A stretch of 64,000 bases of DNA, taken from the NCBI RefSeq assembly GCF_015645465.1, contig NZ_JADOEL010000021.1:1-64000 (forward strand), in the 5' to 3' direction. Of this stretch, positions 1 through 64,000 are shown piece after piece. How positions within the stretch are numbered: position 1 is the first letter of the stretch; each line of letters opens with the position of its first letter. The notes under the pieces were generated by a model that saw nothing but the letters and a program-made list of their open reading frames with translations, was not told the DNA's origin and searched no databases. Made by a program: the position numbers and the translations under genes. The DNA is from Herminiimonas contaminans. Lineage in GTDB: Bacteria; Pseudomonadota; Gammaproteobacteria; Burkholderiales; Burkholderiaceae_D.

Positions 1-88
1 CCGCTGGCTATGGACCTATAATCACGAACGCCCCAACATGGCCATCGGAGGCATCACCCCAAAACAGAAACTGGCCCTGGCCGCATAG
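1..88 (+). mobile_element. IS3-family transposase (OrfB), C-terminal end only
   Basis: Reading from base 2, an open frame ends at the TAG at 86-88 and gives a 28-residue tail with RWLWTYNHERPN followed by GGITPKQKLALAA. This is the usual C-terminus of the rve integrase-core transposase of IS3-family elements (the segment after the catalytic Glu). The rest of the element lies to the left of the window. The non-coding stretch 89 to about 127, with a G-run followed by ATTAC, is probably the right inverted-repeat end; the left end is needed to prove it. Confidence 0.8.
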
Positions 89-127
89 TCTCTACTCTCA
101 AGTCGCTTTAAAAATGGGGGGATTACC

Positions 128-1833
128 CTACCTCGCTCTACGCACCAAATGGAAGCGGAAAGACACCGATAGTTCAAGCTATTGCTTTTTGCTTGGGATT
201 TCACACTAAGTTCAGAACAGATATTCGTGACAATTGCTTAGAAGCAGTGCTGACCTTTGAACATGGTGGCAATATTTTCACAACTCGTCGTGAGATGAGC
301 AATGATTTTCATCTGACAGTTGAAGTTGATGGAAATACCAAGGAATTTTTCAGTGAAGGAGATTTTTCGACAACTCTGTTTCAAACACTTCGGCTGAACG
401 AACCAGTATTGATTGGGACAGATCGTTCTCCAACAAAACCTTATATTTCTACTGTACTGCCAATCTTTTACGCTAAACAAGATGGCGGTTACCTAGACCC
501 CTACAAAGCGTCGGCCAACTTCGTTCAAGACCAACACGTTGAAATGATCCGGTTCGCCTTCGGTCTCGGGCCTAAAAACTCTTACTCAGCGAAGAAAGAT
601 CTTCTTAAGGCCCAAGACGAATTGGAAGCAGCACAACGGCGAGTCGTTTATCAACAAAAAATCGTTGCGGACCTATCTGAACGAGTTGACGATTCCCCGA
701 CTGCTAGAGCGGAACGTGACGGGCGCTCTTCGTTGATTTCATCTCAGCTTAGTGAATTAAAGGATACCGTAGACACAAAGAGTGCTGCTGATGATGCGCT
801 GCGTGATCTTCTGAACGCAAAGGAGGAGAAGCTACGCATAGCTAAACGTCAGCAATTTGACCTTCGCACCCGTATTGCAGGAATTGATTCTATTCGAGGA
901 GAAATTGACGGGGAAATTAGAACACTTTCACTCAATGAAGAATCGAAACGAGCCTTTGAATTCTTTGGCGGTGATATCTGCAGTCGTTCCGATTGCGGGC
1001 TCTTTTTTTCAAGCTCGGAGTCGTACGCGAAAAATCTGATGTATTTGAAAGATCAAATCAAAGATCTAGAATCGAACTCCGCACGTGCGGAGGTCTTGCA
1101 AGAAGAACTTGAACGCCGGATCGACGAAGATGAGGCTGAGCGCTTATTGATTTTGTCGAAAATGAATGATCGACCACAACATGCGGCGATTGATCATCTA
1201 GTCACTACCGTCCAATCTCTTACGAAAGAACTACTGGAGATTGAACAGAAGCGCATCATAGTGGAATCATTAGCTGAGGAGCGGCGCAAATACATACAGT
1301 TCGAGAATGAACGAGCAAGCCTTCAGGATCGAATTTCAAATCTTAAAAATAATTCGAAAGCAGACTTCGAGTTTAGCAAGCTACGCTCAAAAGTACGTGA
1401 GTATCTAATTGAATGGTTAGATACACTTGAGACACTAAACATCTCTCGCGATATCGATATTGATACGAGCTTCAAGTTCAAGTTCGGCCCTGAACCATTG
1501 GACGTAATCGGCGGTAGCACACGCAATCGTTTAATTCTTGCAATTCATGCTGCAATTTTCCAAGCTTACTTGGAAGCACCAGATCGGCCATTCCGTTTTA
1601 TGATTCTCGACACACCCAAACAAAACGAGTTAGATGGCCAAGATCTCACTAACTATCTGGAAAAACTTGAAGGTATCTGTGAAAAATTTGGCGGCCAACT
1701 CGTACTCTCTTCTACAGAGTATCACCACAAAATCGGCGAGAAAGACAAAGAGTGGCTTCCGCTATACCCTGGAGAAAAGCAACCGATGTATCTGGGGAAA
1801 CCAGGCACTATGTTGAAACCAGCGGACAGTTAA
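128..1833 (+). pseudogene. SMC/RecF-like ABC ATPase, 5' end lost at the IS junction
   Basis: The frame is open from base 112, just after a TAA in the IS end, to the TAA at 1831-1833. It encodes a Walker A motif (APNGSGKT, bases 142-165) only a few codons inside the junction. A long charged coiled-coil region follows, with a CSRSDC pair near its middle. The C-terminal head has an ABC-signature-like VIGGSTRNR and a Walker B/D-loop-like MILDTPKQNELDG. No ATG or GTG precedes the Walker A; the first usable start is TTG at 193, which would leave the P-loop out. The gene is therefore probably an IS-truncated relic, unless the IS supplies a start. Codon use is clearly more AT-rich than the origin genes to the right, suggesting acquisition. 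Such ATPases occur in DNA repair and in anti-phage systems; no partner gene survives here. About 12 further bases (112-127) are probably IS-derived. Confidence 0.7.
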
Positions 1834-2020
1834 TCATGGGCAGTAGTGCTCTTAACGATTTTTTCTATCGACAAAATTATATGCCCGTACTTTTGTCTTG
1901 AATGTAACCATCTACATATCTCCAGACCATTCAAATCCAAATTGAGGGCAACGCAAATTTAATAAGTCTTCTCAACGCTTCTAATTTGCTGATGCAAAGC
2001 CTTCAGTTCCTCTGCCAAAT

Positions 2021-2050
2021 AACAAAAGACCCCAAATGGGGCCTTTTGTT
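2021..2050. terminator. Bidirectional terminator downstream of gyrB
   Basis: Near-perfect inverted repeat: AACAAAAG-A-CCCC on the left, GGGG-C-CTTTTGTT on the right, with a 4-base loop. T-rich flanks occur in both directions. It closes the leftward gyrB transcript and may also stop rightward transcription from the ATPase relic. The rest of 1834-2092 shows no gene. Confidence 0.75.
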
Positions 2051-2092
2051 ATTTACGTGAGAATTTTTCAAATATTTTAAAAATCTTCCAAA

Positions 2093-4937
<2,845 letters not shown>

Positions 4938-6044
4938 TTAAATACGCATCGGCATGACGACGTATTTGAAGTCCGGATTGTCCGGCACGGTGATCAGTGC
5001 TGACGAGTTAGCGTCGCCGAGGGCGATGTTGATGCTGTCGCCTTTGAGGTTGTTCAATACGTCCAGCAGGTAAGTCACGTTGAAGCCGATATCGACGCTA
5101 TCGCCGCCGTAATCGATTTCGATTTCTTCGACTGCTTCTTCCTGGTCGGCATTGGTCGAGCTGATTTTCATGCTGCCCGGGCTCATGATGCAACGCACGC
5201 CTTTGAACTTGTCCGAGGTCATGATCGCAGCACGTTGCAACGAACGCAGCAGCGCATCTCGGCCGATGGTGAAGTTGTTTTTGTAACCCTTAGGTACGAC
5301 GCGGGTGTAATCCGGGAACTTGCCTTCTACCAGTTTGGAGATCAGTTCGATATCGCCAAAGGTCAGCTTGACCTGGTTGTTGGCGATTTCCAGATCGACT
5401 GGCTGATCGTTTTCTTCCAGCAGGCGTTGCAGTTCGATGATGGTTTTGCGCGGGATGATGACTTCCTGACGCGGGAATTCCTGCTCGGTTGCGACCTGGC
5501 AGAACGCCAGACGGTGACCGTCGGTCGCCACGGCGATGACGTTCTTGCCGTCAACGACGAGCAACAGACCATTGAGGTAGTAACGGATGTCTTGCTGCGC
5601 CATCGAGAAGTGCACCATGTTGAACAGGTGCTTCAAGGTTTTTTGCGGCAGCGTGACTTTGGCGTTGTATTGCTCAGCCTGGGCCACGGTAGGGAATTCT
5701 TCTGCCGCCAGGGTCTGCAATGCGAAACGGGATTTGCCCGATTGCACGGTCATGCGCTTGTTAGCGAGTGTCAGCGAAACGTCGCCGGAGTCCGGCAGCG
5801 CGCGCAAGATGTCGAGCAATTTACGTGCAGCAACCGTGGTCGATGCAACGTCGTTGCCGCTGCCGACTTGGGCGTGCGTGGTGATCTGCACTTCGATGTC
5901 GGTCGACAGGAAAGAGACTCTCTCGCCATCCTTGCGTATGAGGATATTGGCCAGAATCGGCAATGTGTGCCGACGCTCGACAATACCACTCACAATCTGC
6001 AGCGGACGTAACAGCGCGTCTCGTTGGGTTTTGACCAATTGCAT
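4938..6044 (-). CDS. dnaN: DNA polymerase III beta subunit (sliding clamp)
   Basis: This 368-residue ring-forming processivity clamp tethers DNA polymerase III to DNA. It starts with MQLVKTQRDALLRPLQ and ends with the typical VMPMRI, whose residues line the clamp-binding pocket. The frame extends 17 codons further upstream, but the ATG at 6044 has a good AAGGAT ribosome site at the right distance and matches the family start, so I use it. It lies between dnaA and gyrB, all leftward, as in most bacterial origin regions. Confidence 0.97.
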   Translation of the reverse strand: MQLVKTQRDALLRPLQIVSGIVERRHTLPILANILIRKDGERVSFLSTDIEVQITTHAQVGSGNDVASTTVAARKLLDILRALPDSGDVSLTLANKRMTVQSGKSRFALQTLAAEEFPTVAQAEQYNAKVTLPQKTLKHLFNMVHFSMAQQDIRYYLNGLLLVVDGKNVIAVATDGHRLAFCQVATEQEFPRQEVIIPRKTIIELQRLLEENDQPVDLEIANNQVKLTFGDIELISKLVEGKFPDYTRVVPKGYKNNFTIGRDALLRSLQRAAIMTSDKFKGVRCIMSPGSMKISSTNADQEEAVEEIEIDYGGDSVDIGFNVTYLLDVLNNLKGDSINIALGDANSSALITVPDNPDFKYVVMPMRI

Positions 6045-6320
6045 AGTTAGATCCTTATCGATAGTTAAACGAATACGGTATTCAGTGAAACCCATGCCTG
6101 ATGCACTTCATCGGCACTCTATATATAGAGACTGATTTCGCGCACGTCGACCGGCATTCTTTTTGGCCTTCATTCCATTTCCGCCTGGATAAATACAGAG
6201 GGAAAGGAACGCGGCATTTTTAACCGGAGGCATACTCTACAACACCCCGTATTTTGACAGAAACACCCGTCTAAAAGCCGGTTTGCCGCGATTTTGTCCT
6301 TCTTCTTACTTATGCACCGG

Positions 6321-6363
6321 ATATCCACCACTTATCCCACGGATATCCACAAAGTTATCCACA
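6321..6363. promoter_or_regulatory. DnaA-box cluster between dnaA and dnaN (possible oriC part)
   Basis: Four 9-mers lie in the same orientation, with starts 11, 11 and 12 bases apart: ATATCCACC (6321), TTATCCCAC (6332), ATATCCACA (6343) and TTATCCACA (6355). The last is a perfect R-type DnaA box; the others differ by one or two bases. This helical spacing is typical of origin arrays or DnaA autoregulation. The rest of 6045-6391 shows no gene. The array lies just downstream of dnaA. Confidence 0.75.
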
Positions 6364-6391
6364 GGCCGATAGGCAGCAGCGATTTCAGTGC

Positions 6392-7774
6392 TTAACCCTT
6401 CAAGGTTTGCTCAAGCACGTGCAACTCATGGTTGCATTCCGGGCTCTTGCCACGATCCGCGGCGATCTTGCGAACTGCGTGCAAGACCGTCGTATGGTCA
6501 CGTCCGCCAAACAACTCACCAATTTCGGGCAAGCTTTTTTGCGTTAATTCTTTAGCAAGGTACATCGCTATCTGACGTGGTCGGGCAATATTCGCAGGGC
6601 GTTTTTTGGAGTACATATCCGCCACTTTGATATTAAAAAAGTCAGCCACGGTCTTTTGGATGTTCTCTACCGAGATCTGACGATTTTGCACCGATAACAG
6701 GTCTTTTAATGCATCCTTGACAACTTCAATCGTGATGTCTTTGCCATGGAAACGGGAGTAAGCAAGAATCTTGCGCAACGCGCCTTCGAGTTCGCGGACG
6801 TTGGAACGTAAATGTTTGGCAACAAAAAACGCCACGTCATCGGAGAAGGTCACACCTTCCTGCACCGCTTTTTTGAGCAAAATAGCAACCCGCATTTCCA
6901 GTTCCGGTGGTTCGACGGCGACCGTCAAACCCGAATCGAAACGTGAAATCAGGCGATCATCCATACCCGTAATTTCTTTCGGATAGGTGTCGCTGGTGAT
7001 GATGATTTGCTTCTTGGCCGCGATCAGCGCTTCGAACGCATAGAAGAATTCTTCCTGCGTGCGGCTCTTGCCGCCAAAGAACTGGATGTCGTCGATCAGC
7101 AACAGATCGAGTGAGTGGTAGTAGCGCTTGAAGTCGTCAAAACCCTTACGTTGGTAAGCGGTCACTACGTCGCGAACGTACTGTTCTGCGTGAATATAGC
7201 GGATTTTGACGTCAGGATTGTCAGCCAGCACCTGGTTGCCGATGGCATGGATCAAGTGGGTTTTACCGAGGCCGACGCCGCCATATAAGAACAGCGGGTT
7301 GTATGAACTGCCGGGATTATTGGCGACCTGGATTGCTGCCGCGCGCGCCAATTGGTTGGCTTTGCCGGTGACGAAACTGTCAAATGTCAGTGCTGTATTA
7401 ATACGGCTTTGATCACGACGCGGGGTCGCTTCACTGGCGTTCGACGGAATCGGTTCGAGCACACTGGCCGGCACATCATCGGATTGCGACGGAGCAATAC
7501 TGGCGGCTGCGGTCGGCTTGCGGGCCGCAGTCAGGCGCGGATCCAGGACAAACTGTACGTCCACCGGCATTTCCCAGAATTGGGTGGCCAGGGTGGTGAT
7601 GCGACTCGCGAACTGGGTTTTTACCCAGTCCAGCTTGAAACGATTCGGCGCGGCGATGCGCAAGGTGCCGTCCTCGTAATCAAGCGGAGCGAGTGGCTTA
7701 ATCCACGCACTATATTGTTGAGGCGTCAATTCCTGCTCCAACTGGGCGGAGCAGGTCTGCCAGAAATTTTCCAT
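6392..7774 (-). CDS. dnaA: Chromosomal replication initiator DnaA
   Basis: This 460-residue AAA+ initiator binds DnaA boxes at oriC and melts DNA. Domain I is at the N-terminus ([16 protein letters not shown]), followed by a variable Pro/Ala-rich linker at about residues 85-120. The AAA+ core has Walker [10 protein letters not shown] and Walker [10 protein letters not shown]. Domain IV ends with the DNA-binding signature [12 protein letters not shown]. It is transcribed leftward towards dnaN, with DnaA boxes on both sides of the gene suggesting autoregulation. It diverges from rpmH. Confidence 0.98.
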
Positions 7775-7886
7775 GAATCTTCTACGTGAATTTGTTCGGG
7801 GGTGTTGCTGCGGCGCCCAGGGATGGTCTATTTATATGCCGGGCGGCGCGCCACATGTAGTCCTATTCTACCCTTGACCGGCAAAG

Positions 7887-7895
7887 TTATCCACA
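7887..7895. promoter_or_regulatory. DnaA box upstream of dnaA
   Basis: A perfect TTATCCACA lies in the dnaA-rpmH gap (7775-8112). The surrounding 17 bases, AAAGTTATCCACAGGCC, are repeated exactly at 6351-6367 on the other side of dnaA. It probably takes part in dnaA autoregulation or origin function. Confidence 0.7.
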
Positions 7896-7947
7896 GGCCA
7901 GGCGCTTATTTCAATGTGTACTTTCCTACTAAAAGTATGCTAAGTGA

Positions 7948-7977
7948 TTGACAGGGAAGCGGAAAATGCTGTCTAAT
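7948..7977 (+). promoter_or_regulatory. Sigma-70 promoter for rpmH-rnpA-yidD-yidC
   Basis: A consensus -35 TTGACA (7948-7953) and a -10 TCTAAT (7972-7977, 5/6) are separated by 18 bases. Transcription would start near 7985 and give a leader of about 130 nt before rpmH. The strong match fits high expression of ribosomal protein L34. Confidence 0.65.
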
Positions 7978-8112
7978 TCAGGGTTCACTACCCAGGATGT
8001 TGGTAAGTTGTGTTGTCGCCAGTCAGGCATCAGCATGCACCAGCTGCCCAGAAATTTGGCGATGGGCGCGTGATGTTCCGATTTATATTATTTGCTGATT
8101 AGCGAGACCAAC

Positions 8113-8247
8113 ATGAAACGTACTTACCAACCTTCCGTCGTACGCCGCAAGCGCACCCATGGCTTTCGCGTCCGTATGGCAACCCGCGGTGGCCGCGCTG
8201 TGCTCAATGCACGTCGCGCCAAAGGCCGTAAGCGCCTCGCTGCTTAA
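8113..8247 (+). CDS. rpmH: 50S ribosomal protein L34
   Basis: A 44-codon frame from ATG 8113 to TAA 8245-8247 encodes [18 protein letters not shown], then [26 protein letters not shown]. This is the canonical very basic L34 of the large ribosomal subunit, full length for the family. It is the first gene of the rightward origin operon. rnpA starts 9 bases after its stop, the usual coupling of the two genes. Confidence 0.97.
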
Positions 8248-8256
8248 GCGAATGGC

Positions 8257-8667
8257 GTGACCGGCGATCGTTCGCTCGACTTTGCACGCGATCGGCGGAT
8301 CGTTAAAACGGATGAATTTTCATCCGTTTTTCGTTTGCGACCCGTGCAACGTACCGCACACTTCGTGCTGTATACACGTCAGACCGATCTGCCACACGCC
8401 CGTCTGGGTGTGGTAGCAGCCAAGCGCTTCGCGCCACGTGCCGTGACTCGTAATACGATCAAGCGCGTGACGCGGGAGCTGTTCCGACAAACGGCATTGC
8501 CGTCCATCGATTGCATCGTTCGTCTGTCGCAACCTGTTAATTCGAAAAAAGGGCCAGCCACTACGGCCAGCCTGAAAGCCGCATTACGGGAAGAATTGAC
8601 GCGACTGTTTGCTTCTCTAAGTCTGCATCAAGGTGTTTCGCAGCGTTTGCCGGAGGCGAACAAATGA
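8257..8667 (+). CDS. rnpA: Ribonuclease P protein component
   Basis: This 136-residue basic protein partners the RNase P RNA in maturing tRNA 5' ends. Family marks are the [30 protein letters not shown] core, in which RNxxKR is the conserved RNA-binding motif (here RNTIKR). The start is GTG at 8257; the nearby ATG at 8252 runs straight into a stop. It overlaps yidD by four bases (ATGA), indicating translational coupling. Confidence 0.95.
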
Positions 8668-8924
8668 AAACGATCTTGCAGTTACTGGTACGTGCTTACC
8701 AATTGGGCATCAGCCCGTTTCTCGGACAAAATTGTCGCTTTTATCCAAGCTGCTCCAGCTATGCTATCGAGGCTCTTGAAGAGCACGGTGCACTGAAGGG
8801 CAGCTTTTTGGCGGCCAGACGCTTGTGCAAATGCCATCCGTGGCATGCCGGAGGCCTTGATCCGGTACCCAAAAAATCATCGTCCAAAACTTCTACAACC
8901 GCTTGCGGTTGCGGCCATTCCTGA
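8664..8924 (+). CDS. yidD: Membrane protein insertion efficiency factor YidD
   Basis: This 86-residue protein has the conserved [27 protein letters not shown] core and the [13 protein letters not shown] motif. It is a small amphipathic inner-membrane-associated protein that helps insert membrane proteins with YidC, which lies just downstream. The C-terminal tail is Ser/Thr/Lys-rich with two late cysteines (CGCGHS) and is variable in the family. Confidence 0.95.
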
Positions 8925-8942
8925 TTACTGATTAAGACACTT

Positions 8943-10640
8943 ATGGATATCAAACGTACCGTCCTGTGGGTTGTGTTCTCGTTTTCACTGCTAATGCTGT
9001 GGGACAACTACAACCGCTATACCGGCAAACCATCGATCTTCTTCGACAATCCGACCACGCAAGCAGCCAAACCTGCTGCCACCGACGACGGTAAAACGGC
9101 CTCAGCCCCAACCGCAGACGTTCCGACTTCCAGCAGTGCACAGCAGGCAAATGCCAGCGGCGTACCAACTGACGCTGCCACAGCAGCAACAAAAAGCGAA
9201 GTGGTTACCATCACCACTGACCTGATCAAGGTTGACATCGATACCGTCGGCGGCGAAATCCGTCACCTGGAATTGCTGACCCACCACGAAAGCTCGGATT
9301 CGACCAAAGACGTGGTCTTGTTTGATTCGACTCCGCCACGTACTTACCTCGGCCAGACCGGCCTGATCGGCGGCGCGTATCCTAACCATAAATCAGTCTT
9401 CACCGTACGTCCGGGTCCACGCACACTGGAAAGCGGTGATCAGGTTCAACTGGTACTGGAAGCCGAACAAAGCGGCGTGAAACTGGTCAAGACCTACACT
9501 TTCAAGCGCGGCGAATACAAGATCGACATCAAGCATGACGTCGTCAACAAAACCGCTGCGCCTATTAACCCATCGCTCTACCTGCAACTGGTACGCGACG
9601 GTTCCAAGCTGAACAATGAATCGATGTTCTACAGCACCTTCACTGGTCCTGCGGTCTACTCGAATACCGACAAGTTCCAGAAAGTCAGCTTCGAATCGAT
9701 CGAAAAAGGCAAGATTGAGCACGTCCTGAAAGCCGACAGCGGCTGGATCGCGATGGTGCAGCATTACTTCGTTTCGGCGTTCGTACCACCGGCCGATGCG
9801 CCACGTGAATACTTCACCAAGAAACTGGCAACCAATCTGTACGCAGTCGGCGCGATCATGCCTATGGGCGCTGTCGCTCCTGGCGCAACCGGATCGATGG
9901 ACGCTACGCTGTACTCCGGCCCACAAGAATCGAAACGTCTGGAAGCCGTGGCTCCTGGCTTTGAACTGGTCAAGGACTATGGCTGGCTGACCGTCATCGC
10001 ACGTCCGATTTTCTGGCTGATGATCCAGATCCACCAATTGCTCGGCAACTGGGGCTGGACCATTATCGTGTTGACCATCGTCATCAAACTGGCGTTCTTC
10101 CCATTGTCAGCAGCCAGCTATCGCAGTATGGCGAAGATGAAACTGGTCACGCCAAAAATGACCGAAATCCGTACCAAGTACAAAAATGAGCCGCAAAAAA
10201 TGAATGCGGCCATGATGGAGCTGTACAAGAAAGAGAAGATCAATCCGCTGGGTGGCTGTATGCCTATCCTGATCCAGATCCCGGTCTTCATTTCGCTGTA
10301 CTGGGTACTGCTGGCCAGCGTCGAAATGCGCAATGCACCATGGCTGTGGATTACCGATCTGGCGTCGCCTGACGTACTGTTCGGCTCCTACATGATCGGT
10401 TCGTTCCACCTGACCATTGGTATCCTGCCTATCCTGATGGCGGTTTCGATGTTCATCCAGACCAAGCTGAACCCGACACCACCGGATCCTATCCAGGCTA
10501 AAGTGATGATGTTCATGCCGATCGCATTCTCGCTGATGTTCTTCTTCTTCCCGGCCGGTCTGGTGCTGTACTGGGTAGTCAACAACATCCTGTCGATTGC
10601 GCAGCAATGGACCATCGGCAAAAAGATGGGTACCAACTAA
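8943..10640 (+). CDS. yidC: Membrane protein insertase YidC
   Basis: This 565-residue inner-membrane insertase acts alone or with SecYEG. It has an N-terminal membrane helix (residues 5-20), then an Ala/Thr/Pro-rich linker and the large periplasmic domain of Gram-negative YidC (about 85-340). A five-helix C-terminal core begins near WGWTIIVLTIVIKLAFFPLSAASYRSMAKM and ends near FFPAGLVLYWVVNNILSIAQQW. The conserved positive residue of the hydrophilic groove is in SYRSMAKM. It ends the rpmH-yidC operon before a terminator. Confidence 0.97.
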   Translation: MDIKRTVLWVVFSFSLLMLWDNYNRYTGKPSIFFDNPTTQAAKPAATDDGKTASAPTADVPTSSSAQQANASGVPTDAATAATKSEVVTITTDLIKVDIDTVGGEIRHLELLTHHESSDSTKDVVLFDSTPPRTYLGQTGLIGGAYPNHKSVFTVRPGPRTLESGDQVQLVLEAEQSGVKLVKTYTFKRGEYKIDIKHDVVNKTAAPINPSLYLQLVRDGSKLNNESMFYSTFTGPAVYSNTDKFQKVSFESIEKGKIEHVLKADSGWIAMVQHYFVSAFVPPADAPREYFTKKLATNLYAVGAIMPMGAVAPGATGSMDATLYSGPQESKRLEAVAPGFELVKDYGWLTVIARPIFWLMIQIHQLLGNWGWTIIVLTIVIKLAFFPLSAASYRSMAKMKLVTPKMTEIRTKYKNEPQKMNAAMMELYKKEKINPLGGCMPILIQIPVFISLYWVLLASVEMRNAPWLWITDLASPDVLFGSYMIGSFHLTIGILPILMAVSMFIQTKLNPTPPDPIQAKVMMFMPIAFSLMFFFFPAGLVLYWVVNNILSIAQQWTIGKKMGTN

Positions 10641-10650
10641 AACTGCATGC

Positions 10651-10708
10651 CGGTAATCGCTGATTACCGTATATAAAAAAAGCCCGTGTTGTTTGCGGGC
10701 TTTTTTGT
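10651..10708 (+). terminator. Terminator after yidC
   Basis: A CGGTAATC/GATTACCG hairpin (10651-10669) is followed by an A-tract, then GCCCG (10682-10686) and CGGGC (10696-10700) with a T6 tail. The second hairpin is a standard intrinsic terminator. Confidence 0.85.
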
Positions 10709-10744
10709 TGCCTAAAATATCTGAACTCACTATAGAATTGCTGC

Positions 10745-12142
10745 ATGAACTTTGACTCTTCCCCCATCGCAGCAATCGCCACCGCACCAGGCCGTGGCGG
10801 CATCGGCGTCGTACGCGTCTCCGGTAAAAATATCTCTTCCATCGTCGAGGCAGTGTGCGCCACCAAAGGTGCCGAACTCCAGCCACGGCATGCCACTTTC
10901 ACCAACTTCGTCAACGCTGATGGCAGCGTGATCGACCAGGGTCTGGCGCTGTACTTCAAGGCACCACATTCCTATACCGGCGAAGACGTGCTGGAACTGC
11001 AGGGCCACGGCGGCCCGGTGGTTTTGCAAATGTTGCTGACTCGCTGCCTGGAAGCAGGTGCGGACATCGGTTTGCGCATGGCGCAACCAGGTGAATTCAC
11101 ACACCGCGCCTTCCTCAACGACAAACTGGACCTGGCGCAAGCCGAAGGCGTCATCGACCTGATCGAGGCATCGACCGAAGCTGCAGCCAAATCCGCCTCG
11201 CAATCACTGTCCGGCGCATTCTCCAAAACCATCCAGGAACTGGTCGACAAGATTACCAACCTGCGCATGCTGGTCGAAGCCACGCTGGATTTCCCGGAAG
11301 AAGAAATCGACTTCCTGGAAAAATCCGACGCGCGCGGTCAACTCACTGGCATACGTGAAGCACTGCAAGCGGTTTTTGCGCAGGCTTCGCAGGGTGCCTT
11401 GTTGCGCGACGGTCTCAACATCGTGCTGGCCGGACAACCGAACGTCGGCAAATCTTCGTTGCTCAATGCGCTAGCCGGCAGCGATGTCGCCATCGTCACC
11501 GCCATCGCTGGCACCACCCGCGACAAAGTCATCGAAACCATCCAGATCGAAGGCATACCGGTCAATGTGATCGATACCGCCGGTATCCGTGACGCCAGCG
11601 ATGCAACAGATGAAGTAGAGCGCATTGGTATCGAACGCACCTGGGCCGCAGTAAAAACAGCCGACGTCATCATCCACATGCTGGACGCCAGCCGCGGCCC
11701 GACCCGTGCGGATGAACAAATCGTCGAACGCTTCCCGGAAAACATCCCGGTCATGCGCATCTGGAACAAGATCGACTTGTCGGGTCACCGCCCTGCGATC
11801 GACCGCATGCCGGATTCGACCCACATCTATGTCTCGGCAACTGATTTGCAGGGTATGGATTTATTGCGTGGTGAATTGTTGCGCCTGATCGGCTGGCAGC
11901 AAACCGGTGAATCGCTATACCTCGCACGCGAACGTCACTTGATCGCGTTGAAAGCAGCGCATGATCATCTGGAAATAGCAGCACAGCATGCGGCGCACGA
12001 TAGCGAAGCAACTGATCCGGCACTCGATCTATTCGCTGAAGAATTGCGTCTGGCGCAGGAACGTCTGTCCAGCATTACCGGTGAATTCACTTCGGATGAT
12101 TTGCTTGGTGTGATTTTCAGTCGCTTCTGTATCGGCAAGTAA
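10745..12142 (+). CDS. mnmE: tRNA uridine-5-carboxymethylaminomethyl modification GTPase
   Basis: This 465-residue protein works with MnmG to modify the wobble uridine of certain tRNAs. The N-terminal folate-binding domain starts [20 protein letters not shown]. The inserted G domain has G1 [10 protein letters not shown]2 GTTRD, G3 DTAG and G4 NKID. The C-terminus is the invariant FCIGK, whose Cys is conserved. It has its own transcription unit after the yidC terminator, but keeps the usual position next to yidC. Confidence 0.97.
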
Positions 12143-12154
12143 CTATCTCGGCCA

Positions 12155-12178
12155 GGGTTCCGTCTGCTTGCGGAACCC
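12155..12178. terminator. Hairpin between mnmE and a convergent gene
   Basis: GGGTTCCG (12155-12162) pairs perfectly with CGGAACCC (12171-12178) across an 8-base loop. It lies between two convergent genes. There is no clear T-run, so it is a probable but not textbook terminator. Confidence 0.45.
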
Positions 12179-12186
12179 CAGTCGCA

Positions 12187-12639
12187 TCACTCCTGCAGCG
12201 GATAAATATCCTTACCCCACATTTCTGCAGGTCCATCTACCGGAAACAATACTACGCCGGTCTTGCTAGGCATCAAGATGGGTGAGTGTTGCTGGCCCGC
12301 TTGTCGTACATAGCGCGCGCCTATAAAAGTCTTCACCAACACACCACTGCGATACTCTATCGCGCATGAATTGCTATCCGTATCCAGACCAAACCTGCGC
12401 GCTATTTCATCTGGCGACAACCGTTTTGCCGAAGACTCGACGATGTTCCAGCGCTCTGACTTGGCCTCGCGTTGCATCAGTACAAATCTGTTCTTTTGCC
12501 GCTTCACGCGATATTGGGTTTCGGCACCTCGCCACGGCTCATACATGCCAATCAGTTCGCTGCACGCCCATGCCGACGGCACGACCAGCATGAGTGCCAA
12601 CAGCAGCGCTACCGGCTTTACCCAATGTATCCCGTTCAT
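12187..12639 (-). CDS. Hypothetical exported protein
   Basis: This 150-residue protein has a clear N-terminal signal peptide (hydrophobic VALLLALMLVVPSAWA, with likely cleavage after AWA before CSEL). The mature part is mixed alpha/beta-looking with no motif I recognise; it contains two further aromatic-rich stretches and ends GKDIYPLQE. The start ATG has a GGGGA ribosome site. It is convergent with mnmE. The predicted location is the periplasm; the function is unknown. Confidence 0.65.
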   Translation of the reverse strand: MNGIHWVKPVALLLALMLVVPSAWACSELIGMYEPWRGAETQYRVKRQKNRFVLMQREAKSERWNIVESSAKRLSPDEIARRFGLDTDSNSCAIEYRSGVLVKTFIGARYVRQAGQQHSPILMPSKTGVVLFPVDGPAEMWGKDIYPLQE

Positions 12640-15306
<2,667 letters not shown>

Positions 15307-15330
15307 ATCCCCACATCAGCAGCCACACTG

Positions 15331-15370
15331 CGGATCGCCCCGGCCTGATGGTCGGCGCGGTCCGTTTTTT
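15331..15370 (+). terminator. Terminator after icd
   Basis: A long imperfect GC-rich stem starts CGGATCGCC and closes GGCGCGGTCCG, with loop TGAT and a T6 tail at 15365-15370. It sits 25 bases after the icd stop. Confidence 0.75.
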
Positions 15371-15427
15371 CTGGGCAAGATTGTTAAGATAATGTTCAGA
15401 TTGCAACACTCTCTGCACAGCCTGCTG

Positions 15428-15444
15428 CAGTTGGGTACAATTTG
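15428..15444 (+). promoter_or_regulatory. Probable promoter element before lpxO, shared with icd
   Basis: CAGTTGGGTACAATTTG is identical to 12826-12842 upstream of icd. It contains a -10-like TACAAT. It lies 31 bases before the lpxO start. Confidence 0.4.
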
Positions 15445-15474
15445 CCTTTCGCCCTGTCTGTACTATTTCTACCA

Positions 15475-16377
15475 ATGATTAAATGGACTCTAATCACGCT
15501 GTTCCTGGCCAGCGTTTGCTATACGCACTATCGCGGCAAGGTACGGCATAAATGGCTGCGCCAGTCGACCGACCATTCGACTTTCATGGCGCCTATCAAC
15601 GCGTTCATGACGCTGTTCTCCAGCCTGCCGGACAAGCCTTACCATGATGTAAACAGCTATCCGGAACTGAAGAAGCTGGCTGACCAGTGGGAAGTCATCC
15701 GCGATGAAGCGGTCGCGCTGCAAAGCGAAGGCGGCATCAAGGCTTCGGCCAAGATGGATGACGCCGGCTTCAATTCCTTCTTCCGTCGCGGCTGGACCCG
15801 CTTCTACCTGAAATGGTACGGTGACAGCCACCCGTCGGCGATCGCACGTTGCCCGCGCACGGTCGAAATCCTGGATTCGATCCCTTGCATCAAGGCGGCC
15901 ATGTTTGCGCAATTGCCACCGGGCGCTGACCTCGGCAAGCACCGCGATCCGTATTCCGGCTCGCTGCGCTACCACCTCGGTCTGGTTACACCTAACGATG
16001 ATCGCTGCTTCATCAATGTGGATGGCGTCGATTACAGCTGGCGCGACGGCGAAGCAGTGATCTTTGATGAAACCTATATCCACTGGGCAGCCAACAATAG
16101 CGACAAGAACCGCATCATTCTGTTCTGCGATCTGGAACGCAAGATGAAATGGGGTTGGGCGCAAGCAGTGAACCACTGGTTCAGCAACACCGTGATGTCG
16201 GCCACGGCAGCGCCTAACGATATGGAAGATCGCACCGGCGGCGTGAACCGCGCGTTCAAGAATATCTATGCGATCCGTGCCAACGGCAAGAAACTGAAGG
16301 CTTACAACAAGCCGCTTTACTATTTGGTGAAGTGGTCCATCCTGCTCGGCATCGTGGCTGCGATCATCCTGATCTGA
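15475..16377 (+). CDS. lpxO: Aspartyl/asparaginyl beta-hydroxylase family protein, LpxO-like
   Basis: This 300-residue Fe(II)/2-oxoglutarate dioxygenase-type protein probably 2-hydroxylates a lipid A acyl chain at the inner membrane. It has an N-terminal membrane helix (MIKWTLITLFLASVCYTHY) and another at the C-terminus (ILLGIVAAIILI). The jelly-roll core has an HRDPYSGSLRYHLGL segment supplying the metal His-x-Asp, and IHWAANNSDKNRIILFCD with the distal His and the 2-oxoglutarate Arg. The frame opens 11 codons earlier, but the MIKW start matches the family. The lipid A role is inferred from family similarity. Confidence 0.8.
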   Translation: MIKWTLITLFLASVCYTHYRGKVRHKWLRQSTDHSTFMAPINAFMTLFSSLPDKPYHDVNSYPELKKLADQWEVIRDEAVALQSEGGIKASAKMDDAGFNSFFRRGWTRFYLKWYGDSHPSAIARCPRTVEILDSIPCIKAAMFAQLPPGADLGKHRDPYSGSLRYHLGLVTPNDDRCFINVDGVDYSWRDGEAVIFDETYIHWAANNSDKNRIILFCDLERKMKWGWAQAVNHWFSNTVMSATAAPNDMEDRTGGVNRAFKNIYAIRANGKKLKAYNKPLYYLVKWSILLGIVAAIILI

Positions 16378-16398
16378 TGCTAACGGACTGAAACAAGA

Positions 16399-16425
16399 AA
16401 GCTCGCTACGGCGGGCTTTTTTATT
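16399..16425 (+). terminator. Terminator after lpxO
   Basis: AAGCTCGC (16399-16406), loop TACG, GCGGGCTT (16411-16418), then a T-rich tail. All eight pairs form, counting one G-T wobble. Confidence 0.75.
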
Positions 16426-16506
16426 GTCTATCGCATGCGAAAAACGGGCGCACAAATAAAAATGGCCTGGTTGCCCAAGCCATTAATCGTGGTTACAGAT
16501 GACTAT

Positions 16507-16734
16507 CTAATGGTGTACGGCGGGAATATCCAGCCGCTTGTTCCAGGCAGTTACTGCGTTTTCGCTATTCTTGGCTTCAGTGTTGCCGCTGAAATGCGCA
16601 GTGTTGTGGTTGAGGGTGCAACTTTCACTCGTGCAATGCACGTAGCTGTAAGGCAATTCGGATTCAAGGTAATGGGCTTCTTTCAGTTCTGCCTTGCTGC
16701 CGCAGAACGGACAGGATTTCAGTGCTTTATCCAT
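16507..16734 (-). CDS. Small zinc-ribbon protein, Lar-like
   Basis: This 75-residue protein starts MDKALKSCPFCGSKAEL and has a second Cys pair in HCTSESC, giving a four-Cys zinc ribbon. The later AVTAWNKR is typical of the Lar family (restriction alleviation proteins, often phage-borne). The frame runs further upstream, but the ATG at 16734 has a perfect GGAGG seven bases away. No phage genes surround it, so a restriction-alleviation role is only inferred from the family. Confidence 0.75.
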   Translation of the reverse strand: MDKALKSCPFCGSKAELKEAHYLESELPYSYVHCTSESCTLNHNTAHFSGNTEAKNSENAVTAWNKRLDIPAVHH

Positions 16735-16964
16735 TTTTTTCCTCCAAGTGATTGCGTTATATCTCTCAGTTTGGTCCCATCGTTTGATAACTTGGATACT
16801 CAAGAGTTCAGCCGAATTCCCCTTAATAAAAATGAGTTGTTGTTGACGCCTGATGAAGGGCTGCAGTGACGCAGCCACTCGATTTAAATTCTAGTACAAA
16901 TTTAAAAGTAAAGTTTGAAGTAAAACTGATAACCCTATTACTTGTATCTATATTGCCGCAGGAC

Positions 16965-18803
16965 TCAGTTTGTTCCGCTCAGCGCGTTGCATTTCAACTG
17001 GTCGCTCGGCCACGGCTGTACGTGCAGGCGTTGACCCGCCACCTCCAGATCTTGGAACAGCGGCGTAGTACTGCGGAAGCGACCAGCGGCCAGCGCTTCT
17101 GCCACTTCCTTGCAGCCAGCGTTACCCGTCATCGTCCCGGCTGGTTTCCACGATCCATCGGTTTGCTGCGCAAACACGACTAACTGGCCGTAATCCTGCA
17201 CATTTTTCAACAGGATCTCGGTTTTGCCGTCGCCGTTCAAATCCAGTATGTAGCCATTGCATTTGCTGTCCTGCAACTTGAGACAGTCAGGCAGCAGATA
17301 ACTACGCCCGCCATCGCCCCAGTCCTGTTTCAGGAACGCTTCCGGCAAAGTCTGACCTTCCGGCCAGACCGTAATGTTGGCGCCACGCGACTGGCTGTTC
17401 GCATCCGGATTCTGGCGGCTCCAGCGATTTTTCTTTTCCAGCGCGGCAGTCGCACGTTTGCTGATCACCGCCGCGTCCGGACCTTCAGCTTTCTCCTTGA
17501 ACGCTTTCAAGGCTCTGTCACCGTAGCGCGCCCCTTCAAAGCGGAGATATTCAAAATCAAACTTATCCGCGCTGACCTGGCCGGACTGCAAGCGTGCCAA
17601 TTGATTAGCGACGGAGATCCGCGCCGGATCTGCCACCGGAGTAAACAGTGCCAGCAGTGTCGCCAGGATCAGGAAGGAGGCCAGGACATTGACCGCCGCT
17701 ATGCGCGCCAGCCAGACTCCGCGTTCCAGTGCCGCCCACAGATAACCGCTGGCGTAGCAAGTGGCCACCAACAGACAGGCGGCGGCAATCACACGATCAT
17801 GGCTCCAGCCATATTGCTGCACACGCAAAGTCAGCGAATAGATGGCGATCAGCGTCATCGGCAACAACAGTACACAGGCCAGCCGGGCGCTGATACGTAG
17901 TACGCGCGCGACTTCCTTACCGACTTCGCCGCCCTGGAATGCCGCATTGATCAATATCACCAGGGTCGCGCTGGCACCGAGCAAGACCGATGTCGCATGC
18001 CGCGTGGCCCATAGCGGTTCCAGTCCGGTGAACGGCAAGGTCAGCAAAAAGCCGCCCACGATCAGGGCCGTAATCGGCAACAGCCAGGACATCAGTACCA
18101 GCAACAGGCTGCGTATGCCTCGCACGATGCCGGGTCGCACATCGGTAATGTGCAAAGCAGTGGAGAAGGCAAAGGTGATCACCGGGATGACAAACCAGGA
18201 TTGCTCCATCAACTTTCGCAAGAAGTTGACCTTGACCAGCATAAACAGCGTGGCGCCCAGCCACAGGATCAGCCACAGCACGGCGACAAAGAGTATGGAG
18301 AACTTGATCTGGATGATCAGCTTCCACGCCGTTTCAAAGTAAGTCGGGTAACGCGCGATGCGTTTGTCATCGGCCGCAGCGGCGAGTACCAAGGCATGCG
18401 CTATATAAAAACCGCCGGTAACGAATAACAGCACCAGCGTGGAAGGCGTGCGTCGGACGCCGTTCACGCCGAACAAATCATTGCTGTCGACATAGCCTAT
18501 GCGCCAGATATCGTAGACACCCATCACCACACATATCACGGCGGCGACTATCATCCAGATCCACATCCGACGCGCGTTCAGATGTCCGAGCGCAGAGATG
18601 AAGAGGATAGGCACGAAGACAAAAATCATCGTCAACGGCGAAAACAGATAGCCGTTGGTGGCAGGCCAGGCTTTCTCCTTCAGGCTGAGATAGAGCGCAT
18701 ACAGGATCACACCCTGCAGCAAACCCGTCAACAGGCGCAGGCGAGCTACGCGACTGGTAACGATGGCTTTGGGTATCGATAGTTCTTCATCTGCCGTATG
18801 CAT
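16965..18803 (-). CDS. DUF4153-type multi-pass membrane protein
   Basis: This 612-residue protein has about ten hydrophobic helices in its first 400 residues, matching the DUF4153 type of inner-membrane protein, whose function is unknown. A soluble C-terminal part (about 410-612) contains ILDLNGDGKTEILL, an FG-GAP/EF-hand-like calcium loop, so this half may be periplasmic. A GTG four codons upstream is possible; I use the ATG at 18803, which has GAGAGC before it. No operon partners. Confidence 0.75.
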   Translation of the reverse strand: MHTADEELSIPKAIVTSRVARLRLLTGLLQGVILYALYLSLKEKAWPATNGYLFSPLTMIFVFVPILFISALGHLNARRMWIWMIVAAVICVVMGVYDIWRIGYVDSNDLFGVNGVRRTPSTLVLLFVTGGFYIAHALVLAAAADDKRIARYPTYFETAWKLIIQIKFSILFVAVLWLILWLGATLFMLVKVNFLRKLMEQSWFVIPVITFAFSTALHITDVRPGIVRGIRSLLLVLMSWLLPITALIVGGFLLTLPFTGLEPLWATRHATSVLLGASATLVILINAAFQGGEVGKEVARVLRISARLACVLLLPMTLIAIYSLTLRVQQYGWSHDRVIAAACLLVATCYASGYLWAALERGVWLARIAAVNVLASFLILATLLALFTPVADPARISVANQLARLQSGQVSADKFDFEYLRFEGARYGDRALKAFKEKAEGPDAAVISKRATAALEKKNRWSRQNPDANSQSRGANITVWPEGQTLPEAFLKQDWGDGGRSYLLPDCLKLQDSKCNGYILDLNGDGKTEILLKNVQDYGQLVVFAQQTDGSWKPAGTMTGNAGCKEVAEALAAGRFRSTTPLFQDLEVAGQRLHVQPWPSDQLKCNALSGTN

Positions 18804-18933
18804 GCTTGCTCTCACTGTTGTTATTCATGACGGGACGCCCGGGATGTGGGCACCACTCTACACAGGAATTGCCAGCCTGACCACGCATGAGCCTGGGGCT
18901 CAGATAAAACTGAAGAGAAGGGGGGAACTTGGC

Positions 18934-19419
18934 TCAGGCTTTTTCAAACACACCGGCACTGCGGTTCTTGCGCACATTATTCCAGGTGAAGATTTGCGCA
19001 TTCATCGCGATGTAGACGCCATGCGGCAGTGCCTGGGCGATGCCGCAGGCAAAACCAAAGTTGAACAGCGCATCTGAATTCTTGATTTCATACGGAATCA
19101 TTGCGCCGGTCAGGACGATGGTCTTCGGCAGTTGTGCCGCGCCGAGTACTTCCGCGGTTTCGCGCATGGTGTCGGTACCGTGCACCACGACTATGCTGGT
19201 TTCATCTGCGCGCAGGCAGCAGGCCGCAATGCGCTGGCGATCCGCATCATGCATATCGAGGGAATCAAGGAAGGGGAGTTGTTCCAGCTGCAGCGGTACG
19301 GTGATGCGTGCGCGCTTGATGACCTGCGGCAGGTGACCATGACTGAAATTTAACTGGCCAGTAATTTCATCGTAATGCTTATCGAAAGTACCGCCGGTAG
19401 CAATGATGCGCAGTGTCAT
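18934..19419 (-). CDS. Single-domain L-asparaginase-like protein
   Basis: This 161-residue protein covers only the N-terminal catalytic half of the type I/II asparaginase fold. ATGGTFDKHYDEITGQL contains the first nucleophilic Thr (TGGT) and the flexible loop. VVVHGTDTMRETAEVL contains the second catalytic Thr-Asp pair. The C-terminal domain of the usual about 330-residue enzyme is absent, and the stop is followed by no recognisable remnant, so it looks like a genuine short form rather than a fresh truncation. Substrate unproved; a cytoplasmic amidohydrolase is likely. Confidence 0.8.
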   Translation of the reverse strand: MTLRIIATGGTFDKHYDEITGQLNFSHGHLPQVIKRARITVPLQLEQLPFLDSLDMHDADRQRIAACCLRADETSIVVVHGTDTMRETAEVLGAAQLPKTIVLTGAMIPYEIKNSDALFNFGFACGIAQALPHGVYIAMNAQIFTWNNVRKNRSAGVFEKA

Positions 19420-19559
19420 TTAAGGTCACACAACTGAGATAGTCCAAAAGCGGATATCACATCATAAGCGAGCCGGATGATTGTGAAAAGAGGCGCGCAT
19501 TTATTAGCCGATAAATTTACAAATGGTTGGGCCGATATCCAGGCCCAACCATCATGTGC

Positions 19560-22133
19560 TTATGCAGCAATTTTCATGGTCTCGCTTACAGCTGTATGCG
19601 GAATCGGGATTTCCTCATCATTCAGCAGTGCAAACAAGTGATCGACGTTGATAGCCTGGATCAGCAAACGGCCAGCGTTCGCCTGGATCACTTCGGTCAC
19701 CAGCATGCCGTCGGTCGGGCTGGCCAATGGCGTCGGCGTGATTTGTGATTCCTGGAATTCGGGCACGCCGTGCAGTTCACTGACCAGCAAGCCTATGCTT
19801 TGCGAACCACGCTTGACGATAATGACCTGACTGCTGCTATCGATCTCGGAGCGGTAACCGCGCATCAGATGGCCAAGGTCAAAGACCCAGACGAAACGCT
19901 TGGCTTCCTGGTCATGTTGCAGTGCAAGTATGCCTATGCGTTCTGCACGACCACCCATGGAGACCGGTGACACTGCAGATGCTGGCAAGGCTTCTTCGGC
20001 GTGTTCTGCTGCAATCGCAAACAAGGAGCCATCAATGAAGAAGGTGGCGAACTCACGACCCGGTACCGCATTGATATCGACTTCCAGCGTGGTGTCGACA
20101 TTGTTGCCGTTGTTGATTTTTTGCCGTTCCTCACCGAAGGATTTATAAACTACGGCCAGCACATCTTCGCGATAACCGTCCGTCGTTTTGAATTCGCGAT
20201 AGCCGTGCGATACAGTGCAGCCAAGAATCGCATAGTGACCGTCATGGATAACAATGCGCGATGTGCTGCTGCCGTTTTCCATCGTCAACAGTTCCGGTGC
20301 GATATCCAGCACGTCACCGACCGGACGTGTGGGATCAGTGCTGGAGATAATGCGGCCGCTACGGTTGATGAAGAGGGCGCTGACATCTTCCTTGTCACCC
20401 AGCGCACCTTGCAGCATCGCAGCAAACTCCGGCTCGGAATCAAACACGATCCCGATGCCACCTACCATTTGCGCCGTGTGCTCCGGATGACGGATCGCGG
20501 CGTGGTACACATAGGTCGGCCGCTCACCGTACAAGGCCGTGCTTGCAAACGGCGTCACGTAGTATTGCTGATCGTTGCGTAGCATGGTCACATGTTCCAG
20601 CGTCGAGCTGTCTATGCTGGTACCGACCACATCCAGTCCGTCCGCTTTGAAATCTGTACTGGCGATGATCACACCTTCGCTGTCGTAGATAAAGATGCGC
20701 GTATAAACGGTGTAGAGCGAATTGATGTAATCGAGGATTTCGGTCAGGCGCGCCACACTCTCTGCCGATTTATGCGGCTCTGCTAGCGCTACTTGCAGCT
20801 CCGGCGTCAGCGCCCACCAGCGGCAGTCATCCGAGCGCTCATACAGATTGCGATCCAGCAGATCCACCATCAGGTGTGACACAAACTCCGAATCGCTCAG
20901 GCTGGACGACAGCACCGTTTCATACAAATCACGTATCGATTGCGAGAACAGTTCATTGCTGCGCGCACCGGTTTCGCTGATTTGCTCCAGTATGGTTTTC
21001 AGTTTCAGCAGTTCACCGTTTTGTCCGGCCGTCATGACCTGGCCATTCCACACCACGCGTCGTATCGTCTCGGCTGCACTCATGATTTCAAACAAAGGCG
21101 GGCAGAACGATTGCGCGTGCGACAGCAAACCATCAGCGACGTCGACATCCAGCGATTTCAAAGCCGTGGTTGCCAATCCGGTAAAGCCGAGCTCGACCGG
21201 AATCATGACTTGCCCTTGCCAGCCCGGTGGCCCCATATAACCTTGGTAACCGTCAGCCGAGAAGGTACGCGCCAGGTATTCGCGGCCGCCATAAACCACC
21301 AGACGCGGATCGGCATCGCGATTGACCGGTACCGTCGCACCTACCGGTATCCACAATGGATCGGCACTGGCGATAACGCGATTGCTGCCATCCAGCAGCA
21401 ACATATTCGAACGTTGCGCCGGATCGCGATGCGAACGGAAAATACCCGCCATTTCTTCTTCGAAGTGAAAGCACAGGCACAGGATGCCGACCACCTCACC
21501 GGTTTCCGGATGATGCATGCGACGCGAGTAAACCAGAGCTTCGTGTTTGCCGGGACGCAAATCGGTGGCGCGAAAGGTTTCAACATAGTTATCGGATGCC
21601 AGTGTTTCCCTCAGCAGCGGATCGGTGGTGCCTTCCAGCGGTGTCGCTTCATCGATTTGCACCAGCACATTCCCCGCCACATCGATCAACATGATTTCAT
21701 CGTAGACGGTGTACTTGCTGCGATAGGCGCGCAGGCGCGCACGTATCATGTCGCGGTCTTCGTGCAGGCCCGCGACGAAGCTGCACAGTTCGCGGTCAGT
21801 CGCGAGAAAGCCGACGTCAGCGGTGCGCTCATACAGATTGCGCACCACGATATCGATGACGTATTGCGCCTTGGTGCCTATCTCTTCCAGCACATTGGCA
21901 ACTTTCTCGCGCACCAGGCTGCTGACCAGCTCTTGCTCCAGGCGATTGAAACCGGCGCGCGTCGCGGCCATGGTCGGCAGGATGGCCTTGGCTTCGACCG
22001 GACAATTCATCTTGGCCGACGCTTCTATCATGCGCCACATCAGGTTCAGTTCCCGCAAGGACTGTTCACATCGGCTGACATCCCGCATATACGGCAAGAA
22101 GGTATCGATTTGTAGCGCGGCTTGCGGGTTCAT
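19560..22133 (-). CDS. Soluble double-Cache sensor with C-terminal CheW-like domain
   Basis: This 857-residue protein has no signal peptide or membrane helix. Two related sensor units are visible: one near residues 95-230 (RNLYERTADVGFLATD, YTVYDEIMLIDVAGNVL) and one near 425-580 (RNLYERSDDCRWWALT, YTVYTRIFIYDSEGVII). Both look like Cache/PAS-like ligand-binding domains. The last about 150 residues (REFATFFIDGSLFAIAAEH, then VSELHGVPEF) resemble CheW. This suggests a cytoplasmic adaptor feeding a chemotaxis-type kinase, but no che genes lie nearby. Two adjacent ATGs follow AGGAG; the one at 22133 has the better spacing. Confidence 0.75.
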   Translation of the reverse strand: MNPQAALQIDTFLPYMRDVSRCEQSLRELNLMWRMIEASAKMNCPVEAKAILPTMAATRAGFNRLEQELVSSLVREKVANVLEEIGTKAQYVIDIVVRNLYERTADVGFLATDRELCSFVAGLHEDRDMIRARLRAYRSKYTVYDEIMLIDVAGNVLVQIDEATPLEGTTDPLLRETLASDNYVETFRATDLRPGKHEALVYSRRMHHPETGEVVGILCLCFHFEEEMAGIFRSHRDPAQRSNMLLLDGSNRVIASADPLWIPVGATVPVNRDADPRLVVYGGREYLARTFSADGYQGYMGPPGWQGQVMIPVELGFTGLATTALKSLDVDVADGLLSHAQSFCPPLFEIMSAAETIRRVVWNGQVMTAGQNGELLKLKTILEQISETGARSNELFSQSIRDLYETVLSSSLSDSEFVSHLMVDLLDRNLYERSDDCRWWALTPELQVALAEPHKSAESVARLTEILDYINSLYTVYTRIFIYDSEGVIIASTDFKADGLDVVGTSIDSSTLEHVTMLRNDQQYYVTPFASTALYGERPTYVYHAAIRHPEHTAQMVGGIGIVFDSEPEFAAMLQGALGDKEDVSALFINRSGRIISSTDPTRPVGDVLDIAPELLTMENGSSTSRIVIHDGHYAILGCTVSHGYREFKTTDGYREDVLAVVYKSFGEERQKINNGNNVDTTLEVDINAVPGREFATFFIDGSLFAIAAEHAEEALPASAVSPVSMGGRAERIGILALQHDQEAKRFVWVFDLGHLMRGYRSEIDSSSQVIIVKRGSQSIGLLVSELHGVPEFQESQITPTPLASPTDGMLVTEVIQANAGRLLIQAINVDHLFALLNDEEIPIPHTAVSETMKIAA

Positions 22134-22479
22134 CATGGGCTCCTGGGCTGTAATTATTCTGACGCTGACCCGCATTCATCACTGCGGGACCCGGCACAGG
22201 GATTTCCTGTGCCTTTAGATGCTTCAAAGCAATTTACAGACCACCCAAACCCGCTGACTCAGGCCGCATAGGCACAGTGGAACGGCGTTTTTAGCGCAGG
22301 TATTCATGTGTGAACCCGACACGGTATACTTACTCTTTTTTGCGCGCACCGAAATAGTGCAAGCCACTGCACAAGCAAGCATTAAAAATGTGCCGCTGCC
22401 ATATGCACGACAGAAATTCCCGCTACACTAGCGCGGGATCAAAACCCTGATTAAACGTATATACGAACTCGCTTTACCC
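22134..22479. other. Intergenic region between divergent genes
   Basis: 346 bases that should hold promoters for the sensor gene and the rightward unknown gene. The hairpin GGCACAGG/CCTGTGCC lies near 22194-22215. I see no gene. Confidence 0.5.
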
Positions 22480-23244
22480 ATGAAACCTATCGCTCCCGGC
22501 ACTGTGATTTTCCATCGCCATCGTGGCTATGGCGTGATCACGGCCGTCAACCTGATGACAGGCTGGATCTCGGCTCGTTTCGGCAACGAGATGCGCACGC
22601 TCGACCTGAATTTGTCGACCGATGAGGTGCAGCATGCTGATGGGGAAGCAATCCTGTTCCGTCGTGCGCCACCTGATCCTATGCCGCATGCACGGCTGAT
22701 GGCGATGGTGCGCGAGCTGCACAAAGCGGGTTACCAACGCCTGTATCTGTATAGCTGGCCCAAGCCTTCCGGCTTGCACTGGCGCTGGCATTTGTTCACC
22801 GGCCCACGTAGCTGGATGGAGCGTCCATGGCGCGAAGGCTGGTATGGTTCAGGTGCCGAGTACAACTGCAATCCGGTAATGGGTTGGGGTGATGCGCCGG
22901 GTGAAACCGCAGAAGAATTGGCCAGCACCCTGGCGCAGTTCGATCCGACCGGCCTGGCACAAGCACTGGGACGTGATGAAGACCATACCAGATGGTTCGA
23001 TATGGTGTGTGATGCGCTACTGCCTGACTACACGTTCTCGCTGGGTTGGGATAAACAGGATGGCCGTATTCCCGATGCCTTGCCGGTGATACCGGTGCGT
23101 CGCGGTGTGCCGGAATATACAGGCCCCGCCTTGCCGTGGCCACCAGGCTGGGCCAAGTTGCTGGGTAGCGCACACCTGGCCAGTACGACTGCGACCGTGT
23201 TGCCGAAACCAGCCAGCAGCGATAAATCCGATACCGTCAAATAA
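22480..23244 (+). CDS. Conserved-looking hypothetical protein
   Basis: This 254-residue protein is soluble, Trp- and Pro-rich, with no signal peptide. The first about 60 residues (GTVIFHRHRGYGVITAVN, then GWISARFGNEMRTLDLNLS) look like a small beta-barrel of the SH3/CarD-like kind. The middle has many aromatics (WPKPSGLHWRWHLFTGPRSW) and the tail is low-complexity Ser/Thr/Lys. Codon use matches its neighbours, so it is likely real. Function unknown. Confidence 0.65.
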   Translation: MKPIAPGTVIFHRHRGYGVITAVNLMTGWISARFGNEMRTLDLNLSTDEVQHADGEAILFRRAPPDPMPHARLMAMVRELHKAGYQRLYLYSWPKPSGLHWRWHLFTGPRSWMERPWREGWYGSGAEYNCNPVMGWGDAPGETAEELASTLAQFDPTGLAQALGRDEDHTRWFDMVCDALLPDYTFSLGWDKQDGRIPDALPVIPVRRGVPEYTGPALPWPPGWAKLLGSAHLASTTATVLPKPASSDKSDTVK

Positions 23245-23267
23245 ACTGCGACTTTACATCCGCAGCA

Positions 23268-24239
23268 TCACTGCAAAACATTCTTGGGCGTGCCATTGGC
23301 GTAGTCGACGATGTTTTGAAACGCGCTGCCAAAGTAGAGTTCGTAACTATCCTTCTCTACATAGCCGAGATGCGGCGAGGCCAGCACATTCTCCATGCGT
23401 AGCAGAGGCGACGTCGGCGGCAGTGGCTCACTCTCAAATACATCCAGCGCAGCAAAACCGGGACGACCTTGTTCCAGTGCTGCCAGCAATGCATCCGTTG
23501 CCACCAGCTCGGCACGACTGGTATTCACAAACAAAGCTTGCGGTTTCATTTGCGCCAGATCGTCGGCAGTAACGATGCCGCGCGTCGCATCATTCAGGCG
23601 CAAGTGCAGGGTCAATACATCCGCCTCACTAAAGAATGCCTGTCGCGAACTCGCTGCACGATAGCCGTCACGTACTGCGGCCTCACAACTGGCGGGACGT
23701 CCCCACACCATCACATCCATGCCGAAAGCTTTACCGTAAGCGGCAATCATCTGGCCGATGCGGCCATAGCCCCAGATCCCCAGCGTGCGTCCTTTCAATG
23801 CCGTACCCAGCGTATTGCGCGCAGGCGACATCGATGCGATCTGCCACAAACCATCTTTCAGATTATTTACATACTGCGGCAGTTTGCGCATCGCTGCCAT
23901 AATCAGGGTCCAGGTCAGCTCCGCTGGCGCAGTCGGATCGCCAACGCCTTCCACGATGGTGATACCGCGCGCCGCTGCTGTCGCCAAATCGATATGGCCG
24001 CTGACCTTGCCGGTTTGCGCAATCAGTTTCAGATTGGGTAATTTTTCCAGCAACTGCCGCGACAAGACCGTACGCTCACGTATCAGAACCAGTGCGTCGA
24101 AGCTTGCCAGGCGGATTGCCAGCTGACCGACACCGCGTGCACCGTTGGTAAATATTTTGACTTCATGCCCATCCAGCAGCGAGTAACAGTCCAGGTGGCG
24201 CACGCTATCCTGATAGTCGTCGAGTATCGCAATTTTCAT
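23268..24239 (-). CDS. D-2-hydroxyacid dehydrogenase family protein
   Basis: This 323-residue NAD(P)-dependent oxidoreductase has the cofactor loop GIWGYGRIGQ (GxGxxG). The catalytic residues expected in this family are present: Arg in NTSRAELV, Glu in DVFESEPL and His in SPHLGYVEKD. It belongs to the SerA/PGDH-like superfamily; the substrate cannot be told from the sequence. It is a monocistronic leftward gene, preceded by the terminator of the next unit. Confidence 0.85.
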   Translation of the reverse strand: MKIAILDDYQDSVRHLDCYSLLDGHEVKIFTNGARGVGQLAIRLASFDALVLIRERTVLSRQLLEKLPNLKLIAQTGKVSGHIDLATAAARGITIVEGVGDPTAPAELTWTLIMAAMRKLPQYVNNLKDGLWQIASMSPARNTLGTALKGRTLGIWGYGRIGQMIAAYGKAFGMDVMVWGRPASCEAAVRDGYRAASSRQAFFSEADVLTLHLRLNDATRGIVTADDLAQMKPQALFVNTSRAELVATDALLAALEQGRPGFAALDVFESEPLPPTSPLLRMENVLASPHLGYVEKDSYELYFGSAFQNIVDYANGTPKNVLQ

Positions 24240-24331
24240 CTACACATTCCTGTCGGGGTCAGCTGATTGAGCTGCTTATTATCCGACAGCTGGGGCAGAT
24301 GCGGATGCTCTCGCCAAGTTGTCTGGACAAT

Positions 24332-24356
24332 AAAAAAGCCGCTGATCATCAGCGGC
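24332..24356 (-). terminator. Terminator of the DUF2061 gene
   Basis: On the minus strand, GCCGCTGA pairs with TCAGCGGC, followed by T6. It lies 25 bases after the DUF2061-type gene stop. Confidence 0.85.
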
Positions 24357-24380
24357 TCAGTTCAACCATGCCAGCGGACG

Positions 24381-24614
24381 TTAAACAGTCTGCATATGCG
24401 ACGCATCCGATGGCGCGGCCTTGCGTGCTTCGACCCTGGCGCGTATACGTTCCCACATCTTGTCGTGCAAGGGCAACAGCATCACGTTACAGATAGGCTC
24501 GACCACTGCGGCCACACCGCCCAGCGCGAGCGAACCAGTGGCGACATACATAACGGCAAATGCAACGGTCATGTGCATTGCAACCTGGCTAACGGTTTTT
24601 GCTGCGGTGACCAT
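24381..24614 (-). CDS. DUF2061-type small membrane protein
   Basis: This 77-residue protein has two hydrophobic segments (MHMTVAFAVMYVATGSLALGGVAAVVEPICNVML) and the characteristic AKTVSQ start and HDKMWERIR end of the DUF2061 family. It is an inner-membrane protein of unknown function. The start ATG follows AGGA at good spacing, and a strong terminator follows it. Confidence 0.75.
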   Translation of the reverse strand: MVTAAKTVSQVAMHMTVAFAVMYVATGSLALGGVAAVVEPICNVMLLPLHDKMWERIRARVEARKAAPSDASHMQTV

Positions 24615-24821
24615 GATGGAATCCTTTCTTTCTTCTTAGCGGGAGCATTCATTTCTGAACCATGTAACAGATGATAACGATACGCATTTGATAGTTCAAA
24701 TTGATTTAAATAAAGAATTTAATAGAAATTGGCTATAAATCCTTCAGCGCTTTACCAACGGCTTAGTCCCGCTTCGCGTAGAATCAAGGGGAGATTTACC
24801 CTTTAGCCATCCGGAACATAC

Positions 24822-25184
24822 GTGCCACGTCGAATCACTCCTATCATTGCATCGCCTTATCGTGTGATTCGCAACTCCGTCCATACCCTGTGGGCCGTCC
24901 AAAGCCGGGAACGCGTGCGCCTGTGGGATGAGATGAACGAAATGCGTGGCTTGCTGCCTTTGCTCATGAAGCAACGCAATGGCTATCGCTGGACCGAACT
25001 GGATCGCAAACGCATCAAGGTACACCTGCGCAAGCTGGTGGAACTGAGTCCTTACCTGGTTTTATTTGTTGCGCCGGGCGGCTTCATCGTGCTGCCGGTA
25101 CTGGCCTGGTGGCTGGATAGACGTCGCTTGAAACACGACGAAGAAACCGCTGCACGCATCGCGGAAGAAGCGCAACAACCTTAA
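24822..25184 (+). CDS. Hypothetical small membrane-associated protein
   Basis: This 120-residue protein starts at GTG. It has a basic N-terminal half (ERVRLWDEMNEMRGLL; RKRIKVHLRKLVEL) and one hydrophobic hairpin, LSPYLVLFVAPGGFIVLPVLAWWLDRRR, with a charged tail. The PGGF-LLP-type hairpin resembles the LETM1 membrane segment, but the similarity is short. Convergent with the PAP2 gene, three bases apart. Confidence 0.6.
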   Translation: MPRRITPIIASPYRVIRNSVHTLWAVQSRERVRLWDEMNEMRGLLPLLMKQRNGYRWTELDRKRIKVHLRKLVELSPYLVLFVAPGGFIVLPVLAWWLDRRRLKHDEETAARIAEEAQQP

Positions 25185-25187
25185 TAT

Positions 25188-25889
25188 TCAGGCTGCCGCG
25201 CGTGGCGGCAAGATGATGCGCATCAACGCATCGATGACGAAGCAGGTGGCCCACACCAGCCACATACTCCACAGATTGTGCGACAGGAAATGCGCGCCGC
25301 GCGCCATTTGCACCACACTCATCAGCGCACCTATCGCCAGGCTGAATACCAGTATCAAACGCGCCAGTTTTGCTTTGCTGTCACGCAAGGCAAAATAACC
25401 CGCCATCACCGCAAAGCCACCCGAGGCATGACCGCCCGGCCAGCACAAACCCGGACCGGACATGGCGCCGATGGGACCAAATAAAGGAAACCACTGCGCC
25501 GAGCCGCCAAAGGTATTGATATCCCACGGGCAGGAATGCACGCTCGCACCTTTCAGGGTTTGCACCAGATAGGCGGCACACGCTGCCATCACGACAAACA
25601 CAAACAATGCACGCCGCCACGGCTTCAGGCTCTCCACCCAATTGCTGGCGACCATCGCGACTCCGGCAATAACAAGTATCCAGACCGTAAACAATTTCAA
25701 TACGGTGTGCCCCCAGAAATCCAGTGCATCAGAAACCCGTAAAGGAAAGCTATGGGTAGAGGGATCGAAGAACAGGTGCGCCAACCGGAAGTCCAGCGCG
25801 CCATCACGCGCGATCCATGTGAATAACAAGCCGCACAACAGCAAGCCGATCACATTGATCGTGGCAAAACGGGCATAGGAAGAATTCAT
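25188..25889 (-). CDS. PAP2-family membrane phosphatase
   Basis: This 233-residue inner-membrane protein with about six helices has the phosphatase motifs in order: CWPGGHASGGF corresponds to PSGH with the first catalytic His, and ARGAHFLSHNLWSMW to SRxxxxxHxxxD with the second His. The final Asp of the classical motif is replaced by Trp/Ser in this alignment. It probably dephosphorylates a lipid phosphate (undecaprenyl-PP or lipid A). Its ATG overlaps the tesB stop (ATGA), so the two are co-translated. Confidence 0.8.
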   Translation of the reverse strand: MNSSYARFATINVIGLLLCGLLFTWIARDGALDFRLAHLFFDPSTHSFPLRVSDALDFWGHTVLKLFTVWILVIAGVAMVASNWVESLKPWRRALFVFVVMAACAAYLVQTLKGASVHSCPWDINTFGGSAQWFPLFGPIGAMSGPGLCWPGGHASGGFAVMAGYFALRDSKAKLARLILVFSLAIGALMSVVQMARGAHFLSHNLWSMWLVWATCFVIDALMRIILPPRAAA

Positions 25890-26749
25890 TTTTTATCGTC
25901 GCGCAAACGGATCAGGCCCTCTTGCGCCACGGTCGCCAGCAATACGCCATATTGATTGTAAACATGCAGGAAACACAGGCCGCGACCGCCGGATGCGTTC
26001 GGGCTTTCCATCGCAAACAGCAGCCAGTCATCCATGCGGATCGGACGATGGAACCAGATCGTATGATCGAGGCTGGCGATCTGCAAACGCGGATCACCCA
26101 TCTGGATGCCATGTGGTTGCAGTGCAGTCCATAACAAGCCGTAATCGGATACATAAGCAAACAGGCTCTCATGTACCAATGGATCGTTCGGCAACTCGAC
26201 AGGCGCACGCGCCCATACCTGGCGCACCGCCGAAGCGCGCTCGCCGCCAAAAATATCGTCGGCTACATTTGCCCGGAAATCGACCGGTGCCGGATAGAAG
26301 GCACGACCGGTGGAGATGCCGCGTTGCTGCCATAGCTTGACGCTGGAAGGCAGTGTCTCGGGATCTGTCATCACCGGCGCTGCCTTCTGATGCGACAGAC
26401 CATCTTCTTCCGACTGGAAGGAAGCCGACATCACAAAGATACGCCGACCTTCCTGCGTCGCCACCACCCGGCGTGTGCTGAAAGTACCGCCATCACGCAC
26501 CCGCTCGACTTCATACTCGATAGGGAGCTGATGATTGCCCGGCAGGATGAACAAGGCATGCATGGAATGCGGGCGGCGCTGCGGCACCGTGCTGCAGGCT
26601 GCATACAGTGCCTGGCCCAGCGCCTGTCCACCGAACACATTCGGGCTACCCATGAAATGACTTTGCCCGACGTATCTGTCCGTGTCGATTTGCTGCAAGG
26701 CCAGTAACTGGACTATCTCTTCCGTGTTGTATAAGGATGTATCCAGCAT
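25886..26749 (-). CDS. tesB: Acyl-CoA thioesterase II
   Basis: This 287-residue double-hotdog thioesterase hydrolyses acyl-CoA to fatty acid and CoA. Recognisable stretches are NVFGGQALGQALYAA, SMHALFILPG, RDGGTFSTRRVVATQ and, in the second hotdog, SLDHTIWFHRP and SPNASGGRGLCF. The catalytic Asp of the family is the one in ASLDHTIWFH. Full length. It overlaps the PAP2 gene downstream by four bases. Confidence 0.92.
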   Translation of the reverse strand: MLDTSLYNTEEIVQLLALQQIDTDRYVGQSHFMGSPNVFGGQALGQALYAACSTVPQRRPHSMHALFILPGNHQLPIEYEVERVRDGGTFSTRRVVATQEGRRIFVMSASFQSEEDGLSHQKAAPVMTDPETLPSSVKLWQQRGISTGRAFYPAPVDFRANVADDIFGGERASAVRQVWARAPVELPNDPLVHESLFAYVSDYGLLWTALQPHGIQMGDPRLQIASLDHTIWFHRPIRMDDWLLFAMESPNASGGRGLCFLHVYNQYGVLLATVAQEGLIRLRDDKK

Positions 26750-26779
26750 GGGATGCCTTTGTTAGGGACGATTAATCGC

Positions 26780-27781
26780 TCAGGACTGCCAGACATCAGC
26801 CACGATGTCATACGAACGCACGCGCTTGGCATGATCGAAAATCATGCTGTTGATGATGATCTCATCCGCTTGCGTGCTTTCCAGGAAATCTTCCAGCTTT
26901 GCTTTCACCTGCGCCGCATCACCGATGATGGATGCACGCAGCATGGACTCAACCGAAATGCGCTCATGCGGCAGCCATGCATCGTCCATATTCTCTATAG
27001 GAGGCGGTAATTTACCCGGCGTGCCACGCACCAGACTCAAATGCATTTGCTGTTGCGAAGTCGCCAGGCGCTGTGCTTCCTCTTCCGTTTCCGCTGCGAA
27101 CACATTCACACCTACCATCGCATACGGTGCGTCCAGCGTATCGGAAGGAACAAAAGTCTGGCGATATAAATGCAGCGCATTCAGCATGTAATCGGGTGAA
27201 AACTGTCCGGCAAATGCAAACGGCAATCCGAGGTGACCTGCCAGTTGGGCGCTATAGCTGCTGGAACCGAGCAACCAGATAGGGATATCGATACCCGCAC
27301 CCGGCACCGCTTTCACGGTGGCGTTTTCATTGGTCGGCTTCAGGAAAGCGCGCAGTTCATTCAATTGACGCGGAAATTCGCTGCCATCGTCACTAATCTC
27401 CCGGCGCAAGGCACGCGCCGTCGCCTGATTCGAACCCGGTGCACGCCCCAGGCCTAGATCGATACGACCCGGATACAAGGAAGCGAGCGTGCCGAATTGT
27501 TCTGCGATGACGAGTGGCGCGTGATTCGGCAGCATGATGCCGCCGGAGCCGACGCGTATGGTCGAGGTTCCGCCTGCGACGTAGCCAATCACGACCGACG
27601 TCGCGGCACTCGCAATACCTGGCATGCTGTGATGCTCGGCCAGCCAGTAACGGTTGTAACCACGCTTCTCCGCATGTTGTGCGAGATCGAGCGAACGATG
27701 AAAAGCATCAGCTGGTGTACCGTCCACCAGAATAGGAGAGAGGTCCAGTACGGATAAGGGCGTATTTTTCAGGGATTTCAT
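26780..27781 (-). CDS. LLM-class flavin-dependent oxidoreductase
   Basis: This 333-residue luciferase-like TIM barrel has [52 protein letters not shown] and [10 protein letters not shown], the set typical of the MsnO8-like branch. It is probably an FMNH2-dependent monooxygenase; the substrate is unknown. The frame can begin two codons earlier at TTG; I prefer the ATG at 27781. It lies 30 bases upstream of tesB in the same direction and may be co-transcribed. Confidence 0.88.
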
Positions 27782-28069
27782 GAGCAACTATCTGACGGCG
27801 TAATGTATGCAATCCGTTAACAGCAGGAAATTGCAGCGATGGACATAAGACAGACAGCATAGCGTGAATCTGAAAAACGAGTCGGCTGTCAGAATTTAGC
27901 GGTCGAGAGGTAGTCGAGGCCGTTACAGGCAGGTAAATGGGAGGAAAAGTGTCCAATTGCGTGTAACTTTTACAAACACTGGCTTTTCTTCTTGTTAGTG
28001 AAAAATAAACCTTACCCTTGTCCGTTACGCTCACTACAATGGGACGACCAACTCACCGAAGGAGGTCAT

Positions 28070-28384
28070 ATGCCTTACACCCGCTCCATACTTGTTTCTG
28101 CTTTCCTGGCGATACTGTTGATCGGTTGTAAAAAAGCAGAAACGCCACCAGTGCCGAAAATGGATAGCAGCGGCTCGGTCGCTGCTCCAGTCACTTCCAT
28201 GCCGCCATCCGAAGCCAGCACACCAGCTGCAGCACCTGGCGCCGTTACCAGCGGCGGTGATACCAGCGGAACGACGCAGGCCAGTCCGAAAGAGTTGAAC
28301 AAAGAGCAGGAGTCTGCTGCCATGCCTTTGCCTGGACAAGCAAATAATCACTCAACAGCACCACCGGCAGACGGCAAAAAATAA
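28070..28384 (+). CDS. Small lipoprotein
   Basis: This 104-residue protein has a lipoprotein signal (MPYTRSILVSAFLAILLIGC; lipobox LIGC, Cys at residue 20). A Ser/Thr/Pro/Ala-rich unstructured mature part follows, with KK after the lipid Cys. The frame continues upstream, but the ATG at 28070 sits after GGAGG. Membrane-anchored; function unknown. Confidence 0.75.
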   Translation: MPYTRSILVSAFLAILLIGCKKAETPPVPKMDSSGSVAAPVTSMPPSEASTPAAAPGAVTSGGDTSGTTQASPKELNKEQESAAMPLPGQANNHSTAPPADGKK

Positions 28385-28398
28385 AGCACTGTTGTACT

Positions 28399-30429
28399 TC
28401 AAGCCAGCAGTCGTACGGTAAATTCCGTGCCCTGGCCGGGTTCGCTCCTGACCGTGATGGTGCCGCCATAGCGCGCAACCAGCGTGTAACTGATGGACAG
28501 ACCCAGGCCGGTTCCGCCTTGTCGCTTGGTGGTGAAGAAGGCATCAAAGATATGCGCGATGTCTTCTTGCCGGATGCCGCTGCCTGTGTCTTCCACCCGT
28601 ATCAGGACACCGCGCGCACCCTTTTCATCCTCCCAATCGCTGGTAACGATAGTCAGCTTGCCGCCATCCTTCATCGCATGTATCGCATTGGTACAGAGAT
28701 TAATCAACACCTGTTGCAACTCACCGCGATTGATAGGGACTGACAAGGTCGCTTCTTTTTTATGCACAACGACGATGCGGCTTTGATTCAGTAAATGTCG
28801 CACCAGTACCAGCGAGTCCGCGACCACTTCATCAATGTTGACTGTCTCAACGTAACCGGCGAATTCACCCGGGCTGGCAAATTGCAGCAACTTGGTGACA
28901 ATGGTGTTGATGCGATAAATCTGTTGATCCATCAATTGCAATTCGCCTTGCACCGGCTGGACCGCTGCGCCCAAGGTGTCGCGCAGCACATCCAGATTGC
29001 CTTGCAAGACTGCAACCGGATTATTGATTTCATGCGCAACGCCTGCGGTAATCTCACCGATCGCAGCCAGCTTCTCAGCCAGTACTAATTGCTGTTGTGC
29101 CTGCACCAGCAATTTATTGGTTTGCTGTAGTTCGGCGGTGCGCTCGACCACTTTTTGATCGAGCTCATTACCCCAGCTTTTCAGTTCCGCATTTTGCTGC
29201 TGTACGGTATCCAGCAATTCATCGAGATGGCGTGACAGATTGCCCAGCTCATCACGTGCTTGCACGCCACCGGTACGCGCATCCATATCACCCAGCTCTA
29301 CCGCAGTCATGGTGCGGTTCATGCCTTTCAGCGGTTCATAGATGCTGCGTGCGACACGCAGGGAGAAGTAAGCACCACCGATACCTATGGCGATAAACAG
29401 GAGCGCCAACAAGAGGATGGCGGTTTCCTTGGCCTTGCGGAATGGTTCTTCGAGGTAGCCGACGTACAGCATGCCGACCCGTTTGCCGAAGCTGTCGCTG
29501 ATGGGTTCATATGCCGAGATGTACCAGTCGTGCACAACGAAGGCACGATCCAGCCAGGTCTTGCCATCATTGAGTACATGATCGCGTACGATTTGTGATG
29601 CACGCGTACCCAGCGCGCGCTTGTTGCCGAACAAGCGCACATTGGTGGCGACGCGCACATCATCGATGAAGAGGGTGGCGGTACCGGCACTGCCTTCCGG
29701 CAAGGAGCCTTCGGCATAGACCAGGCTATTAATGGTATCGACGAAGCTCAGGTTCTGGTTCAGCAACATGCCGCCTTCGAGTACACCCAGCAATTTGCCA
29801 TCGTCGTCATACACGGGTGTCGCCGAGTGGATCACCATGCCGCTCTTCTCTGCAGTCTTTTTGGTGGCAGCTGCATTCGGTGTATTCAGTAATTCTATGT
29901 AAGCCTGCTGCGCTGCCTTGTCGCTCAGCTGACGCAACTGCTCTTCGGAGTAGATATCAATCGCGGTCGCTTTCTCACCCTGCAAGGCGCTGTACACCAC
30001 CGGCCAGCTTTCCGCGATCAGCTCTGCCGGTTTGCCATTGGAAGAGACGATGACGCGTCCTTGCGGATCGAGGAAGTTGAGGAAATCGAGGTCCAGTGAT
30101 TTTTGCTTTTCCGCCAGCATGCGCTGCAGGTTTGCATTGCCGTCATCACGCACGGTCGTCACGAAACGATAGGAATCACCGAGGCTGGATACGTCCTGGC
30201 CTATGCGTTCGCGTACATGGATGAAGTACTCATGCGCGACCGTCAGGTCGCTGCTGACCTTGAAGGTCAACAAGCGGTCGTAGTAACCGAGACCCCAGTA
30301 GAAAATCAGTGAGAAAAGTATCGGCAGCGCCGTCAGCAAAGGTACCAGTGCCACCAACAATAGCTTGGTGCGTACCGAGACATTGCCAAGGATATGACGG
30401 GTAGCGACCCATTGCATGAAACGTCGCAC
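28399..30429 (-). CDS. Cache-domain sensor histidine kinase
   Basis: This 676-residue kinase has a membrane helix near residues 20-45 and a periplasmic Cache-type sensor of about 290 residues. A second helix (AILLLALLFIAIGIGGAYFSL) precedes a HAMP domain and a coiled coil. The phospho-acceptor His is in GVAHEINNPVAVLQGN. The HATPase domain has NLCTNAIHAM, EDTGSGIRQED and GTGLGLSIS. It starts (GTG) 12 bases after the stop of the sigma-54 response regulator, forming a two-component operon that probably senses a small carboxylate outside the cell. An ATG four codons on is an alternative start. Confidence 0.88.
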   Translation of the reverse strand: MRRFMQWVATRHILGNVSVRTKLLLVALVPLLTALPILFSLIFYWGLGYYDRLLTFKVSSDLTVAHEYFIHVRERIGQDVSSLGDSYRFVTTVRDDGNANLQRMLAEKQKSLDLDFLNFLDPQGRVIVSSNGKPAELIAESWPVVYSALQGEKATAIDIYSEEQLRQLSDKAAQQAYIELLNTPNAAATKKTAEKSGMVIHSATPVYDDDGKLLGVLEGGMLLNQNLSFVDTINSLVYAEGSLPEGSAGTATLFIDDVRVATNVRLFGNKRALGTRASQIVRDHVLNDGKTWLDRAFVVHDWYISAYEPISDSFGKRVGMLYVGYLEEPFRKAKETAILLLALLFIAIGIGGAYFSLRVARSIYEPLKGMNRTMTAVELGDMDARTGGVQARDELGNLSRHLDELLDTVQQQNAELKSWGNELDQKVVERTAELQQTNKLLVQAQQQLVLAEKLAAIGEITAGVAHEINNPVAVLQGNLDVLRDTLGAAVQPVQGELQLMDQQIYRINTIVTKLLQFASPGEFAGYVETVNIDEVVADSLVLVRHLLNQSRIVVVHKKEATLSVPINRGELQQVLINLCTNAIHAMKDGGKLTIVTSDWEDEKGARGVLIRVEDTGSGIRQEDIAHIFDAFFTTKRQGGTGLGLSISYTLVARYGGTITVRSEPGQGTEFTVRLLA

Positions 30430-30441
30430 AGTCTTCCGTTT

Positions 30442-31887
30442 CTATACGCCCCACTCGGCGCATTTGCGCTCGAGGGTCTTGCGTGAAATGCCGAGGCGAC
30501 GACCAGCCTCGGTTTTATTGCCACCGACCTCGGCCAGTATCTTGAGGATATGTTGTTTCTCGACAGCTTCCAGCGTGACGTCACCGTTCGCGCTTGCAGT
30601 TCCGGTATTGGTCGCTGCGGTCACATCGGAGATATTACCGAGTATCAGCCAGCGCTCGATCAGGTTGCGCAACTCGCGCACATTGCCCGGCCAGCTATAG
30701 TTCGCCAGTGCAGAAAATAGATTGTTATCCGGCTTTTTCGCTGCCACACCCAGCTGGTGCGCCAGTTGACGCACGAAGTATTCAGCCAGGGCGGGGATGT
30801 CTTCGCTACGTTCACGCAGCGGCGGCATATGCAGTTGCACGACGTTGAGGCGGTAATACAAATCCTGACGGAAGCGCCCTTCCTGCACCGCCTCTTCGAC
30901 ATTGCGATTGGTCGCTGCGATGACGCGTACATCAACGGGTATCTCGCGCTCGGCACCGACCGGACGTATTTTCTTTTCTTCCAGCACGCGCAGCAGTTTG
31001 ACTTGCATGGTCAATGGCAACTCGGCGACTTCATCGAGGAAGAGGGTGCCGCCTTGTGCGTAAAAGAATAGGCCTTCACGTGATGAAGCTGCGCCACTGA
31101 ACGCACCTTTCACATGACCGAACAACTCGCTTTCGATGATCTCTGGTGCAACCGCACCGCAATTAACCGGGACAAAATGATTGCCCGAACGATTGCTGAG
31201 ATTGTGCATCGCGCGTGCGGCGATCTCTTTGCCGGTACCTGATTCGCCCGTGATGAGCACCGTGCTGGGTACGGTCGCCAGGCGCTTGATCGCTTCACGT
31301 ATCGGTTGCAAGGCGGCTGAAGCACCGATCAATCCATCGACGCCGGCGAGATCCACATGCGTATCCAGCTCGCGGCGCAGGATAAAGTTCTCACGTCGTA
31401 GATGCGCACGATCAAAGCAACGACCTATCGCACTCAGTATCTGATTAACGCGGAAGGGTTTGAGCAGGAAGTCAGCCGCACCAGCGCGCAGGGCACGGAT
31501 GGCCGTTTCCAGATCGGCGAATGCGGTGATCAATACCACGTCGTTATGCAAACCCAGTTCGCGTATTTCTTGCAACCAGTCGACACCTGATTTACCCGGT
31601 AGCGAGTTATCCAGAATGATCAAATCAAAATGATACTGACCCAGCAATACGTTAGCCGCTTCTACCGACTCCACGGTTTCTACACGACTACAGCGTCCGA
31701 CCAGCGTACGTTGCAAAAAGCTGCGCATGCCAGGTTCGTCATCCACGATCAGGATGGAGCGCTCTTGCCAGCCGCCAAATGCTTCGACGAAAGGCTCTTC
31801 TGGATGGTTGACGGGGGTTGCAGCAGTCATAATCAATTTTATGCGGGATGGGCCACGAACTATGGATAAGCTTTTCTTATAACCCAT
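30442..31887 (-). CDS. Sigma-54-dependent response regulator (NtrC family)
   Basis: This 481-residue activator has a receiver domain with the acceptor Asp in LIILDNSLPG. The AAA+ core carries Walker A GESGTGKE, Walker B GGTLFLDEV, and GAFSGA in place of the usual GAFTGA sigma-54 loop. The C-terminal Fis-type HTH is NKTEAGRRLGISRKTLERK. Two starts are plausible: ATG 31887 (after AGGA) and ATG 31830 (weak site, closer to the receiver domain). It probably activates the oxalate/formate carrier next door, whose promoter is a sigma-54 type with paired upstream sites. Confidence 0.9.
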   Translation of the reverse strand: MGYKKSLSIVRGPSRIKLIMTAATPVNHPEEPFVEAFGGWQERSILIVDDEPGMRSFLQRTLVGRCSRVETVESVEAANVLLGQYHFDLIILDNSLPGKSGVDWLQEIRELGLHNDVVLITAFADLETAIRALRAGAADFLLKPFRVNQILSAIGRCFDRAHLRRENFILRRELDTHVDLAGVDGLIGASAALQPIREAIKRLATVPSTVLITGESGTGKEIAARAMHNLSNRSGNHFVPVNCGAVAPEIIESELFGHVKGAFSGAASSREGLFFYAQGGTLFLDEVAELPLTMQVKLLRVLEEKKIRPVGAEREIPVDVRVIAATNRNVEEAVQEGRFRQDLYYRLNVVQLHMPPLRERSEDIPALAEYFVRQLAHQLGVAAKKPDNNLFSALANYSWPGNVRELRNLIERWLILGNISDVTAATNTGTASANGDVTLEAVEKQHILKILAEVGGNKTEAGRRLGISRKTLERKCAEWGV

Positions 31888-31934
31888 AATTGTTCTTCCT
31901 GCAGTAGCCGTCTGGCGAGGCGGCAACAGGGCAG

Positions 31935-31967
31935 AAAAAAGCGAGGTACATCCAAGTACCTCGCTTT
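31935..31967 (-). terminator. Terminator after the carrier/small-subunit operon
   Basis: GCGAGGTAC (31941-31949) pairs perfectly with GTACCTCGC (31956-31964). On the minus strand a T6 run (A-tract 31935-31940) follows. It separates the carrier operon from the two-component operon, which therefore has its own promoter. Confidence 0.85.
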
Positions 31968-31985
31968 GGCCGGATGCGATGGAAT

Positions 31986-32120
31986 TTAATGGAACAGCGC
32001 CATCGCCTTTTGCAGCGTAGACCACACGCCCCAGACCAACGGTATCGTGACGTACGCCCAGAAAATGGCGATCACTGCCGGGCTGGTTTGCTTGCTGCTA
32101 ACAGATGTATTTGCATTCAT
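31986..32120 (-). CDS. MFS transporter small subunit
   Basis: This 44-residue protein starts MNANTSVSSKQTSPAV and has one membrane helix, IAIFWAYVTIPLVWGVWSTL. It matches the very short partner proteins found right after OxlT-type MFS carriers. ATG 32120 has AGGAG six bases upstream. It is 28 bases downstream of the carrier gene in the same operon. Its exact role is unknown; stabilising the carrier is the usual guess. Confidence 0.8.
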   Translation of the reverse strand: MNANTSVSSKQTSPAVIAIFWAYVTIPLVWGVWSTLQKAMALFH

Positions 32121-32148
32121 ATCTTTCTCCTGGTCATGTATCGCAAGC

Positions 32149-33552
32149 TTAAGCAGCGCTGGCAGCTTGTGCGTTACCGCCGTGCACCGGCTTGTTGGCT
32201 TTCGCTGTGTCGTCACGCATATAGTGCTTGGCATCTACCGGCTTGATCAGCATATTGCAGACGAAACCAACCAGCAGCAGACCGGCCATGATGTACATGG
32301 TGACGGCATAAGCTTCACCTTTGGCGACACCCTGATCGATCTGGTATTGACGGATGTAATTCACCAGCACCGGACCCAGCACGCCAGCAGCCGACCATGC
32401 GGTCAGCAAACGACCATGGATTGCACCGACGAATTTGGTACCGAACAGATCGGCCAGGTACACAGGCACGGTCGAGAAGCCGCCACCGTACATGCTGACG
32501 ATGATGCCGTAGAAGATCACGAATAGCGCCACGCTACCGCTATGACCGGTGTATGGAATGCATGAGTAGAGGATGATGCCGACGGTAAAGAAGATGAAGT
32601 AGGTACGCTTGCGACCGAGGTAGTCAGATGCCGACGACCAGAAGAAACGGCCACCCATATTGAACACGCTCAACAGGCCAACGAAACCAGCAGCAGCTGC
32701 GACCGATACAGTGTCCTTGAAGGTTTCCTGAATCATCACCGAAGCCTGACCCAGGACGCCGATACCTGCGGTGACGTTCAGACACAGCACCAGCCACAGC
32801 AGATAGAACTGCGGTGTTTTCATCGCTTGTTCAATATCGACGTGGTGCTTGGTAATCATTTTGTTCTCGACCACCGGCGGTACCCAGCCTGCTGGTTTCC
32901 AGTCAGGTGGTGGAATGCGGATAGCCAGCGCACCGATTGCCATCGAGATGAAATAAAGCACGCCCATCACAACGAAGGTTTCCGTCACGCCGACCGAAGT
33001 CGCGGTCTTGAAATGATCCATCAGGTAAACCGACAAAGGCGCACCTATCATCGCTCCGCCACCGAAGCCCATGATGGCCATACCGGTCGCCATACCGCGG
33101 CGGTCCGGGAACCATTTGATAAGCGTTGAGACCGGTGAAACATAACCGAGACCCAAACCTATGCCGCCGATGACGCCATAGCCGAGGTAGACCAGCCAGA
33201 TCTGGTGCAGCGAAACACCGACGGCCGAAATCAGAAAGCCACCGCCGAAGCAGCAAGCCGCAACAAACATGGTCAGGCGTGGGCCGACTTTTTCCAGCCA
33301 TTTACCACCGAAAGCGGCGGCCAGGCCCAGGAAGACGATGGCCAGACTGAAGATCCAGCCCAGCGTGGTCAGCTTCCAGTCTTCCGGTGCCGGACTGTCT
33401 ATACCTATCAACTTGGATAAAGGGCCGTTGAATACGCTGAACGCGTAGGCCTGTCCTATACACAGATGAACTGCCAATGCAGCTGGCGGCACCATCCAGC
33501 GGTTGAAGCCGGGACCGGCGACACTTTTATCTTTAGCAAAAAAATCGAGCAT
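32149..33552 (-). CDS. MFS transporter, oxalate/formate antiporter type
   Basis: This 467-residue protein has 12 membrane helices. Family features are NRWMVPPAALAVHLCIGQAYAFSVFN at the start and RGMATGMAIMGFGGGAMIGAP in the N half, and FWSSASDYLGRKRTYF in the C half. It probably exchanges or imports oxalate/formate-like carboxylates. The frame runs 11 codons upstream, but ATG 33552 with GAGGAG is the clear start. It has a sigma-54 promoter (33663-33678) and probable activator sites. It fits the formate dehydrogenases 10-20 kb to the right. Confidence 0.88.
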   Translation of the reverse strand: MLDFFAKDKSVAGPGFNRWMVPPAALAVHLCIGQAYAFSVFNGPLSKLIGIDSPAPEDWKLTTLGWIFSLAIVFLGLAAAFGGKWLEKVGPRLTMFVAACCFGGGFLISAVGVSLHQIWLVYLGYGVIGGIGLGLGYVSPVSTLIKWFPDRRGMATGMAIMGFGGGAMIGAPLSVYLMDHFKTATSVGVTETFVVMGVLYFISMAIGALAIRIPPPDWKPAGWVPPVVENKMITKHHVDIEQAMKTPQFYLLWLVLCLNVTAGIGVLGQASVMIQETFKDTVSVAAAAGFVGLLSVFNMGGRFFWSSASDYLGRKRTYFIFFTVGIILYSCIPYTGHSGSVALFVIFYGIIVSMYGGGFSTVPVYLADLFGTKFVGAIHGRLLTAWSAAGVLGPVLVNYIRQYQIDQGVAKGEAYAVTMYIMAGLLLVGFVCNMLIKPVDAKHYMRDDTAKANKPVHGGNAQAASAA

Positions 33553-33662
33553 GTAAATCTCCTCATTTGATCTTGTTCGCAACATCGCTGTGTTGCGAGG
33601 CGTTTTTGACGGCGCTCATGCATCGTCTGCGGTGAAGCTTCTTCACCAGGCCCGGATCTATA

Positions 33663-33678
33663 GGCAATCGACATGCCA
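33663..33678 (-). promoter_or_regulatory. Sigma-54 (-24/-12) promoter of the carrier operon
   Basis: On the minus strand TGGCATG-TCGA-TTGCC fits the consensus TGGCACG-N4-TTGCW, with GG and GC exactly spaced. It lies 111 bases upstream of the carrier start, and an NtrC-type activator is encoded in the same cluster. Confidence 0.75.
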
Positions 33679-33746
33679 TGCAGGGAAATCAATACAAGTC
33701 ATTGATTCTTATTACTTATTGCGACCGCACATTAATTCGGCGCAGG

Positions 33747-33779
33747 GACAATTTGACCGCGTATAGCGACAATTTGACC
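33747..33779. promoter_or_regulatory. Paired upstream activator sites
   Basis: GACAATTTGACC occurs twice, at 33747-33758 and 33768-33779, 21 bases apart (two helical turns). The sites are about 95-130 bases upstream of the start expected from the sigma-54 promoter, the usual place for NtrC-family enhancer sites. Confidence 0.6.
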
Positions 33780-33877
33780 CGCTTTAACTAGAAATGATGA
33801 CTACTCTCAAAACTGCCATGCCTGCGCTCAATCTGTGGCAAATCATCATCAAATCCGGTTAATTTATCGTTAAATCA

Positions 33878-33900
33878 TTATGTCGTTTAAATGCATAACG
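33878..33900 (+). promoter_or_regulatory. Mo-regulon-like element before the first TonB receptor
   Basis: A 23-bp stretch matches the element before modE (46584-46606) at 18 of 23 positions. The left ten bases, TTATGTCGTT, are identical. A further TCGTTAAAT lies just upstream. It is 91 bases before the receptor start. Confidence 0.5.
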
Positions 33901-33991
33901 TATATACTCTCGCTTTTTAAAAATAGGTCGTTATTCCTGAACAGCTACAACGTGGCCGTCAGCGAGGCCATAAAATAGTAGAGGGAGTAAG

Positions 33992-36031
33992 ATGAAATAC
34001 CCGTTGTCCCGTACCACCATCGCAGCGTCCTTGCTGCTGGCGTTCGGTAGCAGCTTCGCTGCAGAGCCAGCCAATGAATCCAATATTTTCACGCTCGGTG
34101 AAATCAATGTTGCCGGAACTGGCACAACACCACCTGCAGTAGGCGGTGCCAAAGTCACGCGCGAAGAACTGGATGATTTCAACCGTGAAACCGTGGTTGA
34201 TGCACTCGACCTGCTGCCTGGCATCACCACCACCGGCGGTGGCCAGCGCAATGAACGCATGGTGACGGTACGTGGCTTTGACAGCCGCCAGGTACCGGTA
34301 TTCATCGATGGTATTCCGGTCTACGTTCCATATGACGGCAACGTTGATCTGGCGAGATTCACAACTTATGACTTGGCTTCAATCGAAGTAGCGAAAGGCT
34401 TTAGTTCGGTCTTGTATGGTCCCAACACCATTGGTGGTGCGATCAATCTGGTAACACGTCGTCCAGTAAAAGCATTCGAAGGCAATATTGGTGTAGGCGT
34501 ACGCAGCAATGACAAATTCGATGGCAATGGCAAAAGTACCAATGTCAATCTCGGAACCAATCAGGGCACTTGGTACGCCCAACTTGGTTTGTCCTATCTG
34601 GATCGGGATGGCTATACCTTGTCGCGCGATTTCCGCCCTGTAGCTTCACAGCCTAAAGGTGACCGACTCAATGCCTACAATACCGATAAAAAAATCAATA
34701 TGAAGGTCGGCTGGACGCCAAATGCGACTGATGAATATGCATTGAACTACGTGAACCAAAAGGGTGAAAAAGGTAGCCCTCCGTACGCTGGTTCAGCCAT
34801 CAATAAAGCAAATGGCAAACCGGTTACGCCTAATTACTGGCAATGGCCGGCATGGGATAAGGAAAGCTTGTATTTCATCTCCAATACCGCACTCAGCAGC
34901 AACTCCTATATCAAAACGCGTTTGTACTACGACAAATTTACGAACCGCCTAACTTCATTTGATGATGCGACTTATACAACCGTAACCAAATCGAAAAAGT
35001 ACCCTTTCCGTAGCTTCTATGACGACTATACCTACGGTGGTAACGTCGAGTACGGCACCAAACTGTCCGATGTAAATACACTGAAAGTTGCTTTGCATGT
35101 TAAACAGGACGTGCACAGAGAACACGATGAAGGTGATCCGGAACAACGTTCTGAAGACCGCACTACATCTTTTAGCGTTGAGGATACGCACAAGCTCACG
35201 AACAAGCTGGATTTGATCGTAGGTGCCAGCTATGACAAGCGTCAGGAAAAGCAGGGGCAAAAATACAATTCCGGCGTCATGACGAATTTCCCTGTCAAGG
35301 ATTCCTCGGCCTTCAATCCACAGGCAGGTTTGATTTATCACACATCGGAAACCGGCAATGCGTACCTGACCGTCGCACGCAAGTCACGCTTCCCGACTAT
35401 CAAACAACGCTATTCCGCAGGCTTGGGTACTGCAGTGCCTAACCCGAATTTGAATGTCGAACGTTCCATCAACTATCAGTTGGGTATTTCGGAAAAATTG
35501 ACATCAAAAGTTCGAGTAGATGCTGCGATTTTTTATAACGACATCACCGACATGATGCAAAACGTCCAATTGGGCATAATTTGTCCTAGTGGAAATCCTT
35601 GCAATCAAATGCAAAACATCGGCAAAGTGTCTAGCAAGGGGATTGAACTCGGCCTTACTGCAGCTGTCACCAATACGCTTGAATTGGGTGGTAACTACAC
35701 ATACCTCGACCGGAAAAACAAAAGCGATGCGAAGCTGCTAACCGACGCTCCTGCACACAAGTTGTTTGCCTATGCCAAATGGGCTGCGACCCCAAGCATG
35801 AACGTCATCGGTAGCGCAGAGTACAACTCCAAACGCTACAGCAACAGTGACGATGCAAGCCGTTATGCAGCGGGTTTTAGCCTGGTCAACGCCAAGTTAA
35901 GCTATACCTTGCAGAAAGACGTAACCCTTGAAGCAGGCGTCAACAATCTGCTGGATCGTAACTACGCGTATTCCGAGGGCTACTACGAGGAAGGCCGTAA
36001 TTTCTTCGCTAACATGAACTACCGTTTCTAA
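33992..36031 (+). CDS. TonB-dependent outer-membrane receptor
   Basis: This 679-residue protein has a signal peptide (about residues 1-23, ending SSFA). The plug domain has VDALDLLPGITTTGGGQRNERMVTVRGFDSRQVPVFIDGIPV and SVLYGPNTIGGAINLVTRRP. A 22-strand barrel ends in the terminal-Phe signature NMNYRF. It is the first gene of a tight operon with a periplasmic binding protein and a di-heme oxidoreductase. The upstream element resembles that of modE, so the cargo may be an oxyanion complex; siderophore or cobalamin-type cargo cannot be excluded. Confidence 0.9.
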   Translation: MKYPLSRTTIAASLLLAFGSSFAAEPANESNIFTLGEINVAGTGTTPPAVGGAKVTREELDDFNRETVVDALDLLPGITTTGGGQRNERMVTVRGFDSRQVPVFIDGIPVYVPYDGNVDLARFTTYDLASIEVAKGFSSVLYGPNTIGGAINLVTRRPVKAFEGNIGVGVRSNDKFDGNGKSTNVNLGTNQGTWYAQLGLSYLDRDGYTLSRDFRPVASQPKGDRLNAYNTDKKINMKVGWTPNATDEYALNYVNQKGEKGSPPYAGSAINKANGKPVTPNYWQWPAWDKESLYFISNTALSSNSYIKTRLYYDKFTNRLTSFDDATYTTVTKSKKYPFRSFYDDYTYGGNVEYGTKLSDVNTLKVALHVKQDVHREHDEGDPEQRSEDRTTSFSVEDTHKLTNKLDLIVGASYDKRQEKQGQKYNSGVMTNFPVKDSSAFNPQAGLIYHTSETGNAYLTVARKSRFPTIKQRYSAGLGTAVPNPNLNVERSINYQLGISEKLTSKVRVDAAIFYNDITDMMQNVQLGIICPSGNPCNQMQNIGKVSSKGIELGLTAAVTNTLELGGNYTYLDRKNKSDAKLLTDAPAHKLFAYAKWAATPSMNVIGSAEYNSKRYSNSDDASRYAAGFSLVNAKLSYTLQKDVTLEAGVNNLLDRNYAYSEGYYEEGRNFFANMNYRF

Positions 36032-36041
36032 GAGTTTCACT

Positions 36042-37376
36042 ATGCTACGTACACCATTTTTTCTCGGTAAGCTGTTCGCTACTGCGCTCTTCAGCTTCGT
36101 CTCTGTCATCGCTTTGGCGGCAGACAAGCCTGCGGGCAAGGTCGTGGTCATGACCAGTTATCCGGAAGAAGTGGTGTCGCGTTTCGAAGCTGCTTTTGAA
36201 AAAGCGCATCCCGGTACGCGCGTCGAAATACTCTGGCGCCGTTCCGGAGATGCCTTGTCTTACTTACGCAAACCGAATCAAGGCAATGTCGATGTCTACT
36301 GGACACCGGCACAACGCAATTTTCAAATCCTCGCCCAAGAGGGTGCATTCCGGCGCCCTGATCTGGATATGACGGGTCTGCCTGCCAAAGTCGGCGGCTT
36401 TCCTATCTCCGATCCTGCCGGTTTCTATCTCGCCAGCGAAATTGCGGGCTATGGCCTGGCGATCAATCCACAACGCCTGCAAGACAAAAAATTAGTACAA
36501 CCCCGACAATGGACAGACCTGACCGCTCCCGAGTGGCAAGACGAAATCGTTTTCCCGGTGCCGGGCAAGGTAGGCTTCGCACCGATACTGATAGACATCA
36601 TCCTGCAAGGTCATGGCTGGGATAAAGGCTGGGCGCTGCTGCAGGCTATCGGTAGCAACGCGAAACTATTGGGTCAGGGTGGAGCCAATATTTCTGATGA
36701 CGTACGTAACGGCCAGGCCAGTGTCGGCGTTTCCATCGACTTCTTCATCAAATCAGCGATCGCGAATGGCGCGCCGCTGCAATTTATCTACCCCGGCATT
36801 ACCGGTTATTCGCCAGCACATGTAGGCATCATGAAAGGCGCACCGAACCCGGAAGCAGCGCGCGCATTTGCTACCTTCGTTTTGTCGGATGAAGGGCAAA
36901 AAATCTTGTTCCATCACGACACCCGTAAACTGCCGGTGCGTCCCGCAGTCTATGCGAACAAACCAGCTGGCTACTACGATCCGTTCGAAGCAGCCAAGGC
37001 CATGCCGTTTGTGTTTGATACCACGCACGCACTCGCGCGTCAGGGCTTGAACAACACTTTGTACGACGTATTGATCAGCAATGAACATGCGCGCCTGCGT
37101 CAGACCAATGACAAAGTCATGCAGGCTGAACGTGCTGCCAACACCGCTGCCTTGAAAGCAAAAGCGGCGCAAGCGCGCAACCTGCTCGATGCGGTGCCAG
37201 TAAGCGAAGCGGAAGCCGACAAACTCGCGCCGCAATTTGTGTTTGCCTTCGATGAAACCACAGACACACATCGCAACGACGCCATCACCGCACAATGGAC
37301 GGCACGCATACGGCAAAACCGTGACCGCGCAGAGCAACTGGCGCAAGAAGTATTGAACACCGCAGGTACAAAGTGA
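36042..37376 (+). CDS. Periplasmic solute-binding protein (family 1 type) with long C-terminal tail
   Basis: This 444-residue protein has a signal peptide cleaved near ALAA. The core (about 30-340) resembles Fe(III)/thiamine/phosphonate-type ABC binding proteins: VVVMTSYPEEVVSRFEAAFEKAHPG, NVDVYWTP, and the hinge PGITGYSPAHVGIMKGAPNPEAA. A further about 100 residues (Ala/Lys-rich helix AANTAALKAKAAQARNLL) are unusual. No permease or ATPase gene follows. It starts ten bases after the receptor and overlaps the next gene by four bases (GTGA), so all three should be made together. Confidence 0.8.
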   Translation: MLRTPFFLGKLFATALFSFVSVIALAADKPAGKVVVMTSYPEEVVSRFEAAFEKAHPGTRVEILWRRSGDALSYLRKPNQGNVDVYWTPAQRNFQILAQEGAFRRPDLDMTGLPAKVGGFPISDPAGFYLASEIAGYGLAINPQRLQDKKLVQPRQWTDLTAPEWQDEIVFPVPGKVGFAPILIDIILQGHGWDKGWALLQAIGSNAKLLGQGGANISDDVRNGQASVGVSIDFFIKSAIANGAPLQFIYPGITGYSPAHVGIMKGAPNPEAARAFATFVLSDEGQKILFHHDTRKLPVRPAVYANKPAGYYDPFEAAKAMPFVFDTTHALARQGLNNTLYDVLISNEHARLRQTNDKVMQAERAANTAALKAKAAQARNLLDAVPVSEAEADKLAPQFVFAFDETTDTHRNDAITAQWTARIRQNRDRAEQLAQEVLNTAGTK

Positions 37377-38746
37377 AACTTGGGCGTCTTGTTGGCTACC
37401 TCGGTATCTTGCCGCTAGCCTTTCTGTTAAGCGGCGCGGCCAGCGTAGATCCGAAAGCATTGAGCGGCGGCACTGCCACCGTGTTTGATGACAGCCGTGA
37501 AGCATACTCGCTACCGAGTCCGGTCATGGACCCGGACAATGTCGCCGCATTCGCACAAGGCCGTAGCCTGTTCCGTCAGTCCTGGGTCATCGCTCCGGCG
37601 AATGACAGGGCGGCCGGGCTCGGCCCGCTGTACAACCGTATTTCCTGCATCGCCTGTCATGCCAAGAACGGTCGTGGCGGCGCGCCGGATGGTCCCGACG
37701 GCACCATGCAGGCGATGCTCTTGCGCCTCAGCATACCCGGCGCCAATCCGCATGGTGGCCCGAAACCACATCCGGCCTATGGCGACCAACTGAATGAACG
37801 CGGTGTGCCTGGCGTACCGGGTGAGGGTATAGGCTTTCTGATCTATGACGAGCATGTGGAAACACTGCCTGACGGCACCAAAGTAACGCTGCGCAAACCC
37901 AATGTGCATTTCAAGGAAATGGCTTACGGCGCACTCGGCTCAGACATCATGGTGTCACCACGCGTAGGCCCGGTCGTGTACGGCCTGGGGCTGCTGGAAG
38001 CAATCAGCGACGACACCATATTGGCCATGGCCAAACAAACCAAACCGGATGGTATCGCAGGGCGCGTGAATATCGTGTGGGACGCGATGGCGCAGAAAGA
38101 GGCAATAGGCCGCTTCGGCATGAAAGCAAATGTCGCGACATTGACCGAACAAATCGCCAATGCGTTCTCCGGCGATCTCGGCATTACTTCGCCATTGATG
38201 CCGCATGAGAATTGCACCAAGGTACAAACTGCATGTCAGCGTGCTCCGTCCGGTGGCGAACCCGAACTGACACGTGCAGAGTTATATGCGACGGTGTTTT
38301 ATCAACGCATGTTGGCAGTCCCGGCACGCCGCGATGTGAATGACAAACAAGTCATACACGGCAACCGCTTGTTTGTGCAGGCACGCTGCATAGCCTGTCA
38401 TGTCGCGCCTTTGCGTACGCGCCCGGATGCTGCGTTACCTGCATTATCAAATCAGTTGATACGGCCTTACACCGATTTGCTGCTGCACGATATGGGGCAG
38501 GGCCTGGCCGATGGCCGCAGTGACTACCTGGCGAATGGCAGGGAATGGCGTACGCCACCACTGTGGGGCATAGGCCTGACGCACAAGGTCAATCCAGATG
38601 CTGGTTATCTGCACGACGGCCGCGCCCGTACCTTGCTGGAAGCCATCATGTGGCACGGTGGTGAAGGCAATTATTCGAAGGAAGCAGTCCGTGCGATGTC
38701 GACCGAAGATCGTACTGCCTTGTTGCGTTTCCTGGAATCACTGTGA
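37373..38746 (+). CDS. Di-heme oxidoreductase (c-type cytochrome)
   Basis: This 457-residue protein has an N-terminal signal (GYLGILPLAFLLSGAAS) and two CIACH heme-c sites, one near residue 98 and one near 340. This is the layout of the DHOR/thiol-oxidoreductase-like family, related to bacterial di-heme peroxidases. It also has DAGYLHDGRARTLLEAIMWHGGEG near the end, typical of this family. It is periplasmic and translationally coupled to the binding protein. It may change the redox state of whatever the receptor and binding protein carry; this is inference. Confidence 0.85.
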   Translation: MKLGRLVGYLGILPLAFLLSGAASVDPKALSGGTATVFDDSREAYSLPSPVMDPDNVAAFAQGRSLFRQSWVIAPANDRAAGLGPLYNRISCIACHAKNGRGGAPDGPDGTMQAMLLRLSIPGANPHGGPKPHPAYGDQLNERGVPGVPGEGIGFLIYDEHVETLPDGTKVTLRKPNVHFKEMAYGALGSDIMVSPRVGPVVYGLGLLEAISDDTILAMAKQTKPDGIAGRVNIVWDAMAQKEAIGRFGMKANVATLTEQIANAFSGDLGITSPLMPHENCTKVQTACQRAPSGGEPELTRAELYATVFYQRMLAVPARRDVNDKQVIHGNRLFVQARCIACHVAPLRTRPDAALPALSNQLIRPYTDLLLHDMGQGLADGRSDYLANGREWRTPPLWGIGLTHKVNPDAGYLHDGRARTLLEAIMWHGGEGNYSKEAVRAMSTEDRTALLRFLESL

Positions 38747-38821
38747 GATAAAAATCCTGCTTCCACTATGCGCGCCGACATGTGACACTGTGCACATCAA
38801 CGCATAAATGGAAGAATCATC

Positions 38822-39019
38822 ATGGCCAAGAAAGAAGAACTCGATCCGGAAACACTCGCACTGATCAACTGGTGCATAGAAGTAGAGGGATTCCTGGTTG
38901 CCGGTGGCGCCACCGTAGCAGAAGCACAAGATCATATCGAAGAACAAATCGAATGGTTCACCGACTTGTTCTATGACGGTTTAACGCCTGAAGAAGCGGC
39001 GAAGGAAGCATTGGCCTGA
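38822..39019 (+). CDS. Small acidic protein of unknown function
   Basis: This 65-residue acidic, helical protein (KKEELDPETLALINWCIEVEGF; AEAQDHIEEQIEWF; LTPEEAAKEALA) has no signal peptide. Its single ATG (38822) has GGAAGAATC before it. It follows the di-heme gene by 75 bases and ends just before a terminator, so it is probably the last gene of the receptor operon. Not recognised as a family. Confidence 0.65.
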   Translation: MAKKEELDPETLALINWCIEVEGFLVAGGATVAEAQDHIEEQIEWFTDLFYDGLTPEEAAKEALA

Positions 39020-39035
39020 AGTCTGTGTAACTCAG

Positions 39036-39073
39036 AAAAAAGCGCGCTCTGTTTAATCAGGCGCGCTTTTTTG
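39036..39073. terminator. Bidirectional terminator between convergent operons
   Basis: AGCGCGC (39041-39047) pairs with GCGCGCT (39061-39067). An A-run lies on the left and a T6 on the right, serving both the small acidic gene and the convergent ModA-like gene. Confidence 0.85.
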
Positions 39074-39085
39074 TTGGCCGGAGGT

Positions 39086-39919
39086 TTAGTTTCCGGCGGT
39101 AGTCACAGGCGTAAAGCCATATTGCGCAATTAATTTCTGCGCTTGTGGACTCATGAGGAAAAGTGCAAAGCGATACGCTGCCTCATGTGATTTCTTGTCA
39201 CGGGTGACGACAGTCAAACCATAGTCTGACGTGACGGCCAGGCCCGCTGGCAATGGCACACTAGTGAACTTGGGGTCTGGCGTTGTTTGACGCGAACTGC
39301 AATAGCCGAGTGAAATATGCACCTTCTTGCGAGCAAAGAAGTATTCCATCGCATTCACACCGGCTGGCACCGGTGGATTGTTTTTGCCGCCGACCAGTTG
39401 CTGTGCCTTGGCTTCCAGGATGGCCTGCGCACCGGGTCGGAGTTTCTCAGCGCGAGCAAATACCTGCCATGCATAGTCGCCACCCGGATCTGCTTTCGGC
39501 GTCGAAGTGCCGAGACCGACCTTGGGATCAAGCAAACGATCCAGTACGTTGTCCGTCGTCAGACCTGACTCCGGCAAGGCCTTCGCACATAGCTGGTTAC
39601 GTAGCATTACCACCGGTTGCGTGGCCCAGCCTCGATCTGCCAGTGCTTGCGGATGTTCCATATTGGCCGACGCAAAGATGTCGGTTTGCTCACCGTTCTC
39701 TATGCGTTCACGCAACAGACCGGCAGGGCCGAATTGCGCATCTATCTTTTGTCCGGTCTGCTGCGTGTAGAGTTGCGCTACCGCCGTCATCGCACCGGTC
39801 AGGCTACCTGCCGCCAGTACTTTAACCGGTGGCTGTGTCTGAGCCGCAGTGTCTGCCCAGGCAGCGCTGCTTAGCAATGCCACCGACCACGCGAAATAGG
39901 AAGAGTTTATTTTCATCAT
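39086..39919 (-). CDS. ModA-like molybdate/tungstate-type periplasmic binding protein (orphan)
   Basis: This 277-residue protein has a signal peptide (ending AAWA). The ModA-type core has VKVLAAGSLTGAMTAVAQLY, with the oxyanion-binding Ser in AAGSL. FGPAGLLRERIENGEQTDIFASANMEHP follows, and later VTSDYGLTVVTRD. It differs from the modA of the transport operon (47505-48260), and no permease or ATPase gene accompanies it. It lies 17 bases downstream of a TonB receptor gene, so it probably takes a molybdate-like anion from that receptor. Confidence 0.85.
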   Translation of the reverse strand: MMKINSSYFAWSVALLSSAAWADTAAQTQPPVKVLAAGSLTGAMTAVAQLYTQQTGQKIDAQFGPAGLLRERIENGEQTDIFASANMEHPQALADRGWATQPVVMLRNQLCAKALPESGLTTDNVLDRLLDPKVGLGTSTPKADPGGDYAWQVFARAEKLRPGAQAILEAKAQQLVGGKNNPPVPAGVNAMEYFFARKKVHISLGYCSSRQTTPDPKFTSVPLPAGLAVTSDYGLTVVTRDKKSHEAAYRFALFLMSPQAQKLIAQYGFTPVTTAGN

Positions 39920-39936
39920 GTTCCGCTTTCAGGAAA

Positions 39937-42057
39937 TCAGAAATCCATTTGCATCGATGCGCGTATGGTGCGTGGCGCACCCAGCGTGCCTGTACCTGCA
40001 CCAGTACCTGTATAGCCGTTCTGTCCGCTCGGTGTGATGTTGGCCCAGTAGAGCTCGTCGGTGACATTGTTGATGGCAAGGCGCCAGGTGGTCGGACGTC
40101 CCATCAGCAGGGTCGAGTAACGTGCGCCCAGATCAGCAACGGTGTAACCATCTACCTTGTAGGAGTTGGTGCTGTCGCCCTGACGGCTGCCCGCGTGGCT
40201 GACGTTCAGGTTAACAGCGAGACCCGGCACAGCGGCGATGCGATAGTCGAGCAGGATGTTGCTGACGATGCGCGACAAGCCCATGATTTGTTTACCCGCG
40301 GTCGTTGCGCTGGCGGTGTTTAGCAAACGTGGATCAAGGTAGGTAAGACCACCATACATGGTGAGGTTGCGTGTCAATGCACCATTTGCCGTCAGCTCCA
40401 GGCCACGGTTGCGCTGATCGCCCTGTACCGCAAACACGCCATTCTGCACGTAAGCAAACGGACGTTCGATCTGGAACAAGGCTGCACCGACATTAACTTT
40501 TTCAAATGCGTGTTTGTAACCCAGTTCCCATTGCTTGCTGCGGTAAGGAGCTGTTGTGCTTGTGCCCGAGGTCTCGCCTTGCTGCAGGCTGTCGGCATAA
40601 GATGCGTAGACCGTCGTATTCTTTTGCGGCTTGTATGACACAGTCGCATTGCTGCTGAGGCCGCTATCGTTGTAGTACTTGCCCGGTGCTATTGAACCAT
40701 TCGGATTGTTGCCGCTTTGGTCTATCCAGCTTTTACTGAGGTACAAACCTGCTGACCATTGCTCGTTGAATCCTACCGTGTCGCCAACCGTAATCGCCTG
40801 TTGGCGCGTGGTTTGTGCCTTGTAGCGATTCTTGAAGTTGGGAATGTTGCCCGGCTGATTGAAGACGGTCGGATTGTTTAAATTTGAGGTACCCAAGCCA
40901 ATTGCGCCAGTTGTGTATGGCGAGTATCTGTCCCATTCAAAGCCCGTAGTCGACACTACGATATCGTGTGTCATGCCTGCCGCATTCACACGACCATTCA
41001 ATGCCAGGTTATAGCTAAGGATTTCATCCAGGCTAAAAGTCGTCGTCGCTACTTTGACGCTGTATGCCCCCGCATTGTTGGTCAGGGTATTGGTCGGTAC
41101 TGTCGACGCACGGTCGCTGCTTTGTTTCAGGATGCCCGCTGTGACGTTCCAGTTTTGATTCAGCCTGTGCTTAAGACGTGCACTATAGGTTTCAGTCACA
41201 TTGTCATCACCTGCAAATGGCTGGCCGTAGCCTACTCGTTTCGGATCAGGCGCGGCCGGGTACGCCACACCCGTACCCAGCTCAAATGTTCCTGGCAAGC
41301 CTTTGCTGGTGTAGTGATAACGGCTGATATTTGTTTCCAGCTTGGTGTCGCTGGTGAGCTGCACGTCAAACGCCAGGCTCGCCAGTTTGCGATCCAGCTT
41401 GCTGCGATCGACATAGCTTTCACCGCCTTCATCCAACAAGTTGACGCGGAAGCCGAAACGCTTATCTTCACCAAAGCGATCACTAATGTCCGCGCTCACC
41501 GAGCCCGAACCCCGGCTGGCATAACCAAGCGAGAAGCGACGCAAAGGTGTTTCGGTAGGGCGCTTCAATACATAGTTGAAAGTGCCGGCCGGGCTTGCTG
41601 GGCCATACAAGGCACCGGCCAAACCATTCAATACTTCTATACGGTCAAACTGTTCGATCGGGTAGTCGGTAGTGGCCGCGATGTTCATGCCATCTATGCG
41701 CGTGTTCTGTACTACGCCTGCCTGCAAGCCGCGCGTCTGCGGCCGTATGTTTTCGCCTTGCACGGAAGGCATGTAGCGGAAAGCTTCGCGCACGCTTTTC
41801 AGTTGCTGGTTTTCCAGCAGTTCGGCTGGTACGACATTGATTGCGTACGGTGTGTCCAGCACACTTTTCTCGCCGAGCGGGCCCATGCTCGCCGTTTCCG
41901 GTTTGTACGCAGGGGCACCGGTGCCGATGACATCGACAGTATCAAGTACGGCGGCTTTATCCGCAGCGTAAGCAGGCAGGCTCGCAATAGCGAGCGCCAA
42001 TACCGTCATACCCGAGGCATGACGGGAAAGTGTAGGTTTGTTTTTCAGGGTTTTCAT
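39937..42057 (-). CDS. TonB-dependent outer-membrane receptor
   Basis: This 706-residue protein has a signal peptide (MTVLALAIASLPAYAADK region). A plug has TVDVIGTGAP (TonB-box region), ESVREA-type SVREAFRYMPSVQGENI and PEGTF-like SPAGTFNYVLKRP. The barrel ends in ASMQMDF with terminal Phe. This branch resembles siderophore/FhuE-like receptors. The frame extends nine codons to a GTG; ATG 42057 fits the signal peptide. The next gene is the orphan ModA-like protein, and the divergent neighbour is a ModE-type regulator. Confidence 0.9.
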   Translation of the reverse strand: MKTLKNKPTLSRHASGMTVLALAIASLPAYAADKAAVLDTVDVIGTGAPAYKPETASMGPLGEKSVLDTPYAINVVPAELLENQQLKSVREAFRYMPSVQGENIRPQTRGLQAGVVQNTRIDGMNIAATTDYPIEQFDRIEVLNGLAGALYGPASPAGTFNYVLKRPTETPLRRFSLGYASRGSGSVSADISDRFGEDKRFGFRVNLLDEGGESYVDRSKLDRKLASLAFDVQLTSDTKLETNISRYHYTSKGLPGTFELGTGVAYPAAPDPKRVGYGQPFAGDDNVTETYSARLKHRLNQNWNVTAGILKQSSDRASTVPTNTLTNNAGAYSVKVATTTFSLDEILSYNLALNGRVNAAGMTHDIVVSTTGFEWDRYSPYTTGAIGLGTSNLNNPTVFNQPGNIPNFKNRYKAQTTRQQAITVGDTVGFNEQWSAGLYLSKSWIDQSGNNPNGSIAPGKYYNDSGLSSNATVSYKPQKNTTVYASYADSLQQGETSGTSTTAPYRSKQWELGYKHAFEKVNVGAALFQIERPFAYVQNGVFAVQGDQRNRGLELTANGALTRNLTMYGGLTYLDPRLLNTASATTAGKQIMGLSRIVSNILLDYRIAAVPGLAVNLNVSHAGSRQGDSTNSYKVDGYTVADLGARYSTLLMGRPTTWRLAINNVTDELYWANITPSGQNGYTGTGAGTGTLGAPRTIRASMQMDF

Positions 42058-42171
42058 AGTAATCAAAAGAGGGCGGCGTAGCACGGTGTTGCCGCACGAG
42101 GAGACCTGGTACTGCGGATCTGATACTGCTCAATGTCGGGGAGACATCGGCATCCGGCGCCAGATTCTAAT

Positions 42172-42194
42172 CGATATAACTTTTAACTACATAA
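42172..42194 (-). promoter_or_regulatory. Mo-regulon-like element in the receptor/regulator divergent region
   Basis: Read on the minus strand, this 23-bp stretch matches the element before modE at 22 of 23 positions; a C becomes A at position 7. It contains TTAAAAGTTATATCG. It lies 115 bases before the receptor start and 145 bases before the divergent regulator. Confidence 0.7.
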
Positions 42195-42338
42195 TGAAAA
42201 TACGTATGTCGTTGTATTTTTGTTGATATGACGCTGCACGGACTCGCTGGGAAACTGACAAAATCATGCGCATGATTGGTATATTTCAAGCAAATCTGGG
42301 CGAAAATACGCCCATTCAGTAAAAGTCCAAGCCAAGCC

Positions 42339-42755
42339 ATGCCTAAAAGCCAGACTAAAAAATCCCAGGTCCCGCAGCCACGCGTACGTGTGTTGATGGG
42401 GGAATTGACCGCGATGGGCCCAGGTCGCGCCGACCTGATCGATGCGATAGAACGTACCGGTTCCATTTCGGCTGCAGGCCGCGAGATGAATATGTCCTAC
42501 CGCCGTGCATGGACATTGGTGGAAACCACCAATGCATCCTTCATCGAACCACTGGTGGTGACCAGTACCGGTGGCAGCGGTGGTGGTGGTGCACTGGTCA
42601 CAGACTTCGGCCGCGGTGTGGTTGAGCGCTATCGCGCGATGGAACGCAAGGCATCGAAAGCCATCAGCAGCGACTTCGCCGTATTCAGCAAACTCTTATC
42701 CACCACTCCGCCGCCGGCAAGCAAAGCCAAGACCAGCAAGACGCCGCAAAAGTAA
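42339..42755 (+). CDS. ModE-type regulator lacking the sensor domain
   Basis: This 138-residue protein carries the winged-helix LysR/ModE DNA-binding domain: LIDAIERTGSISAAGREMNMSYRRAW, then the wing with STGGSGGGGALVTDFGRGVVERYR. After it comes only a Ser/Lys/Pro tail; the TOBE (MOP) molybdate-sensing domains of full ModE are absent. It is divergent from the TonB receptor and ModA-like pair and probably controls them. The start ATG 42339 fits the family; the frame opens 21 codons earlier. Confidence 0.85.
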   Translation: MPKSQTKKSQVPQPRVRVLMGELTAMGPGRADLIDAIERTGSISAAGREMNMSYRRAWTLVETTNASFIEPLVVTSTGGSGGGGALVTDFGRGVVERYRAMERKASKAISSDFAVFSKLLSTTPPPASKAKTSKTPQK

Positions 42756-42766
42756 GCCCGGCACCC

Positions 42767-42807
42767 ATCTGTAGCGATAGGATCAACCTATCGCTACAGA
42801 TATTTTC
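42767..42807 (+). terminator. Terminator after the ModE-type regulator
   Basis: A perfect 15-bp stem (ATCTGTAGCGATAGG and its complement) with loop ATCAA, followed by ATTTTCCTT. Confidence 0.85.
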
Positions 42808-42904
42808 CTTAACAAAAAATTGATACAACCCTCCTGTATTTCGGCTAATCTTTGCTTACGAAACGCAAGGAAACACTGATAAATACTTGCGTTAGGTAGT
42901 ACAA

Positions 42905-42928
42905 CGCTATATTCTTACGGATATAGCG
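42905..42928. promoter_or_regulatory. Palindrome resembling a ModE box
   Basis: CGCTATAT (42905-42912) and ATATAGCG (42921-42928) are perfect inverted arms 8 bases apart. This closely follows the classical ModE operator pattern of CGCTATATA-type half-sites. It lies between the regulator's terminator and the unknown gene at 43104. Confidence 0.5.
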
Positions 42929-43013
42929 AAATCGGTTTAACCCGCGCACTGCGAAATACATACCCTTCCGGCACAATTTTCCACGCTGATAACCGAACGC
43001 GTTATTAATCCCT

Positions 43014-43063
43014 GTCACCGACTTTGCATCGCACGATGCTGATGCAATAGAACCGTCGGTGAC
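43014..43063. other. Strong nested stem-loop in a probable 5' leader
   Basis: Outer arms GTCACCGAC (43014-43022) and GTCGGTGAC (43055-43063). Inside them TGCATC pairs with GATGCA, and GCATCG/CGATGC can form an alternative inner hairpin. It lies 40 bases before the next gene and could be a regulatory leader. The rest of 42808-43103 shows no convincing gene. Confidence 0.45.
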
Positions 43064-43103
43064 TTTGTGTATATCCAGTTGAATCATTAACAGGACAAAC
43101 ATC

Positions 43104-43382
43104 GTGGCTTTACTTGAGTACAAAGGGTACGTTATTTCGGTAACGGCAACCGAACAGACATGGGGCTTCTCATTCGGTGAATGGGGCGGGACATATCGCG
43201 TCTGGCATAAGGAAAACCTGACACCGATAGAAGGTGTAATCGAAGGATGCGAAACCTCTGCGTTTGAAGCAGAGCAGCGCACCTTGCGCATCGTCAAGGT
43301 TGCGATCGATGAAGCAACCTCGAAAACCAGCGAACAGTTAATGCAGTCGCTCAGCCAATTGGGCGAACGCTTCGCGATGTAA
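43104..43382 (+). CDS. Hypothetical protein
   Basis: This 92-residue soluble protein starts at GTG after AGGA. The N half is beta-rich and aromatic (YKGYVISVTATEQTWGFSFGEWGGTYRVW) and the C half helical. No family recognised. The ModE-like palindrome and stem-loop upstream hint at Mo-linked regulation, which is speculative. Confidence 0.6.
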   Translation: MALLEYKGYVISVTATEQTWGFSFGEWGGTYRVWHKENLTPIEGVIEGCETSAFEAEQRTLRIVKVAIDEATSKTSEQLMQSLSQLGERFAM

Positions 43383-43461
43383 GCACACCCTGTATTGCAT
43401 CCATCCTTTCAACTGATCTGATGCCTGCACCTGTGACATCAGATCAGCGACACACTCCCGC

Positions 43462-43971
43462 TTACCAATACTTCGGATACTTATTCTTGCGTACGACGTT
43501 GTTGTAGAACATCGCAACCAACACCAGTATGCAAGCACCTATCAGTGTCGGGAAGATCAAAAAATTCCATCCTGGCATACCGAGGAAAACAATCACCGGA
43601 TTAGAACCTGCCGGCGGATGTACGACACGGAACGCCATCATCACGATGATGGCAGTCGCCACCGCCAAACCCAGCGCCCACCAGTGCGGACCAAACACAT
43701 ACAAATAAAACAGACCTGACAAACTGCTCAGGAAATGTCCGGCGATGACATTGCGCGGTTGTGCCAATGGCGTGTCGGGTAAAGCAAAAACAATGACGCA
43801 CGATGCACCGAACGATCCGAGTATCAGGATCGCCTGCGTATAGTCTGCCGCCAGTGCAATGACACTGATGGCGATGAAGCCGCCGAGGCCGGACAACATG
43901 ACGTTGCCGAATGTGGGTTGTGGTGGCAGCGACATACTGCTGCTAAAAAATTTCTTGATGGGATTGGACAT
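43462..43971 (-). CDS. HPP-family membrane protein
   Basis: This 169-residue inner-membrane protein has four helices and the name-giving motif HPPAGSNPVIVFLG. A basic N-terminus (SNPIKKFFSSSM) precedes the first helix. HPP proteins are of uncertain function; some act in nitrite transport in chloroplasts. The start ATG 43971 follows AGGA; the frame opens 11 codons earlier. Separated from the formate dehydrogenase gene upstream by two terminators. Confidence 0.85.
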   Translation of the reverse strand: MSNPIKKFFSSSMSLPPQPTFGNVMLSGLGGFIAISVIALAADYTQAILILGSFGASCVIVFALPDTPLAQPRNVIAGHFLSSLSGLFYLYVFGPHWWALGLAVATAIIVMMAFRVVHPPAGSNPVIVFLGMPGWNFLIFPTLIGACILVLVAMFYNNVVRKNKYPKYW

Positions 43972-44025
43972 GAAAGATCCTGGCGAGTAGATGTCTGCAG
44001 ACAAAGCAGCAGAAGCATCTCGAAT

Positions 44026-44101
44026 AAAAAAATGCCGACGTCATTACTGCACGTCGGCACTCAGTAAAAATAGTCAGCCACCAGATCCGGTCATCCGGTG
44101 G
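44026..44101 (-). terminator. Tandem terminators after NAD formate dehydrogenase
   Basis: Two hairpins on the minus strand: AGCCACCGGA/TCTGGTGGCT (44074-44101) and TGCCGACGT/ACGTCGGCA (44033-44059), the second followed by T7. Confidence 0.85.
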
Positions 44102-44118
44102 CTTACCGTTTCGTCGAA

Positions 44119-45321
44119 TTACGCTACTTTAAATTTCGCAGCTTCTTCCGAACCTTTGGTTGCGTTACCGTCACTGTAGGAGTGAGCGCCGACGCCTGCC
44201 AGTTTGCCGCCTTGAACGATGAGGTATTCGTCACGGATAGGGCGACCTTCAAAGTAGCATTCCAGGATTTCGCGGGTACCTGCTGCGTAACGGGTTTGTG
44301 CCGTCAGGCTGGTGCCGGAAATGTGTGGTGTCATGCCGTGGTGCGGCATGGTGCGCCATGGATGGTCTTTTGGTGCTGGTTGTGGGAACCAGACGTCGCC
44401 AGCGTAACCAGCCAGTTGACCGCTCTTCAATGCTGCAACAATCGCGTCGCGATCGCACAGTTTGCCGCGTGCGGTGTTGATGATGTACGAACCACGCTTG
44501 AAGTTTTTCAAGGTTTTTTCGTTGATCATGTGTTCTGTTTCTGGGTGCAGCGGGCAGTTCAGCGTCACAACGTCACAGACTTTGGTCAGGCTGTCGAGTG
44601 TGCTGTGGTAGGTCAGGTTCAGTTCTTTTTCAACTGCTTCTGGCAGACGGTGGCGATCCATGTAGTGCAGTTTGACGTCGAATGGTTTCAACAGGCGCAG
44701 TACGCGCAGACCGATACGACCAGCAGCAACCGTACCCACGCTCATTGCTTCCAGATCGTAGGAACGTTCTACGCAGTCAGCAATGTTCCAGCCGCCGTTG
44801 ATCACCTGGTTGTACGAAGGGATGTAGTTACGTACTTGCGACAGGATCATCATGACGACGTGTTCTGCAACGCTATGGCTGTTGCAATAGGTCACTTCGG
44901 CAACGGTGATGTTGTGCTTGTTCGCTGCTTCCAGGTCGGTGTGATCGGAACCGATACCAGCTGTCACGATCATTTTCAGTTTCTTGGCTTTAGCGATGCG
45001 TTCTGCTGTCATATATGCAGGCCAGAATGGTTGCGAGATGATGATCTCTGCATCGTGCAATTCTTTGTCGAGGACGCTGTCTGCGCCGTCTTTGCTGGAA
45101 GTAACAACCAGGGTGTGGCCGTTCGATTCCAGGTATTTACGCAGGCCCAGTTCACCGGATACGCTACCGAGCAGTGTGCCTGGTTTGAAATCGATACCTT
45201 TAGGTGTCGGCAGTGTTTGGCCGTCTGGGTAGATCGATGGTTGCGCTACGTCATCACGTGCGTAGGTTTTAGGATAACCGTTGACTGGATCATCATACAA
45301 AACACATAAAACTTTTGCCAT
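44119..45321 (-). CDS. fdh: NAD-dependent formate dehydrogenase (metal-independent)
   Basis: This 400-residue enzyme oxidises formate to CO2 with NAD+. It belongs to the 2-hydroxyacid dehydrogenase fold and closely resembles the Pseudomonas sp. 101 enzyme. Substrate residues are visible: QPFWPAY, the Asn in TYCNSHSVAEH, Arg in NTARGKLCDRD, Gln in WFPQPAPKDHPW and His in PHISGT. The cofactor loop is AAGRIG, and Asp in YMDRHRLP favours NAD over NADP. It needs no molybdenum, unlike fdsGBACD nearby. ATG 45321 follows GGAGA. A LysR gene lies upstream in the same direction. Confidence 0.96.
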   Translation of the reverse strand: MAKVLCVLYDDPVNGYPKTYARDDVAQPSIYPDGQTLPTPKGIDFKPGTLLGSVSGELGLRKYLESNGHTLVVTSSKDGADSVLDKELHDAEIIISQPFWPAYMTAERIAKAKKLKMIVTAGIGSDHTDLEAANKHNITVAEVTYCNSHSVAEHVVMMILSQVRNYIPSYNQVINGGWNIADCVERSYDLEAMSVGTVAAGRIGLRVLRLLKPFDVKLHYMDRHRLPEAVEKELNLTYHSTLDSLTKVCDVVTLNCPLHPETEHMINEKTLKNFKRGSYIINTARGKLCDRDAIVAALKSGQLAGYAGDVWFPQPAPKDHPWRTMPHHGMTPHISGTSLTAQTRYAAGTREILECYFEGRPIRDEYLIVQGGKLAGVGAHSYSDGNATKGSEEAAKFKVA

Positions 45322-45470
45322 GTTACTTCTCCATAAGATTGGTTGCATAAAATTGCTGGCTACACCGAATCGAAAATTGCTGGCGGTAGCTGAATTCTCT
45401 TTTTCTTCTGCACACGGACATCAAGATGTATGTCCAGCGCAGCCATCTTATGGAGTAAGTTTTTTACGGT

Positions 45471-46409
45471 CTAATCGTTTGATGTGATGGGCTGATAGCC
45501 TCCGCTTATGTATGCATCAAATTGCGCTTGCAGATTAATCTGTTCGGCTATGCTGCGCGCTGCCACCACGATAGGCGAACAGGGTTCGTGGTCGAGTGAG
45601 ATCAAGCCAATCGAACGACTCAATTCAGGCACGATAGGGATCGCCATCATGCCGTCACGCAATTCAAACAGGTAGAGCAAGCTATGCGGCACCACGCTAA
45701 ATAAATCCGCGTGACGAACATGGGAATACAAGGCAAACACCGAATCCGTTTCCACCACCACATTCGGATGCACCTCGGCGCGACGAAATGCCGCATCGAC
45801 GATGCGACGATTTTGCATATGTGAAGTGAGCAGACATAGCGGCAGCTCTGATGCTTCTTCCCAGCTCACATCTTCTTTCCCGTCCGGCATGCTGCCGCTA
45901 CGTGCCAGCAACATATAGCGTTCACGATATAGAGGCTGCACATGGAAACCATTGAGTCGCTGGTCTTCCAGATAAGTCAGGCCGACATCCAGTTCAAAGT
46001 CGTCCAGCCTGCGCATGATTTCTTCGGTACTTAAAGAAAGCACCAGTTGCCGCAAGTCCGCATGCTGGGCACGGCAACGACCGGTCAGCAAGGAAACAAT
46101 AGGCATCGTGGTCGGGATTGCTCCCAGGCGTAACGTGCCACTCAGCTTGACGCGCGACATCGATGCCTCCTGCTTCAGGCCTTCCAGTGCCGCCAGCGTC
46201 TGCCGCGCCCAGTCCAGGATGCGCTCACCTTCCGGCGTAAAGCCCTGGAAACGCTGGCCGCGCTGCACGATGGCTATGCCCAGTTCGGTTTCCAGATTCC
46301 GCACTGCCGCTGACAGCGCCGGTTGCGAGACACAACAAATTTCAGCTGCGCGGGCGAAGTGTTTTTCCCGGGCAAGGGTGACGAGGTAATCGAGCTGACG
46401 TACAAACAT
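45471..46409 (-). CDS. LysR-family transcriptional regulator
   Basis: This 312-residue protein has an N-terminal winged HTH (QLDYLVTLAREKHFARAAEICCVSQPALSAAVRNLE) and a C-terminal co-inducer domain (LSGTLRLGAIPTTMPIVSLL). Its stop is 149 bases before the start of the NAD formate dehydrogenase gene in the same orientation, so it probably controls it; formate as inducer is a guess. It is divergent from modE. Confidence 0.88.
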   Translation of the reverse strand: MFVRQLDYLVTLAREKHFARAAEICCVSQPALSAAVRNLETELGIAIVQRGQRFQGFTPEGERILDWARQTLAALEGLKQEASMSRVKLSGTLRLGAIPTTMPIVSLLTGRCRAQHADLRQLVLSLSTEEIMRRLDDFELDVGLTYLEDQRLNGFHVQPLYRERYMLLARSGSMPDGKEDVSWEEASELPLCLLTSHMQNRRIVDAAFRRAEVHPNVVVETDSVFALYSHVRHADLFSVVPHSLLYLFELRDGMMAIPIVPELSRSIGLISLDHEPCSPIVVAARSIAEQINLQAQFDAYISGGYQPITSND

Positions 46410-46583
46410 CGGGATAACCTGTAGAAAAGAGGTGGCAGGACATACGGGGGAGGGAATGCAGGACCTGCTTCATCTTATCCGCTTATGCGCGATTTTCCGG
46501 AATGCCCCTGCTGCCAAAGTGCCCAATAGACCAACGGAGTTCACGATACACAAATAGAATGGCAATACTTCACCCTGTTCTCG

Positions 46584-46606
46584 TTATGTCGTTAAAAGTT
46601 ATATCG
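46584..46606 (+). promoter_or_regulatory. Mo-regulon-like element before modE
   Basis: A 23-bp stretch containing two direct nonamers, GTTATGTCG (46583) and GTTATATCG (46598), 15 bases apart. It is almost identical to 42172-42194 before the TonB receptor/ModE-like pair. It lies 74 bases before modE, where ModE autoregulation is expected. Confidence 0.65.
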
Positions 46607-46679
46607 TGTATAGTATCAACTTTTAGAGCGACTTTTGCTGAACAGCCCTTCATCATTTTTTAAAAAGATATCGACTGTT

Positions 46680-47474
46680 ATGAGCAAGACAACTTCGCCC
46701 ATCAAACTGGAAGGTCTGTCCAAATCGCGCGGCAAGCGCTGGGATCATTTGGAGCTGCTGGAGCGTATCGATGCTTCGGGCTCCATTTCCGCTGCCGCAA
46801 GCGCCATGGGCATGAGTTACAAAGCCGCCTGGCAAGCCGTCGAATCGGTGAACAACCTGTCGCACGAACCGCTGGTCATACGCCAGCCGGGTGGCAGCAC
46901 CGGTGGCGGCACTTGCCTGACCGAGTATGGCAGGCGTGTGGTTGCCACCTATCGCCGCCTCGAGCAGGAGTGGGCAGCAGTACCGGCGGCTATAGGCCGC
47001 ACCATGGACGATTTTGATCAGTACTACACAATGAGCAGGAGATTCGATATGCAAACCAGCGCACGCAACCAGTTCCTCGGCACCGTCAGTGCCGTCAAGA
47101 AGGGCGCGGTCAATGCGGAAGTCATACTCGATATCGGCAATGGTGCCCAACTGGCAGCCATTATCACCAATGACAGCGCAGATCACCTGGCGCTGGAAGT
47201 CGGCTCTGAAGCTTATGCGCTGGTGAAAGCGCAATGGATCATCCTCACTGTAGAAACTAATTTCAAAACCAGTGCACGCAATTCCCTGACCGGCACCGTG
47301 GTCCGTTGCCAGGAAGGTGCAGTCAATGCAGAAGTCGTGATCGAACTGCCGGGCGGTAAAACCGTGGCATCGATCATCACCAATGAAAGCGTGAAGACAC
47401 TCGGTTTAAAAGAAGGTGTACGTGCCACAGCCATGATCAAGGCATCGCACATCATTCTGGCGGTGCCCGCCTAA
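46680..47474 (+). CDS. modE: Molybdate-responsive transcriptional regulator ModE
   Basis: This 264-residue protein has the ModE N-terminal winged HTH (LLERIDASGSISAAASAMGMSYKAAWQAVE; wing PGGSTGGGTCLTEYGRRVV). Two TOBE/MOP molybdate-binding repeats follow, SARNQFLGTVSAVKKGAVNAEV and SARNSLTGTVVRCQEGAVNAEV. Full length for the family. It leads the modE-modA-modB-modC series. The frame opens earlier at TTG 46635; ATG 46680 fits the family length. Confidence 0.95.
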   Translation: MSKTTSPIKLEGLSKSRGKRWDHLELLERIDASGSISAAASAMGMSYKAAWQAVESVNNLSHEPLVIRQPGGSTGGGTCLTEYGRRVVATYRRLEQEWAAVPAAIGRTMDDFDQYYTMSRRFDMQTSARNQFLGTVSAVKKGAVNAEVILDIGNGAQLAAIITNDSADHLALEVGSEAYALVKAQWIILTVETNFKTSARNSLTGTVVRCQEGAVNAEVVIELPGGKTVASIITNESVKTLGLKEGVRATAMIKASHIILAVPA

Positions 47475-47486
47475 AAGGTTTTTTAA

Positions 47487-48260
<774 letters not shown>

Positions 48261-48271
48261 GAGAGGTTCTG

Positions 48272-48946
48272 TTGTTCACCGATCCTAATATCGGTGCGAT
48301 TGTCCTGACCCTCAAGCTCGCCAGTCTCACCACTATCATTCTTCTCTTGATAGGTACGCCTCTGGCGTGGTGGCTGGCGCGCACACGTTCCTGGTTGAAA
48401 GGCCCGGTAGGCGCGTTCGTTGCGCTGCCTATCGTGCTGCCGCCTACCGTCATCGGCTTCTATTTGCTGGTGGCGCTGGGCCCCAATGGCCCGGTCGGAC
48501 AGCTGACGCAGGCTATGGGCTTAGGCACCTTGCCCTTCAGTTTTACCGGCCTGGTGGTCGGTTCGGTTTTTTACTCGATGCCCTTCGTAGTACAACCTAT
48601 CCAGAACGCTTTTGAGGCGATGGGCGATCGCCCGCTCGAAGTGGCCGCTACTTTGCGTGCGTCCCCACTCGATACTTTTTTCAGTGTCACCCTGCCATTG
48701 GCCAAACCCGGTTACCTGACCGCGATCGTGATGGGCTTTGCTCATACCGTCGGCGAGTTCGGCGTGGTGCTGATGATAGGCGGCAATATCCCGAATCAAA
48801 CACGCATGATTTCTGTACAAATTTACGACCATGTAGAAGCACTTGAGTACGCGCAAGCGCATTGGCTGGCAGCCGGTATGCTGGTGTTCTCTATGCTGGT
48901 ACTGATCATCCTGTACACCTTGAATCCAACCGGACGGCGCAAATGA
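48272..48946 (+). CDS. modB: Molybdate ABC transporter, permease
   Basis: This 224-residue inner-membrane protein has five to six helices. It has the EAA-type loop contacting the ATPase ([29 protein letters not shown]) and [23 protein letters not shown], typical of ModB. The start is TTG at 48272 after GAGAGG. It overlaps modC by four bases (ATGA). Confidence 0.95.
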
Positions 48947-50019
48947 GCGATATCCGAGCACGATTCAATATCGCTTACAGTGCGTTCAAACTGGATGTAG
49001 ACCTGAGCTTGCCGGGTCGTGGCGTGACTGCATTATTTGGTCCGTCCGGCTCCGGCAAAACTACCTGCCTGCGGGCGATGACCGGACTGGAGCGCTTTCC
49101 CGGCTCCTATCTGGAAGTCAACGGTGAAGTCTGGCAGGACGACGAACGTAATATCTTCCTGCCGACGTTCAAACGGCCACTGGGTTATGTGTTCCAGGAA
49201 GCCAGCCTGTTTCCACACCTGAGCGTACAGCGCAATCTGGAATACGGCATGCGCCGGGTTCCGCGCGCCATGCATCAGGTCTCGCTGGATCAGGCGGTGG
49301 CCTTGCTGGATATCGGCCATCTCTTGCAACGCAATCCGGACAAGCTATCGGGCGGTGAACGTCAGCGCGTTGCCATCGCCCGCGCACTGGCGACCAGCCC
49401 GCGCATCCTGTTAATGGATGAACCGCTGGCCGCACTCGACAGCAAGCGCAAGGAAGAAATCATGCCGTATCTGGAAAGACTGCATGATGAGCTGGACATC
49501 CCGGTCATCTACGTCAGCCATTCGTCGGACGAGGTCGCGCGCCTGGCCGATCATTTGGTGCTGCTGGAAAACGGCAAAGTCGTCGCCAGCGGTGCCACCA
49601 GTGATCTGATGACGCGCCTGGATCTGAATTTCGCCCACGGCGATACGGCCAGTGCATTGGTGGCCGCAACGGTGACTGCACATGACGCAAGCTTCCATCT
49701 GACTTCTGCCGAGTTCTCCGGTGGCCAGCTGTTGTTACCGCAACAGGCCGCCACCATCGGTCAGCAGATCCGCGTACGGATACAGGCGCGTGACGTCAGC
49801 TTAAGCCTGACACCACAACGTGATAGCAGTATCTTGAATATTGTCCCGGCAACCGTCGCAGAGTTGTCTGACGATGCAGCGGGGCAGGTGATGATAGGAC
49901 TGGATGCAAATGGCACGCGCCTGCTGGCACGTATCACGCGCAAATCATGCGAGGCCATGGGCCTGGCGCTGGGTACGCCAGTGTTTGCACAAATCAAGGG
50001 TATCGCTATTCTTAAATAG
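48943..50019 (+). CDS. modC: Molybdate ABC transporter, ATPase
   Basis: This 358-residue protein has Walker [14 protein letters not shown], signature [15 protein letters not shown], Walker [13 protein letters not shown] and the switch His in [12 protein letters not shown]-terminal TOBE/MOP domain is expected in residues 290-358. The ATG at 48943 overlaps the modB stop; the open frame upstream lies inside modB and is not used. It is the last gene of the mod operon. Confidence 0.95.
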
Positions 50020-50029
50020 CGACACCTCT

Positions 50030-51118
50030 TTAGATGGCTGCCATTTTTGCGTGGCCGAAAGCTTCCGACAGCAACAGGATCTTGCCGGTGTCACTGGAAT
50101 CATACCCGGCAAGACCATTAATCACTTTGCGGAAATATCCTGACTGCACGACGTCTATGACCAACTGTATCAGCGGGTCATCCATGATGGACAAGGGCAG
50201 CGCCAGGAAATAGCGTTCACGTATCAAAGGAATGAAGTCCAGGCTGAAACGTTGTGCTGCGGTCTGCACGCCTACGCCCACATCAGCCATGCCGCTGGCT
50301 ATATAAGCAGCGACCGCTGAATGGGTGAATTCATTGCTTTGATAGCCTTCGATATCAAACGGCGAGATATTCGCGCCTGCCAGCATCAGCTCCAGCAGCA
50401 TGCGGGTGCCGGAACCAATTTGCCGGTTCACGAAGCGCACGCCTGGCCGTTTCAGATCTTGTAAAGTTTGTATGCCTTTCGGATTGCCAGGTGCCACAAA
50501 CATGCCCTGGGTACGTATGGCCAGATGGATCAGGCAGTGTTCACGCGGATTGAGCCACTGGGTATAGCGCTCCACCGCTTTCTTCTCAAAGTCCCCGAGC
50601 GGCACGTGAAAGCCCGCCAGATCACATTCATTTCGTGACAAAGCAGCAACTGCATCGGTACTGTTGCGATAACGCAAATCGACCGGCAGATTGGCTTCTG
50701 TTAATTGATGCAGCAAGGCATCGACCGCAAAACCATGGCTGGCGTCGAGGCGGAGCGGCTTGGTTTTGCCGACGATGGTTTTGCCGATTTCGCTTTCCAG
50801 CTCGGAAGCCAGACTTTCCAGGGTAGGGGACAGGCGCGCGCGGATGCGGCGATCCGCCCAGATCAATTTTTCCGCCAAAGGCGTCAATGTCGTCCCGCGA
50901 CCGCGATCCGTATTTAACAAAGCCGTACCGAAAAGTTTTTCCGCTTCGCGCAGCAAGCCCCAGGAATAGCGATATGACAAGTCGACCAGGCGCGCGGCCT
51001 TGGAGATCGAACCGGTCTTCTGGATCGACATTAATAGATTGAGCAATACCGCCGTGTCCAGCGGGGCGTCATTGCTGTGGGTAATTTCCCAATGGGGATT
51101 AATGACAACTTTAAACAT
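50030..51118 (-). CDS. fdsR: ModE-type HTH regulator with PBP-like sensor (FdsR-like)
   Basis: This 362-residue protein has a ModE/LysR-type winged HTH at the N-terminus (LLMSIQKTGSISKAARLVDLSYRYSW, wing DRGRGTTLTPLAEKL). A periplasmic-binding-protein-like domain follows (LRLDASHGFAVDALL, SRNECDLAGFHVPLGDF, FVNRQIGSGTRMLLELML), the type that binds small anions. It is divergent from fdsG, the position of the fds regulator in related beta-proteobacteria. Convergent with modC, ten bases apart. The gene name follows context. Confidence 0.8.
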   Translation of the reverse strand: MFKVVINPHWEITHSNDAPLDTAVLLNLLMSIQKTGSISKAARLVDLSYRYSWGLLREAEKLFGTALLNTDRGRGTTLTPLAEKLIWADRRIRARLSPTLESLASELESEIGKTIVGKTKPLRLDASHGFAVDALLHQLTEANLPVDLRYRNSTDAVAALSRNECDLAGFHVPLGDFEKKAVERYTQWLNPREHCLIHLAIRTQGMFVAPGNPKGIQTLQDLKRPGVRFVNRQIGSGTRMLLELMLAGANISPFDIEGYQSNEFTHSAVAAYIASGMADVGVGVQTAAQRFSLDFIPLIRERYFLALPLSIMDDPLIQLVIDVVQSGYFRKVINGLAGYDSSDTGKILLLSEAFGHAKMAAI

Positions 51119-51269
51119 AAGCCATACCGCCTATCAGTTCGCTAATGCAAGCGACGGGTGTCCTTGATGTAGCGTTTACGCCTCTTTTTAGGTTATGCAG
51201 AAGATAGCCTATTGAAGCTAGTGTTTACCAGTGCTACCTTTCGGATGTTGCAAAGGTGCGCCCGCAAAC

Positions 51270-51291
51270 TATATGCTATAAAAAGCATATA
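51270..51291. promoter_or_regulatory. Palindromic operator between fdsR and fdsG
   Basis: TATATGCT (51270-51277) and AGCATATA (51284-51291) are perfect 8-bp inverted arms with a 6-base A/T spacer. It lies in the 273-base divergent region, 101 bases before fdsG. It is probably the FdsR site or another metal/formate-responsive operator. Confidence 0.6.
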
Positions 51292-51391
51292 TACAAGATA
51301 ATTTTTAACAAGGAAGCAGTATGGTTTCGTTCGATTTCACGACCTCGCGGCAAGTAGTATTGCCATCGGTGTCGCTAGCTGGAGACTCTAA

Positions 51392-51871
51392 GTGAACACC
51401 CAAACCCAATTTGATCTGGCCGCGGTCGAGGCCATTATTGCACAGCGCAAAGCTACACCTGGCGCGCTTTTGCCTATCCTGCACGACATCCAGGGCGTGG
51501 TTGGTTATATCCCGCCTAGCGTGGTTCCTGCGATTGCTGAGGGCTTGAACATCTCGCGCGCAGAAGTACACGGCGTGATCACCTATTACCACTTCTTCCG
51601 TCAACATCCGGTCGGCGAACACGTCGTCCAGATCTGCCGTGCAGAAGCTTGCCAGGCACGCGGTTGCGAATCGCTGGCTGACCATGCCAAAGAATTGCTG
51701 GGCTGTGATTTCCACGGCACCACAGACGATAACAAATTCACCTTGCAAACCGTGTACTGCCTCGGCCAATGCGCCAGCGGCCCGGCGATCCAGATCGACG
51801 ACGATCTGTACGCCCGCGTCTCCAAGGAAAAATTCAATAGCCTGATCCAGGCCAAGCGAGGTGTGCAATGA
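51392..51871 (+). CDS. fdsG: NAD-dependent formate dehydrogenase, gamma subunit
   Basis: This 159-residue NuoE-like protein carries one [2Fe-2S] cluster (Cys in CRAEACQARGC and YCLGQCASGP). It is part of the soluble cytoplasmic FdsABG diaphorase module, passing electrons to FMN/NAD+. The start is GTG after GGAG. It overlaps fdsB by four bases (ATGA). Confidence 0.95.
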   Translation: MNTQTQFDLAAVEAIIAQRKATPGALLPILHDIQGVVGYIPPSVVPAIAEGLNISRAEVHGVITYYHFFRQHPVGEHVVQICRAEACQARGCESLADHAKELLGCDFHGTTDDNKFTLQTVYCLGQCASGPAIQIDDDLYARVSKEKFNSLIQAKRGVQ

Positions 51872-53424
51872 CCGTAACCATTTTTGTTCCACGCGACTCG
51901 ACCGCCCTGGCGCTCGGCGCCAATGAAACCGCAGCAGCGATCGAACGCGAAGCCAAGGCGCGCGGCATCGATATCAAACTGGTACGCAACGGTTCGCGCG
52001 GCATGTTCTGGCTGGAGCCACTGGTTGAAGTAGCGACCGACGCTGGCCGTATCGGCTTTGGTCCTATCGAAGCGCACGAAGTTGCTGGTCTGTTCGACGC
52101 TGGCTTCACCACCGGTGGCAGCCATCCGAAAGCACTGGGCCTGACCGAAGAAATCCCATACCTGAAGAAACAGGAACGCCTGCAATTCGTACGCGTCGGC
52201 ATTACCGATCCAGTTTCGCTGGACGACTACCTGGCGCACGAAGGTTACGTTGGCCTGAAAAAAGCCATCGCGATGGAACCTGCTGCCATCGTGCAGGAAG
52301 TGACCGACTCCGGCCTGCGTGGTCGCGGCGGTGCAGCTTTCCCTACCGGTATCAAATGGAAAACCGTGTTGGGCGCAGAAGCTCCTCAAAAATACATCGC
52401 CTGTAACGCCGACGAAGGCGACTCCGGCACCTTCTCCGATCGCATGGTGATGGAAGATGATCCATTCATGCTGATCGAAGGCATGACCATCGCTGGCCTG
52501 GCAGTCAAGGCTACCGAAGGTTATATCTATGTGCGTTCCGAATACCCGCACTCGATCGCCAACCTGAACGAAGCAATCGCTGCCGCCAACGCTGCCGGTT
52601 ACCTCGGCGAAAACATTCTCGGTTCCGGCCGCACTTTCAACCTGCAAGTACGCAAAGCCGCTGGTGCTTACGTTTGCGGCGAAGAAACCGCGATGCTGGA
52701 AAGTATCGAAGGCAAACGCGGCATGGTACGCGCCAAACCGCCACTGCCAGCGCTGCAAGGCTTGTTCGGCCAGCCTACCGTTATCAATAACGTTATTTCG
52801 CTGTCCGCTGTACCGCTGATTCTGTCGCGCGGCGCAGAGTTCTACAAAAACTACGGCATGGGTCGTTCGCGCGGCACCTTGCCCATGCAACTGGCAGGCA
52901 ACCTGAAATACGGCGGCCTGGTAGAAAAAGCATTCGGCGTGACCTTGCGCGAATTGCTGTACGACTTTGGCGGCGGCTCGGAATCCGGTCGTCCTATCCG
53001 TGCAGTACAAGTTGGCGGCCCACTCGGTGCCTACATGCCTGAGTCGCTGTTCGACACCCCGTTTGACTATGAAGCATTCGCTGCTGTTGCCTCGACTGTA
53101 GGCCATGGTGGCTTGGTCGCCTTCGACGATACCGTCGATATGGCCAAACAAGCACGTTACGCGATGCACTTCTGTGCAGAAGAGTCGTGCGGCAAGTGCA
53201 CACCGTGCCGGATTGGTTCGACACGTGGTGTAGAAGTTATGGACAAAATCATCGCTAACCAGAATCGGCCACAGCAAATCCATCTGCTGCGTGATTTGTG
53301 CGATGTGATGGTAACGGGATCGCTATGTGCGATGGGTAACATGACACCATTCCCGGTGTTGTCTGCCCTGAACCACTTCCCAGAAGATTTCGGCGATCAA
53401 AAAACATTGGCAAACGCGGCTTAA
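51868..53424 (+). CDS. fdsB: NAD-dependent formate dehydrogenase, beta subunit
   Basis: This 518-residue NuoF-like subunit has a thioredoxin-like N-terminal region (about 1-130). The NADH/FMN-binding part has GRGGAAFPTGIKWKTV and CNADEGDSGTFSDR. Later PGAYVCGEE-like AGAYVCGEETAMLESIEG and a [4Fe-4S] set SCGKCTPCRIGSTRG are visible. It reduces NAD+ in the FdsABG enzyme. Confidence 0.96.
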   Translation: MTVTIFVPRDSTALALGANETAAAIEREAKARGIDIKLVRNGSRGMFWLEPLVEVATDAGRIGFGPIEAHEVAGLFDAGFTTGGSHPKALGLTEEIPYLKKQERLQFVRVGITDPVSLDDYLAHEGYVGLKKAIAMEPAAIVQEVTDSGLRGRGGAAFPTGIKWKTVLGAEAPQKYIACNADEGDSGTFSDRMVMEDDPFMLIEGMTIAGLAVKATEGYIYVRSEYPHSIANLNEAIAAANAAGYLGENILGSGRTFNLQVRKAAGAYVCGEETAMLESIEGKRGMVRAKPPLPALQGLFGQPTVINNVISLSAVPLILSRGAEFYKNYGMGRSRGTLPMQLAGNLKYGGLVEKAFGVTLRELLYDFGGGSESGRPIRAVQVGGPLGAYMPESLFDTPFDYEAFAAVASTVGHGGLVAFDDTVDMAKQARYAMHFCAEESCGKCTPCRIGSTRGVEVMDKIIANQNRPQQIHLLRDLCDVMVTGSLCAMGNMTPFPVLSALNHFPEDFGDQKTLANAA

Positions 53425-53457
53425 TCGGCAGCCTAAGCTTAGAAACTGGAGCGAAAA

Positions 53458-56331
53458 ATGAATCAACTTAACGGTATCGACTACGGCACGAAAAAAAGCA
53501 CGTCCGAAGTCATGATCTCCCTGGAAATCGATGGCGTAGCCATCACCGTGCCGCAAGGCACTTCCGTCATGCGTGCAGCAGCTGAGTACGGCATCAACGT
53601 ACCTAAGCTGTGTGCTACCGACAGCCTGGAATCTTTCGGCTCTTGCCGTCTGTGCCTGGTTGAAATCGAAGGCCGTCGCGGCTACCCGGCATCGTGTACG
53701 ACTCCTGCCGAAGCCGGCATGAAAGTCAAAACACAAACACCTAAGCTGGCAGACATCCGCCGTGGCGTGATGGAACTGTACATCTCGGATCACCCGCTGG
53801 ACTGCCTGACCTGCCCAACCAACGGCAACTGCGAACTGCAGGACATGGCTGGTGTAGTTGGTCTGCGCGACGTACGTTACGGCTACGACGGCAGCAACCA
53901 TCTGAAACTGGAAAAAGACGAATCCAATCCTTACTTCACCTACGACGCATCGAAATGTATCGTTTGTAACCGCTGCGTCCGCGCTTGCGAAGAAACACAA
54001 GGTACATTCGCTCTGACCATCGACGGCCGCGGCTTCACATCGCGCGTGTCAGCTGGTCAAAAAGAAGACTTCATTGATTCGGAATGCGTATCTTGCGGTG
54101 CTTGCGTAGACGCATGCCCAACCGCAACGCTGACCGAAAAAACCGTCATCATGATGGGTCAGGCAGAACACAGCAAAGTAACCACCTGCGCATACTGCGG
54201 CGTCGGTTGCTCGTTCAAGGCCGAAATGAAAGGTAATGAAGTAGTACGCATGGTGCCGAATCCGGATGGCAAAGCCAACCAGGGTCACGCTTGCGTCAAA
54301 GGCCGCTTCGCATGGGGTTATGCAACACATAAAGACCGCATGTTGAAACCGATGATCCGTAGCAAAATCACCGACCCATGGAAAGAAGTATCGTGGGACG
54401 AAGCGATCAACTACGCTGCTTCCGAACTGAAACGCATCCAGGCTAAATACGGCAAGGATTCGATCGGTGGCCTGGTTTCCTCACGTTGCACCAACGAAGA
54501 AGGCTACCTGGTTCAGAAGCTGGTTCGCGCTGCATTCGGTAACAACAACGTTGACACCTGCGCACGCGTTTGCCACTCGCCTACCGGTTACGGCCTGAAA
54601 GTAACCATGGGTGAATCTGCTGGTACCCAAACCTTTGAATCGGTGATGAAATCTGACGTCATCCTGGTCATCGGTGCTAACCCGGCGTCCGGTCACCCGG
54701 TATTTGCATCGCAAATGAAACGTCGCATCCGTCAGGGCGCGAAACTGATCGTTGTCGATCCACGTACTACCGAAATGGTTAAGTCGCCGCACATCCAGGC
54801 TGACTACCACCTGAAACTGAAACCAGGCAGCAACGTTGCTATCGTTAATGCACTGGCGCACGTCATCATCACCGAAAAACTGCACAAGCCTGACTTCATC
54901 GCAGCACGTTGCGAAGTTGACTCGTTCGAAGAATGGGCAGAATTCGTTTCGCTGCCAGAAAACTCGCCAGAAGCAATGGAAGAAGTGTCCGGCGTACCAG
55001 CTGCTGACATCCGTGCTGCTGCACGTCTGTTTGCAACCGGTGGCAATGCAGCGATCTACTACGGTCTCGGCGTTACCGAACACGCTCAAGGTTCGACCAC
55101 TGTTATCGGTATCGCCAACCTGGCGATGGCAACCGGCAACATCGGCCGTGAAGGCGTCGGCGTGAACCCACTGCGCGGTCAAAACAACGTGCAAGGTTCT
55201 TGCGATATGGGTTCCTTCCCGCACGAACTGCCAGGCTATCGTCACGTCTCTGACTCCGTCGCACGTGCAGAATTCGAAGCAGTTTGGGGTTGCACACTGG
55301 AATCCGAACCAGGCCTGCGTATTCCTAACATGTTCGATGCAGCGATGGACGGCACCTTCATGGGTCTGTACTGCGAAGGTGAAGACATTGTTCAGTCCGA
55401 TCCAAACACACAGCACGTTACCGCTGCTCTGGAAGCAATGGAGTGCATCATCGTTCAGGACATCTTCCTGAACGAAACAGCGAAATACGCACACGTCTTC
55501 CTGCCAGGTTCGTCGTTCCTGGAAAAAGACGGTACCTTCACCAATGCAGAACGTCGCATCTCGCGCGTACGCAAAGTGATGCCACCGAAATCGGGCTACG
55601 GCGACTGGGAAGTCACCCAAATGCTGTCGAACGCACTCGGCTATCCTATGAACTACAAACATCCACGTGAAATCATGGATGAGATCGCTGCGTTGACCCC
55701 GACCTTCACCGGTGTCAGCTTCAAGCGTATCGACGAATTGGGCGGCAGCATCCAATGGCCTTGCAACGCTGAAGCGCCAGAAGGTACCCCAACCATGCAC
55801 ACAGAAGAATTCGTGCGCGGTAAAGGTCGCTTCATCAATACCAAGTACTTCGGCGCTGGCGAGAAGGTCAATAAGAAATTCCCATTGATCCTGACCACCG
55901 GTCGTATCCTGTCGCAATACAACGTTGGTGCGCAAACACGCCGTACCTTCAACAATATGTGGCATAGCGAAGATCGTCTGGAGATCCATCCGCACGATGC
56001 AGAAGAACGTGGCATCAAGCAGGACGACTGGGTTGGTATTGAATCGCGTGCCGGTCAGACGGTATTGCGTGCAGATATCACCGAGCGTATCCAGCCTGGT
56101 GTTGTGTACACCACGTTCCACTTCCCGGAATCGGGTGCTAACGTGATTACGACCAACTCGTCCGACTGGGCAACTAACTGCCCAGAGTACAAAGTGACGG
56201 CAGTGCAGGTCATGCCGGTTGCCCAACCTTCGGAATGGCAACGCTCGTATAATCGCTTTAACCGCGAGCAAGAAAGTTTTGCTGCCGAGAAGATGATTCC
56301 ACGTGGCTCCGAGTTGTCCACATCGAAGTAA
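53458..56331 (+). CDS. fdsA: Mo/W-dependent formate dehydrogenase, alpha (catalytic) subunit
   Basis: This 957-residue protein oxidises formate at a bis-MGD molybdenum or tungsten site. Clusters in order: [2Fe-2S] (C52, C63, C66, C80), His-Cys [4Fe-4S] (H112, C116, C119, C125), two [4Fe-4S] (C167-C177 and C210-C220), and a further [4Fe-4S] of the molybdopterin domain (CAYCGVGC near 244-251). The catalytic residue is Cys (C372, in DTCARVCHSP), not selenocysteine. Full length for FdsA. It has a good ribosome site (GGAGCGAAAA) and follows fdsB by 33 bases. Confidence 0.97.
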   Translation: MNQLNGIDYGTKKSTSEVMISLEIDGVAITVPQGTSVMRAAAEYGINVPKLCATDSLESFGSCRLCLVEIEGRRGYPASCTTPAEAGMKVKTQTPKLADIRRGVMELYISDHPLDCLTCPTNGNCELQDMAGVVGLRDVRYGYDGSNHLKLEKDESNPYFTYDASKCIVCNRCVRACEETQGTFALTIDGRGFTSRVSAGQKEDFIDSECVSCGACVDACPTATLTEKTVIMMGQAEHSKVTTCAYCGVGCSFKAEMKGNEVVRMVPNPDGKANQGHACVKGRFAWGYATHKDRMLKPMIRSKITDPWKEVSWDEAINYAASELKRIQAKYGKDSIGGLVSSRCTNEEGYLVQKLVRAAFGNNNVDTCARVCHSPTGYGLKVTMGESAGTQTFESVMKSDVILVIGANPASGHPVFASQMKRRIRQGAKLIVVDPRTTEMVKSPHIQADYHLKLKPGSNVAIVNALAHVIITEKLHKPDFIAARCEVDSFEEWAEFVSLPENSPEAMEEVSGVPAADIRAAARLFATGGNAAIYYGLGVTEHAQGSTTVIGIANLAMATGNIGREGVGVNPLRGQNNVQGSCDMGSFPHELPGYRHVSDSVARAEFEAVWGCTLESEPGLRIPNMFDAAMDGTFMGLYCEGEDIVQSDPNTQHVTAALEAMECIIVQDIFLNETAKYAHVFLPGSSFLEKDGTFTNAERRISRVRKVMPPKSGYGDWEVTQMLSNALGYPMNYKHPREIMDEIAALTPTFTGVSFKRIDELGGSIQWPCNAEAPEGTPTMHTEEFVRGKGRFINTKYFGAGEKVNKKFPLILTTGRILSQYNVGAQTRRTFNNMWHSEDRLEIHPHDAEERGIKQDDWVGIESRAGQTVLRADITERIQPGVVYTTFHFPESGANVITTNSSDWATNCPEYKVTAVQVMPVAQPSEWQRSYNRFNREQESFAAEKMIPRGSELSTSK

Positions 56332-56359
56332 AGTCTGACTAAAGTTAAGGGTCTGTGTG

Positions 56360-57187
56360 ATGAATGCAAGCACTGACGACGAACGCACTGCACTGGTTCG
56401 TGTTCCGGTAGAAAAATGGGACGCGGACCAGCACATGATCTGCGAGGATGATGTCGCGGAAGAAGTGCCGGTCGCGTTGGAATACAACGGTATTTCGCAC
56501 GCCGTCATGCTTGCTTCGCCATACGACCTGGAAGACTTTGCGCTCGGCTTTTCGTTGAGCGAAGGCATACTCAAGGACAAGTCCGAACTCTACGATTGCG
56601 AAGTTGTACCTGGCTGCGAAGGCATACAGGTACAGATGCGTATCGCGACGGAACGCTTTGTCACGTTAAAAGATAAGCGACGCAATATGACCGGACGTAC
56701 CGGTTGTGGTTTGTGTGGTGCAGAGACGCTGGAACAGGCGATACGTCATCCGCAGGCGACCGTTGGACAAGCGATGTTTTCAGCACAGCAAATTTACGCT
56801 GGCATGAAGGCAATGAAATCGCAACAGCGCTTGCAGAAGCATACCGGTGCCACCCATGCCGCAGCATGGATGAATCTGGATGGTTCGGTTGATCTGGTGC
56901 GTGAAGATGTAGGTCGTCACAATGCACTCGACAAACTGATCGGCGCGATGGCTGATGACAAGCGCGATTTCACGCAAGGTGCGGCATTGATTACCAGCCG
57001 TGCCAGCTATGAGATGGTGCAGAAGTCAGCGACCCTGGGTATCGGTTTCCTCGCTGCGATCTCGGCACCTACCAGCCTAGCGATCAAGCTGGCGGAAGAG
57101 ACCAATGTCACGCTGATCGGTTTTGTACGTGATCAAAGCCATGTCGTTTATGCGCAAGCACATCGCCTGATACGCGAATCGAAATAA
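56360..57187 (+). CDS. fdsC: Formate dehydrogenase accessory sulfurtransferase (FdhD family)
   Basis: This 275-residue protein is of the FdhD family, which delivers sulfur to the bis-MGD cofactor so the dehydrogenase is active. The CxxC motif is in TGCGLCGAETLEQ. Other marks are DVGRHNALDKLIG and AALITSRASYEMVQK. The gene sits between fdsA and fdsD as in other fds operons. ATG 56360 or GTG 56357; I prefer ATG. Confidence 0.94.
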   Translation: MNASTDDERTALVRVPVEKWDADQHMICEDDVAEEVPVALEYNGISHAVMLASPYDLEDFALGFSLSEGILKDKSELYDCEVVPGCEGIQVQMRIATERFVTLKDKRRNMTGRTGCGLCGAETLEQAIRHPQATVGQAMFSAQQIYAGMKAMKSQQRLQKHTGATHAAAWMNLDGSVDLVREDVGRHNALDKLIGAMADDKRDFTQGAALITSRASYEMVQKSATLGIGFLAAISAPTSLAIKLAEETNVTLIGFVRDQSHVVYAQAHRLIRESK

Positions 57188-57208
57188 ATTATATTAAGGA
57201 AGAGCAGA

Positions 57209-57439
57209 ATGAGCGGTAGCACAGTAGATAATCTGATCAAGATGGCTAACCAGATCGGCGACTTTTTTGAAACCATGCGTGATCGCAACAAGTCGCTGGA
57301 AGAAATCGCCGGCCATCTGAAACGCTCGTGGGATCCACGTATGCGTCGTGCATTGATGGAGCATGTCGAACAGCACAATGGCGAAGGCCTGAAGCCTATC
57401 GTGCTGGATGCAGTACGTTCCCATAAAATGCTGAACTAA
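57209..57439 (+). CDS. fdsD: Formate dehydrogenase delta subunit
   Basis: This 76-residue helical protein (VDNLIKMANQIGDFFETM; EEIAGHLKRSWDPRMRRALMEHV) is the conserved small last gene of fdsGBACD, needed for active enzyme. It is placed 21 bases after fdsC with GGAAGAG before its ATG. Confidence 0.92.
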   Translation: MSGSTVDNLIKMANQIGDFFETMRDRNKSLEEIAGHLKRSWDPRMRRALMEHVEQHNGEGLKPIVLDAVRSHKMLN

Positions 57440-57480
57440 ATCTTAGTGTTGGGTTGTTCCGATAACTCAGCACGATTATC

Positions 57481-57514
57481 ATGGCTGCGCTACCCTCCGG
57501 GGTTACGCAGCCAT
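57481..57514 (+). terminator. Strong hairpin between fdsD and the tungstate-binding gene
   Basis: ATGGCTGCG (57481) pairs with CGCAGCCAT (57506-57514), and an inner TACCC/GGGGT extends the stem. No long T-run follows, so it may be an attenuating hairpin rather than a full terminator. Confidence 0.5.
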
Positions 57515-57542
57515 TCTCATTATTAAACCCACAGGAGGAACC

Positions 57543-58355
57543 ATGTCACGTCGCCCATTATTGCGTTTTGCCGCTGTCGTTCTGGCATCTGCATTCGTCG
57601 CGCCACTCGGCTTCGCACAACAAATCATCAAACTCTCGACCACCACTAGCACCGAAAACTCGGGCTTGCTGCCTTATCTGTTGCCAGAGTTTGAAGCCAA
57701 GACCAATTCCAAAGTCCACGTTATTTCGGTCGGTACCGGCAAGGCACTCGAGCTGGCCAAGAACGGTGACGTTGATGTGACACTGGTACACGCACGCGCA
57801 GCTGAAGATAAATTCGTTGCTGAAGGCCACGGCGTTGATCGCCGCGACGTCATGTATAACGACTTCATCATCGTCGGTCCTGCCAGCGATCCTGCCGGTA
57901 TCAAGGGCAGCAAGGATGTACTCGCATCGATGAAAAAAATCGTCGATAGCAAAGCTAAATTCATTTCGCGTGGCGACAACTCCGGCACCGACGTCATGGA
58001 AAAAGCCTACTGGAAAGAAATCGGCGTGAAACCTGAAGGCAGCGCGTATGTATCTGCTGGCCTGGGCATGGGTGAAGTATTGACGATGGCAGGCGAGCTG
58101 CAGGCTTACACCTTGTCAGACCGTGCAACCTTCGGTGCCTACAAGGCAAAAACCGGCCTCGCTATCGTGGTACAAGGCGACAAGAAGATGTTTAATCCGT
58201 ACGGCGTGATTGCAGTCAATCCAGCCAAGTACAAAGACATCAACTACAAGGGTGCGAAGCAGTTCATCGACTACCTGACATCACCTGAAGGTCAAAAGAA
58301 AATCGCTGCTTACAAAATCGACGGCGAACAAGTGTTCTTCCCATCGGCCAAGTAA
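57543..58355 (+). CDS. tupA: Tungstate-type periplasmic binding protein, orphan TupA
   Basis: This 270-residue protein has a signal peptide (AAVVLASAFVAPLGFA). The mature start LSTTTSTENSGLLPYLLPEFE carries the TTTS motif of tungstate-specific TupA. It also has GTGKALELAKNGDVDVTLVHARAAEDKFV and SRGDNSGTDVMEKAYW. No tupB (permease) or tupC (ATPase) gene is nearby. AGGAGG precedes the ATG. It follows fdsD by 103 bases, suggesting tungstate supply to the Fds enzyme. Molybdate as a second ligand is possible. Confidence 0.9.
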   Translation: MSRRPLLRFAAVVLASAFVAPLGFAQQIIKLSTTTSTENSGLLPYLLPEFEAKTNSKVHVISVGTGKALELAKNGDVDVTLVHARAAEDKFVAEGHGVDRRDVMYNDFIIVGPASDPAGIKGSKDVLASMKKIVDSKAKFISRGDNSGTDVMEKAYWKEIGVKPEGSAYVSAGLGMGEVLTMAGELQAYTLSDRATFGAYKAKTGLAIVVQGDKKMFNPYGVIAVNPAKYKDINYKGAKQFIDYLTSPEGQKKIAAYKIDGEQVFFPSAK

Positions 58356-58434
58356 GTGGATAGTGCTACGTATGATCGCTGACCCGGATCATACGTAGTG
58401 CAGCAGCCTGGACCACACAGGCTGCACAAAAAAC

Positions 58435-58462
58435 AAAAGCGCGGAATTCCGCGCTTTTTTAT
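58435..58462. terminator. Terminator after tupA
   Basis: The perfect palindrome GCGCGGAATTCCGCGC is flanked by A- and T-runs, usable from both sides. It ends tupA and the small leftward gene at 58463. Confidence 0.85.
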
Positions 58463-58645
58463 TTACAGCTGTTCAAATACGTCTTCGCTGGCTGTCTTCA
58501 ATTCTTTCGCCTCTTCCAGCATCCTGCGATGTTCTATGCGCTTGCGCATGATATCCGCATGCTGCTTGGCCGTCATCGGCGGCGTTGTCATCAAATCCTT
58601 CAACAAAGCGGTATTGGAATAGTTGTTTTTGATCAGACGGCCCAA
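58463..58645 (-). CDS. Small helical hypothetical protein
   Basis: This 60-residue, Lys/Glu/Met-rich, probably all-helical protein (MRKRIEHRRMLEEAKELKTASEDVFEQL) has TTG as its only in-frame start. GGAG lies nine bases upstream. A second frame (starting MSNYGVKQLG at an ATG) overlaps and could be joined to it by one base, so a frameshift or sequence error is possible. The palindromic terminator follows directly. Confidence 0.4.
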   Translation of the reverse strand: MGRLIKNNYSNTALLKDLMTTPPMTAKQHADIMRKRIEHRRMLEEAKELKTASEDVFEQL

Positions 58646-58830
58646 GTTGCTTGACTCCGTAATTAGACATCGACATCACTGCACTATCGGAACTGAAACG
58701 GACCAGATAGAGGATGTGTAAAACGATTACCTTGCTGTATTTTGCACGAAATTAGCTTCTTTATCATGACATCGCAAAAAATAGCCGATTTATACAACAG
58801 TCTTAATGTAAGCGTACCCCGTCTGCAGAC

Positions 58831-58864
58831 AAAAAAAATCCCGCCGAGCTTGAGACTCGCGGGA
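58831..58864 (-). terminator. Terminator for the leftward small-protein unit
   Basis: TCCCGCCGAG (58839-58848) pairs with CTCGCGGGA, with a T8 on the minus strand. It shows that a leftward transcript ends here, supporting expression of the two genes to its right. Confidence 0.8.
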
Positions 58865-58920
58865 CCTTAAGTACTTCCTTGAGAGGAAAGAGAAACACTG
58901 GTAAGCGTCTACTGAGGCTG

Positions 58921-59163
58921 TCATCCTTGTGAGCTGACAGCCCCGGTATCGGCGTTAAAACTTTTCCGGATGCGTGCAATTCGTGGTCGCAGCGCCCGGG
59001 TGATGAGAACCGCAGCAAAGCTGCCGCCGCCATTCAGCACCACGCCAAATAACAGCGCTTGGACTGCAGGTGACCAACGCAATGCATGTACGACATAACT
59101 GGCATAGACGTTGCCTGCTACCAGTCGCATTAAATTGATCAGATAAATTTGATTTACGTTCAA
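58921..59163 (-). CDS. Small putative membrane protein
   Basis: This 80-residue frame has two hydrophobic stretches (LMRLVAGNVYASYVVHAL; VQALLFGVVLNGGGSFAAVLI) and a basic end. Only a TTG start, or ATG 12 codons later, is available. It lies between the repeat protein and a terminator on the same strand. Plausible but not proved; the overlapping frame is less protein-like. Confidence 0.35.
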   Translation of the reverse strand: MNVNQIYLINLMRLVAGNVYASYVVHALRWSPAVQALLFGVVLNGGGSFAAVLITRALRPRIARIRKSFNADTGAVSSQG

Positions 59164-59183
59164 CTAAAACTCGCGCTACAGCG

Positions 59184-59672
59184 TTAAGCGTAGGCAGCTT
59201 GCATACGCAACTTGGCTGCCAGTTCAGGCTGGGTCTGTGCAATCTGGTTTGCTTTGCGGTTCAGTGCAAAACGAGTCTGTGCCGGAGCCGATGCCTGCAC
59301 AACAGCGCGTTTGCTGATACGTTGTGGTGCAGCGTAAGCAGCACGCATACGCAGTTCAGCAGCCAACGCAGGTTGTGTTTGTGCGATTTGGTTAGCTTTA
59401 CGATTCAACGCAAATGCAGTTTGCACCGGGCTTGCTACATTGACAGCTGCTTTCTTGGCAACAGCGACTTTTTGGCTAGGAGCGATCGCCAGCAAGATGC
59501 CGCGCAGCAAGGCCAGGGTAAGTGGTTTAAACAGCAATGCCAGTGCGGCTACGCCAGCTACCGCGATAATCGCAGGGCGTGCCGGGCTGTAGGTCAGGCC
59601 AATAGCGGCGAGAACTGCTGGAACGGCGATCAGCGCCGGATGTGTGTATGTGCTATTCGATAAAGTAGACAT
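59184..59672 (-). CDS. Membrane protein with duplicated 34-residue C-terminal repeat
   Basis: This 162-residue protein has two N-terminal hydrophobic helices (about 12-28 and 33-65). A duplicated unit follows, at residues 81-114 and 129-162. Both copies contain FALNRKANQIAQTQP and LRM-AAYA, with only about five differences. The start has AGGAAA before ATG. No family recognised; the repeats look like helices exposed on one side of the membrane. Confidence 0.7.
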   Translation of the reverse strand: MSTLSNSTYTHPALIAVPAVLAAIGLTYSPARPAIIAVAGVAALALLFKPLTLALLRGILLAIAPSQKVAVAKKAAVNVASPVQTAFALNRKANQIAQTQPALAAELRMRAAYAAPQRISKRAVVQASAPAQTRFALNRKANQIAQTQPELAAKLRMQAAYA

Positions 59673-59825
59673 GATGATTTCCTTTTTTCTCTAATAATCC
59701 TTGTTGTTGCATTGCAGTATAGGTAGGATAGAGATATAAATCTAATTTCAATTTTGGATACCAGTCATCGATTTCGTGAATATGTCTGCTAATCTCCTGA
59801 TTGAGCTTTTTTTGGTAAAAATAAT

Positions 59826-60785
59826 ATGAGTTTCCTGACCCTGGATTTGAACTTGCTGCGTGTTTTTGACGCCGTCATGACCGAGCAAAACCTGACCCGC
59901 GCCGCCAATTTGTTAGCAATGACACAACCGGCCGTTTCCAACGCACTGCGCCGCCTGCGTGACACGCTGGGCGACGAGCTGGTAATCCGCACAGCACACG
60001 GCGTGAAGCCGACTTCGCGCGCTGAAGAGCTATGGCCGGTAGTACGTCGCGCGCTGTCTGACCTGGAAGCCGCGGTCACGCCGGACACCTTTGACGTTTC
60101 CCGCGCGAACACGACTTTCCGTATGGCGATGGCGGATGCGACCGCTGCGCTGTGGCTGCCATTCCTGGTACGTGCGATTGAGAAGGACGCACCAGGCCTG
60201 AATGTCCGCATGGTGCCGCTGACCACACGCGAACCACGGCCTATGCTGTTACGCGGCGATATCGACCTGGCTATCGGCTTTTTCCCGGGTGTCGCGGCGC
60301 AATTAGCAAGCGGACAAAACACCGCCGTTTCGCAAATTCGCCACGAACGTCTGTACACCGGTGAATACGTTTGCGTGATGCGAAAAAATCATCCTTTGGC
60401 CAAAGTCGAACTGACGCTGGACAATTATTGTGCAGCGCATCATTTATTGGTGAGTTTTTCCGGTCGTGCCAAAGGTTTGATGGATGAAGCGTTGACCAAT
60501 CTTGGTCGTGAACGGCGCATCCTGCTGACCGTGAACCAATTCTTTACTGCCGGTCGCGTGGTCGCCAGCTCGGATCTGATTACGGTCCTGCCGCGCCATT
60601 TAATCGCCTCTACCGGTATGGCAGAAGCGCTGATAGCCAAAGACTTGCCGTTTGAATTACCGGATGTGCACGTGGATATGCTGTGGCATGAACGGGATGC
60701 GCGTAACCCTGCACATAAGTGGTTGCGTGAACAATTGAGCGCCAGCACGGAAGAGGGCATAGGACGCGTCAAGAAGCGACGCTAA
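59826..60785 (+). CDS. LysR-family transcriptional regulator (NodD-like branch)
   Basis: This 319-residue protein has an HTH (LNLLRVFDAVMTEQNLTRAANLLAMTQPAVSNALRRLRDTL) and a co-inducer domain (TTFRMAMADATAALWLPFLV, then GDIDLAIGFFPGV) typical of the NodD/PbuR-like branch, which often responds to aromatic compounds. Divergent from the repeat protein. The target gene is unknown. It ends in a basic tail (RVKKRR). Confidence 0.88.
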   Translation: MSFLTLDLNLLRVFDAVMTEQNLTRAANLLAMTQPAVSNALRRLRDTLGDELVIRTAHGVKPTSRAEELWPVVRRALSDLEAAVTPDTFDVSRANTTFRMAMADATAALWLPFLVRAIEKDAPGLNVRMVPLTTREPRPMLLRGDIDLAIGFFPGVAAQLASGQNTAVSQIRHERLYTGEYVCVMRKNHPLAKVELTLDNYCAAHHLLVSFSGRAKGLMDEALTNLGRERRILLTVNQFFTAGRVVASSDLITVLPRHLIASTGMAEALIAKDLPFELPDVHVDMLWHERDARNPAHKWLREQLSASTEEGIGRVKKRR

Positions 60786-60810
60786 ACCGTATCCTCAATC
60801 CCTTGGTTTC

Positions 60811-61503
60811 TTAATCTATATCGCAGACTAGGTACTCGAGGATAGCCGCCATCAAGGCATTGATTTCTACATAGTTAGCCGGGCTGGCATTACGCAGCTC
60901 GGCTTCACTTTGTACATAACGCTGCGGCACCAATTCATCAGCGCAATGCCGGATGATGGAATCAGCACTATCCGGTGTGGTTTCCAGATGGAACTGCAAA
61001 CCAATGACGCGACTCCCGACCTGAAAGGCCTGGTTGCGACAGGCGGCACTGCTGGCCAGGTGGATAGCTCCCTCCGGTAAATCAAAGGTTTCTCCATGCC
61101 AGTGGAAAACATCGACCTTGGCAGGGAAGGCCAGTCCGTCCAGCATCGCTGGTTCAGCAACAATAGGAAACCAGCCTATCTCTTTCTCTGCAGCCGGATA
61201 AACTTTCGCGCCCAATGCATTTGCTATCAGCTGTGAACCGAGGCAAATTCCCAGTACTGCCTTGTGTTCGGCAATGGCCTCCGCGATAAAGCGTTTTTCT
61301 GCAGGTAACCACGGCAAGGTCTCTTCATCATTAACACTCATGGGACCACCGAGTGCAATGATCAAATCAATTCCATCCAAAGGTGGAAACTGGTCTGATT
61401 CAAACAGCCGTGTATAGCTGATCGTCATGTTCCGTTGTAGCAGCCACTCTTCTATGCTGCCCAAGCCTTCAAAAGGAACGTGTTGTAGTACATGTACGTG
61501 CAT
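60811..61503 (-). CDS. Class I glutamine amidotransferase (GMP synthase-like)
   Basis: This 230-residue protein has the nucleophile elbow LGICLGSQLIANALGA with catalytic Cys, LGGPMSVNDEE earlier, and the His/Glu pair expected in LQFHLETTP. It is a stand-alone GATase domain; it may hydrolyse gamma-glutamyl compounds. Monocistronic. Convergent with the LysR gene. Confidence 0.88.
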   Translation of the reverse strand: MHVHVLQHVPFEGLGSIEEWLLQRNMTISYTRLFESDQFPPLDGIDLIIALGGPMSVNDEETLPWLPAEKRFIAEAIAEHKAVLGICLGSQLIANALGAKVYPAAEKEIGWFPIVAEPAMLDGLAFPAKVDVFHWHGETFDLPEGAIHLASSAACRNQAFQVGSRVIGLQFHLETTPDSADSIIRHCADELVPQRYVQSEAELRNASPANYVEINALMAAILEYLVCDID

Positions 61504-61631
61504 ACAGAGACCAAAGCGTGAGTTGATCGGATAGCGCTGGTGATGAGACAGCCTAAACGGTGACCACCACAGGACAAGGACTTTAACACGCGTTTCATTT
61601 TCGTTCCGGCGGCATGGTCAGGCATGTGTTT

Positions 61632-62453
61632 TCACCCGGCGCTGGCCGTCACCTTCCAGCATGCTGCGTTGAAACTGACCTGCTTGCCGTGTACATAAGG
61701 CTCGAATCCGCGTCGCACGAGCTGGATCACACTCTGGCGTGTCTGTTCATCTTCATGTTGCAAGGCACGACCGAGCGGCCCCATGCGGCTCAGGTAAAGC
61801 AGCAAATCCTGTTCCGCGAAAGAACATACGACATCAATTGCTTCTACATGCATCCTGTTCCAACCGCTGGCTCGCAAAATGTCCAGCATCCTTTCTTTGT
61901 CTGCAAATGCGAATTGTCCGGGCTCATCAGGTTTGCGTAAGGGTATGTGTGGCAGCAAACTCCTGCCGACACGCTCTGCGAGAGTCATAAATGGGTTTTC
62001 GTCAGCGCTGCGCCAGACGATAAACCTCAGCTCTGCATGCGTACGTGCAGCCTGTCTCAGATTGGTAAATGCAGCGACAGGATCATCGAAGAACATAACT
62101 CCAAAACGCGAAATAATTAAATCAAAACTCGCAGGCGCAAACGCATGTCTTTGCGCATCATCACAGATGAAGTGTGTCGTTAAACCTTGTCCGCTTGCAG
62201 CAGTTTTCGCCGCATTGATCATCTGTTGCGAGATGTCTATGCCTGTACATATTCCTTGCGGTCCAAGTTGCAAAGATGCGGCAAGAGTAGTGCTGCCAGT
62301 GCCACAACCTACATCCAATACTTTGCTTGCACCGCTCATGTCGCGTACGAGTATGCCTGCTATCGGCTGAAACATTTGCTCGACCAGTTGTTGGGTTTCT
62401 ACCCACGCACGTCCGGCGTCACCATTCCATAAACTAGTTTGTTCCGTATTCAT
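61632..62453 (-). CDS. SAM-dependent methyltransferase (class I)
   Basis: This 273-residue protein has the SAM-binding motif VLDVGCGTGSTTLAAS, GIDISQQMINAAKTAA (motif II) and FDLIISRFGVMFFDDPVAA. It is UbiE/methyltransferase-11-like; the substrate is unknown. The start has AAGGAAGGG before it. It is divergent from a MerR regulator with an operator-like palindrome between them, so it is probably its target. Confidence 0.85.
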   Translation of the reverse strand: MNTEQTSLWNGDAGRAWVETQQLVEQMFQPIAGILVRDMSGASKVLDVGCGTGSTTLAASLQLGPQGICTGIDISQQMINAAKTAASGQGLTTHFICDDAQRHAFAPASFDLIISRFGVMFFDDPVAAFTNLRQAARTHAELRFIVWRSADENPFMTLAERVGRSLLPHIPLRKPDEPGQFAFADKERMLDILRASGWNRMHVEAIDVVCSFAEQDLLLYLSRMGPLGRALQHEDEQTRQSVIQLVRRGFEPYVHGKQVSFNAACWKVTASAG

Positions 62454-62502
62454 AATCCCTTCCTTTCATACGCCATTAAAAGCTGGAAGTGGTATCGTGC
62501 AA

Positions 62503-62520
62503 CTTAAAGTCAACTTGAGG
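62503..62520. promoter_or_regulatory. MerR/SoxR-type operator
   Basis: CTTAAAGTC and AACTTGAGG are adjacent 9-base half-sites with dyad symmetry at 6 of 9 pairs, like SoxR/MerR boxes. On the minus strand a TTGACC precedes it as a -35, and CACGAT follows 19 bases later, the long spacer typical of MerR promoters. The right end also serves as the ribosome site of the MerR gene. Confidence 0.5.
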
Positions 62521-62526
62521 TCAAGC

Positions 62527-62958
62527 ATGGCGAGACTAGATATCGCTGAAGTCGTCGAACAAGCCGGCGTACCCGCATCCACGCTGCGCTACTACGAAGA
62601 AAAAGGCTTAATCAAATCTATAGGCAGAAGCGGATTGCGCCGCGTATTTGATGCTACGGTATTGGAACGCCTGGCGCTAATCGCATTAGGACGTGCGGCT
62701 GGTTTTACGCTGGATGAAATTGCTGCGATGTTCGAAAGCAACGGCAAGGTGAACATCGATAGAAAAATGCTGGTCAGCAAGGCCAATGAACTAGACCTGA
62801 CTATCCGCAAACTATCTGCGATGCGTGACGGCTTACGCCATGCTGCCAAGTGCGGAGCACCCAGTCATCTGGAATGCCCGACTTTTAGAAAAATTCTGCG
62901 GGCGACGACATCCGGCCTGATCAGCACTAAAGCGCCGGCCCGGGTTCACAAAAAATAG
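62527..62958 (+). CDS. MerR-family transcriptional regulator
   Basis: This 143-residue protein has the winged HTH (LDIAEVVEQAGVPASTLRYYEEKGLI) followed by a coiled-coil dimer helix. A short Cys pair, KCGAPSHLECPTF, is near the end and may bind a metal or sense redox state. The ATG at 62527 has GAGGT six bases upstream; ten more codons upstream are open but overlap the operator. Confidence 0.85.
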   Translation: MARLDIAEVVEQAGVPASTLRYYEEKGLIKSIGRSGLRRVFDATVLERLALIALGRAAGFTLDEIAAMFESNGKVNIDRKMLVSKANELDLTIRKLSAMRDGLRHAAKCGAPSHLECPTFRKILRATTSGLISTKAPARVHKK

Positions 62959-63070
62959 GCGCTCCGTATTACTGCATCGCAAGTTTTATATTTCTTCACG
63001 GAATATCTTATTGAACTCACAAAATATCGTAGAGTCGTACTAATTCGTCTCCCACTACTTGAGTCCTCTT

Positions 63071-64000
63071 ATGTCTCGTACAAAAAAAATAATGATGTGG
63101 AGCGCTATCAGCTTTTCCGCGCTAATACTTATCTGTGTGCTCTTCCTTTTGATGTTTGACTGGAATAGGGCGAAACCCTGGCTGAATGAAAAAGTCAGTG
63201 AAGCGACTGGTCGTCGTTTTGCCATCAACGGCGATTTAATCCTGACCTGGCAACGTGCAGAACCCGCAACTGGCACCTGGCGCGACTGGGTGCCGGCACC
63301 ACGCCTGAGTGCGCGTGACGTTACCCTCGGCAACCCGGAATGGGCCAAAGCTGATAGCAATATGGCGGAGATAGGCCACATTACTTTCTCTGTAAATCCA
63401 TTGCCGCTATTAAACAAAACCATCGTCATTCCATCGCTGCAACTCGATGATCCCAACGTCGCACTACAACGCGTCGACAAAGATAAAAACAACTGGACCT
63501 TTAAACAAAGCGAACCTTCGGCCTGGACGCTGGATCTGCAACGACTGTATTTCTATCGTGGTGAAATTACTCTGAAAGATGAGGTGGAACATATCGATGC
63601 AAAGGCAAACATCGATACGCTCGAACCAACAGCTGTTAATGATTTTGTGATGGGCTGGAAAATTTCCGGTACTTACAACGGTGCGCGCATCACTGGCGAT
63701 GGTAAAGCCGGCGCCTTGCTGGCACTGAAAAATGTGGATAAGCCTTTTCCACTGGAAGCAAAACTGAACGTCGGCAAAACCGTGATACGCGTCAACGGTA
63801 CGATCACCAAGCCGCAAGAACTCGCAGCTATTGATATGCGTTTGTATCTGGCAGGCGCTAGCATGGCCGATCTATATCCGCTGACAGGTATCACCTTGCC
63901 GAAGACACCTGAGTTTTCAACCGAAGGACATTTGATAGGCGTAACCGATAAACGCGGCGGTAAATGGACCTATGAAAAATTCAAAGGCAAGGTTGGTGAT
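63071..64000 (+). CDS. AsmA-family protein (N-terminal part, runs off the window)
   Basis: The frame is open from ATG 63071 to the right edge (310 codons). It starts with a membrane helix (MMWSAISFSALILICVLFLLMF), then VSEATGRRFAINGDLILTW and VTLGNPEWA, the conserved opening of AsmA-type inner-membrane proteins. These have a large periplasmic beta-rich domain and are thought to move lipids to the outer membrane. The C-terminal part lies outside. Confidence 0.85.
   Translation, partial: MSRTKKIMMWSAISFSALILICVLFLLMFDWNRAKPWLNEKVSEATGRRFAINGDLILTWQRAEPATGTWRDWVPAPRLSARDVTLGNPEWAKADSNMAEIGHITFSVNPLPLLNKTIVIPSLQLDDPNVALQRVDKDKNNWTFKQSEPSAWTLDLQRLYFYRGEITLKDEVEHIDAKANIDTLEPTAVNDFVMGWKISGTYNGARITGDGKAGALLALKNVDKPFPLEAKLNVGKTVIRVNGTITKPQELAAIDMRLYLAGASMADLYPLTGITLPKTPEFSTEGHLIGVTDKRGGKWTYEKFKGKVGD

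What the first reader, a model, noticed from the sequence alone, without database searches (positions are those of the whole stretch)
33878..46606. One 23-bp element before modE and both TonB receptor clusters
Copies at 46584-46606 and 42172-42194 (minus strand) share 22 of 23 bases; the copy at 33878-33900 shares 18. This directly ties two outer-membrane receptors to the molybdate operon and supports TonB-dependent oxyanion uptake, which is poorly documented.
Basis: partly seen in the sequence, partly recalled or inferred. Interest (0 to 1): 0.8.

Follow-up and report, generated by a model that had tools for sequence, protein, structure and literature searches.

The report
ModE-controlled TonB receptors for molybdenum uptake
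A DNA switch of the kind read by the molybdenum sensor ModE sits before two outer-membrane receptors as well as the molybdate transporter, and relatives of both receptors in other bacteria, among them an E. coli receptor filed under iron, carry the same switch, which suggests active molybdenum import through the outer membrane.

Summary
The repeat is real: a 25-bp palindrome at 46582-46606, 42172-42196(-) and 33876-33900. A pattern fitted to it finds only these three in the 4.04-Mb genome at up to 3 mismatches. It resembles the E. coli ModE operator (7-bp instead of 6-bp spacing), and a -10-like hexamer starts 2 bp after each copy. Receptor 1 (33992-36031): all 6 sampled genus relatives with it carry the site. 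In named genomes 32 of 78 homologues have a box of 13 or more of 16, against 7 of 617 control promoters, and 46 of 78 have modE or modABC nearby. Homologues occur in Proteobacteria, Bacteroidota and Verrucomicrobiota. One, PrrA of E. coli by gene order (2102 of 5426 genomes), ends an operon with modD behind a 15/16 box, though print proposes iron. Receptor 2 (39937-42057), of another receptor branch, pairs with a ModA-type protein; of six distant homologues four have boxes of 14 to 16, one 12, one none. Best reading: two receptor families, repressed by ModE, import molybdenum or tungsten. ModE binding, transport and the form of the substrate are untested. I found no such report in the held library, which lacks most subscription papers.

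The parts
46582..46606 (+). ModE-type operator before modE-modA-modB-modC, 74 bp before ATG 46680
46609..46614 (+). -10-like hexamer TATAGT, 2 nt after the operator
42172..42196 (-). ModE-type operator before receptor 2, 115 bp before ATG 42057
   Evidence: same site in G001
42164..42169 (-). -10-like hexamer TAGAAT, 2 nt after the operator
33876..33900 (+). ModE-type operator before receptor 1, 92 bp before ATG 33992
   Evidence: site in 6 of 6 sampled genus relatives with receptor 1
33903..33908 (+). -10-like hexamer TATACT, 2 nt after the operator
42905..42928 (.). fourth candidate ModE box, 24 bp with E. coli spacing, 14/16, before a 92-aa ORF
33992..36031 (+). receptor 1: TonB-dependent receptor (Plug and barrel), PrrA-like family
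36042..37376 (+). solute-binding protein (SBP_bac_6/PhnS2-like), second gene of the receptor-1 operon
37373..38746 (+). di-haem oxidoreductase (DHOR), third gene of the receptor-1 operon
39937..42057 (-). receptor 2: TonB-dependent siderophore-type receptor (ORF opens at GTG 42084; ATG 42057 taken as start)
39086..39919 (-). ModA-type solute-binding protein downstream of receptor 2
   Evidence: (TIGR01256 77.1 bits, cut-off 62.5)
42339..42755 (+). HTH-only ModE paralogue, divergent from receptor 2
   Evidence: no Pfam or NCBIfam match at the limits used
43104..43382 (+). conserved 92-aa ORF without Pfam match, behind the fourth box
46680..47474 (+). modE (HTH and two Mop/TOBE domains; ORF opens at TTG 46635)
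47505..48260 (+). modA
48272..48946 (+). modB
48862..50019 (+). modC (longest ORF; true start probably further in)
   Evidence: ORF behind modB, conserved among relatives; not scanned against a family library

Best explanation
The element is a ModE operator that covers the -35/spacer region of three promoters. In a molybdenum-replete cell a ModE-family protein should bind there and shut off modEABC, receptor 1 with its SBP and di-haem oxidoreductase, and receptor 2 with its ModA-type protein. Both receptors belong to families, from separate branches of the TonB receptors, that serve molybdenum acquisition: the receptor brings molybdate, tungstate or a molybdenum complex across the outer membrane with TonB energy, a periplasmic binding protein takes it over, for receptor 1 a di-haem redox protein may help to release it, and ModBC (or in relatives a FecCD-type ABC transporter) completes import. 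Shown: sequence, position, conservation and gene company of the sites. Inferred: ModE binding, repression, transport, substrate. My odds: 0.9 for ModE-family control of receptor 1, 0.85 for receptor 2, 0.75 for molybdenum/tungsten uptake.
For: Three sites only in the genome for the fitted pattern. A PWM built only from genus modE-promoter sites finds a site directly before receptor 1 in 6 of 6 sampled relatives that have it (scores 23.0, 24.3, 19.1, 19.4, 21.7, 9.1) and before receptor 2 in G001 (27.8). In 20 of the 20 genus sites listed TANNNT starts 2 nt after the box (read from the listing; G004's modE site and a site on G005 contig 2 were not listed). Distant receptor-1 homologues: 5 of 6 carry boxes of 13 to 16 of 16; 27 control TonB receptors reach at most 11. 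Named genomes: 32 of 78 against 7 of 617 control promoters at 13 or more (Fisher p 4.6e-27). 40 of 78 loci hold a ModE HTH gene, 46 of 78 that or at least two of modABC. Flavobacterium: a variant palindrome at the receptor in 24 of 24 loci, modE or modABC near in 21 of 24. Class sample: 6 of 274 genomes have receptor 1 (the window's own included), all 6 with a ModE HTH at E<1e-20; 50 of 274 have one at E<2e-18 (counted from the table). E. coli: operon SBP, FecCD permease, ATPase, methyltransferase, ModD, receptor, with a 15/16 box 25 bp before the first gene. The scoring finds a 14/16 site 20 bp before K-12 modA; five K-12 loci without mod genes reach at most 11 (that this modA site is the proven operator is recalled). 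Pseudomonas plasmid: receptor beside a molybdopterin-dependent oxidoreductase, moaA and nar, 14/16 box. Receptor 2: G067 16/16 before the operon, two Pantoea 14, Chimaeribacter 15, Methylocystis 12; ModA-type partner in Methylocystis and Polymorphobacter, the latter also with the divergent HTH-only ModE gene.
Against: No binding, expression or uptake data. The window's own boxes score only 12, 12 and 11 of 16 against the E. coli consensus; 19 of 617 control promoters reach 12 or more and 104 reach 11 or more. 11 of 54 non-Flavobacterium receptor-1 loci had neither a box of 13 or more in the stretch scored nor mod genes; on a second look six of them do have a 14 to 16 box at or up to about 480 bp before the receptor, five (L112, L134, L141, L151, L160) have none above 11. 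Of the five other receptor-1 genomes of the class sample two have a 14/16 box and three none above 11; G095 has none in its 15-kb contig. Polymorphobacter has no box of 12 or more before receptor 2 (11 at best). The nearest solved receptors import siderophores, copper or B12; the receptor-1 SBP looks most like sugar-phosphate and Fe3+ SBPs; in Pantoea sp. At-9b the receptor-2 homologue stands next to the iron genes efeU and efeO; print proposes iron for the prrA cluster. Relaxed patterns (1 mismatch) in the genome give no more hits than their controls. A class sample of 369 genomes has receptor 2 at E<=1e-100 only in the window's genome.
Confidence: 0.75

Rival explanations
1. The receptors take up molybdenum bound to an organic chelator (a catecholate 'molybdophore' or borrowed siderophore), not the naked oxyanion; the di-haem protein helps to free the metal in the periplasm.
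For: By profile receptor 1 is nearest to the catecholate receptor CirA and receptor 2 passes the TonB-siderophore model. FecCD- or Peripla_BP_2-type ABC genes accompany the receptors in E. coli, G067 and, as annotated, Paracoccus. A di-haem protein of one of two families follows receptor 1 in many loci: DHOR in 29 of 54 non-Flavobacterium loci, CCP_MauG in 3 of 4 Bacteroidota loci scanned.
Against: I noticed no chelator biosynthesis genes beside the loci read, but did not search for them. ModA-type proteins, whose solved relatives bind molybdate, are companions in the window, Methylophaga, Methylocystis and Polymorphobacter. Foldseek ranks OprC, a copper importer, about as high as siderophore receptors.
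Confidence: 0.4
2. They are iron (siderophore) receptors that happen to lie in the ModE regulon.
For: Homology to iron receptors; prrA cluster 'proposed to be involved in iron uptake' in PMC1890555; efeU and efeO next to one receptor-2 homologue.
Against: ModE boxes, and mod, moa, modD and nar genes as neighbours, in several phyla. Receptor 1 misses the siderophore model's cut-off (181 against 223.5 bits). Fur boxes were not looked for.
Confidence: 0.12
3. The true regulator is the HTH-only ModE paralogue, not full ModE, so the signal may not be molybdate binding to ModE.
For: HTH-only ModE genes lie beside receptor 2 in the window and in Polymorphobacter, and beside many Bacteroidota receptors.
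Against: The site also fronts the full modE operon. In the four genus genomes fetched that have the paralogue but not receptor 2, no site of this kind stands before it (best consensus score 10).
Confidence: 0.25
4. The receptor-1 operon is a molybdenum-independent substitute for a molybdoenzyme (the di-haem protein) and its nutrient, switched on when molybdenum is scarce.
For: DHOR gene in 29 of 54 non-Flavobacterium loci.
Against: In E. coli and on the Pseudomonas plasmid the receptor sits with modD or molybdenum-cofactor genes and no di-haem gene in the stretch read; in Bacteroidota it sits with modE or modABC, with another kind of di-haem protein or none.
Confidence: 0.1
5. The similarity is chance or a dispersed repeat.
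For: None found.
Against: Shuffles, genome scan and conservation.
Confidence: 0.01

Closest known systems
ModE operator / ModE regulon (E. coli modABC)
   Same: Palindrome of the type CGNTATATA-N6-TATATANCG at a mod promoter, with a modE gene in the genome.
   Different: The window genus uses 7-bp spacing and TATGT halves; the regulon includes TonB receptors, which I did not find described for ModE in the held library.
PrrA (prrA-modD-yc73-fepC cluster of E. coli)
   Same: The E. coli receptor beside modD and ymgE groups with receptor 1 (36% identity) and has a ModE box before its operon. The name PrrA rests on gene order and position as described in PMC1890555 (passages), not on a comparison with the CFT073 sequence.
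   Different: Partnered with a FecCD-type ABC transporter and ModD instead of SBP and DHOR; described in print as proposed for iron uptake.
MolBCA molybdate/tungstate importer of Haemophilus influenzae
   Same: Type II ABC importer for molybdate (passages, PMC4031551). The SBPs of the E. coli, Paracoccus and G067 operons match HI_1472 among solved structures, ranks 2, 3 and 6; that HI_1472 is MolA is recalled.
   Different: Inner-membrane system; the passages read do not mention TonB.
OprC, CirA, FepA, BtuB type TonB receptors
   Same: Plug and barrel fold.
   Different: Separate branches of the tree from receptor 1; K-12 annotations give Fe-catecholate, enterobactin and cobalamin as cargo.
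ModA-IcmP-H2-T6SS molybdate route of Pseudomonas aeruginosa
   Same: A proposed active route for molybdenum at the outer membrane (passages, PMC9769707).
   Different: Rests on secreted ModA and IcmP, not on a ModE-controlled TonB receptor operon.
Methanobactin import (MbnT with MbnP/MbnH)
   Same: TonB receptor coded with a periplasmic partner and a di-haem protein; this comparison is recalled (one search gave a listing only).
   Different: Copper and a peptide chelator; homology was not tested.

Membership tests
ModE operator | Match to ATCGNTATATA-N6-TATATANCGAT | tested here: met
   Only loosely by the window's own sites: 12, 12 and 11 of 16 with N7 spacing, a level that 104 of 617 controls reach (11 or more). 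Clearly by distant homologues: 13-16 with N6 in many. K-12 modA site: 14
ModE operator | Lies at a mod promoter, with a modE gene in the genome | tested here: met
ModE operator | Bound by ModE in response to molybdate | not testable with these tools
   needs gel shift or ChIP
ModE regulator (window 46680-47474) | ModE-type HTH plus two Mop/TOBE domains | tested here: met
   TIGR00638 160 bits (cut-off 55), PF03459 two stretches; but the HTH model TIGR00637 gives 88.7 bits (cut-off 98.5) and NF007957 181 (cut-off 369)
TonB-dependent receptor | Plug domain and beta-barrel | tested here: met
   PF07715 and PF00593 for both receptors; fold of receptor 1
TonB-dependent receptor | Energised by TonB | not testable with these tools
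   needs a tonB mutant
TonB siderophore receptor (TIGR01783), receptor 1 | Score above curated cut-off 223.5 | tested here: not met
   181 bits
TonB siderophore receptor (TIGR01783), receptor 2 | Score above curated cut-off 223.5 | tested here: met
   269.5 bits; the model's name is not a tested function
PrrA-like clade | Groups with the E. coli receptor apart from other TonB receptors | tested here: met
   receptor 1: 100/100 support, 21 rows against 10; receptor 2 lies outside
ModA (window 39086-39919) | TIGR01256 above cut-off 62.5 | tested here: met
   77.1 bits; the narrower PRK03537 models are below their own cut-offs
Molybdenum transporter | Transport of molybdate, tungstate or a molybdenum complex | not testable with these tools
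   inferred from regulation and gene company only

The most novel reading that the evidence does not exclude
Two unrelated branches of TonB-dependent receptors, one found in at least three phyla and in about 39% of complete E. coli genomes, are dedicated importers of the naked molybdate/tungstate oxyanion under ModE repression. Then molybdate would not merely diffuse through porins, as one review puts it, and PrrA would be a molybdenum, not an iron, receptor.
Probability: 0.35. Interest if true: 0.9.

Novelty: new variant of a known kind. Interest (0 to 1): 0.8.

Why it matters
[quoted passage not shown] Conserved ModE-controlled receptors would mean that many bacteria spend TonB energy on molybdenum, would add an oxyanion-forming metal to the list of TonB cargo, and would reassign the PrrA-type cluster, whose receptor gene is in 2102 of 5426 complete E. 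coli genomes, from iron to molybdenum. It is directly testable with reporter and metal-uptake assays.

Tried and rejected
Chance or dispersed repeat: rejected. Relaxed palindromes at 1 mismatch over the genome: 35 hit rows against 48 in the control for the 25-mer, 43 against 47 for the 24-mer, so uninformative except for exact hits. One search used a pattern one base too long by my mistake and is not used. HTH-only ModE as owner of the receptor-2 box: in the four fetched genus genomes with that gene but without receptor 2 (G002, G008, G011, G012) no such site stands before it. That receptor 2 is an isolated case: I first thought so, because I scored only the stretch before the receptor in G067, where it is not the first gene; a scan of the whole stretch shows a 16/16 box 32 bp before the first gene. 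Structure searches of the SBP and receptor 1 gave only broad family matches. Rfam found nothing in the window; PADLOC nothing for receptor 1. One search was translated in a wrong frame and one search found no loci; both were redone.

Rows dropped before counts and parts not looked at: of 80 named loci, L106 and L116 (no receptor ORF found), and also L115; one search scored 77. The search for related loci kept the best 80 of 475 loci. Receptor-1 homologues on plasmids: 5 of 23 records read; receptor-2 homologues: 5 of 17 read. E. coli promoters: three records read. The 27 control TonB receptors are weaker hits of the receptor-2 search, a one-sided choice; K-12 receptors were added. The Flavobacterium motif was taken from the loci in which it was then counted. 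The stretch scored starts at the longest ORF, which in at least four loci lies beyond the true start, so boxes were missed; the control promoters were not given a second look of that kind, so those extra boxes are not in the 32 of 78.
Full report
OBSERVATION. Their common unit is a 25-bp palindrome, CGTTATGTCGTTAAAAGTTATATCG before modE. With up to 3 mismatches the fitted pattern occurs three times in the 4.04-Mb genome and not at all read backwards. The pattern was fitted to the copies, so one search shows rarity, not function. In 100 relatives it gives 20 hits in the 13 genus genomes (2 control hits) but 4 against 19 outside the genus.

WHAT IT IS. PMC545781 quotes the E. coli ModE consensus as ATCGNTATATA-N6-TATATANCGAT (passages). 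The window sites have similar half-sites with 7 bp between them and score 12 (modE), 12 (receptor 2) and 11 (receptor 1) of 16. On its own that is weak: 19 of 617 control promoters reach 12 or more and 104 reach 11 or more. The case rests on position, conservation and relatives. In the 20 genus sites listed a TANNNT hexamer starts exactly 2 nt after the box, so the box covers the -35/spacer region, as expected for a repressor; these sites are related by descent, not independent, and no control was run for the hexamer.

GENUS. Of 13 genus genomes sampled (G000 to G012), 7 have receptor 1. A PWM trained only on modE-promoter sites, the window's own included, finds a site just before receptor 1 in the 6 relatives that have it (23.0, 24.3, 19.1, 19.4, 21.7, 9.1). 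There the SBP and DHOR genes follow receptor 1, within 25 kb of the mod genes. Receptor 2 is found at high identity only in G001 (83%), again with a site (27.8). The four fetched genomes with the HTH-only ModE gene but without receptor 2 have no such site before that gene, so the site goes with receptor 2.

RECEPTOR 1 BEYOND THE GENUS. Of six distant homologues (36 to 50% identical) five have boxes of 13, 14, 14, 15 and 16 of 16 with E. coli spacing, one (G095) has none; 27 control TonB receptors reach at most 11. In the named-genome scan (best 80 of 475 loci) 78 loci had a usable receptor ORF. 32 of 78 have a box of 13 or more against 7 of 617 control promoters (Fisher p 4.6e-27). A repeat with a stricter choice of controls left three at 13 or more (total not printed): two stand between a divergent neighbour and the receptor, the third precedes another plug-domain gene in front of an SBP-DHOR pair. 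By genus-level group 18 of 33 have such a box and 17 of 33 a modE or modABC neighbour. 40 of 78 loci hold a ModE HTH gene and 46 of 78 that or at least two of modABC. Eleven of 54 non-Flavobacterium loci showed neither; in six of these a 14 to 16 box does stand by the receptor, missed because the ORF start was set too early (L090, L096, L143, L162) or because it lies about 480 bp upstream (L105, L113), while five have none above 11. In the class sample all six genomes with receptor 1 have a strong ModE gene; for the five others the hypergeometric p is 1.6e-4, but only two of those five show a box of 13 or more.

BACTEROIDOTA. All 24 Flavobacterium loci scored carry a palindrome CAGTATTCATTTTAAAACATACTG or a near copy at the receptor, mostly about 40 bp before the start (in two loci the ORF start seems set too early). 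In six of them the same site precedes a further gene of 851 to 853 aa, in the one scanned a TonB receptor (L107). modE or modABC lies near in 21 of 24. Of four Bacteroidota loci scanned, the gene after the receptor is a di-haem CCP_MauG protein in three (L107, L118, L124); an Oxidored_molyb protein follows in L107 and L118 and directly in L157, where the receptor lies among MoeA, MobA-like and ModE genes.

OTHER COMPANIES OF RECEPTOR 1. Five of 23 plasmid records were read. In E. coli the receptor closes an operon of Peripla_BP_2 SBP, FecCD permease, ATPase, methyltransferase and ModD; a 15/16 box stands 25 bp before the first gene. The receptor gene matches in 2102 of 5426 complete E. coli genomes and its promoter stretch in 2098; a diverged promoter still has a 16/16 box. 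K-12 lacks the operon at the treA-ymgE site. PMC1890555 (passages) describes the same cluster beside ymgE in O157 as homologous to prrA-modD-yc73-fepC, proposed to be involved in iron uptake. On a P. aeruginosa plasmid the receptor lies beside a molybdopterin-dependent oxidoreductase, moaA and narIJH with the alpha subunit, with a 14/16 box 15 bp before it. Azospirillum has a 15/16 box before SBP-DHOR-receptor; Methylorubrum a 14/16 box 72 bp before the receptor and another elsewhere in the stretch; Paracoccus 12/16, with an equal score elsewhere. The scoring finds a 14/16 site before K-12 modA as best in its 7-kb stretch; five K-12 loci without mod genes reach 11.

RECEPTOR 2 BEYOND THE GENUS. 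It is rare: in a class sample of 369 genomes only the window's own has it at E<=1e-100. In G067 (41%) the homologue is in an operon with FecCD permease, ATPase and Peripla_BP_2 SBP, and a perfect 16/16 box stands 32 bp before the first gene. Of 17 plasmid records five were read: Pantoea sp. At-9b has two 14/16 boxes, P. agglomerans one 14/16, Chimaeribacter two 15/16, each within about 160 bp of the receptor; Methylocystis 12/16 with N7 spacing; Polymorphobacter at best 11. Methylocystis and Polymorphobacter have a ModA-type protein after the receptor (45 and 51% identical to the window's), Polymorphobacter also a divergent HTH-only ModE gene (44%), the window's own arrangement. In Pantoea sp. 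At-9b efeU and efeO follow, an iron company.

FAMILY AND FOLD. Receptor 1, its homologues and the E. coli receptor form one group apart from K-12 CirA, FepA, BtuB and PqqU, receptor 2 and five other receptors (100/100, 21 rows against 10). A wider quick tree agrees, with long-branch warnings. Receptor 1 misses the curated siderophore-receptor cut-off; receptor 2 meets it. The AlphaFold model of receptor 1 (pLDDT 86) is a normal TonB receptor, with OprC, PirA and CirA near the top of the list. The receptor-1 SBP model (pLDDT 90) is nearest to sugar-phosphate and ferric-binding SBPs, so it does not by itself point to molybdate. The ModA-type protein next to receptor 2 passes the ModA model, and a relative of it follows SBP and DHOR in three Methylophaga loci.

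MECHANISM. Most likely ModE represses when molybdenum is plentiful; in scarcity receptors, binding proteins and redox protein appear together with ModABC, and molybdenum is pulled through the outer membrane. The role of the di-haem protein (release of the metal from a ligand, or redox change) is a guess. Whether free oxyanion or complex is carried is open.

NOVELTY. Searches of the held library for ModE, molybdate or molybdenum with TonB, outer membrane, molybdophore or ModD, and for 'ModE regulon' (lists capped at 12 to 30 where more papers matched) showed no paper that I could recognise as reporting a ModE-controlled TonB receptor. I judged by title and start of abstract, and read passages in eight papers: PMC545781, PMC5343134, PMC11734730, PMC9769707, PMC8264917, PMC1890555, PMC4031551 and PMC2700814. 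The last predicts a ModE regulon in Geobacter sulfurreducens with 'several transport systems'; its main text does not contain TonB, and its table was not seen. Studholme and Pau 2003 is not held, nor is RegPrecise, so an earlier prediction may exist.

Noticed in passing
window 42905-42928 and 43104-43382: Fourth ModE-type palindrome (14/16) 175 bp before a conserved 92-aa ORF with no Pfam match; boxes of 12 to 13 precede it in 4 of 6 related loci. The 351-nt stretch 42760-43110 folds well below its shuffles (z -7.2), partly through a terminator-like hairpin; no Rfam hit.
   Followed up: partly
L177 (own genome, contig 35, 1-6297): Two divergent HTH-only ModE genes, a nitrate-reductase-associated gene, and an exact match to the relaxed operator pattern at 3600-3624 before a 274-aa ORF without Pfam match.
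   Followed up: partly
window 28399-33585 and L196 102-5275: Sensor kinase, sigma-54 regulator and OFA-like MFS transporter next to receptor 1; a like trio stands beside the receptor-1 homologue on Methylorubrum plasmid pCMU01.
   Followed up: no
window 50030-57187: HTH plus PBP_like regulator beside modC, then formate dehydrogenase genes with FdhD.
   Followed up: no
L084 6440-6464: Palindrome of the operator type in G005, about 1.4 kb from a TonB receptor gene with only 24% identity to receptor 1.
   Followed up: no
L107 6082-8643: A second TonB receptor (853 aa) in Flavobacterium behind the same operator as the receptor-1 homologue, outside its group in the tree.
   Followed up: partly
L093 3112-8214: A second plug-domain gene with a 14/16 box in front of another SBP-DHOR pair, just upstream of the receptor-1 operon.
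   Followed up: partly
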